In this document: piece after piece, positions 1-64,000 of the stretch
Layout of the letters: each line of letters starts with the position of its first letter
Numbering within the stretch: position 1 is the first letter of the stretch
Assembly (NCBI RefSeq): GCF_964019385.1
Contig: NC_088643.1
Coordinates: 4,558,301 to 4,622,300, forward strand
DNA from: Sycon ciliatum
Lineage: Eukaryota > Porifera > Calcarea > Leucosolenida > Sycettidae
DNA length: 64,000 nucleotides
Direction: 5' to 3'
The notes under the pieces: model-generated
Databases searched by the model: none
Seen by the model: the letters and a program-made list of their open reading frames with translations, nothing else
Told to the model about the DNA's origin: nothing
Position numbers and translations under genes: made by a program

Positions 1-137
1 TTGAATAAAAGAAAAAACTGACTGATGTGATACTGACATTCAAAGACAATACAACTTACACAAACTTGCTTATAACTGTTAATGTTGGACACAAACTACG
101 GACAACGTAACATTTTGGTCCTTCCTTTTTATATTAA

Positions 138-998
138 AGGGGAAGTTAAGGCAAAAATTAAAATTTCACCAGTTGTAGTCTTCGGGGTGCTGAGTCGAAT
201 GGTCTTGGTCCGAGAAAGCTAAGACGCTCCCTTCCTACTTGAATCCCAATCGAACTCGCGCACTTCCACCGAAACTGGGTGACTGCGCCCTACTAGATGG
301 GGATTTGTATGCAAAATGTCACTAAAAGCGCCGTTTCGTTCTTATAAAAGCACGGATGACCGCGATTGGCCCATACGTTGTAGTCTTTTGGACGCTGAGT
401 CGACTGGTTTTGGTCCGAAAAGGCTGCGATGCAGCGTTCCTCCTTTATTCCCAATCGAACATGGTTGAACAAGCGGTCACGTGCTCCTGCGTACACCAGT
501 CAGCTGGTCACCGTGCCTGCAGGGTACAACTTACTAGCCTGTTTGACCTTTTTTGGGTGCAGTCCTGTCACTCGAGTTGAACTCGAGTTGAACCTTGGTG
601 TGAAAGTTGTCGCCTGCTGGCGTGGTGACCAGGTGATTTGGGCACCCAGGAGCACGTGACCACTTGTTCAACCATGTTCGATTGGGAATAAAGGAGGAAC
701 GCTGCAGCGCAGCCTTTTCGGACCAAAACCAGTCGACCCAGCGTCCAAAAGACTACAACATATGGGCCAATCGCGGTCATCCGTGCTTTTATAAGAACGA
801 AACGGCGCTTTTAGTGACATTTTGCATACAAATCCCCATCTAGTAGGGCGCAGTCACCCAGTTTCGGTGGAAGTGCGCGAGTTCGATTGGGATTCAAGTA
901 GGAAGGGAGCGTCTCAGCTTTCTCGGACCAAGACCATTCGACTCAGCACCCCGAAGACTACAATTGGTGAAATTTTATTTTTTGCCTTAACTTCCCCT
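138..998. mobile_element. TTAA-flanked fold-back element
   Basis: Two long arms (about 138-565 and 575-998) are reverse complements of each other. The ends are AGGGGAAGTTAAGGC and its complement, and TTAA sits on both sides (134-137 and 999-1002). There is no coding capacity; the small ORFs in it are mirror images. The TTAA target site suggests mobilisation by a piggyBac-type transposase (inference). Single arms of the same family occur near 31916-32336 and 59637-60054. Confidence 0.8.
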
Positions 999-1060
999 TT
1001 AAAAGAGTATGTATGGTACATTATCACTACTTCAGGCTGAAGAGTACGCATGCAACTCAC

Positions 1061-1119
1061 CAGCTGCCCATTGTTGCAGGCACAGGCCAAGCGACTCTCG
1101 TCATTGTTCAGAGCGTGTG
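1061..1119 (-). CDS. WDPCP: WDPCP exon L (last one in window)
   Basis: 59 bp, phase 1 in and phase 0 out, encoding HALNNDESRLACACNNGQL. It matches the family strand E-D-K-L-x-x-G-x-x-D-S-x-L. Acceptor tttactag, donor gtgagt. The following intron contains the fold-back element at 138-998. Confidence 0.7.
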
Positions 1120-4100
1120 CTAGTAAAGTGCCTATTCAGGATCACAATGAACACACGCAAGCAGTAACACGTACTGAAGCATCACCGAGTCCTGTGTAGT
1201 GTGGGTTTTTTCCAACAATTCCCTCATACTACTTCTCAGGCAGGATCCAAACAACAGGCAGCAGCAATGAAATGTGTTGTGTTCTAATCCTTCATGACGG
1301 CGCATTGAATTGTGTTTCGTTTGCCCTTAAAAGAGGCTCGTTACTTGGAGCAAAGAACACAGCCAGCACACCATATATATGCCTCTAACCAAGAGTACAT
1401 AACCCCCAAGAGTGTGCAACTGCCTGCACAACCTCTATGCTGTGCTGCGACGGCAGAACTTCACATCACGTGACATGGTTCAAAAGGTTACACTGGCAAA
1501 CAGTGCAAAGTGACCACAAGAGAGTTTACCCAAAGCTGGGTTGCGTACAACCCTGTATCAATCATGCACAGAGTGCAAATAATGTGTACGGGTTCATCAC
1601 GTGATGTGAAGTTCTGCCGTCGCAGACCCCATAGCTAGCTGGAGTTGCACACTCTTGGGGGTTATGTACTCTTGCTCTAACGCGTACCAGTACAACACCG
1701 TGCACTGATTCAGTGGCAGGCTTAGTCACACGTAAAACATACGGGAATGTGGATGACCCATGCAATGTTCAGGATACTGTGGACTCCGGTTTGTAACGTA
1801 GCAGGTCACACGAATTTTAATAATGTCAAAAATACAGATGTAATCCTGCTATTTTAGCCACAGAATACTTGAATGAGGGCCTCTGTACAGGAAGGAACAA
1901 AAGCACTTCGAAGTACACCCTGTGTATATTTACTGTATCAGTCGTGACCAGGGAGTCATAATATTATAAACAACTGCCTGCTTGTGGGTTGACTGTTTAT
2001 GGCATTATTCATGATCTCAGAGTGCTGTCCAAGGTGAGTCATCAGAAAGCAGTTAGGGTTTCAGCATGTCTGTTTCTCTACAAGCATGTATCAACGCCCC
2101 CCCCCCCCCCCTTTCTCTGTGAGCCCCCTATTTCAAGTCAAAACGTTAGGAAAGAGTTCAAAAGAGCAAAGTCATAAATCATGTCCCTACGGCGAATCGT
2201 TTGCTGCATGCACCGGCAGCACTCCAGCGAGGGCCCTTGCCGAATGCGAGGGATGATAAGGAGCTGATAGGTCACCTACCTGGAAGATCCACTTTGTTGC
2301 TAAGGACCTTTTCCACCTGAACAAGCAATGGCAAAAGAAATAAACACGAGTAATGGTTGATCGTAACAGAAGCCATTATGGCCACAGTATACACACGGGG
2401 CTGCAGGTTGTGGTGGAGAATTGCTTTACGGCAATGCATACAATCATGAGCAGAGACAAAATTTTCTTTTCGTAGTCTACTCAACACGGCTGATCACACA
2501 GCACGAGGCTATGTTCCCCAACACAAGAGAGGACTGTACATGGCTATATCAGTATCATGGCCACATAGTACAGGGGTGTATGGCCCCTGGACAGGGGTAT
2601 GTGGCTCCTGGGCAGGGGTGTGTGGCCCCTGGGCAGGGGTGTATGGCCCCGGGCAGGGGATATAGCCCTGTACAGGGGTGTATGGCCCCTAGGCAGCGGG
2701 ATATGGCCCACTGGAGGTATGCTATACTGAGCCGGGTTCGACTGCGTCTTCTGCAGGCGGCAATGCAGTATTACCTTGTGGCTTGAGCTGAACTCGTAGA
2801 CACACATATCAACAGAGCATGTGCCAGCGTCGCCAGTAGCCGCACCACCCTCCACTGTCAGCAAGTGGTACGTTTCCCTTGCACTGCACACCATGGAGGA
2901 CAAGCAGAACACATCCAGGGGAACACACATGTACAAAAGGTACAACAGGCATAGCCAGGTCCATAGGCACATTCTAAAAAGGTATATTCAAATACACCGA
3001 TGGGTACAGACATGCATGTGAATTCACACAGACACACAGACACACACGCACACATACACGCACACACAGACATGCATACACAGACACACACACCCTTGCA
3101 CACTGGTTCGCCTCAGAGCTTATGAACACTCCCACACACTAACCGGCACCACTATACCTGAATTGAATATCTACAGGGCTTGCGTCTGTTCGAGTGTGCC
3201 AGATGAGCTCCACCTTCGAACTGTCGGCAAGAACACAACGCAATGTAAATGGGAATGCAGCCACAAAGTATGGCAAAAGCAAGCAACATGAGTATCTTGA
3301 CGTCCAGAGAACACTGAACTACACGTTTTAGTCCAATAGAGCCACCATCCAACAGAAATGATGGCAAGGCACTGACGAACGATAGTGTCGTCAAACTAAG
3401 AGCGTTTCTTATACGTCCCCCGGATGACTGTACTCCCGCACACGGAGCAACAGTTAAAAGACAACGAGACAAAAGCCAGGCACAGGAACATACCCTGGCG
3501 AGGAAACGAAAATAAGGGGAAAGTGCCGGCAACTATCGTGATTCGTGATGTTGAGTAAGGGAAGGTGACGTGCACTCACATCCAGATAGGAGCTCTAAAT
3601 CTGGAAAGAAGAAAAGGCTCACCTCCTATCTAGCGATCACTGGATTAATAGAGGGTAACAAGAATGTCAAGGAATTGGCCGACCAACAAGGTCATTAATC
3701 ACTGCAAGGACGTGCCTACGACACCCACCTCAGACTGAAAAGCAGCAGATTAGAGGCGTTGACTCTCTTCTCCGGCACTTTGGACAGGCCTGCCCACGGC
3801 CAGGCGTCCTCTGCTGAGATGGGCCACCACACTGCAAGCTACACGGAGTGACAGAGAGACAGGAGGACTTGCCGCCCAGGTACACAATACACATGCACAC
3901 CATGATCAGGGTTCTAGCCAAAGGGGTAGGGGCAGGGTTCTTGCCAAAGGGGTAGGGGCAGGGTTCTAGCCAAAGGGGTAGGGGCAGGGTTCTAGCCAAA
4001 GGGGTATAGGCAGGGTTCTTGCCAAAGGGGCAGGGGCAGGGTTCTTGCCAAAGGGGTAGGGGCAGGGTTCTTGCCAAAGGGGTAGGGGCAGGGTTCTTGC

Positions 4101-7100
4101 CAAAGGGGTAGGGGCAGGGTTCTTGCCAAAGGAGCAGGGGCAGGGTTCTTGCCAAAGGGGTAGGGGCAGGGTTCTTGCCAAAGGGGTAGGGGCAGGGTTC
4201 TTGCCAAAGGAGCAGGGGCAGGGTTCTAGCCAAAGGGGTAGGGGCAGGGTTCTTGCCAAAGGAGCAGGGGCAGGGTTCTTGCCAAAGGGGTAGGGGCAGG
4301 ATTCTTGCCAAAGGAGCAGGGGCAGGGTTCTTGCCAAAGGGGTAGGGGCAGGGTTCTTGCCAAAGGGGTAGGGGCAGGGTTCTAGCCAAAGGGGTAGGGG
4401 CAGGGTTCTAGCCAAAGGGGTAGGGGCAGGGTTCTTGCCAAAGGGGTAGGGGCAGGGTTCTAGCCAAAGGGGTAGGGGCAGGGTTCTTGCCAAAGGGGTA
4501 GGGGCAGGGTTCTAGCCAAAGGGGTAGGGGCAGGGTTCTAGCCAAAGGGGTAGGGGCAGGGTTCTTGCCAAAGGGGTAGGGGCAGGGTTCTAGCCAAAGG
4601 GGTAGGGGCAGGGTTCTTGCCAAGGGGGTAGGGGCAGGGTTCTAGCCAAAGGGGTAGGGGCAGGGTTCTAGCCAAGAGAGCAGGGGCAGGGTTCTTGCCA
4701 AAGGAGGAGGAGGAGGAGGGGGGGGGGGGGTATTTGTGTCTTTTTAGTTCACTCAGCGAAAATACAGGCACAAATCGATCGTTCCAGGTGCTCTGTGCAC
4801 CCGTACGTAGAATGTTTGTGACAAGGCAATAGTGGAAGCATGAAAAAAATGGGTGAGCTGTTTGTCGCCTTCTACTGGCGATGCTGGCACGTGCTCTGTT
4901 GATATGTGTGTCTAAGAGTTGCCAAAGCGATCGTGTGACGGTTGCCAAAGGTATCATGTGATGGTTGTCAAAGCTATCATGTGATGGTTGCCAAAACTAT
5001 CATGTGACAGTTGCCCAAGCAATCATGTGACAGTTGCAAAAGCTATCATGTGACGGTGTTCAACCCTCTTCGAAGATGTATATTGTACTGTTGAGGCAAC
5101 AAACTAAAATTAACCAAAAACAAAGAAACAAATGGTTGCCAAAGCTATTATGTGACCGTGACAGGGTCATACCCATGACTCACCAAATCAGCAGCCTTGT
5201 TGACGGAGACGTGCCGTTCCGTTCTCCTGGCACTGCTGGCCGGTGGCAAGTCGATATAGTTGACCTGGGAGATACAAAGAGAAGTGCCATGGCCGCAACA
5301 ATGAAGAAAGTGAATAAGAAAGCTATGGCGTGGGCCCGGTCCTTGTGGTAGTCCCACTGAACTATGGCTGATAGTTGCATGACTCTGGTTGTAATGTATG
5401 TTTTGTCTCTGTCAGTGATGCGCTTTCAGTAATCTGCTGATACTAGTATGCTAGAAGCATCCTAGACCTACCTGCACTGTGTTCCTTCTGTACGCATTCA
5501 CCACATACTTGGCATGCCCTATCCCTAGCGCTGGGTAGTACCATGCAGTCTACCAGCGACGTAGGTCGCACGTGATACTTGTTGTAGTGATTGTACATAT
5601 TGACGGATCCTGGCGCAAGGTCGAGGAGATCAAGAGAGAGAGCCCGAGAATGGCGGCCAGATCCTGAGTGTCCTAATTTATTATCCCGAACCGTTTTCCT
5701 TGTGTTTATTCTTATTGCATGTATTGATTAATCCCATTGCTGGATTGAACCGTGTTGGCTGGTGTGAACTGAGTGACGAGTTGACTGAAACATTGGCGCA
5801 GTGAACAGGATTCTTTTCTTAGTAAGTCACTCGTTGAACTTGAAGTTTGTAGTTTCCACCACGCACGTGGGAAATGGCAGAAAAAGTAAAAGTCGGCGTC
5901 CGCCTTGACCTGGACCACGAGCTGGGAAACGATCATTTCCTTACTTGGCGTAGTCAGTTGGAGATTGGCTTTGCACTCCACGAAGTGAAGGATCAGTCGA
6001 AGCAGTATTTGGCAGCAGCTGCCAATTTAGGCGAGTCAGCAAGTCACTACTTATGGCAGAGCTACCCGACAGTGCCAACTACGGCAACTAATCCCTACAA
6101 CGATCTTATCAAATTGTTCCAAGAATATTTCGGCTCGAAACAGAGCGCAGCGTCCCGTTTGGCGGAATTGTTTGCAGTCGAGCAACGTCCTGGGGAGACT
6201 GTACAGGCCTTTCGGCTGCGGGTGCAAAAGGACATGAGGGTTTGCAACCTGACCAGCACTCGTACTGCCGAGGAACTACTGGGAGTTGTGGGAGTCCACC
6301 TGTTTGCACGGGGGCTCAGCTCGGCCAGTGCCCGAAAGAGTGTCTTGGAGCACGATGCGCAGGACTTGAGCTCCGCCGCAGCCAAGGCGCAGGCAGTCGT
6401 GTTAGCAGAGGACTGTGCTAACAACGCTCCAGTACTGGAGGTGAGCTATGCCGCTATCCATCAACGCCGACACACAACATTGCCAACATCCGGCTGTGGA
6501 TATTGTGGGGAGAAGCACGCTCCAGGCAAGCCGCACTGCCCAGCGGTCCATATGTTCTGTGCCAAGTGTGGACGTAAGGGACACTTCTCGTCGGTGTGCC
6601 GTTCCGACTTTGGTCGAGCGGACCGCAGTGCCCAGACCCAGTTGCCGAACGCAGCATCAGCGCAACAGAATCGGACCGCACCAGCCGTATCGTCGCTCCG
6701 AACGGGTGCAGCATCACCAGCCGTACAGTCCGCCCAGACACCAGAGTCCTATGAAACCTTCGGGGTGCAGGCAGAGAAGACCGCCTTCACGCTTCCTCTG
6801 AGGCAGGTAACATTGGACAGCCGACACACATTGTCGCTAAGAGTGGACTCTGCCAGCAGGGTTTCGATTATCCCTAAGTCGGCACTCCCATCGGGGTACG
6901 TCTTGTCACCGCCGCCATGCCCACTTCAGCCCGTGGGAACGCAACGCATAACAGCCGTGGGAGTTTTTGATGGTAACCTGAGCTATCAGGGCCGCGAAAT
7001 CACTGAGACTATCTTTGTAGTCGATGACACACAGTGCACGGTGCCCGCGCTATTAGGAGAACAGGCCTCCATCCAGTTAGGTCTTCTGGCAATGTCGACT

Positions 7101-10100
7101 TCAGCCACTGATGTTCCAGCTGGTGCTCAGCGCCCAACATCACTACCTCCTCATGCCTGGCACACCGTCGCTATTGACGTGTTGTATTACCAGCAGAGCG
7201 TTTTCCTAACCCTTCTGGATTTATACAGCCGATATCCTGCAGTTGTACGTTTGCCAGCCGAGAAGACAAGTGACCTCATCGGGGCACTGGACCAAATATT
7301 CACTCTGTTTGGCATGCCACGACACCTAATAGCCGACAACCGTTCACCGTTCTGCAGCGACGAATTCCGCAAACAGCTCGAGTCATGGGGAATCAGTCAC
7401 GAGTGCACTGTCCCCAACACGCCGCAGCAGCATCCACTTGAGCGTCTCCACCGGACATTGAAGCAACACATGCGACAATCTGGCGAGACACGAACAGAAG
7501 ACGCACTTCGTTTGGCACTTCGAGCAGTTCGGTCAGCCGTCAACACGACTACCGGCAAACGTCCGGGTGATCTACTGCTGCGAGGAGGTTATCACACCCC
7601 GCCCGTACAGCTTCGGCCAGGCGATAAGGTGGCTACAGACGACGATGATGACGAGGTACACGAGGAACTGCACGAATGCGGTGCTCAGCCATCTGCCATC
7701 GTTACCGCAAACCCTAGTACGGTTCAACCAGCTTCTAGTCGTCCGCAGCGTAAGACTCAAACGCCAAGTCGCTATCGGTAGACCGCTGGTCTTTTTCTGA
7801 AAAGGGGGGAAATGTGGTAGTCCCACTGAACTATGGCTGATAGTTGCATGACTCTGGTTGTAATGTATGTTTTGTCTCTGTCAGTGATGCGCTTTCAGTA
7901 ATCTGCTGATACTAGTATGCTAGAAGCATCCTAGACCTACCTGCACTGTGTTCCTTCTGTACGCATTCGCCACATACTTGGCATGCCCTATCCCTAGCGC
8001 TGGGTAGTACCATGCAGTCTACCAGCGACGTAGGTCGCACGTGATACTTGTTGTAGTGATTGTACATATTGACGGATCCTGGCGCAAGGTCGAGGAGATC
8101 AAGAGAGAGAGCCCGAGAATGGCGGCCAGATCCTGAGTGTCCTAATTTATTATCCCGAACCGTTTTCCTTGTTTAAATAACCGACGAGGAGACAACAGTC
8201 GTAAAATAGCAATGAAAAATATCAATTGTGCACTCATAATCATGTATAAACAATTAAAATGAAACAATTCCAGAACGTTTTCGTGTGACCATCATCAGTG
8301 GAACATCGTCACATAGCAAGAATCACTAAAACAACCAGTTATATAGCTAGAGTAACATGAAAAGAAGCGTGAGAATGCAGCACAGCTAGCGGTTATGCAT
8401 AACGCGTGTAGTGTGAACCTTTGCAGTGTATCTGAGAATGGTAGCAGTAGATGAATGTGGCAGCTGTGAGTGCGTGTGAACAAAAACTGGTGAGTGTGTA
8501 TTATTTAAAAAGTGTGAGTGCTACAACATTTTCTTTTTGCTTGCATAGAACAGGGTCACGTGTGCGAATATATACAGCTTCCAACACCTGCAACTGCTTA
8601 AAGAAACGCGCGCGACAAATAACACTAAACCAGGAATCGTCAAACAACTTACGACAATCCGGACTGGACACCAAATGCTTGTAGATGGCAGACTTGCTCT
8701 TGTCGATGTCGAACTCCTCCTCGTCCGTATCACTCTCATCCTCCACTTCCTGCTCCCGCTCACCCTTGCTTTCCTCCTGACCATCCTGTTCATCCCCATC
8801 ATCATCCTCCATCTCCATCTCCTCATGCCATCGCTTCTTTCTCCTTGACGTGTTCACTGCTGCGCCCGTACTTTCACCTGCCACTACTGGTTCCGCCTTC
8901 TCCATTTTTCTCAGTCGTGTCTCCGCTAGTCTCTGGCTTCTCCTCAGATTCGTTTTTCCTCCATTTTCATTTCGTTCTCCTGGTGATCTTTCCGTTACCG
9001 CCGTCAGGTTTGTTAACGAACGATCGTCCGGTGGTCTCCCATGCCGTGTTGTTGTCGTCAAGAGTGACACCAGATTCGTGTGTTGCGCTACTGTTGAGTC
9101 CGGTGTTGTATCCGTTTCCGGTTGTGTTGTAATACTGACAGGCGTAGTAGTAGGCAACGGGTGTTTTCTCGGCCTCCCACGCTTTGGCCTGCCTGCCCTG
9201 GCCGCTTTTGACAACAAGGACAATGGGACGTGTTGTTTGATACGTTCGGACAAGTGTTGAAGCGTCCTGCCAACATACCGACTACCGCACTGTCGGCATT
9301 CAAAATGATAAATGAGGTGACTCAAATGATGGGTCGGCAGGACGTCCTTCAACACCGTGAACGAACGTATCGTGGTGAAGACAGTTACTACATTCACTGC
9401 ATAGTACGTCTTCTGGACAATAGACTTGACAATACGACTGACCTTTGTCGACTCCGCGCCTTTCCAAGGCAGGCACAGGAAGACACGACAAGGAGCCGGG
9501 CCGATTGTCAGTTCCTTACGGGGCGCATTGTTCGTGAGTAGTTTCGCTAACAGTGATCCTGGATACCCGTTCTTAAGAAAGACAGAGCGAAGGAAATCAA
9601 GTTCTGCTTGCAGTTTACTCTCGGAGCAAATGCGTCTTGCCCTGTCAGCTAAGTTTCGGACTAGATTGGTCTTGTATTGCGAAGAGCAATATGAATCGTA
9701 CATAATATACTGACCAGTGAATGTAGGCTTACGATACACCGATGTCACAACACCCTCACATGTCTTTTCCACGAGTACATCTAAAAACGACAATTTGTTG
9801 CAATCCTCGTGTTCACATGTGAAGCGTAATGCAGGGTGGACATCATTCAACTCATCTAGAAAGGCTTCACTGTCACGTCTTGTTTCGAAATAGGTAAATG
9901 AGTCGTCCACAAATCGAACGTACAACTGAGGCCACTTTATTTTGTCCATTCTCGATTCGCAATATCCAACGAAGACATTTGCCAGTACCGGGCCCAACGG
10001 AGACCCCATCGCCACACCGTCTGTCTGCTTATACATAACATCACCAAACGAGAACTCTACGCCACTCGTCACCATCAGCATCAAACGTCGAAATGCTGTC

Positions 10101-13100
10101 TCAGGTAACCATGGAAGATCAATGTCATCATCATTGTGGTATAGTCTTCGCGCGCAGATATCTATTGTCTCGTCTAGTGGTACGTTTGTAAACAAGCTTA
10201 CAACATCGAAAGAGCACATATGGGCAGTAGGCGGAATAGGGTTGTCACGAAGGATTTCAACGAATTCAAACGTGTCCTTAACGTTGTGTTTACAATAATG
10301 CTCTAATACCGGTTGTATCATGCCGCAGAGCCACTTGGATATAGCGTATTGGGGCGATCCTATCATGGAGAGTATGGGTCTAAGCGGGCAGGATGGTTTA
10401 TGTATCTTGGGGAGGCCGTACATGCGCGGACGAACCGAACCGATAGGCTTGATTCGGAAAAACTCGGATTCTGTTATGTCTTTTGCTGCTCGGAGTTTCT
10501 TCAGATAGGTTACTATTTCCTTCTCCCGAGCCAATGTTTTATCATGTGTTGAAACCGGACCGAGTTCCACAAATTTACACCCGTCGTCCAGTATGGTAGC
10601 CATTTTTGTATTATACTCCATTCGCGTTAAGATAACTGTTGCCCGACCTTTGTCTGGCCGAGTGATGATGATATCATTGTTCTTTTTCAGCTCTGAACGA
10701 GCTTTCATGTGTTCGCGGGATAGTGAAAATGTTCTCCGTTCAGCGGGTTTGTCAGCGTGTTCCTCGGCTGTAGCACGCACTGTGGCCGTACACACCATTT
10801 TCTTTGATTCCGATACCGGTGCAAAACCACTCAATTTCCGATAGAATAATTCAAAATCACATAGTACTCGCTCTCTCATGTTTGATGTTGGTGGTATGCC
10901 GAAATCTACGCCTCTAGATAGTAGCTCCTTGGATCACTGTTAGCGAAACTACTCACGAACAATGCGCCCCGTAAGGAACTGACAATCGGCCCGGCTCCTT
11001 GTCGTGTCTTCCTGTGCCTGCCTTGGAAAGGCGCGGAGTCGACAAAGGTCAGTCGTATTGTCAAGTCTATTGTCCAGAAGACGTACTATGCAGTGAATGT
11101 AGTAACTGTCTTCACCACGATACGTTCGTTCACGGTGTTGAAGGACGTCCTGCCGACCCATCATTTGAGTCACCTCATTTATCATTTTGAATGCCGACAG
11201 TGCGGTAGTCGGTATGTTGGCAGGACGCTTCAACACTTGTCCGAACGTATCAAACAACACGTCCCATTGTCCTTGTTGTCAAAAGCGGCCAGGGCAGGCA
11301 GGCCAAAGCGTGGGAGGCCGAGAAAACACCCGTTGCCTACTACTACGCCTGTCAGTATTACAACACAACCGGAAACGGATACAACACCGGACTCAACAGT
11401 AGCGCAACACACGAATCTGGTGTCACTCTTGACGACAACAACACGGCATGGGAGACCACCGGACGATCGTTCGTTAACAAACCTGACGGCGGTAACGGAA
11501 AGATCACCAGGAGAACGAAATGAAAATGGAGGAAAAACGAATCTGAGGAGAAGCCAGAGACTAGCGGAGACACGACTGAGAAAAATGGAGAAGGCGGAAC
11601 CAGTAGTGGCAGGTGAAAGTACGGGCGCAGCAGTGAACACGTCAAGGAGAAAGAAGCGATGGCATGAGGAGATGGAGATGGAGGATGATGATGGGGATGA
11701 ACAGGATGGTCAGGAGGAAAGCAAGGGTGAGCGGGAGCAGGAAGTGGAGGATGAGAGTGATACGGACGAGGAGGAGTTCGACATCGACAAGAGCAAGTCT
11801 GCCATCTACAAGCATTTGGTGTCCAGTCCGGATTGTCGTAAGTTGTTTGACGATTCCTGGTTTAGTGTTATTTGTCGCGCGCGTTTCTTTAAGCAGTTGC
11901 AGGTGTTGGAAGCTGTATATATTCGCACACGTGACCCTGTTCTATGCAAGCAAAAAGAAAATGTTGTAGCACTCACACTTTTTAAATAATACACACTCAC
12001 CAGTTTTTGTTCACACGCACTCACAGCTGCCACATTCATCTACTGCTACCATTCTCAGATACACTGCAAAGGTTCACACTACACGCGTTATGCATAACCG
12101 CTAGCTGTGCTGCATTCTCACGCTTCTTTTCATGTTACTCTAGCTATATAACTGGTTGTTTTAGTGATTCTTGCTATGTGACGATGTTCCACTGATGATG
12201 GTCACACGAAAACGTTCTGGAATTGTTTCATTTTAATTGTTTATACATGATTATGAGTGCACAATTGATATTTTTCATTGCCGTTTTCCTTGTGTTTATT
12301 CTTATTGCATGTATTGATTAATCCCATTGCTGGATTGAACCGTGTTGGCTGGTGTGAACTGAGTGACGAGTTGACTGAAACAGTCCTTACACCCGCAAGC
12401 AGCTCTCATAGCTATCCTCTCTCTCCCTGTCTCCAGCTCTGACCTTCGTTTTGGCAATTTGCCCCATTATAGCATCTTTTCTATATGCGTTGCACTGGCA
12501 TGTTGAGGACATATAACTATTGAAGACCTGATATCCAAAAGGCCTACTTGGTCATACGCACTCATAGGCATGCACTGGCATTCGAACTGACAACGGGTGT
12601 TTAGTGCTGAGCAGGTCATGTGTACCCACCATATCTTACACGAAGTGTGGAGGACTATGGTACGGCTGGACTAATCATAACTACTTCCGCCAGTCATGCA
12701 GTGGTGAGAGCTCATCACACCAAGAGTGTACTGTAAAACATGTAATTTTAGGTGCATTCAAATTTCGGTGCCAGGCACCTGCCAGGTTTCAGCTGTAATC
12801 TAGAATTAGGTGACCAGCGTTCCCTTCACATACAGTGCATACTCTAGTGCCTTGTAGGTGTAATTTAAATTTAGGTGCCTGGTTTCTCTACTGAAATCAC
12901 CGAAATTAAAGTTACACCACAAATTACATGATTTCCAGTATACCTGCCTGTATTGTCTGTATCCAGTGATGTGACTGCAACCGAGTTGTGCATACCAGGA
13001 CATGGTTGGATAGATTACGCTGACAAACAGTGCAAAGTGACCACCAGAGAGCTGTACCGGCTAAAGCAGGGTTACACACAACCCTGTAGCTATCATGCAA

Positions 13101-13703
13101 AGAGAAATTCACGGTTCGCTTGAGGCTGAGTTTTCAGCATCCATAGGAACGCCACCATCCTGCAAGGATCTAAGGCGCAGATGCAGCTCCTAAAGCGGTG
13201 GGAGGTGAGTAGCTAAGCCCACCAGCAAAGTGGTGAAAGACCACAATCCCGTTTGCTGCATCCATGTTTCCCTCGTGCCAGGCTAAGAGTTCCCAATTAA
13301 CTGTTGTCATGCACAGCCGGCAACTAATCATAATGCCACGTGATGTGAAGTCATGCAGACCCAAGAGACTGGAGCTGTCCACTCCTGGGGATTATGTACT
13401 GTTGCGGACATTGTAATCCATTGCGAAGTCAAGCAGCCTCGGGAGGGGGGAGGGGGGGGGGGGCGCTGGCCGTGCAGCCGTGAGCACTGCTGGTCCATGC
13501 TGCACTGTGACAGTGTGTGTACGCGCTAAGCAAGTAAGGGCGCCAGCCAGCCCGGGTCACTCCACCGGGTTTCTATGCCCACAACAGTACATGTACGCTT
13601 GCTGGTTCATGTAGTAGTCTGCTCCCTCCCTCCCTCCCTCCCTCCCTCCCTCCCTCCCTCCCTCCCTCCCTCCCTCCCTCCCTCCCTCCCTCCCTCCCTC
13701 CCT

Positions 13704-13778
<75 letters not shown>

Positions 13779-15660
13779 CCTCCTTCTCTCTCCCACTCCC
13801 TTTCTGATGGCCTTCAGTTATTTTGCTCCCTGTTCGACCCTCTTAGAAGTTGCATATTGTACTGTTGAGGCAACAGATTAGAATAAATCAAAACAAACAA
13901 ACAAACAGCTAGTAGTCGTACCCGTATGTCGCCGTGCGTCGAGAGCTTCTCTATTCGCTCCGTCACAATACCGGTCGGCGCGGAAGACTTGCGCTGCGAG
14001 ACGTAGACGAGGGCGATACGCGGTTTCTCCAGGAACGAGAGCACGATGAGAGATCCATTGTTGGACAGAACACCTGCAGGGCACGCACACGGCAAGGGAT
14101 TGGAACAAGGCATTTAGAAGCGCATTCGTATTTTGTATTTTTGGATTGTCCACAGGTCTTAGCCTAAATCGCGGGAGTCTCCGTGCATGAAGCAGTGTGA
14201 GCCTTCTGCATCTGCTGCTCGTTGTTTGATTGCCCGTCAGCATGAGAGCAGCACGGTGTGTGTAATTCCTACAGGAGCTAGAGCCTTGGTCGTGCACACT
14301 CACACCCTGTCACAAGCCATCAAAACTGCACTTGCTGCTATTGGACGATGCAGAGTGGATAAATAACAACTTGCCACTCCTTGAGGGCGTGTGCCCGACC
14401 ATGACTCACGCCACGCTCATACGGTGAATACTAGGGTAAGTGATTCCCTGCCAAGATGCCACCACACATTGAGAGCTTCAAGCACACAGGTATGTACAAG
14501 TACATATACTCGTGTACTCGTGTCCGCAGATTGTGTACTCGAAGTACTTGTGTACAGATTGGAGGTGAAGCGACTACACCAATTGCCTGGTAACGGCTAG
14601 TTAGAAACGTATTTCAGTCGTTGTTGGCTCCTCGGCTTGAAATGAGCGCGCATTTCGCTCGGACAATCAGAGTACGATCCACTACCACACGCTTACACAG
14701 ACTGGGCTGTTGAGAGTCACACTTCTACGAAAAACAAAGTGCAGAAGTGTGCCATTCTGCCGTACACAACATCATTCATTCACCTCCAATCATTCATCGT
14801 CTACATGTTCCACCTACACTGATGAGCCTTGTTGGAGCAAAACGCCTGCCTGGCTGTCTGGAGGGTCTGACAATATCAAAATCTGTTATGGAATTGCCAC
14901 CGCTGCTACAGTACTGATGGGCATCGGAAGCGGAGTGGGTCGGGCAGAGAGCGCATTGTAGAGTGGTTAAGTGACATGATCCAAAGACCTCCAGGCAATG
15001 ATTGAACCGCAACGATAAAACTACACAGTGCACCGTATGCACCGTACGAGAAGATATCACACACGGCGCGCACATGCGCTAATTGGATGCGTGTTCGTTC
15101 ACGTGCACACATGCACTCATGCACAGTGTTAAAGTTACCTTCTTCGCTTACCGTCAAACAGGATCTCTGATTGGCCACCGACACGTCCAACTAGAGTCCG
15201 GTCTATGACGAGACGATCGACATCACCACTGTGCGATGTCAGACCATAGTGCAATATTGCTCCGTTCTGTAGTATGACCTGGAGGGCGGACAACAAGACG
15301 GGCCCGATGATACAGAGCGGATAACGAGGCGTTCATCATAGCTATCAGTCACAAGCGGTATGTATGCCGGGTCTCGGTCAATGGATACACATTGTCAAAT
15401 GACCTGACACTCGTGACACTCGGTATTATTTATCGGGGCTGCGTGCTGAGTGAAAATCCCACGCGAGTTTCAAAGCTCCGTGGCCTGAGCCCCGTACGGC
15501 CACGTTGCTGGGTCGTCATCTCCCGGTGTAAAGGAGGTAGTCGCTGCCCGTTCTGTCACTGGCAGTGCATGTGACAACTAGTAGCACTTATCTCATGCAC
15601 TCATGTACGTGGCATGCCCAGAGACAAGGCATATGGATTGGCCAATATTGTGTGCGTGTG

Positions 15661-15726
<66 letters not shown>

Positions 15727-16267
15727 GAACTGGAGGATGTTCCTTGCTGAGCCACCACCGCACACAGATGATTCGCCACCTTTGCGCTGCTTGCTGTGTG
15801 CCAGAGACTTCCGCCGCCGTAACGACATGGCCCGACACAAGTGCATTGCCCAGTGGAAGTTGCCTGTGTCACAACAGAAGGGTGCCAGGCAATGTATGAA
15901 GTGCATGCGGTGGTTGAGGAGCGCTGGAGGACTGGCTGTGCATTGCTGTCCTGTGTCCACGGATGTCCCCACTGTATCTATTCGCCATGAATCTGACTCT
16001 TTTCGATGTGATGTTTGTCGCCGCTCTTTCCGCTCTCGTTCTGGTTTGAGCCGTCATCACTGTGACCGTGCGAAACGGATGTCACGTGCAGCCAGGAACA
16101 ACTGCCGTCATGAATGCGAGCATTGCGAAAGACGGTTCTCAAGGCCACAGGACTTGCAACGCCATGCCAAATATTGTTGACTTTGCGATTTCTCTCTCTT
16201 CTCTTCTCTCTTCTTGTCGTTGTCTCCCGCTTCTGGGAGCGGCCTGGCCCGATAGGGTAGCTGTACA

Positions 16268-16317
<50 letters not shown>

Positions 16318-17805
16318 TGTATGTGTGTGTGTGTGTTCGTGTGTGTACATGTGTGTGTGCGTGTGTGTGTGAGTGTGTGTGTGTGTGTTTGCATGTACGT
16401 GCACGTATGTGATAAAATGTGCGTGTGTGCATGTGATCGTGTGTGCACATGTGCATCTGCGCATGTGTGTATGTAGGTGTGAGTGCCTTCACGCTACACA
16501 GAAGTAGAGCTTATCTACACCAATCGGCTAAAATTGATGATCTCACCTGACACACTGTTGGACTTCTCCAGTACACGTGAATAACACGATGGCTTGCCAG
16601 CAGTTCCTGAGCATACAACGTTACACAAATTGCACGACTGTTTTTGATAAGATCCGGCCGAGTGAAAATACAAGTAGGGTCAGCGCTCTCTCTAAATCTG
16701 GCGTTTTTTGCTGTTTTAGAACTCCAGAAAAGAAAATAAGCATCAGGCTCCACCCAATCAACATCCTCAAACCTCTTCCACTAGTACTTGCATAGCCTTC
16801 TCATCAGGTGGAATACGGGCAAAAAGAAATTGCTTCTAAAGCCTTGATAATGTACAGTAGTACTACATACAGGTGACAAAAAAACACACGCACACAATTA
16901 TCATCGTCTGGATCCACAGAATGACATTAATGATGCTCAGTAGGCCCAGACAGATCCTGCCGGCAATTCTTTCGGCAAAATATCGAAGAATAGAAAAAGC
17001 GGAAATTACCGGCAAAATCAGAGCAAAATTCGAGATAATGGGTAAAATCAATGCCTGATACTGTACTTGGATTTCCTTGTTTCTTACCCGTTCAGCATGA
17101 TACACTGCCCAGGACGAAATCATGTCACCGAAATATCACAAGGATTCCCTGTGGATCGACATGATTTTGGAATAACCCAGGGACACGTGTGTGAAAACCC
17201 GTGTTGAGAAACCAACCCTGCGTTTTTATGAAACGCTGTACAGGAAGTGGATAAAATGCACGTTTTTCCGGAGCAAAATATCGGGTTTCTAGTGCCAGAA
17301 AAATATCGAGGCGAGCGGAGCAGAATCTGTCTGGGCCTAATGCTCAGACACATGACTACCAATGGATGACTCATATTCACCAGACTAAACATCAAGACAA
17401 TTGGGAAGTGCGGTGGACGAGTCCGAAACCATGTCACCAGTAGCCACCGGCACTACCGATACCCGATACGTCGCCGCGGCAACCGACCTCACCAATCGTC
17501 TCAACGGTGTCGTGTCCGTTTATGTCAATGCAAAGGCAGCTGGTGCGGTACCAAGTGGCTTTCCGATTTTCCTTCATGCAGGTTTGGATTTGGTTCTTGT
17601 CGGCATCAATGACGATTCCTACATGACGGCGTGTGCGCATTTCTTTCTTTGCAGGCAGTACACATACCTCGCTGTCCCGTATGGCGTCACGCAGCTTGTC
17701 CGGTCTCTTGTTTCTTGGTGTCCATGTTATTCCGCGACCTGGCAAAGGTTAAGTGTATGCACGCATATGGAAAGCATAGAAACCATGCAGACATACACAC
17801 ACAAT

Positions 17806-17899
<94 letters not shown>

Positions 17900-18489
17900 T
17901 GTACAGTGCTACTGAGTAAAATCGGATAGAGTGGGTCAGCATTGTGCCCTGCACCAGTGAGCAATCGCAGTGCTCGCAGGTCTATAGGTGTGCACAGCAC
18001 CTGGCATGGCGTTACCTTGACGTACTTGACTCTACCCCCCCCCCCCCTCCTGGATACCCGGCAAATAGAGCAACCAAGATGCATGTGACTGACAAGTAGT
18101 GTGATCAACTTATACGTCAGGACAATTGTGATCAACTGATACGTCGATGGTGATCAACTGATACGTCATGCAATCAACTGATACGTCATGCAATCAACTG
18201 ATACGTCATGCAATCAACTGGTACGTCACGCAATCAACTGATACGTCATGCAATCAACTTATATGGCATGTGATCAACTGATAGGTCACGTGATCAACTG
18301 ACTTGTCACGTGACCAACTGACTCGTCACACGATCGACTGATACATCACGTGATCAAAGAATGACCCCAGTCACCAGTCATATAATTATACTGTCACATT
18401 ACCTTCTGCCCACTGGCGCCGCAGCTCCACCGACAAGTCGTCCGTTTCCGTGCCCTTGTCATGATAGGAGTGCACACTCAGCAGCTGAC
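1061..18489 (-). CDS. WDPCP: WDPCP/fritz orthologue, multi-exon gene, partial
   Basis: WDPCP (fritz) is a WD40-repeat planar cell polarity effector that acts at the ciliary base in ciliogenesis and septin/actin organisation (family knowledge). Twelve exons encoding about 333 residues were traced by aligning successive minus-strand exons with the remembered family sequence. The order is colinear, every intron is GT-AG, and the phases match across all eleven junctions. Diagnostic blocks are TWTPRNKRPDKLRD, VIDRTLVGRV, VLSFLEKPRI followed by RIEKLS, a TERH block, and AVWWPISAEDAWPWA. Human WDPCP is about 746 aa, so this covers most of the N-terminal propeller half. The first coding exon (about 20 aa) was not found upstream of 18489, and the C-terminal half lies left of position 1061 or outside the window. 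The introns are loaded with transposons and minisatellites. No coding disruption is seen. Confidence 0.9.
1390..1674. mobile_element. Inverted-repeat MITE with 7-bp target duplication
   Basis: Perfect or near-perfect terminal inverted repeats of about 32 bp begin CAAGAGTACATAACCCCCAA. They are flanked by the direct repeat CTCTAAC (1383-1389 and 1675-1681). Only non-coding sequence lies inside. A 7-8 bp duplication suggests the hAT superfamily. A related, more decayed copy lies around 12998-13406, and a lone end at 18990-19017. Confidence 0.75.
2191..2235 (-). CDS. WDPCP: WDPCP exon K (short)
   Basis: 45 bp, phase 1 on both sides, encoding PSLECCRCMQQTIR. The CCR motif has a family counterpart. 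The acceptor is weak (cggcaag) and the donor is gtaggg. The phases fit both neighbours. Confidence 0.55.
2280..2316 (-). CDS. WDPCP: WDPCP exon J (short)
   Basis: 37 bp, phase 0 in and phase 1 out, encoding VEKVLSNKVDLP. The similarity is weak because of length. The call rests mainly on position, correct phase and good splice sites (ttgttcag / gtaggt). Confidence 0.6.
2565..2715. repeat. Minisatellite of about 21 bp, 6-7 units
   Basis: Imperfect tandem units of the form GTGTATGGCCCCTGGGCAGG lie inside a WDPCP intron. The ORFs spanning it are repeat artefacts. Confidence 0.85.
2775..2883 (-). CDS. WDPCP: WDPCP exon I
   Basis: 109 bp, phase 2 in and phase 0 out, 36 residues including ETYHLLTVEGG and CSVDMCVYEFSS. 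It matches the family YQVFTVE block followed by a C-x-YEC-like block. Acceptor gtgtgcag, donor gtaata. Confidence 0.83.
3017..3108. repeat. CA-rich microsatellite
   Basis: Interrupted (CA)n/(CACACG) simple sequence within a WDPCP intron. Confidence 0.8.
3158..3220 (-). CDS. WDPCP: WDPCP exon H
   Basis: 63 bp, phase 2 on both sides, encoding SKVELIWHTRTDASPVDIQF. It matches the family's RTEW-x-P-x-DV-x-F strand. Acceptor gccgacag, donor gtatag. Confidence 0.87.
3729..3838 (-). CDS. WDPCP: WDPCP exon G
   Basis: 110 bp, phase 0 in and phase 2 out. It encodes LAVWWPISAEDAWPWAGLSK, later VNASNLLLFSL. The WWP...DAWPWA motif is very close to the vertebrate family. The acceptor chosen is ccgtgtag, because it gives phase 0 after exon F. 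An alternative AG lies 7 bp further on but breaks the frame. Confidence 0.93.
3905..4705. repeat. 26-bp G-rich minisatellite, about 31 units
   Basis: The unit is CAGGGTTCTAGC or CAGGGTTCTTGC followed by CAAAGGGGTAGGGG, repeated about 31 times inside the intron between WDPCP exons F and G. Because 26 is not a multiple of 3, the reading frame shifts at each unit. The minus strand therefore stays open in several frames with the same cyclic peptide, so these ORFs are not genes. The plus strand is rich in GGGG/GGG runs and the WDPCP transcript would be C-rich here. Confidence 0.95.
4918..5060. repeat. 23-bp minisatellite, about 6 units
   Basis: Units of GTTGCCAAAGCTATCATGTG plus 3 bp follow each other with substitutions. 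A further lone unit lies at 5132-5154, next to exon F. Confidence 0.85.
5184..5264 (-). CDS. WDPCP: WDPCP exon F
   Basis: 81 bp, phase 0 on both sides, 27 residues beginning VNYIDLPP and containing RRTERHVSVN. The P-x(6-8)-TERH block aligns with the family. Acceptor atctcccag, donor gtgagt. It ends 79 bp left of the LTR element in the preceding intron. Confidence 0.9.
5344..5792 (+). repeat. 5' LTR
   Basis: 449 bp, starts TGTGGTAGTCCC and ends ACTGAAACA. Its partner is 7813-8172 plus 12294-12382. Confidence 0.9.
5874..7781 (+). CDS. Gag-protease-integrase polyprotein without reverse transcriptase
   Basis: 635-aa uninterrupted ORF. The N-terminal ~200 aa is gag-like. A zinc knuckle CAKCGRKGHFSSVC lies near residues 229-242, preceded by an atypical Cys/His cluster. 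A degenerate aspartic-protease-like region (VDSAS near residue 324, where DTGA is usual; LLGEQASIQLGLL) follows. The chain then passes directly into an integrase core at about 425-585 with all three acidic positions apparent: D in TVAIDVL, D in LIADNRSPF, and E in HPLERLHRTLK. RT and RNase H, normally between protease and integrase, are absent, as is the integrase H2C2 zinc finger. The join is in frame and the ORF is open, so this looks like a stable non-autonomous derivative needing RT from a relative (inference). The start is the first ATG after the primer site. Confidence 0.85.
   Translation: MAEKVKVGVRLDLDHELGNDHFLTWRSQLEIGFALHEVKDQSKQYLAAAANLGESASHYLWQSYPTVPTTATNPYNDLIKLFQEYFGSKQSAASRLAELFAVEQRPGETVQAFRLRVQKDMRVCNLTSTRTAEELLGVVGVHLFARGLSSASARKSVLEHDAQDLSSAAAKAQAVVLAEDCANNAPVLEVSYAAIHQRRHTTLPTSGCGYCGEKHAPGKPHCPAVHMFCAKCGRKGHFSSVCRSDFGRADRSAQTQLPNAASAQQNRTAPAVSSLRTGAASPAVQSAQTPESYETFGVQAEKTAFTLPLRQVTLDSRHTLSLRVDSASRVSIIPKSALPSGYVLSPPPCPLQPVGTQRITAVGVFDGNLSYQGREITETIFVVDDTQCTVPALLGEQASIQLGLLAMSTSATDVPAGAQRPTSLPPHAWHTVAIDVLYYQQSVFLTLLDLYSRYPAVVRLPAEKTSDLIGALDQIFTLFGMPRHLIADNRSPFCSDEFRKQLESWGISHECTVPNTPQQHPLERLHRTLKQHMRQSGETRTEDALRLALRAVRSAVNTTTGKRPGDLLLRGGYHTPPVQLRPGDKVATDDDDDEVHEELHECGAQPSAIVTANPSTVQPASSRPQRKTQTPSRYR
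7813..8172 (+). repeat. 3' LTR, left part
   Basis: Matches the first 360 bp of the 5' LTR, then is cut by the Penelope-like element. The last 13 bp (CCGTTTTCCTTGT, 8160-8172) are the target duplication. Confidence 0.9.
8501..10879 (-). CDS. Penelope-like reverse transcriptase with GIY-YIG endonuclease, 5'-truncated
   Basis: 792-aa ORF. The RT spans about residues 60-375. Motifs are YGLPKIHKP (154-162), SFDVVSLFTNVPLDETI, GVAMGSPLGPVLANVF (about 288-303) and the catalytic YVRFVDDSF (about 320-328). A GIY-YIG-type nuclease begins at about 524 (YHFECRQCGSRYVGRT, then LSERIKQH). An AT-hook-like RGRPRKH (568-574) and a low-complexity, acidic linker follow to about 728. The nuclease C-terminal part (SAIYKHL, then FSVICRARFF and LEAVYI) ends the protein. 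The reading frame stays open upstream of this ATG (ELLSRG-VDFGIPP, a typical N-terminal motif), so the true N-terminus was lost at the junction near 10932. Confidence 0.88.
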   Translation of the reverse strand: MRERVLCDFELFYRKLSGFAPVSESKKMVCTATVRATAEEHADKPAERRTFSLSREHMKARSELKKNNDIIITRPDKGRATVILTRMEYNTKMATILDDGCKFVELGPVSTHDKTLAREKEIVTYLKKLRAAKDITESEFFRIKPIGSVRPRMYGLPKIHKPSCPLRPILSMIGSPQYAISKWLCGMIQPVLEHYCKHNVKDTFEFVEILRDNPIPPTAHMCSFDVVSLFTNVPLDETIDICARRLYHNDDDIDLPWLPETAFRRLMLMVTSGVEFSFGDVMYKQTDGVAMGSPLGPVLANVFVGYCESRMDKIKWPQLYVRFVDDSFTYFETRRDSEAFLDELNDVHPALRFTCEHEDCNKLSFLDVLVEKTCEGVVTSVYRKPTFTGQYIMYDSYCSSQYKTNLVRNLADRARRICSESKLQAELDFLRSVFLKNGYPGSLLAKLLTNNAPRKELTIGPAPCRVFLCLPWKGAESTKVSRIVKSIVQKTYYAVNVVTVFTTIRSFTVLKDVLPTHHLSHLIYHFECRQCGSRYVGRTLQHLSERIKQHVPLSLLSKAARAGRPKRGRPRKHPLPTTTPVSITTQPETDTTPDSTVAQHTNLVSLLTTTTRHGRPPDDRSLTNLTAVTERSPGERNENGGKTNLRRSQRLAETRLRKMEKAEPVVAGESTGAAVNTSRRKKRWHEEMEMEDDDGDEQDGQEESKGEREQEVEDESDTDEEEFDIDKSKSAIYKHLVSSPDCRKLFDDSWFSVICRARFFKQLQVLEAVYIRTRDPVLCKQKENVVALTLFK
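10936..11989 (+). pseudogene. Inverted partial copy of the Penelope ORF (endonuclease half)
   Basis: The plus-strand frame encodes the last ~345 residues of the element protein, from just before NNAPRKELTIG through the GIY-YIG region to the same C-terminus. The translation is identical to the minus-strand copy. It lacks the RT, so it is a fragment rather than a functional gene. Confidence 0.88.
12281..12382 (+). repeat. 3' LTR, right part
   Basis: Begins with the second copy of CCGTTTTCCTTGT (12281-12293) and completes the LTR to ACTGAAACA. The flanking GTCCT follows at 12383. Confidence 0.9.
12388..12997. other. WDPCP intron sequence with a faint inverted repeat
   Basis: No exon recognised. 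A loose inverted repeat (around 12745-12785 against 12855-12920, TGTAATTTTAGGTGC-like) may be a decayed MITE. Confidence 0.4.
12998..13406. mobile_element. Decayed relative of the 1390-1674 MITE
   Basis: Both ends (TGACAAACAGTGCAAAGTGA and CCACGTGATGTGAAGT, then GGGGATTATGTACT) match the element at 1390-1674 with many substitutions. About 220 bp of unrelated sequence lies between. Confidence 0.55.
13620..13800. repeat. (CCCT)n then (CT)n simple repeat
   Basis: About 90 bp of CCCT units passing into about 65 bp of CT and a short mixed tail, in a WDPCP intron close to exon E. The predicted Arg/Glu/Gly and Leu/Ser/Pro proteins are artefacts. Confidence 0.95.
13922..14073 (-). CDS. WDPCP: WDPCP exon E
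   Basis: 152 bp, phase 1 in and phase 0 out. It encodes 50 residues, including NNGSLIVLSFLEKPRIALVY and TERIEKLSTHGDIR. This matches the family pattern of ILSFL, then a basic spacer, then RLEKLS. Acceptor ccctgcag. The next intron carries the 7-kb nested LTR/Penelope insertion. Confidence 0.93.
14074..15151 (-). other. WDPCP intron D-E, nothing else recognised
   Basis: 1.08 kb between two well-supported exons. The small ORFs have no family features. Confidence 0.6.
15152..15278 (-). CDS. WDPCP: WDPCP exon D
   Basis: 127 bp, phase 0 in and phase 1 out. It encodes 42 residues, including VILQNGAILHYGL and RLVIDRTLVGRVGG. The VIDRxLVG motif is typical of WDPCP. Acceptor ccctccag, donor gtaagc. 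Confidence 0.93.
15655..15724. repeat. (TG)n microsatellite
   Basis: About 35 TG units immediately upstream of the zinc-finger ORF at 15737. Confidence 0.95.
15737..16180 (+). CDS. C2HC-type zinc-finger protein fragment, probable retroposon tail
   Basis: 147-aa ORF with four fingers: CLLCARDFRRRNDMARHKC, CMKCMRWLRSAGGLAVHCC, CDVCRRSFRSRSGLSRHHC and CEHCERRFSRPQDLQRHAKY. Most use the C-x2-C-...-H-x-C spacing rather than C2H2. The second finger, with its G-G-L-A-V-H core, resembles fingers I associate with the C-terminus of non-LTR retrotransposon proteins in sponges (from memory, unverified). A 3' tail of about 85 bp ends in (TAG)n, as expected of a 5'-truncated retroposon. It lies in a WDPCP intron on the opposite strand. 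It could instead be a small independent gene. Confidence 0.55.
   Translation: MFLAEPPPHTDDSPPLRCLLCARDFRRRNDMARHKCIAQWKLPVSQQKGARQCMKCMRWLRSAGGLAVHCCPVSTDVPTVSIRHESDSFRCDVCRRSFRSRSGLSRHHCDRAKRMSRAARNNCRHECEHCERRFSRPQDLQRHAKYC
16268..16316 (+). repeat. (TAG)n tail
   Basis: About 16 TAG units following the zinc-finger ORF, then GT-rich simple sequence to about 16470. Confidence 0.9.
16547..16606 (-). CDS. WDPCP: WDPCP exon C
   Basis: 60 bp, phase 0 on both sides. It encodes ELLASHRVIHVYWRSPTVCQ, aligning with the family segment E-L-M-x(5)-V-L-x-x-W ending in VCQ. Acceptor ...gctcag, donor gtgaga. Confidence 0.88.
16941..17339. mobile_element. hAT-type MITE
   Basis: 399 bp with terminal inverted repeats TAGGCCCAGACAGAT / ATCTGTCTGGGCCTA, flanked by the perfect 8-bp duplication ATGCTCAG (16933-16940 and 17340-17347). 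The 8-bp target site is diagnostic of hAT. It has no coding capacity. Confidence 0.88.
17668..17738 (-). CDS. WDPCP: WDPCP exon B
   Basis: 71 bp, phase 1 in and phase 0 out. It encodes RGITWTPRNKRPDKLRDAIR then DSE. The W-T-x-x-N-x-R-P-x-K-L-R-D core is one of the most conserved family motifs. Donor gtatgt, acceptor tgccag. Confidence 0.92.
17811..17896. repeat. (CA)n microsatellite
   Basis: About 43 CA units just upstream of WDPCP exon B in the gene's orientation. Confidence 0.95.
18103..18357. repeat. 20-bp tandem array, about 13 units
   Basis: The unit is AATCAACTGATACGTCATGC with substitutions; later units drift to CACGTGATCAACTGA. It lies in the intron between WDPCP exons A and B. There are no spacers, so it is not a CRISPR. 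Confidence 0.92.
18403..18489 (-). CDS. WDPCP: WDPCP exon A (first one found)
   Basis: 87 bp, entered and left in phase 1. It encodes QLLSVHSYHDKGTETDD and continues to RRQWAE. This matches the family segment just after the N-terminus, where a YxYxDK-type motif is followed by an acidic stretch. The acceptor is ...ctccag and the donor is gtaatg. An upstream exon ending in phase 1 with a G is required. Confidence 0.8.
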
Positions 18490-18556
18490 CTGGAGAAGCA
18501 ATTCAGACACGAGTAAGACGCACCGCGGTGAGCAGTCCAAAGGGTGAAGCGGAGTA

Positions 18557-18790
18557 CAGCAAAACTCCCCAGATCCGGACGTCCCTAATCCGGGCACGTC
18601 CGCCCACCTTTCTGACCCATCTAGAGTCACAAAATGGCTTCTCAACGAAAAACAGCCCCAAAACAGTCACATTGATTAGTATTAAAATATTTTCTGGCGT
18701 GCAGTAAGTATGTAAGCTCTGAGTTACGGGCAATTCCCAACTACGGGCAGAGCTCGGTCCCAACCTGCCCGGATCTGGGGAGTTTTGCTG
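18557..18790. mobile_element. Tigger/pogo-like MITE
   Basis: 234 bp with inverted ends CAGCAAAACTCCCCAGATCC and TA on both sides. The interior is rich in ATCCGGGCAC-like repeats. A second, one-ended ATCCGGACC-type fragment follows at about 18797-18860. It is 68 bp upstream of WDPCP exon A. Confidence 0.75.
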
Positions 18791-19017
18791 TACATGCGTA
18801 CCTCGGTTATCCGGACCCCGAAGTTGCGGGCACTTCGGTCTACCGGGCACCCTTTTGGCGAGTTTCAGTGGAAATCTTACTACTCTTGTGTCACTTGTTG
18901 CGGAAATAGTGCCGTCACATGCCATATCTATGGCCTTCCCCATCAAAGTGTATGTGATTTCGTGTTACGAACATCAAGGTCACGGCAAGAGTTCATAACC
19001 CCCAAGAGTGTGCAACG

Positions 19018-20582
19018 GGCATAGACCCAGCGCCCGGCGAAATTCCTACATTACGTCATGCGCAGCTTGTCATCCGAGGTAAATTTGGGTTCTTTGCGAT
19101 TTCTGGAAACTATACCCTGAACCGCCCCTAACTCAAGGCTGTAGCCTCGACTTTTCGAAGCTTTTTTTGAAGACACTTCGGACGTATATGAAGTCGTACT
19201 TTCTCAAAAACAAACTCTTTTTTCCAAGAACCCATGGACATCGCGACAGGAAGACGTGAGGACGCTGTTAAAGATATTGCATTGCCATCGAGGACAATCA
19301 TTCTGATAGCTGTGCACCTCAGCCGAAAAATGCTCCTTCGACGTATTCTCAAGTTCCTCAACCATTTGAAATTATCTTCCAGGAAAGCACCAGAAATATG
19401 CCGATGGCCTGGGGAAGAAATTGTTCTTGAAGAGACTGACTGCACTGGTGAAAGAAGAAGGCGATGAAGAGTCACGCATCGAAAAAATAGTGTTGTCTTT
19501 CGTGTGCATACTTTGTTTCACTTTTGCATACATTACAATTGCAATTACCCAGATTGAAAATTGTTGGGGGTGCACGTGCCCCCCGTGCCCATCGCCGAGC
19601 ACGCGCCTGGCCAGCAACCAGAGCAGGGCATCATTCGGAGTTACCAAGAATGGTTTGGCTAACTGCTTGAAGCCCACGTATGAGTAGCACCCAGTGTGCT
19701 GACAGTGCTCAACACCGCAGAGGCAGAGCGTAATACAGACGTTGCCTGATGATTGCGACAGCGTGTAACTTTAAGTAGTGACAAACAAGCCTTGACTGCT
19801 GGCCTTGTTGGTCTGTAGTAGTTATTGCATTATATTGACTATTCCCAAGACTCACTTGTCTGATGCCACTGCTTGGGCATGGAACTTTGAGTTACAACGC
19901 ATTCCCAATCGGACCCCTCTCTCTTTCATTGTGAGTTATTCATGTGACATATCCCCAGGGTCAGAGGCACACCGCAGTACAAACTGCAACCCCAAGAGGG
20001 GTTCAAGCCGCAACCCCTCTTGGAGGCCGCAAGTCTCATGTTCCGACTCGTATTCGTTTGCACCTTCTTAAATTATGTTCACTTTCTACTAGTTTCTAGC
20101 CTGGATATTCATTGGCAGGCCGTTGTTTAGTGCCCAGTGTCACCAGTGTCACTGTTGTCTTGTAGTGTAGATCAGTACACTGTCTACGGCATGCAGGCTA
20201 CTGTAGCTGCCTGTCTCCATCTGTAGCAACTACCGAGCGTTACACTGCTATCGCGTGCCGAAGAACGACCAGGCTAGAATTTCACCAAGCACAGCATACC
20301 AATGTATACACGGTGACTCAACTGTGCATAGACTGTAGTACATGAAAATAAGAACGGCCTAGGCTACGAGGCTGACCCCCACCCCCCCCCCCCCCCCACC
20401 CAGTTCTTTAGCACCCGATGGTACTGTATGTGTTTGTATTGCGGAGGTTTAGCATCGCAAATTTTGCATTCGCGGTCACGGACACTTCTCGGTTCATGAA
20501 CTAGAATGCGAACATTCACACTTATCGTTCGGAAGAGCAGTCGGAACGCTAATCGAAAAACCCGTGTCAGCAGTTTTAACAT
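19018..20582. other. No gene identified
   Basis: Possible upstream or first-intron region of WDPCP. Short overlapping ORFs near 19128-19690 on both strands have no recognisable domain. A poly-C/G tract lies at about 20379-20402. I did not find the WDPCP first coding exon. Confidence 0.4.
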
Positions 20583-20968
20583 TACCGTAAAATCCCGCCA
20601 GAGCGCCCCTACCTCCTCGACGCTTCAGGTGGGCAGGGGCGGATGGGCGAGTCCTACTTGCCGCATTCAGTGCTACATGAAAAAGTACTCATCCTACGAA
20701 AACTGTTCGTGCATCTCGTACACCGACCAAAGGTCAAGAGCCAGGAGTCGTACAGACCCGACAAAACGCAAGGTTTGTGCGATCCCTGGTCAAGAGGGTG
20801 GGCACTGTTGCGTACATTTCCAACGGGGTTGAGCACGCGTCTGCAGTACAGTACGGCATCACAGACTGCGACAGAGTCATACGAGGATACAATCAATCAC
20901 GTTCCTGACAAGAAGTCAGGGAGGGGCGGATGGGAGAGACGGGGCTCTGGCAGCGGGATTTTACGGTA
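20583..20968. mobile_element. Inverted-repeat element, TACCGTAAAATCCCGC family
   Basis: About 386 bp. The left end TACCGTAAAATCCCGCCAGA and the right end (complement of TACCGTAAAATCCCGCTGCC) are inverted repeats that continue inward. A TA target duplication is probable. It is non-coding. Confidence 0.75.
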
Positions 20969-21923
20969 CTACTGTACTGACTGTGAACTGGTTGTGTTTC
21001 TCAACACAATTATACACTGTTTTACGTTGGACTGTCTGTACATACGGCATGCCAACGTCAAGCCGTTTGCTAATCCATTATAACACAACGCGAATTTCGT
21101 CATTGAGTTCGACTTTCATTGCTATTGCTATTGGGAGTGCGAACTCGAACGCGAAATTCGCTTTGCTAAGCCTCCGCATTGTCTGCATGTGTTTGTATCA
21201 CGTACCTGAATCCCCACACAGCGGACGAAGGGTCCAGAAGTACAGGCTGGTCAGGAAACTACTCATCGCCACCACGTCGCCATTCAATGAAATTTAGCCC
21301 GATGTGCTTTCAGCTCTGGGGAGCAAGCGATCGCTAGATGATCGCTCGCTATGTCCACGAGGTGTTGGTAGTATTGGCAAACACCTCATCCAGTGATACA
21401 GTCGACTAGTCGGTATGGCAATGGAGTTGTTTGGAAGTATGTCAGATAAAATATATTTTATGCAAAGTACTAAGTAGATACGACATGTCGACAGTGATTA
21501 TCCTTGCCTTTTTCATTCTATGAATATTTTTTTTTAAATTTCTGTCATAGAATCTACGCACGAGTGTACTTCCCCTCCCTAGGCCCGGCTAGGCTACAAA
21601 GCCAAAGGCGCTAGGCTCTGACTTCCTCGGGAGTTACCCAAATAAAACCATGAAAAACAAAGTCCAACAAGTGTGAGGTCGACTAGGTCATTGTACGTTT
21701 TATAGTTGTGTCCATATCGCATAAAACTATGATAAAGCCATCAGCACGCACGAGAAAATCCGGCAGCATCCTTTGCGCAAGAACCTTGCGCTAGACTGTA
21801 TACTACTACTGTCTTGTGTGGCGCGATGCTGCAGGTTTGAATGACAGGAACTGAGCGTGTAGTGCAGTGCGGCTTTGTGTTGTTTCATTCGAGGCATCGA
21901 TGCTGTGACTGTGTGAGTATTCC

Positions 21924-22508
21924 ATGGTCATGGAGCTAGACGCGCTGTTTCGGAAAGTAGCTCAACACGTGGCGGAGGATGATGTCGCTAAGTGGAGGAA
22001 GCTGCTTGCGTTCGTCGCTGAACCGGACGAACAAGCAGCGTGGATGGAGGAGATGGAAAAGCAAACTGGCGGAGCTGCTAAATTCCTAAAATTCCTGGAA
22101 CATCAAGCCCTAATCCGTGATGACAATGTGAAATTGTTAGAGGAATTAGTGTCTTATCTTCCTGACAGTGCCAGCAAGCAGTCGCTGATAGCAATTGTCC
22201 GAGACTACTCGGACAAGGCTGATGTGTTGCGTCGCAAGCGAGCGGCAGCACAGTTGAATGGCGATCCTCTTGATCAGGTGATGCGGCGAATAGCGTTTGA
22301 GGAGCGCCTTGGTAGCAAGTGGTCAATCTTGGCTCTCAAAGGTCTGAAGCTGGCAAGCAGCGACATAGAGGAAGTGACGCACAAATGCCAAGGTTCTGAT
22401 CTGGACAGGTTGGCTTACGAAGCCATGTGCATGTGGCGAAACCTCCACGGACGCACAGCCACCAAAGCGAAGCTGATAAAAGTAGGGATTTCAGGCGGTT
22501 TTTTCTGA
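21924..22508 (+). pseudogene. FADD-like DED + Death-domain adaptor, copy 1, disrupted
   Basis: Same protein as the intact copy at 44571-45197 up to ...KLIK, except for loss of two residues (QA) in the Death domain. A 1734-bp transposon then interrupts the coding sequence: eight foreign residues follow and a TGA ends the ORF at 22508. The lost part is the last ~20 residues, covering the final Death-domain helix. It reappears after the transposon at 24217-24285 with its own stop codon. Start at ATG 21924 as in copy 2. It may still be transcribed as a truncated DED protein. Confidence 0.85.
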
Positions 22509-24216
22509 GCAGCGCTTTGCTCCAACTAACAAGTTTTTCTGACGCATCTATGTGTAAGGACTGTCTACAGAAAATTTGAACGGAATCCAAGCAGTATTTC
22601 CAAAGTTATGAGCATTCAAACATAGCGCACCAACCTTGATGAACACACATACAAATTGGATCTGCAGGATGGCACAAAATGGAATTCCCATACTCCCTAG
22701 CAACACCATAGCAACAAATAAACTTCATCCGATCGTGGCCAAACTTGGATCAAGGATGGCCCTGGCTATGACGGAACGGAAGATAAAAGTTTTTTTTCAA
22801 AATTCCAAATGACCGCAACAATGGCGTCCTTAGCAACGGCCCTAGCAACAGTATATTTCACGCATAATTCAACATGGTAATAGGTGGAATATGACAGAAA
22901 TACGGCAAACACAACATTTAAGTTATATAGTATGCATGTGGGAAACTAGAGGAGCAGACAGCAAGCTCTGATGTCACACAGTGCCCGTTTTCGGCTGCAA
23001 CGAGTCAGAGACGCACATTAGCCGCACAACGACCATACTAGATGCTATTGAGTATTGTACACAGAAGCCAGCCAGCGGTGAGTATTTATAAGAGATAAGT
23101 TCAGTAAAAAACCAGCCTGGAACAACCACGCACCTGTATGACACATGGAAGATCAAGTCTGGTGCCACACACAGGGTCAAGACCTGCTATGCCGGGTGCG
23201 GGCTCCAAAGCGCCATCATTTGCTGCGCCGGCATCAACATCAACTGTTGCTTCAGCACTGACATCAACGGCTGGTCCAGCATGGACATGAACTGTTGCAA
23301 ATGTCCACACCTCAGCACGTACGACTGCTCAGGTGTGGAAATTTGATAACACTGATATAATTTTCCAAACTTATACAATTCATGCAATTTGCAATCCCTA
23401 CAGCCTACAATTTTCCTTGCAGTTCAATGTTTCTTTCTTGGACAAGAATCAGACACAATATACGATTTTTCGTTCAGTGTGTGGTTATCTGCTTTACAAT
23501 TTGATTGAGAGGCAGTTCAAAAGGATGACTTAGTAATTCACTGAGGTCGTCACTTGCCTTGTTCTTCAGCAAATTTTTTCTCCACTCTCTGATACGCCCG
23601 ATTTTGTTCCTGGCAATTTTCACATCGTCTCGAAATCCTTTCCATCCACGACTGCAACTAGCAAAATCAAATTATGCTAACTCTACTTGGTATCATTTTT
23701 GCTTCTCGCCCTCAACGAGAGTTCAACTACTACTAGGCCATTCCTCAACTGCCTGGGACAACACCATGAACACAGAGGACGACGGAAGTTAATCGTCTTT
23801 CTTCTCCACCTCCATACTGTGTCATGGCGTTCAACTTCAAAACAATTTCCGCGACCGAGCGCGACCCTTCATGCCGTCTGAAGGAACCTACCTAGACTAA
23901 ATCGATGCCGTAAAATCTGATTCTGACTGCCGCTTGAGCGTGGAACCAAGGCAAACAGCTCAAAAGCGACTTTGAAATCTACAAGAATCTATCGAGATGC
24001 GTAATATCGGCACGAATTCGCCGTGTGAGGCACCAAACGAAAGCTTGAAACCTACTCTTCAACGGTGCGCCAATAAAAATAGCGATAAACTCACTTTCCC
24101 TACCTAAAATCTACGCCGAAGACCCCGCGCTGAGCTGTGCCATGCCTGGCATTCAAAAAGCATGCATGCGTGTCAAGGTACTTTTGCCCCCGCAGATCAC
24201 GTGACTGAAATCCCTA
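22483..24216. mobile_element. hAT-like non-autonomous transposon inside the FADD-like gene
   Basis: 1734 bp with inverted ends TAGGGATTTCAG / CTGAAATCCCTA, flanked by ATAAAAG (22476-22482 and 24217-24223). The empty site exists once in copy 2 at 45129-45135. The duplication is 7 bp as read; 8 bp with one mutation would fit hAT. No transposase ORF is seen. Confidence 0.9.
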
Positions 24217-24285
24217 ATAAAAGCCCTGCGGGACTCCCAGCAAGTACTTATTGCAGAGAGGATCGAGCAGATGCGTGATCAATGA
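24217..24285 (+). pseudogene. Separated 3' end of FADD-like copy 1
   Basis: Encodes ALRDSQQVLIAERIEQMRDQ then stop, identical to the C-terminus of copy 2. Confidence 0.88.
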
Positions 24286-26613
24286 GCTGGCAAGCGGACA
24301 CTAGAACTAAGTACTGCTCTGGTCTGAGTAGCAAGATTTGCCGAATCAACATATGCATCCTGAGCCCAGCCAGCGTGGTGCTAACTTACTACGGCACGAG
24401 TCACCAAACTAACTTGTTAGGTCACCCCTGGAGAAAACTCTGGGGAACAGGCATAACACAGTCCCTGGGTGACACTGCTCTGGCTTGAAGCCACAGCGCT
24501 GAACTGTAGCGAGAGTGCATACACCGCTGTAAACCAGGGGCGCGCACTGAGCTCCACAACAGTTTGGGGAGACGCCGGAGTTCGTCGCTTGCATCCTTTT
24601 TTTAGGAATTTCTTTCATCCGAGCAGCGATCTGCAACTACAGGGTTCAAGGTCAAGACGGTGTACGACTCTGCAGCCGGTCAGGTCAACACGAAACAGCA
24701 GAGATTCTTGTTGATGTCCTTTTTCAGGATACATGACGCATGCCATACAAAGCGTGCGGTGGGCACCAACCTCTCGCTTTCGAAATGAATAAAATAACGC
24801 AGCCCTAGCACTACAAACACTGGTCTGTGCACTCGAATGCGGCGCTACTTTATTCATAAGGTTGGATTCCTCTGGCCAGCACCGTGTAGTTCACGCACCT
24901 ACAGACTTGTAGTACATGCCTTGAACCGTATTTCTGAGGATCTGCTGAAAAGTTGGCGTCCACAGAAAATTCCTCCGTGGGCCGAACCAAGCACAGTGGG
25001 CGAAATTGCCTGCCCATCTTTCCCGTACTGCGCCATTGACCCATGTACCTAATATAAAAGTAAATAATAATAATAATAATCTCCCTCCCTGCCCTTCTCC
25101 TGCAGCTGCCCCCGAGCTGGAAAGACCTTCAGAGATTCAGTGAATCACCATCTATGCAGCTCGCAGTGGTTTTGGGCACACACACACGCGCGCACGCACA
25201 CACACACGCACACACCTGTCCTGAATTTACTGAAAGGTTTTGGCCAGAGAAAACTGGAGCACACACACACACACACACACCTTTTTGATTAAAGCTTTAT
25301 AACACAAGTACCATTTCACGTGAGTTTATTTTACTCATCTGTTATTTAACCTGACACGGTGTTCTCCTGCTCCTTTTCCACCTTGTGTCTTCGCTTTCCC
25401 TTAGCTCAGGCCGTATATCTTCTATGCGGCTGTGTCTCCACACAGTAGTCTCTTCAAATATTACACAGCAATGAATCAAACAAGTCTCATTCCGCTGTTA
25501 CTCCGAGTTTCGTGTCAGAACACTTCATCAGACAGCATAACAGTAGTCTCATCATGTATCTTTGCCTCTTGCCAGTCCCTCCTTTAGGAATATACTCACA
25601 TATTCTTGTTATCCTTTTATTTTGCATTTCTTTTCTTTCTATTTCTCTCCGTTGTTTCCTCCTTTCCCCCCTTTCTCTCTTTCTTCGGTGCGTGGGGTGG
25701 CAATGAAGCCGAGGCGGTCTGTCGGCAGAGCTAGGCGCGCCCCACTAGCACAGGCTCCGTGGCTCCTGGTGGCCCCTACCATCTATGTAGCCGCTTTTTC
25801 CTGTCGAATTCTTCCTAACCCTTGGTAGGGTTGTGTTCATTATGTAAAAATAGAATAAATGAACACTCTTGCTTGTGCCCTCCCGCGGCCCGGTGTCGTA
25901 CTGCCTGAATACGACCTGTGATATGATGCTTTCTCATGTTTTGATACCAAAGGCGACGTAAACGACAAACTCCATTGTCCTGAACTCATGTGCAAGAGTT
26001 GCGTGCTCAGTTTATGTGCTCTGGATGCATCGTGTTGGCGAGCTTCGCTTGAAAAAGGACCACAACACAATCATTCTTCATAGGAAACCTTAGTACTCTC
26101 AGAGTGAACTTGTTTTAGACCACGATGCATGTACAGCCTAGGTCATTGGCTGGGCAGACTGGGGGTCCGTGTATGTGAAACCTGTGCCATTGGATGGGCA
26201 CACTCTCTTTGGTTAGCTTGCCATGGCTGGCCACACATCAGTTAATCACCCTCACATCTTTCGATTGGCTACGGCCATATACGGTATGATACCATGATTA
26301 TGAGCGTGTGCACAATAACAATGGTCACAGCAATACAACAGGCAATGGAATACAACAGGAAAAAGAGTAAAAAAATCCAGATATCGAAAGTATGTTCAAA
26401 GGCAGCGGTAGCCAGGGCAGCGGAGCAAAAGAACACAGCAGCGGGAGTAAAAGAGAGAATAGGATTTGACACATACATACAAGCACACAGAAACAGAACC
26501 CACGAAAATACAGGAAAGCAGACAACGAGAGAGTAAGTATGGTGACAGTTAGTTATAGATGACTCAAGCAGCAGAGTAAACCGGGTATAGCAGGAAACAG
26601 ACTCCACACAGTG

Positions 26614-26645
<32 letters not shown>

Positions 26646-27614
26646 CACACACACACACATGCACACGGTGAAACGACATCGGACACGCACGTACGCAGGG
26701 CAGACACATAAAAAAAGAGTAAAGAGAAGCTGCTGACGTGGACATACATTGTTAAAATTCGAAACAATGTAAGAAAATACACACCATAAGGACACACAAC
26801 ACGTGTAGTAAAAACCCCGAGCTTCACTCCACGGGAGATCGTCAGGTAGCTGGTGTGCTGGTAGTGGGGGACCCAGACATAAGTAAGACAAAAAGATAAG
26901 CGCTAGAGAAAGCTATTACCTCTAGTTTGCCGCTAATGTGTTCGTGCCAGGAACAAAAGTGTGAGAAAAGCTGATATTTGCCAGTGTGCATAAAACTTCA
27001 AATGATAAAACGCTCTTGATCTGAATGAAGGGCACCGTATGGGCCATATGTGTGGCACGGTACATGTACAATGTACAACGTGGCTAAAAAAAAGGATATA
27101 AAAAAGAACACTACTAAAAACAGCACAACAAGCTGCGAGTGTCATAGCTGTTCGTTCACACAAACTAGTACTAAACTCGTGGACTACGTTGTCAGGCTGG
27201 CAATTTGGATCGACAAGCGATGGTTTGGCCATGATGTCAACTATCCTATTCTCTACAACAATACCAGCAGCAACTGCCACAGCAGCGACAGCAAAGACCA
27301 CAGAGTCAGTTTACATACGTGATATTCCTGGAGACACCTGCAGGACTACTAGAGGCCAGCAGCGAGCACAACAAGAAGCAGCAGCAGGAGCAACACGACA
27401 GATAGCCCCAGCGATGCAGACAGTAGAGACATGACGGGCAATGACACGACGGGCAATGGCACGAAAGGCCAGGTCAGGTGAGGTGGTTGTGGATGCGGTG
27501 AAACGTGTCAGTGAGTACCTCTGGCAGCCGACACAGAGCGGTCAGCAGAACATGGTCAGCAGAAAACGGTCGCAGCTGTAGCTATACAACGAGGCGAGAC
27601 CGGCACGGACGTCG
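24286..27614. other. Intergenic part of copy 1 between the FADD-like gene and DCAF8
   Basis: Shared with 50014-54174 of copy 2. It contains a decayed inverted-repeat MITE end near 24760-24893 (AGGTTGGATT...CCAGCACCG), AAT- and CA-rich simple repeats (25060-25080, 25180-25280, 26608-26660), and no recognisable gene. The DCAF8 3' untranslated region should lie at its right end. Confidence 0.5.
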
Positions 27615-34354
<6,740 letters not shown>

Positions 34355-34836
34355 CCTGTGCCAAGGACGTATCGCAATTCAGCCTCAGGGTATTCTACGC
34401 ACCCAATTCCTGCAGTCTAAAGTAAAACATGCGACTGCAACATGAGGACAATAAAAAAAATTCAATTCAGTCAGACAATGATTATGTCTGGTGACTGACA
34501 GCTAGCCAGGGCTATAGCTAGCTATAGCCTAGGGCCCATCATTTTGACGACTCCTTGGCTGTGACGTCATTGTGGCACGGTGCGAAAATACTTGGATTTC
34601 ACTTTTTTATTTCTTCACGACTTCAGGACGAAAGTCACTTCGAGCTTCATGAATTCAGAAAGTAGTATACTATGACCATGATGACCAGACTGTTAGTTTG
34701 CCAAGTCGCCTGAGCTGCGCGCCGCGATGCGGCATTGCCATGTGTTGTGTTGGCTTGTTGGTTGTGCCAGTATTATTTATTATGGTATCTCCTGTAACTG
34801 GGGTTAGTGTTATACCCACTCCATATTTTGTCAACA
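34355..34836. other. DCAF8 upstream region and probable LTR of a decayed Gypsy-like element
   Basis: No gene found. The stretch ending ...TTTTGTCAACA at 34836 precedes a primer-site-like sequence, so its right part is probably an LTR. I could not place the LTR's left end. Confidence 0.4.
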
Positions 34837-35553
34837 TTGGCGCCCAACTTTGGCTCTGAGTACCCACTCCCGAAGCTCTACCGACTACCTAGCGTTTTCT
34901 CTAATGAATATTCCCGGTGCTTTTCAATTCCCCGCGTGAGTAACTTCGATAAGCTTGTGTATCGTGTTAGTCATAAGTGCTTCTGCCTACAGTTGTGTTG
35001 TTCGTTCCGGCCGATGGTCATTTTGGAGGGGGGTCGGGGGGACCTCCCCCGGGAAAATGTAAAAAAGACACAAAATCCTGCGTTCTAGGAACTTCTGGCA
35101 CACTTCTGGCACAGTTTATAAGTCATAGAATTATTTCACGGGCAGAAGAGACGTGCATGGACATGCACAGATGCATGGCAGATCTACGAGTACGAGTCTA
35201 GAAAAAGGTCAAAGTCTGATGCGCATATGCACCGATGGATCCTGATTTTTTTATTACGGTTTTGGACGTTCCGGACGGACCACACTTTTCGAAAAGTGGT
35301 ACGGCCATGGTCGTACCAGTCGTAGCGGGTGCTACGCCCCTGGTACATGTAGTAGTAGTATTTATTATTTGACTAGGGGAGTCCCAACAGGCATGGCCTT
35401 GTTACAGGGAACCCTACGGGTGCATCAAACTAATACTTATCAGCCTTAGTGTATAGTGCAGTGTAGTACGAACCTGTTCGGTCCTCCATATTTGATCTTT
35501 TTAAAAAATTATTAAAAAAATTATTCAATATGGCAAGTCAATCTTCTTGGATA

Positions 35554-36123
35554 TGTTCACACGAAGGAACACGTTATCTTATCTTTTCACTCCAAATACA
35601 ATTACACCTGAAAGAGCAGCCTAGCTAGCTACACAACGCGAACCAAGGAACTACTAAAACCGAAAACATTCCATGTCGGTACAGAACCGAAGACAAAAGG
35701 CAAAGATGAAGTAATTTATGCAGCACTGTCAGCTGGCAAAACAGCAGAGGCGTAGCCACCGCACACGCGCTGTTGTACGGCACGAAAGCTAGCCATGATA
35801 CTATGCAATACAAATGTATGACCATGCACAGCAACAAGCAACAACACACAGCTAAGAAGTATATGCATGTAATACATGAACGGCCAGTTGGAAATAGTTA
35901 TGACGCCACTTTGTAGATCGCCCTCATGAATAGAAAACCACAAGAGAGACAGGGAAGACTACAGCCTACAGTGTAGCTCAGGCCTTGATACATGAATCAC
36001 TATTGCAGTATTGGCACAAGACAGAGAAAGGACTGCTCCAGCTATCAATAATAAAAAAGGAACCATTACTTCTAGTCTTAGTGATGCCATGCCAGAGAAA
36101 TATTACGTACTACCGTCTGAACA
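35554..36123 (-). repeat. BEL/Pao 3' LTR
   Basis: 570 bp, same sequence as 42595-43164. The short ORFs in it occur twice for that reason. Confidence 0.93.
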
Positions 36124-36321
36124 TCCTCCCCCTCGCAATATGCACCCAGATGTTGCATGATGCCTATCCTTACAACTACCAGTACCAAGCTAAGAGAAAA
36201 GTGAATCGAAAGGGCAAGTTCAGTGGTAGGAAGCTACAAAAAAAAACAAAAACAATGCATGAATCATTAATGGGGGTCGTCACTGAGCAGTACCTCCATT
36301 CTGGCATGTAGGGAGAGCCGT

Positions 36322-39300
36322 CTAACATTCCAGTGGACATACTCGAGTGATGGATCTCTTCAGAGTCTTCCCGCCCACTTGCATGGCCACCACACGCACA
36401 TGTCCGTCCGGACCAGGGAAAACTTCCGTGACTCTGCCGAGCGGCCAACGCCCACGCGGGGAGCTTGAATCCATCACCAGGACAACGTCGTCAACGGCCA
36501 GATCGCGTCGCTGGTGTCGCCACTTCATCCGCTGATTCAACCGTGGGACAAACTCTTTCAGCCAGCGATGCCAGAAATGGTCGATGAGCATTTGAACATA
36601 TCTCCAACGTCTCTGCAGTTGACACCCCTTCTCGTCCGTTGTTGCAATAACCAGCTGGCCCTCGGCCATGCCATGAAGGAAATGGTTCGGAGTTAGCGGC
36701 CCTGGATCCTTCGGACTAGCCGATTGGTAGGTGATGGGCCTGGAGTTGACGAGGGACTCTGCTCCGCTGAGAGCGGTGACCAACTCCTCGTCCGTCACAG
36801 ATGCGTCTCCAAGGATGGCGTGTAGAGCTCGTTTGGCGGCTCGAATCATTGCCTCGTGAACTCCCCCGAAATGAGGAGCTAATGGCGGGTTGAAACTCCA
36901 TTTCACGCGTCTGCAGGCCATGGCTTTCCGGACGGTGGTATTGTTCAGTTGGCCAACAAGCTCACGTAGCTGGCGGTCGGCATTCACGAAGTTGCCTCCA
37001 TTGTCCGACAGAACCTCCATTGGACAACCTCGTCGGTTGGCCATCCGGTTAAAGGCGTTCAGGAAAGAATTTGCATCCAATGCGTACGCCATCTCCAAAT
37101 GGACCGCACGAGTCAGCAAACACGTGAAGAGGCACAGATAGCGTTTGTGGCGAGTCTTTCCTCTCCCCTGCATAGTTTCGAACGGCCCTCCGTAGTCAAC
37201 GGCTACCCTGCTGAAGGCTCTCAGTGGCTCACACAATCGCTTTGCTGGCAACGGGGCCATGATTTGCTCTCCCGCACGGGCTTTTAGTCGTCGACACACC
37301 ATGCAGTCTTTCTCCCAGTCACGGATCTCCTCCCGTGCTGCTTCGACAAGATAGTGATCAGAGAGAGCTGCCAACGTTTCATTCGTCCCGCCATGATGAC
37401 GTTGCTCATGGCAATCTTTGACAATAAGCCGGGTGGTCGGATGTTTCCGGGGGAGAAGAATCGGGAAGCGCACATCAAACGGCAACCAGTCAGCCAGCTT
37501 GGTGCGACCATCGCAGCGCAATAGTCCGTCGTCGTCCAGTCGAGGCGATAACCTCGCCAAACGTGACTTCAGCGGAAGTGGTTGACCATTCTTCACTAGC
37601 TTCAGATCCTCCGCGAATGCCTCGTGCTGTGCCTCTTTGATGATGGAAAGGCTGGCAGCGTCCATCTCCTCGCCGGTTAGCTCTCCGCTCAACTCCTCAC
37701 CTCCACGGCAGTTGGTGATGAAGCGAATTGCCCAAGCCCGTACTCTGACTACGCGCGTCCAGTCTGAGAAGCGCCGAGAGCACAAGCTGGGTACTTTCTC
37801 GGACATAAATGACATCACCTCGGGCTGTGCAGCCTTGCGAGCTTCCGCTCGGGCAGCTGGGTCTTGGCCACCCACGATCTTGGCTGGCCATTCAGATTCT
37901 TCTTTCTGCAGGAAGGCCGGTCCTTGCCACCACAGCTCAGTTGCAACCAGTTGCTCTACCCCAGCTCCCCGTGACGCCAAGTCAGCTGGGTTGTCGCTGG
38001 AGGGAACGTACCGCCATTGACTGGGCGACGTAACAGTCTGGATGTGGCTGATGCGATTCGCCACAAACGGTTTGAAACGTCGGCTGTAGCTGCGAATCCA
38101 GAGCAGCACAGTCGCACTGTCGCTCCAGAAAATCACCTCTGACATGGCAATGGTCATGATCTGACTGAACTTCCGGGCCAGCTGAAGGCCAAGCACAGCC
38201 GCCAGCAATTCCAGCCGGGGGATACTTTGTGTTCTTGTCGGCGCCACTCTGCTCTTGGCTCCAGCGAGACGAACGTTTCCCTCAGAGCCACGCTGCACGG
38301 TGGAGCTGTAGACCACGGCACCATACGCCACACTCGACGCATCACAGAAAACATGCAGCGTCACTCCACTGGCCACGTCCGGGATGAGACATCTTGGTAC
38401 TCGAACTAAACTGAGCTTCGCCAGGTCATTGAACCACTGGCGAGCGCTGGTGTCGATGCCATCTGGAACCGGTTCATCCCAGTCAATACCAGCTACCCAA
38501 CTCTCTTGCATGAGGATCTTGGCTTGGGTCACGAACGGTGCCAGAAACCCCAACGGGTCGAATACGGACGCGACTTTTGCTAGGAGGAATCGCTTGGTGA
38601 TGCGTTGGTTGGTGAGGTCTGGCGGTTGAACGCTGAAGAAGAAGCAGTCTGCCTGACCGTCCCATGACACTCCTAGCGTCTTCACGGATGGTAGCTCTCC
38701 TTGGGATAAGTCCAGCTGGGTAGCGCGAGCCTCGGCTGGAATTACCTTCAGGAGCTCGGGCGAGTTGGACACCCACTTGCGCGGCGTCATCTTGGCCTCA
38801 CCCCACAGATCCATTAGCTCCCGATGAAGAATCTGACCTTGTTCGACATCTTTGGTGCTGTCCATCGTGTCATCCATGTAGGTGGACGCGAGGATAGCTT
38901 CTGCTGCCAGGGGATGCGACGCCAAATGTTCCCGGGCTGTCTGCTGAGCAACGTACTGGGCGATGAATGGTGCAGCATTGACGCCAAAGACCAGGCGGTT
39001 GAACTCAAAGTGCCGTAAAGGCTTGGCCGGATCCAGGTCCCGCCACACGAATCTGAGGTACTTCCTGTCTGCTGGCGCAACCGACACCTGCAAATACATT
39101 TCGGTCACGTCACAGCCCACTGCTATAGGCTTTTGCCGAAACCTGGTCAACACATCGAACAACTCACGTTGGAGCTTCGGACCAGGGTAGATGGCATCGT
39201 TGAGGCTGAGGCCATGACAGGATGCTGCAGCGTCAAAGACGATCCGCACCTTGGTTGTCGTCTTCTGCGGTCGGACGATGGGAAAGTGGGATAAGTACCA

Positions 39301-42300
39301 GCATACCTCTTGACCTAGCTCTTCCTTCGCGAGCTCCCGGATATAGCCGTTCCTCTGGTAGGCCTGGAAGACTTGGCCATAAGCCTGGGCAACGAATGGG
39401 TCTTTCAGGAGCTTGCGCTCGGTGTGGCCTAGACGTTTCGTAGCCGCACCCAAGTTGTTGCATAATTCTCTCTTACGATTGTTCCACGGCAGAGACACCT
39501 GGTACCGACCGTCCACCTTCTTCAGCGAGTGTTTGACGATGTCTAGGGCTGTCTCTTCCTCCAGCGAGCGCGGGCCGGGCTCACTGAAGCTCTCCTCCGT
39601 GCCGCAGCTGTCAATTTGCCAGAACTGCTGTAGCGCGGTCTCTAAGCCGGTTGGTGTTGCTCTCTCCTCACTCTGAAACGCTTGGCTGTGGAACGTCCTT
39701 TGACTCGAGTGGGTTCCCGTCACTCTGCCAACACAGGTCCAACCCAGTGGAGTATGACGCGCCACTGGTTGACCAGGCGGGCCGACCACTTCCTGCTGTG
39801 ACACAAGCAGCTCAGCATAGTCGCTCCCAATCAGCAGATCGACCCTGGCGGGCTCCGCCAGTCTTGCGAACGGAATCTCTCTCAGATGAGGATACTTGAC
39901 TGCTTCCTTGACCCACTCTACCGGACGAAGATTCCCGGTGACCGAATCAGCCGTCAGCGCCGTCATAGATTGCCGAACACTGCCATCCATGCTGCCAATG
40001 GTGAAGCTTACTGGTCTGGTTGTGAATGAGGTCTGCTTGCCATTCAAGGTGTGGACTGTGAATGTCCTCAGCTCCCCGCTGACGCCGAGCTGGTTGGCAA
40101 TGCTGCCGTTGAGGTAGCTCGTCGTGCTACCGTCGTCCAGCAACGCATTCACTTGCACTGACTTGTGGCCGTTCTCCAAGACGACTGAGACCGTTCGCAG
40201 AGCTATCTTGCTCGGGCCTTGGACCATCATGGTGGAATCACTCTTCGTGGACTCCGTCTCCCCCTCGGTGAACGACTGTGGGGTGCGCTGCTCTTGGTCT
40301 TTACCGGCGTATGGCGGCGTTACTAAACAGTCGATGGCGGGAGGCAATAACTGGTCCCCTGTCTCCTGACCTGAACCATTGTCTCCATAGTTGCAGAATT
40401 GTTCGGCAGGACTGAGTTGGGACTTGTCCGCCGTCATTCCTCCAGCTGCCGTGTTCCCCGATTTTTTCTTGTTTGACTGTGCGGCATCGGGGTCCCTGCT
40501 GTCCTCGTGTAGCAAGTCCCGGTGTAGCAAGTAGTGGTGATTGTTGTTGCAGCCGCTCACTGAGCAGGGTCTGGTTCGTGGACAGAGGTGACCTTGGTGA
40601 TCGCCTCCAAGGCAGCGGTAGCACAGACCATGCTGTTTAGCCTGTCTCCAGCGATTGGCGACGGAAAGCTGCTGAAATGCTTTACACTGCCAGACACCGT
40701 GAGGTCCGCCACATTGCCGACATGAAGATCGTCCAGCCGCTGAGCCCGCAGGCCTTGACCACCCTGCATTCTGCGAAGCCTTTCCCCCGAAGTAGGATCG
40801 TTGAGGAGCATTTCGGGGTGCCGGAGGCTTGTCCTTCGCACCAACTCCATCTAGTGCTTCGGACGCTCCAACGGCAAACTCCGCTTCCAACGTCACCCAC
40901 TCCAGTAGTGCTTGAATTCCTGGCTGGCAGGGCTTCTGATGACACCATCGATTGAATTGGGTTAACATCCCAGCCGGCAACTTGGCCAGGAGCTTCCGGT
41001 ACAACAGCCCATCACCCAGCTCATTGCCTTTTCCGGAGTCGAGGAGGTTGACCACGAGTACGTCGAGGAGATCTGCGAACTTCTGGAGATCTCCTGCTCG
41101 GCCGGAACGAATGATTGGGCAGGCCTCGACGTGCTCGTACTGCAGCGACAGCTGTCGTTGGTCGCCTCCAAACTTGCGGTCTAACCGCCTTATTGCGGCC
41201 TCATACGCAGACGGGGTGTATCCCAAGCTCTCGATGGAAGCCAAGGCATCTCCACTCAAATACTGCCGGAGGTGCAGCAGTTTCAAGTCTGCCCTTGCAG
41301 ACGAGCTACCAACACACGCCATGAAAGCAGCCTTCCATGAGGCATACGCCTGCTTATCGCCGCCGAAGACTGGGATCTGTATAGCCTTCAGTTGCTTGAA
41401 AATTTCATCTGATGGCTGCTTGACAGGTGGAGGCTGAGACACAGCACGCTGGTGGCTGGCGGACACACCTGCTCCTGGCAATGCTGAAAAGGCACCAATG
41501 CCCATGGCCTGATGACTTGAGGCTACCTGTGGTGGCCCACTGGCCTGGGTGTACAGATAGTTGGCGGACTGATATGGCAGAGATGATGTAGGGTGTAGTC
41601 CTGACACAGGAGCCTGAGTACTACTGCCCTGCTGGCCTGGACTCTTCGCGACTTGAAGTTGAGGGGCCTTGGTCTCACTCACTCTAGTATATGCACTGGA
41701 CACACATACAGCACTCCGTGTTGGCACAGCAGGCTGTAGTACAGGCAAGGCAGGGCTTCTTTCACGCTCTGACCTCCTACTCCCAGCTTCCATTGGTGGC
41801 CTTGTTCTAGCCCCAAGCTCTGCCTCTCTGTTACTACTGCTGGAGACACTTGTGGTCACAACCACTTCATCACTGTCTTCTACTCTTGCCTGGTTCTCCT
41901 GAACCAGCGCCACGCCATCACCAGGCTCATCCCGATCCTGGGAGCCTTCACTTCTGCCCAGCGATATCACACTCAGTGGACTTCCTGGCTCTTCCACTGG
42001 TGCCTGGGCATACTGATGATACGCTGGCCTGTCTGGGTGGCTGTTCCGTGCAGCCGTCCACGCTGGCTGGTGTTCTAGGAACTCCTGATACAGCCTTGTG
42101 ACCTCCTTCATCTCTTTCTCCGCTTCCTCCATCTCATCGGTCACTTTAGCCACTGCGAGCGCATCGTTCATGCCGCCAGCCCACTCGAGTACGTCCATGA
42201 ACACACCGTTCAGGACATCCTCGATCATTTCTAATTCGCCAAACAACGACCTCGCAGCTTCCTCTTCAACTCCGTCACGCAAGGCCACGATCACGGCTCT

Positions 42301-42525
42301 GCGACACCTGGTGAACTTTCTCTTGCGATTCGCTTTTTCAGCTTTCATTTTCACGAACATCAGTTCATTCGATCGCTGGTCACTTTGACCATGTTCGTCC
42401 TCTTCGACTTCCTCGTCCTCCTCGATCACGTCGCCTGCCCTCTCTGCCATGGCACCTAAAAAGAGCTCAGTTCTCTGACTGCTAGCCCTGATTGTGCTCT
42501 CACTCTCAGGCTCCGGCGACGACAT
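36322..42525 (-). CDS. BEL/Pao gag-pol polyprotein, intact
   Basis: 2067-codon single ORF. Domains in order: charged, Ser-rich N-terminus; DUF1759-type gag (about 370-530); Cys/His zinc-knuckle region (about 600-670, CRQCGGPHGVWQC and CYRCLGGDHQGHLC); pepsin-like protease with LLDDGSTTSYL (about 793); RT with the catalytic YMDD at 1216-1219; RNase H with FCDASS (about 1393); integrase with a His/Cys region (HHGGTNE ... CMVCRRLK) and D-D-E core (VAVDYGGPF about 1773, LSDNGGNF about 1838, then PHFGGVHEAMI); and the C-terminal DUF5641-type domain (WPLGRVTEVFPG). This order (PR-RT-RH-IN) with DUF1759 and DUF5641 is diagnostic of BEL/Pao. No stops or frameshifts. The start is the first ATG, 70 bp inside the 5' LTR. 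Confidence 0.96.
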   Translation of the reverse strand: MSSPEPESESTIRASSQRTELFLGAMAERAGDVIEEDEEVEEDEHGQSDQRSNELMFVKMKAEKANRKRKFTRCRRAVIVALRDGVEEEAARSLFGELEMIEDVLNGVFMDVLEWAGGMNDALAVAKVTDEMEEAEKEMKEVTRLYQEFLEHQPAWTAARNSHPDRPAYHQYAQAPVEEPGSPLSVISLGRSEGSQDRDEPGDGVALVQENQARVEDSDEVVVTTSVSSSSNREAELGARTRPPMEAGSRRSERERSPALPVLQPAVPTRSAVCVSSAYTRVSETKAPQLQVAKSPGQQGSSTQAPVSGLHPTSSLPYQSANYLYTQASGPPQVASSHQAMGIGAFSALPGAGVSASHQRAVSQPPPVKQPSDEIFKQLKAIQIPVFGGDKQAYASWKAAFMACVGSSSARADLKLLHLRQYLSGDALASIESLGYTPSAYEAAIRRLDRKFGGDQRQLSLQYEHVEACPIIRSGRAGDLQKFADLLDVLVVNLLDSGKGNELGDGLLYRKLLAKLPAGMLTQFNRWCHQKPCQPGIQALLEWVTLEAEFAVGASEALDGVGAKDKPPAPRNAPQRSYFGGKASQNAGWSRPAGSAAGRSSCRQCGGPHGVWQCKAFQQLSVANRWRQAKQHGLCYRCLGGDHQGHLCPRTRPCSVSGCNNNHHYLLHRDLLHEDSRDPDAAQSNKKKSGNTAAGGMTADKSQLSPAEQFCNYGDNGSGQETGDQLLPPAIDCLVTPPYAGKDQEQRTPQSFTEGETESTKSDSTMMVQGPSKIALRTVSVVLENGHKSVQVNALLDDGSTTSYLNGSIANQLGVSGELRTFTVHTLNGKQTSFTTRPVSFTIGSMDGSVRQSMTALTADSVTGNLRPVEWVKEAVKYPHLREIPFARLAEPARVDLLIGSDYAELLVSQQEVVGPPGQPVARHTPLGWTCVGRVTGTHSSQRTFHSQAFQSEERATPTGLETALQQFWQIDSCGTEESFSEPGPRSLEEETALDIVKHSLKKVDGRYQVSLPWNNRKRELCNNLGAATKRLGHTERKLLKDPFVAQAYGQVFQAYQRNGYIRELAKEELGQEVCWYLSHFPIVRPQKTTTKVRIVFDAAASCHGLSLNDAIYPGPKLQRELFDVLTRFRQKPIAVGCDVTEMYLQVSVAPADRKYLRFVWRDLDPAKPLRHFEFNRLVFGVNAAPFIAQYVAQQTAREHLASHPLAAEAILASTYMDDTMDSTKDVEQGQILHRELMDLWGEAKMTPRKWVSNSPELLKVIPAEARATQLDLSQGELPSVKTLGVSWDGQADCFFFSVQPPDLTNQRITKRFLLAKVASVFDPLGFLAPFVTQAKILMQESWVAGIDWDEPVPDGIDTSARQWFNDLAKLSLVRVPRCLIPDVASGVTLHVFCDASSVAYGAVVYSSTVQRGSEGNVRLAGAKSRVAPTRTQSIPRLELLAAVLGLQLARKFSQIMTIAMSEVIFWSDSATVLLWIRSYSRRFKPFVANRISHIQTVTSPSQWRYVPSSDNPADLASRGAGVEQLVATELWWQGPAFLQKEESEWPAKIVGGQDPAARAEARKAAQPEVMSFMSEKVPSLCSRRFSDWTRVVRVRAWAIRFITNCRGGEELSGELTGEEMDAASLSIIKEAQHEAFAEDLKLVKNGQPLPLKSRLARLSPRLDDDGLLRCDGRTKLADWLPFDVRFPILLPRKHPTTRLIVKDCHEQRHHGGTNETLAALSDHYLVEAAREEIRDWEKDCMVCRRLKARAGEQIMAPLPAKRLCEPLRAFSRVAVDYGGPFETMQGRGKTRHKRYLCLFTCLLTRAVHLEMAYALDANSFLNAFNRMANRRGCPMEVLSDNGGNFVNADRQLRELVGQLNNTTVRKAMACRRVKWSFNPPLAPHFGGVHEAMIRAAKRALHAILGDASVTDEELVTALSGAESLVNSRPITYQSASPKDPGPLTPNHFLHGMAEGQLVIATTDEKGCQLQRRWRYVQMLIDHFWHRWLKEFVPRLNQRMKWRHQRRDLAVDDVVLVMDSSSPRGRWPLGRVTEVFPGPDGHVRVVAMQVGGKTLKRSITRVCPLEC

Positions 42526-42594
42526 GATCTAAATAATTTAAATTTCCGAAACTGAACTGCTCACTCAGGCGATAACCATCCTCTGCTACCAGAA

Positions 42595-43164
42595 TGTTCA
42601 CACGAAGGAACACGTTATCTTATCTTTTCACTCCAAATACAATTACACCTGAAAGAGCAGCCTAGCTAGCTACACAACGCGAACCAAGGAACTACTAAAA
42701 CCGAAAACATTCCATGTCGGTACAGAACCGAAGACAAAAGGCAAAGATGAAGTAATTTATGCAGCACTGTCAGCTGGCAAAACAGCAGAGGCGTAGCCAC
42801 CGCACACGCGCTGTTGTACGGCACGAAAGCTAGCCATGATACTATGCAATACAAATGTATGACCATGCACAGCAACAAGCAACAACACACAGCTAAGAAG
42901 TATATGCATGTAATACATGAACGGCCAGTTGGAAATAGTTATGACGCCACTTTGTAGATCGCCCTCATGAATAGAAAACCACAAGAGAGACAGGGAAGAC
43001 TACAGCCTACAGTGTAGCTCAGGCCTTGATACATGAATCACTATTGCAGTATTGGCACAAGACAGAGAAAGGACTGCTCCAGCTATCAATAATAAAAAAG
43101 GAACCATTACTTCTAGTCTTAGTGATGCCATGCCAGAGAAATATTACGTACTACCGTCTGAACA
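42595..43164 (-). repeat. BEL/Pao 5' LTR
   Basis: 570 bp. It presumably carries the element's promoter, driving transcription leftward. Confidence 0.93.
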
Positions 43165-43896
43165 GGATAATGGCCCGTCCTTTCTCCGGCAAAGAGAACG
43201 AGGATTTCGAAGCATTTTTATTAGATTTCGATAATGCTTGTGATGCTAATGGTTGGGATGATACCACCGTTCTGGCTCGGCCTGTCAGTCCAGCCCTGAT
43301 AAGAACCCGAGGGGAAACATCTGTCTCACACTATACGGTTACCCCACCTACTGTTACTTCTACCCGGCCCCACCTAAAGACACAACATTTTATACTCGGT
43401 ACGAGTACTCTGAAGCTTGTTCTGACGGTCCATACGCACCTGATGATATACCAACACCGAAAATTCATTATGCTGAGGATACGAAGTTCAAGCCTAGTGG
43501 TAAGCCAGATGTCTCCCTCCCCACTACAGACTATCAGTGTCCGGGTCCCCTTAGCCGTGGTTTAGATGATTGGACTCCCGTCTCTCATAACCCCTTTCTT
43601 ACTGATCCGGAGGCGAAGGATGAGGATGCTGCCCGCAAACTCCACTGTAAACTAGTGTTGCTAAAGAGGTCACTTCAAGAGTCGTGACAGTGCTGCACCC
43701 TTCCTACTAAGTTTAACAGTGGTAGAATGTGGGCAGTATGACACCCTTCGAAAAATCCTTACTGAGCGATACATGCCAGCAGAGGCCCAGTACGTCCGTA
43801 GAACCCAGCTACGTGCGAAACGCCGCCAACACGGGGAATCGTTGTCGACTTTAGCCGATTGACATTCGTCTGTTGACAGCCAGGGCTTACCCCTCG
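43165..43896 (+). pseudogene. Gag remnant of the split Gypsy-like element
   Basis: The reading frame begins at 35529 (MASQSSWI), is broken by the BEL/Pao insertion, and resumes after the target duplication with MARPFSGKENEDFEAFLLDF. A later gag block (ILTERYMPAEAQYVRR, then ESLSTLAD) lies at about 43755-43860. A frameshift and internal rearrangement separate and follow these blocks, so it is non-functional. It ends at the copy 2 junction. Confidence 0.7.
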
Positions 43897-44570
43897 GCCC
43901 GATGTGCTTTCAGCTCTGGGGAGCAAGCGATCGCTAGATGATCGCTCGCTATGTCCACGAGGTGTTGGTAGTATTGGCAAACACCTCATCCAGTGATACA
44001 GTCGACTAGTCGGTATGGCAATGGAGTTGTTTGGAAGTATGTCAGATAAAATGTATTTTATGCAAAGTACTGAGTAGATACGACATGTCGACATGTCGAC
44101 AGTGATTATCCTTGCCTTTTTCATTCTATGAATATTTTTTTTTAAATTTCTGTCATAGAATCTACGCACGAGTGTACTTCCCCTCCCTAGGCCCGGCTAC
44201 AAAGGCGCTCCTCGGGAGTTACCCAAATAAAACCATGAAAACAAAGTCCAACAAGTGTGAGGTCATTGACATTGTACGTTTAATAGTTGTGTCCATATCG
44301 CATAAACTATGATAAAGCCATCAGCACACACGAGAAAATCCGGCAGCATCCTTCTTTCTAGACTGTAGTGTAGAGTGTAGTAGAGTGTAGTGTAGTCCCG
44401 CTCTCCGGCTTGGCATTACTAAGGTCAGTAAGCTAAGGAGTAAGGATTAAGTAAGCTGGTTAGCTCCTTTCTCGGCTCTTGTGTGGCGCGATGCTGCAGG
44501 TTTGAATGACAGGAACTGAGCGTGCGGCTTTGTGTTGTTTCATTCGAGGCATCGATGCTGTGAGTATTCG

Positions 44571-45197
44571 ATGGTCATGGAGCTAGACGCGCTGTTTCGG
44601 AAAGTAGCTCAACACGTGGCGGAGGATGATGTCGCTAAGTGGAGGAAGCTGCTTGCGTTCGTCGCTGAACCGGACGAACAAGCAGCGTGGATGGAGGAGA
44701 TGGAAAAGCAAACTGGCGGAGCTGCTAAATTCCTAAAATTCCTGGAACATCAAGCCCTAATCCGTGATGACAATGTGAAATTGTTAGAGGAATTAGTGTC
44801 TTATCTTCCTGACAGTGCCAGCAAGCAGTCGCTGATAGCAATTGTCCGAGACTACTCGGACAAGGCTGATGTGTTGCGTCGCAAGCGAGCGGCAGCACAG
44901 TTGAATGGCGATCCTCTTGATCAGGTGATGCGGCGAATAGCGTTTGAGGAGCGCCTTGGTAGCAAGTGGTCAATCTTGGCTCTCAAAGGTCTGAAGCTGG
45001 CAAGCAGCGACATAGAGGAAGTGACGCACAAATGCCAGGCCCAAGGTTCTGATCTGGACAGGTTGGCTTACGAAGCCATGTGCATGTGGCGAAACCTCCA
45101 CGGACGCACAGCCACCAAAGCGAAGCTGATAAAAGCCCTGCGGGACTCCCAGCAAGTACTTATTGCAGAGAGGATCGAGCAGATGCGTGATCAATGA
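44571..45197 (+). CDS. FADD-like adaptor: death effector domain + Death domain, intact
   Basis: 208 aa in one exon. Residues about 3-95 form a DED-like helical bundle, with the typical FLKFLEHQALI-x-DDNVKLLEELV helices 4-5. Residues about 118-205 are a Death domain (ERLGSKWSILALKGLKL, SSDIEEV, MCMWRNLHG-x-TATKAKLIKAL). DED followed by Death domain at about 208 aa is the FADD architecture. FADD links death receptors (Death domain) to caspase-8-type caspases (DED) in apoptosis and innate signalling (family knowledge). Function here is inferred. ATG 44571 was chosen because the frame upstream lacks ATG; ATG 44577 is also possible. Orthology to FADD rather than another DED/DD adaptor is not proven. 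Confidence 0.85.
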   Translation: MVMELDALFRKVAQHVAEDDVAKWRKLLAFVAEPDEQAAWMEEMEKQTGGAAKFLKFLEHQALIRDDNVKLLEELVSYLPDSASKQSLIAIVRDYSDKADVLRRKRAAAQLNGDPLDQVMRRIAFEERLGSKWSILALKGLKLASSDIEEVTHKCQAQGSDLDRLAYEAMCMWRNLHGRTATKAKLIKALRDSQQVLIAERIEQMRDQ

Positions 45198-46058
45198 GCT
45201 GGCAAGCGGACACTAGAAATAAGTACTGCTCTGGTTAGGCCTGTCCGAAAAATGTGTTTTAATTTGCGGAAAATGGAAATGCAAAATGCACGGTTTTCCA
45301 GCCAATATTCAAAGAAGAAATCAAGGGGGAATGTAAAAAAAATTAAAAAATCAAAGCCAAACAACCCAAAACGCAGAGAAAATGCATCCGTTGCCATGGC
45401 AACCAGAATCTAAAATGGCCGCCATGCCATGGTAATGACAAAAATAATAATGGTTTTCCATGTCACATGTACATGTATAGTCATGTAGTATCCTTGCCTT
45501 GCTAGTACACTACATGTACCTCTAATCATGTCACATGTACACGCACTGCATGATCATAAGAATAAGATTCTTGTCACCCATTTTGTCACCCATTCTGACA
45601 TTGCCTGACAAGCCTGCAAAGCTAATCATTTTCTCACCATTGCAAGTCACTTGTGTTACCCTTGCATACTACCTAGTACCTGTACCATGTGTACCACACA
45701 TGTACTACTAGAACACATCTTCGTAGTTTTACATCATCACACCTGCATGTACATGTAGAACTAAACACCCATGTGTTCGCATTTGTGTGATTAGGAGGCC
45801 AGTGCAAAAGTAAGTCTAGAGACTAGAGTCTCAGCCAAGAGGGACAGAAGACACCAAAATAGTCCTTTTGCGAGTTCGACGATGACATCATCGCGTAACG
45901 GTCATTTTCAAACCTAATGCCAGTAATGGGTGTCCTTGACATGACTCGAGTTGGAGAAGAAGCTGAAGTGGTTTGATTTTGTTTGATAGGTTGGTCGTAT
46001 TTTGACAGCGTGCTGTAGTTCTGCGTGGATCTGTATCCTGTACAAGCCTGTCGACAGT

Positions 46059-46533
46059 ATGCCTCATCACTGCTGTGTCCCGCAGTGTGTTTCCAACAGC
46101 GGAAAACCTGGAGACGACGCCGTCGCATTCCACAGTTTTCCTGAGACAAAGACCTGAGAAAGCGTTGGATCGCCAACATTCCAACATTCATAGGGATGTA
46201 GGAGCCGCTTTCACCATCACGAAGCACACGAAAGTGTGTTCTCGGCACTTCGCGGATGAGGTATATCACGCAGGAGCACACAAGCGACCGTCCGAGCAGA
46301 AGAAGTCACAACAGACTCGCCGAAGGCTTCTGCCAACTACCGTAGCTACGATTTTCGATTTTCGCCCTGAAGTGACTAAGCGCAAGCCACCAGCAGAAAG
46401 ACACGCGCTGCCCTCGGCAAAGAAGCCAAAGCCATCAGCTCAAGGCGCCTCCAGTGTCATCACCCAGTCTGCAACTGCCACTGATGTTGTCCCTTCTGCA
46501 GATGACTCCCCAGACGTATGTAGTACCAGTTGA
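46059..46533 (+). pseudogene. THAP zinc-finger part of the transposase, frameshifted
   Basis: The C2CH THAP signature is spread over three frames: HHCCVPQCVSNS and FHSFPE from ATG 46059 to a TGA at 46155; LRKRWIANIP in the next frame; then KHTKVCSRHFADEVYH in the frame that stays open to 46533. Each shift needs one small indel. A basic, Pro/Ser-rich linker follows. Confidence 0.7.
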
Positions 46534-47602
46534 ACACCAGCACTGTGAATGTGTTGAAATGCTGAGAGCAGAAGTGGATTTGCTCAAGAGTGAGAACGAG
46601 GTCCTCAAAAGTCATTGCTTGGCCACAGAGGACATGGAAGCCAAGTTAAATGCTGCAGAGAGACATGTGTTCTCTATCCACAGAGTAAAAAATAACCAGA
46701 AATTATTGTCTTTCTACACTGGATTTTCATCGTTCCTTATGTTCATGGCGTGCTTCAACTTTCTGCACGATTCCGCCAAGGTGATGCGGACGTGGATGGG
46801 TTCACGGACGGCACCTGATGACGCGATGCAACACGGCAGCAAACCAGGCAGTAAACCGAAGCTAGAGCTGATGGAGCAGTTCTTTCTCGTCCTCGTCCGT
46901 CTTCGTCTTGGACTGAAAGAAGTTGAACTTGCCGACAGGTTTAAAGTCCACCCATCCACTGTCTTGCGCACTGTCACAACCTGGGTAAATTTAATGTACC
47001 ATAAGTTTCGTCAACTTCCATCTTGGCTTTCAAGGAGAAGAATAGACAAATTGATGCCACCTGCATTCAAGCAGTGGTATGCAACAACTCGCGTTGTGAT
47101 TGACTGCACAGAGTTTTTCATTAACATCCCATCATCACTGGCGCGGCAGAGTGCTACGTGGTCGGCGTACAAGAACCACAACACGGTAAAATGCCTTATC
47201 GGCATTGCACCGCATGGCCATGCGACATTTGCTTCGAAAGTATTCGAAGGATCTGGGTCGGATCGTGCCATCACAGAACAGAGCGGCCTAATCAGTTTAT
47301 TAGAGCATGGCGATTCCATTATGGCAGACAAAGGTTTTGACATACAAGATCTTCTTGTTAGCCATGGGGTCCGCCTGTACGTCCCCCCATTTCGCCAAGG
47401 AGGATGCCAAATGACCCCTCAAGATCTTGCAAGTACAAAGAAAATTGCTGCTGTACGGATTCATGTAGAAAGGAAAATGCAGAGGATCAAGTGCTTTGAG
47501 ATCATTGGCAAGGAAGTTGATAATGCTATGTTTGACATTCTAGACCAGCTTATTTACGTGTGCGCAATGTTGACTAATTTCCAGGGCTCGTTGGTGGCAT
47601 AA
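46454..47602 (+). CDS. DDE transposase (DDE_Tnp_4 type)
   Basis: 382-aa ORF. An N-terminal Cys/Leu-rich coiled stretch (about 30-75) and a helix-turn-helix region (about 138-185, LRLGLKEVELADRFKVHPST) are followed by the catalytic core: D217 in VVIDCTEF, D292 in IMADKGFDI, E339 in RIHVERKMQRIK. SAYKNHNTVKCLIGIAPHG is a signature of the IS4EU/ISL2EU transposases. The ORF overlaps the THAP frame by 80 bp in another frame, so a frameshift separates domains that are normally fused. The core itself is intact. Confidence 0.85.
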   Translation: MSSPSLQLPLMLSLLQMTPQTYVVPVEHQHCECVEMLRAEVDLLKSENEVLKSHCLATEDMEAKLNAAERHVFSIHRVKNNQKLLSFYTGFSSFLMFMACFNFLHDSAKVMRTWMGSRTAPDDAMQHGSKPGSKPKLELMEQFFLVLVRLRLGLKEVELADRFKVHPSTVLRTVTTWVNLMYHKFRQLPSWLSRRRIDKLMPPAFKQWYATTRVVIDCTEFFINIPSSLARQSATWSAYKNHNTVKCLIGIAPHGHATFASKVFEGSGSDRAITEQSGLISLLEHGDSIMADKGFDIQDLLVSHGVRLYVPPFRQGGCQMTPQDLASTKKIAAVRIHVERKMQRIKCFEIIGKEVDNAMFDILDQLIYVCAMLTNFQGSLVA

Positions 47603-48228
47603 AAACTTCATCCGGACACTATTATCACAACTTGTTTGCATAATAGTACAGCTTATGGCTGATACATGTATATACATTTGAACTTATTGACGAACGTTTA
47701 CTCTGTCGTGCCGGTACTTGCTGCGATGGGTACTTCTGTATATATGTACTAAAAATACAATTCTCACAAGGCCAATGACACAAGCAAGTCTTTCTTTTTC
47801 GATACTCAGAATTTCGTGATTGAAAATAACACTCATCAGACAGTTGTATTACTATACACAGCAGCTGAGCTTGGGAATTTTAGCCAAACATTTACTAGTA
47901 CTAAAAAAATACATGCAGATAATTCGGTGGAGTCACACTATCGTGATAACATTTCATGAAAAGACAGATACGGAGTGATGTATTATTATGATATACAGTA
48001 TATGAACAGCGCAGACACAGCAGCATGGCCATTGTTTGTCCGGATATATGTGTGCGGATTTTGTGGTGGTGTGTTAGTGCGGATATATGGCATCATCGTG
48101 GGCTGCCACCAGGTCATCACGAAACTTTGTCAACTCTGAAGGCTTGACGAGACGCTTGTTCGGTGGGATGGGGTTATACACGGGTTTACGCTTTTCAGAC
48201 TGACGCTGGGAGCCAAATGCAGCCTTTG
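47603..48228 (-). other. Decayed tail of the SAP/SWIM gene, no YqaJ domain
   Basis: After a frameshift near 48270, a minus-strand frame (RNVVPQPIVDVRLTKAAFGS, then KPSELTKFRDDLVAAHDDA) continues to about 48035. This resembles the linker following SWIM in YqaJ proteins. Nothing between 47603 and 48030 looks like the nuclease. Confidence 0.5.
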
Positions 48229-49014
48229 TCAGCCTGACGTCGACAATTGGCTGAGGAACGACGTTCCTAGGCCTGGGTCAGTTCCACCTGCAAAGCCGGG
48301 ACGTTGGGGAATGTTAACTTCCTCACGTAGCCCAATGCGCACATACTCCTCAAGTGCATAGAGCAAGGCTGCAATATGGTTGCACACACCACCCAAGCCA
48401 GCAGTACATGTGCATAGTGCAAGGTTCACCATGCCATCTGGACGCAGGCACAGCTTACACTTGTAAATTGCATCTTTTTTCATTGATGGCAGCACGTTAC
48501 ATCGAACAAATGAAAAATTCTCTTGAGTCACAAGTTCAATTTTCTGAACATGGCCATCCTTGAAGAACTTGTAGCCTCTATCTACACCTTTGAACGATGA
48601 GAACACGTCACTGTGACTGCTGCTTCCGCTAGACGATGACTCGGCATCAACTGGTGACGTTGATACAGCAACGTCCATGGACTGCCTGGCTGCTACCAGT
48701 ACAGACTTCTCGATAAAGTGGTTGCACAACGAGGCAAAGCTGACTGTTGGGAGCTGTTTCAAGCTGCACTGCCAACCCGACTCTGGAAAGGTAACAGAAC
48801 TATCAAGATTTACGGCTGGTATCTTGCCTGAGTCTGCATCCTGCTGAAGTCGGCGCCGCTTGCTTATTGGAACCATTGTCTGGATCGATAATTTTCTTGT
48901 CCAATCCTTCCTTGACATAGTCTTCAACCCTGTTACACCAAGAGAGACATGAAGAAAAGAGAAATGCAATTCGTAGTAAGTCTTAGGGCTGAGTTGCTCG
49001 ATTAATAACAGCAA
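48229..49014 (-). pseudogene. SWIM zinc-finger protein of the ISL2EU-like element
   Basis: 261-aa ORF. The SWIM motif CTCTAGLGGVCNHIAALLYAL (C-x-C-x(n)-C-x-H) lies near residue 215, preceded by RGYKFFKDGHVQKIEL. The N-terminal ~25 residues are probably intron or non-coding. Upstream exons include the SAP motif at 49324-49548. The 3' frame is shifted and the YqaJ domain expected after SWIM is missing. Confidence 0.7.
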
Positions 49015-49323
49015 ACGAAAGGTCGCCGGGAAACAAAATTATTATCCTGATTATTATACCAATGCTCAATTTCTTTGACAAGTTGCTTCATAATCATCTC
49101 ATGCCGTCCAATAAAATTGCCTAAGTACGAAATATGACAAAGCTTCTCCACAGTTCTCCACAGTGACAAGTAAAATAAATAACTGCTGTACCCTGCAGAG
49201 CACCAGAGTCGAACATCGTCGATGGCTTTCTCAAATTTTGTATTATGAACAGCCAATAATAATCAATATTCACAAGGAATATCCATGGATCGAAGGGCTA
49301 CGATATGTATTTCGAAATAAATC

Positions 49324-49548
49324 TCACGAAATGTCAGCACATGTATCAGAAACTCGCCTTTTCACAAGCTCCGCATGCTTTCCACGACGAGACGCACCAC
49401 GGCACGCCAGCCACCTTTTCAACTCTGGTACGTGCAGATCCCTTGGCTTACGACCACTCAGAGAAGCACCGGGAACGTCTGCTTCGACTAAAGAGTACAG
49501 GTCCTCCATTCTTCCACCGACGACACTCGACTGGTTCAAGAAGTACAT
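49324..49548 (-). pseudogene. SAP-motif exon of the same gene
   Basis: The open frame contains LHVPELKRWLACRGASRRGK then HAELVKRR, the L-x-V-x-ELK-x(2)-L-x(4)-G-x(5)-K-x-ELV pattern of SAP DNA-binding motifs. It probably encodes the N-terminus of the SAP-SWIM-YqaJ protein. Confidence 0.65.
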
Positions 49549-50013
49549 TTGTGACTTTGGACAGCCATCGATGCTCCAAATCAGTCAAAAATCGCGACTT
49601 CCACGGCTTCAGCTCATAGCCTACACAGCTTCGCCGCTAATAAAGGGCAACAGAGGTGTCGAAATCTACAAAACAAGGCTTCGCCAAGAGCCAAAGAACC
49701 AAATAGCCATAAAATATTCTGCAAAACCATCTAAAGTAATATTACAATCGCCTAATGCAGTAATGGCCAAGATTCCTCGACACCCATTACTACTGGCATT
49801 AGGTTCAAATTTTTCCGTTACGCGTGCCCAATGACGTAATGCGCAAAAGGACTATAGCAAGCCAAACTTGACTTGGTCGAGCTGAAACCTTGGCTGAAAC
49901 CTTGGAATTCGAACGAAAATGGGCAAAATTCAGAAAAAATGCAAAAATGCAAAATGTACCCCAAAATGCAAAAAAAACATTCAGAACATTTTTCGGACAG
50001 GCCTAGCTCTGGT

Positions 50014-53000
50014 CTGAGTAGCAAGATTTGCCGAATCAACATATGCATCCTGAGCCCAGCCAGCGTGGTGCTAACTTACTACGGCACGAGTCACCAAACT
50101 AACTAACTTGTTAGGTCACCCCTGGAGAAAACTCTGGGGAACAGGCATAACACAGTCCCTGGGTGACACTGCTCTGGCTTGAAGCCACAGCGTTGAACTG
50201 TAGCGAGAGTGCATACACCGCTGTAAACCAGGGGCGCGCACTGAGCTCCGCAACAGTTTGGGGAGACTCCGGAGTTCGTCGCTTGCATTATTTTTTTAGG
50301 AATTTCTTTCATCCGAGCAGCGATCTGCAACTACAGGGTTCAAGGTCAAGACGGTGTATGACTCTGCAGCCGGTCAGGTCAACAGTAAACAGCAGAGATT
50401 CTTGTTGACGTCCTTTTTCAGGATACATGACGCATGCCATACAAAGCGTGCAGTGGGCGCCGCTTTCAAAATGAATAAAATAGCGCAGCCCTAGCTAGCA
50501 CTACAAACACTGGTCTGTGCACTCGAATGCGGCGCTACTTTATTCATGAGGTTGGATTCCTCTGGCCAGCACCGTGTAGTTCACGCACCTACACTGACTT
50601 GTAGTAGAGGGGACGGTTTCAAATAGGACATAGGTTGCAAACCGGAACGGACTCAATATTCACTTTCTCTCTTGGTATTTTGATTAGAAGACATAATATT
50701 ATGTCACAGTGAGACTACGATGTGTTATACTCCGAGACAAAATGTCATGGCTCTGCGATGACCAGAAGCGCCATATCAAGCAGGTGAGTTTTTGACGTGT
50801 TGCTTCGCACTGCGACTTGAGTTTTACGACTTTCGAAAAATCAACTTCTTGTCGCAGGTAAACAGCGGCTTGCCTCTCGCCAATAAAGCACCGCATACCA
50901 ATCAAAACTACAGTCCATTCATAAAAAGATGGGTCCTGGCTCTGGCGAGCTCCCGTATTTGGCGATTTTTCGTGATTTCATCGTACACAGTGCAGTGCTG
51001 CGAACTTTGAAATTTGAAAAAGGGTCCAAAAAGGGTGCCTGAACTGGGGTTCGAACCGCAGAATGCACAGTTGCAGGCGGGGTCAAACGGCCTGGATTTT
51101 GATGGTTTTTCCCAATTCAGTGCTTTTGGGGCAAAACCTGGCCGAAATCCTATTCTTGCTATGGCTTGCTTTTTGGACAAAAAAACTTCAGAAACATAAT
51201 TGGTAGAGGATTCCATATGGGATTGCAGAAAAAAATTCTAAAAAAACTCAACGTTTGACCCATTTATGGCCAAAAGCTAGAAGTTCATTTTTTTCTGAAT
51301 GGACTGTAATGGAAGCACACACAAGGCTTATTGTTACTCTGTACTGGCCGTCGTGGAGCGATAGCAATTACCTAATTTCAGACCCAGAGTGAATTTGACG
51401 TGCACTCTAAAACGTGTCCGGTTTGGAGCCACCTCTGATTTGAACTTTTTTGAAGCGAAAAATTGGGCAACTTGGAGGCAATGGGTCAACACAAAGGAGT
51501 GGCTCAGTTCGATTGACTCTGGCCCCAGAGCAAACTTCAACATGCCAGTTTCCTTCCACAAACATATTTCGAGTGAAAAATCAACGCTGATGATCGGTTT
51601 GGGTCTATACAAATTTGGCTGTCAAAGCGTCCCAGTATCGAGCCGTCTCCTCTACATGCCTTGAACCGTATTTCTGAGGATCTGCTGAAAAGTTGGCGTC
51701 CACAGAAAATTCCTCCGTGGGCCGAACCAAACACAATGGGCGAAATTGCCCGCCCATCTTTCCCGTACTGCGCCATTGACCCATGGACCTAATATAAAAG
51801 TAAATAATAATAATAACCTCCCTCCCTGCCCTTCTGCTGCAGCTACCCCCGAGCTGGAAAGACCTTCCGAGATTCAGTGAATCACCATCTACGCAGCTCG
51901 CAGTGGTTTTGGGCACACACGCACGCACACACCTGTCCTGAATTTACTGAGAAAACTGGAGCACAAACACACACACACACCTTTTTGATTAAAGCTTTAT
52001 AACACAAGTACCATTTCATGTGAGTTTATTTTACTCATCTGTTATTTAACCTGACACGGTGTTCTCCTGCTCCTTTTCCACCTTGTGTCTCCGCTTTCCC
52101 TTAGCTCAGGCCGTATATCTTCTATGCGGCTATGTCTCCACACAGTAGTCTCTTCATGTATCTTTGCCTCTTGCCAGTCCCTCCTTTAGGAATATACTCA
52201 CATATTCTTGTTATCCTTTTATTTTGCATTTCTTTTCTTTCTATTTCTCTCCGTTGTTTCCTCCTTTCCCCCTTCCTCTCTTTCTTCGGTGCGTGGGGTG
52301 GCAATGAAGCCGAGGCGGTCTGTCGGCAGAGCTAGGCGCGCCCCACTAGCACAGGCACCGTGGCTCATGGTGGCCCCTACCATCTATGTAGCCGCTTTTT
52401 TCCTGTCGAATTCTTCCTAATCCTTGGTAGGGTTGTGTTCATTATGTAAAAATAAAACAAATGAACACTCTTGCTTGTGCCCTCCCGGTGTCGTACTGCC
52501 TGAATATGACCTGTGATATGATGCTTTCTCATATTTTGATACCAAAGGCAACGTAAACGACAAACTCCATTGTCCTGAACTCATGTGCAAGAGTTGCGTG
52601 CTCAGTTTATGTGCTCTGGATGCATCGTGTTGGTGAGCTTCGCTTGAAAAAGGAGCACAACACAATCATTCTTCATAGGAAACCTTAGTACTCTCAGAGT
52701 GAACTAACTTGTTTTAGACCACGATGCATGTACAGCCTAGGTCATTGGCCGCGCAGACTGGGGGTCCGTGCATGTGCAACCTGTGCCATTGGATGGGCAC
52801 ATTCTCTTTGGTTAGCTTGCCATGGCTGGCCACACATCAGTTAATCACCCTCACATCTTTCGATTGGCTACGGCCATATACGGTATGATACCATGATTAT
52901 GAGCGTGTGCACAATAACAATGGTCACAGCAATACAACAGGAAAAAGAGTAAAAAAATCCAGATATCGAAAGTATGTTCAAAGGCAGCGGTAGCCAGGGC

Positions 53001-54174
53001 AGCGGAGCAAAAGAACACAGCAGCGGGAGTAAAAGAGAGAATAGGATTTGACACATACATACTAGCACCCAGAAACAGAACCCACGAAAATACAGGAAAG
53101 CAGACAACGAGAGAGTATGGTGACAGTTAGTTATAGATGACTCAAGCAGCAGAGTAAACCGGGTATAGCAGGAAACAGACTCCACACAGTGCACACACAC
53201 ACACACACACGCACACACACACACACGGTGAAACGACATCGGACACGCACGTACGCAGGGCAGACACATAAAAAAAGAGTAAAGAGAAGCTGCTGACGTG
53301 GACACACATTGTTAAAATTGGAAACAATGTAAGAAAATACACACCATAAGGACACACAACACGTGTAGTAAAAACCCCGAGCTTCACTCCACGGGAGATC
53401 GTCAGGTAGCTGGTGTGCTGGTAGTGGGGGACCCAGACATAAGTAAGACAAAAAGATAAGCGCTAGAGAAAGCTATTACCTCTAGTTTGCCGCTAATGTG
53501 TTCGTGCCAGGAACAAAAGTGTGAGAAAAGCTGATATTTGCCAGTGTGCATAAAACTTCAAATGATAAAACGCTCTTGATCTGAATGAAGGGCACCGTAT
53601 GGGCCATATATGTGGCACGGTACATGTACAATGTACAGCGTGGCTAAAAAAAAGGATATAAAAAAGAACACTACTAAAAACAGCACAACAAGCTGCGAGT
53701 GTCATAGCTGTTCGTTCACACAAACTAGTACTAAACTCGTGGACTACGTTGTCAGGCTGGCAATTCGGATCGACAAGCGATGGTTTGGCCATGATGTCAA
53801 CTATCCTATTCTCTACAACAATACCAGCAGCAACTGCCACAGCAGCGACAGCAAAGACCACAGAGTCAGTTTACATACGTGATATTCCTGGAGACACCTG
53901 CAGGACTACTAGAGGCCAGCAGCGAGCACAACAAGAAGCAGCAGCAGGAGCAACACGACAGATAGCCTCAGCGATGCAGACAGTAGAGACATGACGGGCA
54001 ATGACACGACGGGCAATGGCACGAAAGGCCAGGTCAGGTGAGGTGGTTGTGGATGCGGTGAAACGTGTCAGTGAGTACCTCTGGCAGCCGACACAGAGCG
54101 GTCAGCAGAACATGGTCAGCAGAAAACGGTCGCAGCTGTAGCTATACAACGAGGCGAGACCGGCACGGACGTCG
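50014..54174. other. Intergenic part of copy 2
   Basis: Counterpart of 24286-27614, with no recognisable gene. A 1046-bp insertion is at 50607-51652. Confidence 0.5.
50607..51652. mobile_element. TA-flanked inverted-repeat element, copy 2 only
   Basis: 1046 bp, ends GAGGGGACGG / CCGTCTCCTC, TA at 50605-50606 and 51653-51654. The empty site is in copy 1 at about 24913-24914. GAGG-type ends and a 2-bp duplication would fit an ISL2EU-like or mariner-like non-autonomous element. No transposase. Confidence 0.82.
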
Positions 54175-55133
54175 CTAGGCTTGAACACAGTTGATGCCCG
54201 GGCCATTCTCGTCGTCGCTGTCGTCCTCATCGCCTCTGGCGAGCATATCGGCAGCAGCAGCAGCAGCAGCATCTCCGACGCCGCCAGCAGCAGCGGCACG
54301 GTTCCCGTACATGCGCCGATGCCTCATCAGGCTGCGAATGCGGTGCTCCATCAGCACGTTCACCAGCCAGGCGCTGGAGTGCTGCAGGGTGGTGGCGTTG
54401 CGCGACGTCACGGCCTCGAGCCCGCTCATGTCCGTCGGCCGCCTGGCGTGCGGCGTCCAGACCTTGACCGTGTGCTCCAGACCGCTGGTGGCCAGCGCCA
54501 TACACTGAGGATTGGGCTCCAGGCAGTTCACCGCACCCACCTCGTCAGCTTTCAGCAGCTGCACGACTTTCCAGGTCAGGTGAGGTGGTTGTGGATGCGG
54601 TGAAACGTGTCAGTGAGTACCTCTGGCAGCCGACACAGAGCGGTCAGCAGAACATGGTCAGCAGAAAACGGTCGCAGCTGTAGCTATACAACGAGGCGAG
54701 ACCGGCACGGACGTCGCTAGGCTTGAACACAGTTGATGCCCGGGCCATTCTAGTCGTCGCTGTCGTCCTCATCGCTACTGCCGAGCATATTGGCAGCAAC
54801 GTTCACCACCCAGGGGCTGGAGTCCTGCAGCCACTCGGTCATGTCGTTGCGCCACGTCAGGGCCTCGAGCCCGCTCATGTCCGTCGGCCGCCTGGCGTGC
54901 GGCGTCCAGACCTTGACCGTGTGCTCCAGACCGCTGGTGGCCAGCGCCATACACTGAGGATTGGGCTCCAGGCAGTTCACCGCACCCACCTCGTCAGCTT
55001 TCAGCAGCTGCACGACTTTCTCGGTGGATTTCTCCCAGATGAACACGTGCCTACAGTCCGAGCCGCTCACAACGTACTCGGAATTCGGGCCAAAGAAGTT
55101 GACACCCTTAATGGTGTCGTTATTGCGATGACC
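54029..55133 (-). pseudogene. DCAF8 copy 2, terminal exon tandemly duplicated and altered
   Basis: Exon 3 starts at 55133 with the same acceptor as copy 1. It reads on through GSDCRHVFIWEK (Gly to Arg relative to copy 1) and the WD40 strand, then diverges after MSGLEA, losing the Ala-rich tail. It ends at an in-frame TAG at 54750 where copy 1 has GAG, removing the last ten residues. A second, 5'-truncated exon 3 copy (stop at 54175, tail identical to copy 1) follows at 54175-54564. The tandem unit is about 541 bp (AGGTCAGGTGAGGTGG at about 54030 and 54571). Confidence 0.82.
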
Positions 55134-56035
55134 CTGCATGCATCAACAATAAAATATCGACAGTATGCAACACGCTAGATGTACATCCTACAAGTGAGCA
55201 CATGTTTGATAAACACCTACCCATAGTACAGTACTGGAACATCATTCACAATGAGCCAAGTGGGTTTAGCTGCCAGAGGAAGTACAATGCGTGTACCGCA
55301 GTGTCTTGTATTAAAGCCTGTCTCGTATAGAAGACTGTTTTGAATACAAGCCTGACTTTCAAGATACACTAGACACCCTTAGCAAACAACGGTAACGCTA
55401 TTTGTTTTACAGTGCTCGTACCTTGATCACCCAAATAGCGTTGAAGCTGCAGCGTAAAAACGTTATGGGGGCTGATTTATCGTTGTGACCAACGGTACGT
55501 TTTTTTGGCCAAATATTGCATAGTCCGTATGCATTTCACCTTGTATCGCGTGTATGGTGACATAAATGGTTGTAGCGCGCGAAGTAAAAGCTATTCTCGT
55601 GGCAACAGCGTACTAAAAATAGCGTGCATCTTGCTAAAGGTCGAGCCTAAATCACGGTGTTTCCCCCCTTACGGTAATACCGTTACAACATAACGTTGTT
55701 TGCTAAGGGTGTCTATTGTCGGCACATAAGCCTGGTTTTAATGTTGCCACACATAGAAATACCTGCTTTGAATAGAAGCCTGATGCGAGTAGAAACCTAG
55801 CCTTGACATCGGCCTCTACAGGAACAATCCCGGCTTTAATATGCAACACTACGGGTATACCGTAAAGTCTTGTATAAAAGCCGCACTTGAATAGAAGCCG
55901 CAATTTTGGGCCCATCAAATCACACATAAGCCTGGTTTTAGTGTTGACATACATAGAAATACCTGTCTTGTATAGAAGCCTGCAACATTTCACTAAGAAA
56001 GTCATAGGAACAATCCCGGCTTTTATACAAGTACA

Positions 56036-56598
56036 CAGTAGTTGGGTTCGGGTGGTTGCTATCAGGTTCGGCCTCATTTTCTCTGTGCTGCGCTGATGAG
56101 TTCAAAAAGAACGAAACAGCATGCTGTCCGCAGATTGAGTATTTCGCTCCTGCTCTTGTAGCAGTTGAGCACTCTTGCGTGGGGTAGTGCCTTTGCTGTT
56201 TGCGTTATGCAGAGCTCACTGACTTGTCATTTTGAGCACTCTGGCAAGGTACGTTCGGGCCTGATTGGAAATTTTTATTTTCATTGCTATCAGGTTCGGC
56301 CTCATTTTCTCTGTGCTGCGCTGATGAGTTCAAAAAGAACGAAACAGCATGCTGTCCGCAGATTGAGTATTTCGCTCCTGCTCTTGTAGCAGTTGAGCAC
56401 TCTTGCGTGGGGTAGTGCCTTTGCTGTTTGCGTTATGCAGAGCTCACTGACTTGTCATTTTGAGCACTCTGGCAAGGTACGTTCGGGCCTGATTGGAAAT
56501 TTTTATTTTCATTGCTATCAGGTTCGGCCTCATTTTCTCTGTGCTGCGCTGATGAGTTCAAAAAGAACGAAACAGCATGCTGTCCGCAGATTGAGTAC
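56036..56598. repeat. 228-bp tandem repeat, about 2.4 units, copy 2 only
   Basis: Unit starts TGCTATCAGGTTCGGCCTCA at 56057, 56285 and 56513. It replaces a few bases of the TACCGTA-type element present intact in copy 1 at about 29050. The ORFs at 56165 and 56393 are the same peptide repeated. Confidence 0.9.
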
Positions 56599-56900
56599 AA
56601 GTAAAGTAGGTATATACAATGCCATGGTAACACAGGAAGAGTATTCAATCAGTCGGTTTCTGGTCAACTACAATGTTGGCCAAAGAAATCCAACCTCATG
56701 AATAAAGTAGCGCCGTGTTAAAGTGCACAGACCAGTGTGTGTAGTGCTAGGGCTGCGTAGCGCCCGGCAATGCTATTTTATTCATGTGGTTGGATTTCTT
56801 TGGCCAGCACTGTACAACAGTTTGCATGATATTGTACTGTAGAACCCAACCACTGTGGTGAACAAAAGCACAAGCAGGAAAATAGCGGTACCCATGATAT

Positions 56901-57053
56901 AATAATAATAATAAAAATAGCACATTTCGCGGAGTAGAGCACTACACTGTAAATAAAGAAATTCAGTGTTTTTTTCCGCTTCTGTCTTGTGAGCATCATC
57001 AGCAAGGTGTAGTAGCTGCTGATACTGATTTCTCCTCGGGTGTCGAGCTGCAC
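56901..57053 (-). mobile_element. SINE-like insertion with (ATT)n tail, copy 2 only
   Basis: 153 bp between direct repeats ACCCATGATAT (56890-56900 and 57054-57064). Read on the minus strand it ends in (ATT)n. Copy 1 has the empty site at about 29336-29347. The longer target duplication and simple tail fit a retroposed SINE or truncated LINE end. Confidence 0.75.
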
Positions 57054-57715
57054 ACCCATGATATAGCCACTCTCAATAAACCAGCACTCTCCAGAAGCCA
57101 GCATAATTGTCCGTGATCAAGATGTCCAAGTCATGCCCGCTGTGCCTATACATCAGATATGCTAATCCAGCACATCCCTTCTCCGGCAGAATTTCCGTAG
57201 CACAAATAGTGTGGGGTTACAAAGGGACCACTGAACACATAATATACGGACAATTCGCACACGGACGATTCGCGGTGCTGTTCTCGACGCACTCAAACCT
57301 GGTGGAGAACAGGTGGAGAACCACTTGTGCACGAAGTATTTACGGAAACAGTGAATTGCCGGCGCCATAGGCCCTCTTTGGCGCTTGTCTTTTATGGTGA
57401 AGCTAAAGGACGCCTGGGACTCCAGATGAGTGTTCAGATAAAGTTCATGTCAATCTGATTGTTAGTAAAGAGGCGGCGAGGAGAGATTAGTTTTAGAACT
57501 GCGACCAAGAGCATGAGCTGAACTGACATTTCACAAAGGCTTTATTGTGTTCAATCTGATGGTTTGTTCATCCTTCTACTCTATGTGTGTCTGTGCCAAG
57601 CAACCCCCCGCTTCTCCAGCGATTCAAAAACAATTCACGGCACCTCGACTACAGGCCCCGGGGACCATCGATATGCAACGGGTTCGCCTGGATATTCGTT
57701 TCGCCCACTTCGTGA

Positions 57716-57718
<3 letters not shown>

Positions 57719-57776
<58 letters not shown>
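57719..57776. repeat. (TG)n microsatellite, copy 2
   Basis: Longer than the matching array in copy 1 (29984-30022). A second mixed array is at 57890-58030. Confidence 0.9.
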
Positions 57777-57780
<4 letters not shown>

Positions 57781-57888
57781 CGCCATCTAGTGCGCCATCA
57801 GAAGTGCTGCTCCTCAGCCTCTTCCACCCCTCTCCCCTGACGGGGACCGTGTAACCTATCAAGGCGACGTGTGTCAAGGTCAAGGTCA

Positions 57889-58257
<369 letters not shown>

Positions 58258-60117
58258 CTAGAGACACATGTGTGTGCGTGCCCACGTGTACACGCGCGCA
58301 CACGCACACGCACACACACACACACACCTTTAAAAGATCAACAAGGAATTGATAATCACTCCTACGTTGGCGAAGCAAGCAGAGAGCACATTACAGTCAG
58401 ATTTCGCTTATCCGGTCCTCTTTTATCCGGATCCCTCGCCATCTGGAAGAAAATCACTGGTTACCGATTTACAGCATATGCCATGCACACATACAGTATG
58501 TGTGTTCGATTATCCCGTTCCCTCGCCTATCCGGATATTTTCGTGGAAGACGGATGTGTGCGGTTATGCGAGGTCTGACGGTACAACCTCGCCAAGCACA
58601 CATGGGATCTGTACATTCTAAGTTCGAGCCACCCTTCCGCTACAACTTTCACACCAAAGTTCAACTCAAAGGGAAGCACCGGCGGTGAGCCAGCTCCCGA
58701 TCCGTCCCGCATACGGTTCGAGTACCAAATCTACTACACAATACAGTAAAAGCCATTATTCTAACGAGGCGCATATGTAACGATTTCCCAAGATTGACTA
58801 GTTTACGTGTACCAAAGATAACGATTCCCACTCATTCTCAACGCTCAATAGGACAGTATATGTATCGATTTCTGTATAACGATTTCTATTTTAACGACAG
58901 ATTTCTCCTCGTTAACTCGTTCGATTTAGCACTTCGCTATAATATATGGCTTTTACAGTAGTACAGAATGCGCTCAAATGCTACAACAGTTTTGACAATT
59001 GAAGCTTGAATTCTTTGCTTCTTCAGTAGTTCAAGGTCTTTCGGTGATGGCCACTCGATGCTACCTTTTATTGGAGATCATGAAACTACTTCTACACATT
59101 TTATTGCGGTCCAGTCAGTGTTGGTGTCGAAATTATGCATGAAAACGTTGATGAAGTCACAAGAACTATCCATCATATTTTTATTTGTTTCAATTGTATT
59201 TGTCTCATAAGTTGCAAAACAGTCAAGCAGATCATCCGAGAAGGACGGATTGGTGCTGATTTAATTTGCCACCTTGAAGCGACTACAAGAATGGCGAACA
59301 GACCTAATCTTTAGCTTCAATTTAGGAAAATTTAGGACGAGTCTTGGTTCGAAATTCTGACAAAGTCTGGGTCCTGTCACCGGCGATCTCCGGCTCGAAT
59401 GGTCCACAAACCACTTTTGGTCAAAATTGTACGGGATTGGTGCCGGGGCAGATCGCAAGAGTTGGGCATTGCCCAACTTTGCCGGTGATCCCTAGCGACT
59501 TTTTACCGTATGATTTTGTTACGACTGCACTGGTTCACATAATCGCAATGCGTCGGGAGAGGCCGACCGCAAGAGGCCCACCGCCGGCGACTCCCGGCGC
59601 GTACGGGCGATATGTGAACCAACCCTAACTTCAGTGACAGGAACGCGCCCAAACAGGCTGTAAGTTGTACCCTGCAGGTACGGTGACCAGGTGACTGGTG
59701 TACGCAGGAGCACGTGACCGCTTGTTCAACCATGTTCGATGGGGAATAAGGGCCGAACGCTGCATCGCAGCCTTCTCGGACAAAACCAGTCGACTCAGAG
59801 TCCAAAAGACTACAACATATGGGCTAATTGCGGTCATCCGTGCTTTAATAAGAACGAAATGGTGCTTTTAGTGACATTTTTCATACAAATTCCCATCTAG
59901 TAGGGCGCAGTCACCCAGTTTCGGTAGAAGTGGCGAGTTTGATTGGGAGTGAAGGAGGAAGGGAGCGTCTCAGCTTCCTCGGACCAAGACCATTCAACTC
60001 AGCACCCCGAAGACTACAGCTGGTGGAAATTTGATTTCAGGCTTAACTTCCCCTTTAACGCGAAATTCACCGTCTGCGAAAGGCTACGGAAGATTACAGA
60101 GGGGGGGGGGGGGGGGC

Positions 60118-60612
60118 TGTTGTGGAGATGTGTTACTTTGTTCAGGATGCCTTGTAATAATCAATATGACTGTCCCGAGGTGACATCTCAGTGTGCTGTG
60201 TGCTGTTGTTCCTCGCTGTGTGCATTGTGGACATTCTCATGCATGTTTACTTGTCTGCTTGTCGGTGTCATGAATGATCATTAGTTCATTACCTCCTAGC
60301 ATGACGTTATTGCGCGCCAAATACGGTTTACCGTGCGCATGTGCACGCTCGCGCGCGTGCGCCAATGATGGTGACAATGCTAAGCTTGCATGCGTGACAA
60401 GTGGTTCTAGTAGTTGCAGTTGGGAGAGAAATGAGGTTCTTGATGGTTTGATCGAGGTGTTGCCGGTTGGCGGTTTTTTGCTCTTTACTCTAACTTTAGT
60501 CTAAGCCTTTATCGTTACTATTCATTACAACCCAGAGCCGTGTATGTTGGCTGGTCTGCAACGAGGTTGTGTGCGGGGGTAGTTGGGAGAGAGAGACTGT
60601 GTGACTATTACA
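60118..60612 (+). repeat. 5' LTR of the right-hand Gypsy-like element
   Basis: Same sequence as the solo LTR at 32407-32903. It is followed within a few bases by TGGTACCGAAACCCGG (60618-60633), a likely tRNA primer site. The left edge is uncertain. Confidence 0.65.
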
Positions 60613-60663
60613 GCTTGTGGTACCGAAACCCGGCTAGTGACTATTGTAGAGTTGTTCTGGTGT

Positions 60664-61905
60664 ATGCCGCGACGACGACGACGACGACGTCGTGTTGTGG
60701 GACGTAATTCCGGTGGAGGTGCAGTGGCTACTGCTACAGATTCTGGTATGTCGTTGAAAGTCGATAATTTCGTTCGTCCCTTTACTGGCCAGGATAGTTG
60801 GGAGGTGTTCCACAACAAATTCTTGGTGCTCGCAAGTGTTCAGGGTTGGGACGATGAGACTAAACGCATGAAGCATCTGCCCTTGTTTCTGGATCAAGAT
60901 GCGTTTCTTGTTTTCACCAAGATGTCGGACGCGGACAAAAAAGTCGAAGATAAGGTGCGCGAGAAGATGTTATCGGCATTTGCAATGACACCGGCCCAAG
61001 CGTACCAAAGTTTCGTGCGCCGTCGGTTGAGGATGGACGAGTCGCCGGACGCCTATGCTGCGGATTTGGAGCGCCTGCTTGCCATTTCGGGTCACCGCAG
61101 CGGCGGTAATGCCGACCAGGATCCCGTGATTATTGAACAGTTTCTACTGGGCTTACCTGGTGATTTCGACAAGGAAATCCGGCTCAGCATGGCTGGGCAA
61201 GCTCTCACGGTAAGCGGATGTTTGCAACGCGTGCATGCATTGCGGAACGCAGTGGCTGACTCCCGACCTCGACTGCAGCATGCGGTTGTTGCAGCTGTAC
61301 CCAAGCCTGATGGTGCCAGTGGTGGTGACCAGTCTCGAGTTGGTGTGAGTAGCAGTGCCAGGTCAGTTGTCTGCTTTCACTGTAAAACTGTTGGACATGT
61401 GAAACGCGAGTGCCCAAACCGCCGCCAGAAGGGTCAGCAGTCGTCTGGTATCAAGTGTCATTTCTGTGAGGAGAAGGGCCATATCATCAAGGACTGCCCC
61501 ATGAAGCGCAAATGGATTGACAGTCAGAAGAATGCTGTTGCTGCCGTGGGAGAGGCTAGTGTTCAGCCCACATCGCCCACTAGTACTCAAAAAAGAAAGA
61601 AAAAAAAGCCACCCCGGACCGAGTGTTGGGTGCACCTGTGGCACAACCCATGGAGTTGCCGACGATTTATGTCGATGTCCATGCGGCTAATGGCGACTGG
61701 ATGCGCTGCGCGGCAGTTATTGACACTGGTGCCAGTCGTACATTTGTGTCTGCAGCATTTCTCAAGCAGCATAGATTGTCATTCTCCTCCGATCACTGTG
61801 CTGCTCCGTTGGCATTGGATGGCCAGCCCCTGGATGTGCTTGGCAGTATTGAACTTCAGCTACGACGCAATGATGGTCCTGTTCACTTGCCGGTCGTATC
61901 AGTAG
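60664..61905 (+). CDS. Gypsy-like gag with two zinc knuckles
   Basis: About 413 aa from ATG 60664; an in-frame ATG at 60748 (MSLKVDNFVRPF) is an alternative that avoids the Arg-rich (CGA)n stretch. Capsid-like helical region (DSWEVFHNKFLVLASVQGWD, then VREKMLSAFAM and QFLLGLP), then CFHCKTVGHVKRECP and CHFCEEKGHIIKDCP knuckles. A slippery site lies at 61602-61608. In the zero frame the ORF continues without recognisable homology to 61905, so most of the tail after 61608 is probably little-used. Confidence 0.85.
   Translation: MPRRRRRRRRVVGRNSGGGAVATATDSGMSLKVDNFVRPFTGQDSWEVFHNKFLVLASVQGWDDETKRMKHLPLFLDQDAFLVFTKMSDADKKVEDKVREKMLSAFAMTPAQAYQSFVRRRLRMDESPDAYAADLERLLAISGHRSGGNADQDPVIIEQFLLGLPGDFDKEIRLSMAGQALTVSGCLQRVHALRNAVADSRPRLQHAVVAAVPKPDGASGGDQSRVGVSSSARSVVCFHCKTVGHVKRECPNRRQKGQQSSGIKCHFCEEKGHIIKDCPMKRKWIDSQKNAVAAVGEASVQPTSPTSTQKRKKKKPPRTECWVHLWHNPWSCRRFMSMSMRLMATGCAARQLLTLVPVVHLCLQHFSSSIDCHSPPITVLLRWHWMASPWMCLAVLNFSYDAMMVLFTCRSYQ
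61602..61608 (+). promoter_or_regulatory. Probable -1 ribosomal frameshift site
   Basis: The heptamer A AAA AAG lies exactly in the gag zero frame, and the pol frame (-1) is open from 61521 onward. X XXY YYZ heptamers of this kind are classic -1 slippery sequences. A weak stem (TGGGT ... ACCCA) lies about 20 bp downstream. Confidence 0.75.
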
Positions 61906-64000
61906 TAGCATCCGTCGTCGCGACGCTGGATGTGGTCAATGCCCCACTTCTACTTGGTGCAGATGTCGTTGCCGCATCTGGTGGTGTTCAGTTGCAATAC
62001 AGTGATGGCCTGCTTTCATCAGTAACATTTGGAAGCAACTCGGCAGGCGGTGTGCCGACGAGTACGGGTGATGCTCCAGTTCACGATCCCCATCCATACC
62101 GGCATGTCAAGGTTACGCGTAGCGGTGATGACGTTACTCTGAGTTGTTCGGATGGATCAGTGCGCTGGGATGCTTCTCGTGGCCAGTGGTTTCTGTCATG
62201 GAAATGGGCATCAGGCACACCTCCGACATCGCCAGTTGGCCCACCCATTGGTGAGTACTCGCGTGCTCAATTGACTGCCCATCAGGAGGAGCTATTTTGC
62301 CAGGAGGTGGACCAGTGGATCACCAAGGGCTGGCTTCAGCCATCTGATGAGTCTGTGCATGGCGACATGGCAGGTGTCTTGCCGGTTTTGGCGGTGGCTC
62401 AAGAGCACAAGGAGACTACTCCCGTCCGACCATGCTTAGACTACCGGCGCCTCAACGAGCTCATTGTCTCGGAGCCTGGTCAGAACTCTCCGTCATGTCA
62501 GGAGACCTTGCGGAAGTGGCGCATGGTCAGCGACGAGTCATCTGTACTGCTGGATATTCGGAAGGCGTACATGCAGATTCATGTCGAGCCAGAGCTGGTG
62601 TGCTATCAGACAGTGATCTGGAAGGGCCAACTCTACACCGTCACATGTATGGCTTTTGGGTTAGCTATAGCGCCCAAATTTATGGACATCATTGTTCAGT
62701 GGATTCTGCGGCACCACTCCAACGTGGATAACTACATTGACGATATATTGACGCCGCAAGTTGAAGCAGATGATGTCGCCACCGACTTGCGTCGCTATGG
62801 GCTAGACACCAAGCCGTCTGAGCCTCTGCCGAGTGCCAGGGTCCTGGGTCTGCAGATGTCGTCATCGTCGGGCAGACTGCAGTGGTCAAGACGCAGTGGC
62901 GTTGATCTTGCTGTGCCTAAGCCATTGACTAAGCGTAGTCTGTTCAGCTGGTGTGGACGTGCAACTGGTCACTATCCAGTATGTTCCTGGCTTCGTCCGG
63001 CCTGCAGCGCGTTGAAGAGGATGTCTTGCACAGGAGAAAACTGGGACGTGCCAGTTTCACCAGCAGTCGAGGCATGCTGTAAAGAGCTCGCAGCGAGGCT
63101 CGACACGGAGGATCCCGTCCGTGGTGCTTGGAAGGTATCTGCCTCTCCAGATAGCCAGTGGACCGTGTGGTGTGAGGCCTCAGACATAGCTCTCGGTGTC
63201 GTGTTGGAGATTGACGGTCAGGTGATTGAAGACGCATCGTGGTTGCGGCCCCGTACTGATCACAAGCACATCAATGTGGCGGAACTCGAGGCTGTCGTGA
63301 AGGGCCTCAATCTCGTTCATGACTGGGGTGCCACGCAAATTCAAGTCGCTACAGATTCAAAGACAGTGGCCAGCTGGTTGCAGCAGACTGTTCATGACCT
63401 GCTGCGCATCAAAACGAGTGGGTTGAATGCAACGCTGATTCGACGTCGGCTGGAAATCATCGACGATCTCCTTGCAACAACGGATATGACGGTGGACGTG
63501 CTGTGGGTTCCGTCGGCCAAGAATCTTGCAGATCGGTTGTCGCGGATCCCATCGTCCTGGGTAAAGCTGTTCAAAGGGACATATGCTGTTTGTGTCGATG
63601 CTGCTGCTGCTGCCACTACTGACCGGCAAGGCCTGGGTCCGCTCACGACGGAGCGCATTCAAGAGGCTCAGCGTTCCTGCCAGGTCATCTCCACCATGGT
63701 TGGAGAAATCAAGGCCGACCTGCCAGTGTCGCACCCGTCCTTTCGACAGGTGCGTGATCAGCTGCTGCTTCGGGATGACGTGCTGTGCCGGTCTGTGAAG
63801 TTGGCCGTGAAAGGTGAGGTGGTGGTTCCAGTTGTTTCACAGGATCTGGAGCCAGTCCTGCTCAGTTCAGTTCATGGGCTCAGCGGCTATGGCAACTCTA
63901 GTACCATGCATGCCATGCTGCGTAGCCGCTGTTTCTTTATCTCCATGGCTGACAAGTGCCGCCAGTATTGTCGTGACTGTCCTCAATGCTGTGCTGCTAG
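61608..64000 (+). CDS. Gypsy-like pol (protease, RT, RNase H, start of integrase), open at the right edge
   Basis: I translated the -1 frame from 61608 and found no stop before the window end (797 codons). Protease: VIDTGASRTFVS near 61719. RT: CLDYRRLNELI, DIRKAYMQIHV near 62555, and the catalytic NYIDDIL near 62733. RNase H: WCEASDIALGVVLEI near 63169, VAELEAVVKGL, and DSKTVASWL. The H2C2 zinc finger of integrase begins HGLSGYGNSSTMHAML and ends with C-x2-C at the edge. Translation is expected by -1 frameshifting from gag. Confidence 0.88.

What the first reader, a model, noticed from the sequence alone, without database searches (positions are those of the whole stretch)
5874..7781. LTR element whose single intact ORF fuses gag-protease to integrase with no reverse transcriptase
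Between a protease-like end (LLGEQASIQLGLL) and an integrase core with its D, D and E positions there are only about 30 residues; RT and RNase H are absent. The ORF is open over 635 codons, the LTRs are nearly identical and the target duplication is exact, so it seems to have transposed recently in this form. Non-autonomous LTR elements that keep gag are known, but keeping integrase while losing RT is unusual. It implies selection for supplying its own integrase while borrowing RT.
Basis: partly seen in the sequence, partly recalled or inferred. Interest (0 to 1): 0.75.

Follow-up and report, generated by a model that had tools for sequence, protein, structure and literature searches.

The report
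Sponge retrotransposon lacking its copying enzyme
A jumping element of a calcareous sponge has lost its reverse transcriptase yet keeps a capsid, a protease and the bare core of an integrase in one intact gene, exists in several young copies, and very probably spreads by borrowing enzymes from a complete sister element in the same genome.

Summary
ORF 5874-7781 (635 aa) joins gag-protease to an integrase core without RT or RNase H. LTRs are 449 bp, the 3' one split by a nested Penelope-like insertion; the 5-bp target duplication (GTCCT) is exact. An LTR search (40 of 90 candidates scored) led to four copies with the same join, intact ORFs, different exact duplications and near-identical LTR pairs. 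The genome (Sycon ciliatum, inferred) also holds full-size partners with matching LTRs; 5 of 12 have one intact ORF of 1312-1314 aa with RT and complete integrase. 'Supplying its own integrase' is weakly supported: HHCC and C-terminal domains are also deleted, and at 41 core sites invariant in outgroups the short form alone changed 7, the partner alone 0, including residues near the active site. Yet D, D, E are kept and core dN/dS against the partner is 0.11. I read it as a semi-autonomous gag-protease element moved in trans, the core mainly a remnant; a selected non-catalytic role is not excluded. Searches for closer RT-bearing donors did not complete, so the deletion's age is open.

The parts
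5339..5343 (.). left target-site duplication GTCCT
5344..5792 (+). 5' LTR, TG...CA, 449 bp
   Evidence: same boundaries in other copies
5794..5809 (+). putative primer-binding site TGGCGCAGTGAACAGG, unchanged in the 5 full-size copies compared
   Evidence: tRNA partner not identified
5874..7781 (+). single ORF, 635 aa: gag - CCHC - protease - integrase core
6324..6397 (+). mosaic boundary: upstream nearly identical to the full-size partner, downstream strongly divergent
6558..6599 (+). CCHC zinc knuckle CAKCGRKGHFSSVC (aa 229-242)
6846..7058 (+). aspartic protease motifs DSA (aa 325) and LLG (aa 393)
   Evidence: motif meaning recalled
7143..7150 (+). junction of deletion 1 (RT, RNase H, HHCC absent) at a CTnCCTnC match
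7152..7478 (+). integrase catalytic core; D435 (7176), D488 (7335), E523 (7440)
7680..7697 (+). approximate junction of deletion 2 (integrase C-terminal part absent)
7799..7812 (+). polypurine tract
7813..8172 (+). 3' LTR, first part
8173..12280 (.). nested Penelope-like insertion (RT/GIY-YIG ORF 8501-10879 on -) with 13-bp duplication CCGTTTTCCTTGT
   Evidence: both Pfam matches lie below their curated cut-offs
12294..12382 (+). 3' LTR, second part (12281-12293 is the copy of the 13-bp duplication)
12383..12387 (.). right target-site duplication GTCCT

Best explanation
It is a semi-autonomous deletion derivative of a single-ORF Ty3-type LTR retrotransposon. Its RNA is made from LTRs like those of the full-size partner, is translated into Gag-protease with an integrase-core tail, and is packaged in mixed particles. 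Reverse transcription, RNase H and the working integrase come from the 1312-aa partner. The retained integrase core is mainly an in-frame remnant, not a self-sufficient integrase; a helping role in mixed complexes is possible. Shown: architecture, copies, target duplications, partner, mosaic 5' end. Inferred: packaging, trans-mobilisation, remnant status.
For: Four short copies on four contigs with the same join, three of them 99.3-99.4% identical internally to the window copy, ORF intact in 4 of 4, exact 5-bp duplications GTCCT, AAGAT, GGCAA, CCGTG. Full-size copies with LTRs 93-99.6% identical, the same PBS in the 5 compared, and 5-bp duplications in 9 of the 11 testable; 5 of the 12 with the whole coding region in view have an intact 1312-1314-aa ORF. 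Leader and gag nearly identical to the partner up to 6323, divergent from 6398: a 5' exchange, expected if both RNAs share particles. Short-copy LTRs interspersed among full-size LTRs (modest support). HHCC and C-terminal domains absent; 7 short-only against 0 partner-only changes at 41 outgroup-invariant core sites.
Against: dN/dS of the integrase core against the partner is 0.11 (95% bootstrap 0.04-0.21), a lower value than for gag-protease 174-410 (0.28), and D, D and E are kept. No transcript, particle or transposition data. Amino-acid changes fall almost wholly on the short branch, which a late deletion from an ordinary sister lineage does not explain by itself.
Confidence: 0.68

Rival explanations
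1. The integrase core is selected in the short element for a non-catalytic or helper role, for example as an extra subunit in mixed intasomes or for holding partner integrase in particles.
For: dN/dS 0.11 in the core, ORF open in 4 of 4 copies, predicted fold intact, D-D-E kept while nearby residues changed.
Against: If the divergence predates the deletion, the low dN/dS is inherited. In a neutral simulation of 165 integrase codons, a phase of 25 random changes still leaves no stop in about 45% of runs.
Confidence: 0.18
2. One reading: the element supplies its own working integrase and borrows only RT.
For: D435, D488 and E523 present; retroviral-integrase fold predicted; low dN/dS.
Against: HHCC and C-terminal domains absent; G to R, Q to P, Y to N, N to H in the core at sites invariant in the outgroups. 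That such domains are needed for full integration is recalled from retroviral work.
Confidence: 0.08
3. The deletion is recent: an unsampled RT-bearing sister lineage with this gag-3'/protease/integrase body lost RT and then amplified. This concerns timing and is compatible with the best explanation.
For: Low dN/dS of the body, very similar short copies, region-to-region differences in dS (0.31-0.87) as in a mosaic.
Against: None of the full-size copies fetched carries the short-type body, but the fetch was partial. The full-size branch shows almost no amino-acid change while the short branch is long. The direct genome search did not complete.
Confidence: 0.45
4. Private deletion of one copy, or an assembly artefact.
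For: None found.
Against: Four insertions with the same join and different target duplications on four contigs.
Confidence: 0.01

Closest known systems
Full-size partner family in the same genome (intact 1312-1314-aa ORF at loci L042, L043, L045, L048, L053)
   Same: Very similar LTRs, same PBS, 5-bp target duplication, leader and gag N-terminal part nearly identical; polypurine tract similar but not identical in the one compared, L042.
   Different: Has RT, RNase H, HHCC and C-terminal integrase domains; gag 3' part, protease and integrase core diverge from the short form (dS 0.31-0.87).
Semi-autonomous RLG_Sabrina_SA and RLG_WHAM of wheat (passages of PMC9744471)
   Same: Gypsy elements with a gag-protease ORF and no RT, thought to be moved by an autonomous partner sharing PBS and LTR ends.
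   Different: They are described as lacking integrase; here the integrase core stays fused in frame.
RLG_Quinta with partner RLG_Cereba, wheat (passages of PMC11302176)
   Same: Gag plus an extra domain in one ORF, no RT; partner with identical PBS and LTR termini.
   Different: Extra domain is of unknown function (DUF1); here it is a recognisable integrase core.
P0002 and P0004 (ENA proteins, host unknown)
   Same: 46-50% identical to the window protein; gag-protease joined, at nearly the same point after the protease, to a late piece of the integrase; RT absent.
   Different: The catalytic core is absent and the C-terminal domain kept: the reverse choice.

Membership tests
Ty3/gypsy LTR retrotransposon (origin of the element) | LTRs TG...CA, PBS, polypurine tract, short target duplication | tested here: met
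Ty3/gypsy LTR retrotransposon (origin of the element) | order gag-PR-RT-RH-IN in the complete relative | tested here: met
   full-size ORF of L042 has CCHC at 229, DSA at 325, YLDD at 595, HHCC-like motif at 957, core from 1018; P0006, 98% identical over 64% of the query, carries RVT, RNase H and H2C2 Pfam domains
Ty3/gypsy LTR retrotransposon (origin of the element) | RT present in the element itself | tested here: not met
   4 of 4 short copies have the same 635-aa ORF
Ty3/gypsy LTR retrotransposon (origin of the element) | RT falls in the Ty3 clade of a tree | not tested
   no RT tree was made
Semi-autonomous (gag-bearing) LTR derivative | intact gag ORF, no RT, several mobilised copies | tested here: met
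Semi-autonomous (gag-bearing) LTR derivative | PBS and LTR termini match an autonomous partner | tested here: met
Semi-autonomous (gag-bearing) LTR derivative | integrase absent (as in the described wheat families) | tested here: not met
   rve core present; but HHCC and C-terminal domain absent
Semi-autonomous (gag-bearing) LTR derivative | mobilised by the partner's proteins | not testable with these tools
   needs an assay
TRIM / LARD | no coding capacity | tested here: not met
   635-aa ORF
Complete retroviral-type integrase | HHCC domain, DDE core, C-terminal domain | tested here: not met
   core only

The most novel reading that the evidence does not exclude
The integrase core is kept under selection in an RT-less element although it cannot integrate alone: a stripped, possibly catalytically altered core that joins the partner's integrase and biases mixed particles or intasomes towards the short element. 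Two separate deletions in this element group, one keeping the core and one keeping the C-terminal domain, both start just after the protease, hinting at repeated selection to keep gag-protease plus one integrase piece.
Probability: 0.17. Interest if true: 0.68.

Novelty: new variant of a known kind. Interest (0 to 1): 0.44.

Why it matters
Gag-only and gag-protease partners of LTR elements are described from grasses in the papers I saw passages of; this is an animal (sponge) case with short and complete families in one genome, and with an integrase core retained in frame. The mosaic boundary inside gag records exchange between short and full-size elements, which makes co-packaging testable by sequence. 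If the core is selected, it would show that an integrase fragment alone can be worth keeping.

Tried and rejected
Private deletion or artefact: rejected, four copies with different target duplications. Splicing of the full-size RNA as origin of the join: in L042 the deleted stretch does not begin with GT at the left edge, while both edges share CTnCCTnC, so template switching at a short match is likelier. A match in phage records was sought for completeness: none. Whole-ORF structure model: too poor to use (pLDDT 33.6). Plain LTR ends at 5703/8172 (my first reading) were wrong; the 3' LTR is split by the nested element. Partial LTR hits: none of L058-L061 holds the short-type body (L058 holds a relative at 48-52% amino-acid identity). 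The rve search of the own genome (150 of 3665 candidates scored) returned other elements; tblastn of the ORF to the 8 loci fetched from it gave only 24-27% identity, over the integrase part. No paper describing an RT-less LTR element with gag-protease plus integrase core caught my eye in the listings, which cover open-licence PubMed Central papers only; I read passages of PMC11302176, PMC9744471, PMC5738225, PMC3735527 and PMC9324142 and no paper whole. This is not proof of absence.
Full report
Host. The genome searched has 538 Mb in 313 contigs. Its contig C7 is 36,034,923 bases long, the same length as the contig of P0005, which NCBI names Sycon ciliatum. C1 is 97,973,678 bases, against 97,974,678 for the contig of another Sycon ciliatum protein, P0195. 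I take the host to be that calcareous sponge (taxonomy); this is an inference.

Anatomy. The ORF at 5874-7781 is open over 635 codons. Pfam reports only the integrase core over its cut-off, with weak gag and zinc-knuckle matches below theirs. A CCHC knuckle (aa 229) and the motifs DSA (325) and LLG (393) mark nucleocapsid and protease (meaning of the motifs recalled). D435, D488 and E523 are the catalytic positions, conserved in 32 of 32, 33 of 33 and 31 of 31 relatives with a letter there, out of 37 aligned. The core model is good (pLDDT 86.8), and the 50 PDB matches listed, of 438 at E <= 0.001, are retroviral integrases.

Ends. The first-pass LTR match stops at 8172 because a Penelope-like element is nested in the 3' LTR. 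The rest of the LTR lies at 12294-12382 after a 13-bp duplication. The LTR is 449 bp and the element is flanked by exact GTCCT duplications. The two LTRs differ at one position.

What is missing. Against relatives and full-size copies, gap 1 runs from just after the protease to just before the core: RT, RNase H and the HHCC domain are absent. Gap 2 is 86 residues of the C-terminal part. Both keep the frame. At join 1 both edges in L042 share CTnCCTnC and the left edge is not GT.

Copies. The LTR search scored 40 of 90 candidates, so counts are lower bounds. I fetched 19 stretches around hits of that list and 5 more later. Short copies: window, L039, L040, L044, i.e. 4. In 4 of 4 the ORF is 635 aa and intact. 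Internal identity of the other three to the window is 99.3-99.4%, with 1-2 amino-acid differences each. Duplications are GTCCT, AAGAT, GGCAA and CCGTG. LTR-pair mismatches are 1 (window), 2 of 449 (L039), 0 of 462 with 2 gap columns (L040), and 0 of 105 plus 0 of 357 with 2 gap columns (L044), the last three; L044 too has an insertion in its 3' LTR. Insertion ages were not calculated, as no rate is at hand.

Partner. Full-size copies with the whole coding region in view: L041-L043 and L045-L053, i.e. 12; L054 and L056 are cut by the fetched stretch. Five of 12 have one intact ORF (L042, L043, L045, L053: 1312 aa; L048: 1314), in the other 7 the longest ORF is shorter. L046, L047 and L050 share the same 8 bases on the right and lie close together, so they may be segmental duplicates. 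LTR identity to the window is 93-99.6% over these 14 loci, taking matches of 100 bp or more. A 5-bp duplication was found in 9 of 11: L041, L042, L043, L045, L046, L047, L048, L051, L052; not in L049 and L050. L053 printed as false too, but it keeps only 24 bases of its 5' LTR, so I leave it out. The 1312-aa ORF of L042 has YLDD and an HHCC-like motif.

Mosaic. From 5793 to 6323 the window differs from L042 at 5 of 531 positions; from 6398 on differences jump to several per 50 nt, and the same break is seen against L045, L049, L053 and L056. The other three short copies lack a 6-nt piece of the leader that the window has, as do L045 and L056 but not L042, L049 or L053. LTRs of the short copies are interspersed with those of full-size copies, with modest bootstrap values. 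This is what exchange during reverse transcription of co-packaged RNAs would leave, but that is inference.

Selection. Short against L042: gag 1-172 dS 0.025; gag 174-285 dN/dS 0.33; protease 286-410 0.21; integrase core 0.11 (95% bootstrap 0.04-0.21); post-core 0.34. So the core has been constrained over the divergence from the partner. At 41 core sites on which all outgroup proteins with a letter agree (nine proteins used, at least five letters), the short form alone changed at 7, the partner alone at 0, both at 2; with a looser cut, 8 against 0 of 54. With four outgroups over a wider region it was 8 against 1 of 62, both 5. The changes include G490R, a Q to P, a Y to N and N520H, around the second Asp and before the Glu. 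In the gag-3'/protease part it is 2 against 0 of 39, or 4 against 1 of 81, both 10; in gag 1-172 no short-only change at 71 sites, both 4; post-core 1 against 0 of 14. Protein trees put nearly all change on the short branch (0.34 in integrase, 0.26 in gag-3'/protease; near 0 on the full-size side), though the nodes that place the short form have low support. I could not polarise silent changes. Hence two readings remain: constraint inside the short lineage, or constraint inherited from an RT-bearing sister followed by late relaxation. In a neutral simulation of 165 codons, 25 random changes leave no stop in 45% of runs and 120 changes in 3% (insertions and deletions not modelled), so a short relaxed phase is compatible with an open frame and a long one is not.

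Second case. P0002 and P0004 join gag-protease to the post-core part of the integrase at nearly the same left point. They are 91-92% identical to P0007, an RT-bearing relative, over the gag-protease part aligned, and 37 of 37 residues identical after the join. So RT loss with gag-protease kept seems to have happened at least twice in this element group, with different integrase pieces retained. Their DNA was not seen.

Known parallels. Wheat RLG_Sabrina_SA and RLG_WHAM (gag-protease, no RT or INT) and RLG_Quinta (gag plus DUF1) are described as semi-autonomous or non-autonomous partners that may supply Gag (passages). Barley shows the same with PBS sharing (passages). BARE1 makes extra Gag by splicing (passages), a reminder that single-ORF elements may need a Gag surplus, which a gag-protease partner could supply. 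Retention of an integrase core is the feature I did not meet there.

Limits. The full census did not complete by the search machine (list in Tried and rejected). Expression rests only on P0001, a 383-aa EukProt protein 99.7% identical to the window over its length; its one difference is found in none of the four short copies, and whether it is a transcript or a prediction is unknown to me. Mobilisation in trans is inferred.

Noticed in passing
8173-12280: Nested Penelope-like element (RT and GIY-YIG matches under their Pfam cut-offs, 792-aa ORF on -) with perfect 1070-nt inverted arms 8490-9559 / 10931-12000 and a 13-bp target duplication.
   Followed up: partly
3777-4830: Tandem array of a 26-bp unit (31 registers in the repeat scan), followed by a 23-bp-unit array at 4895-5078.
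   Followed up: no
36322-42525 (-): Intact 2067-aa ORF that looks like a complete gag-pol of another LTR element (BEL/Pao-like by eye, not tested).
   Followed up: no
46454-47602 (+): 382-aa ORF resembling a DDE transposase by eye, not tested.
   Followed up: no
60583-61905 (+): 440-aa ORF with two CCHC-type knuckles by eye, perhaps gag of a further element.
   Followed up: no
P0002, P0004 (proteins, host unknown): Separate RT-less derivative: gag-protease joined to the integrase C-terminal part, core absent; left edge nearly the same as here.
   Followed up: partly
L046, L047, L050 (G000:C2 33.72-33.83 Mb): Three full-size copies share the same 8 right-flank bases and lie within about 115 kb: probable segmental duplication of one insertion.
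   Followed up: no
L044:2737-4601: Another short copy also carries an insertion inside its 3' LTR, as the window copy does.
   Followed up: no
L040 flanks: This short copy sits in a locally repeated sequence: the left flank ACTCACTCAGTATGTGAT recurs just right of the element.
   Followed up: no
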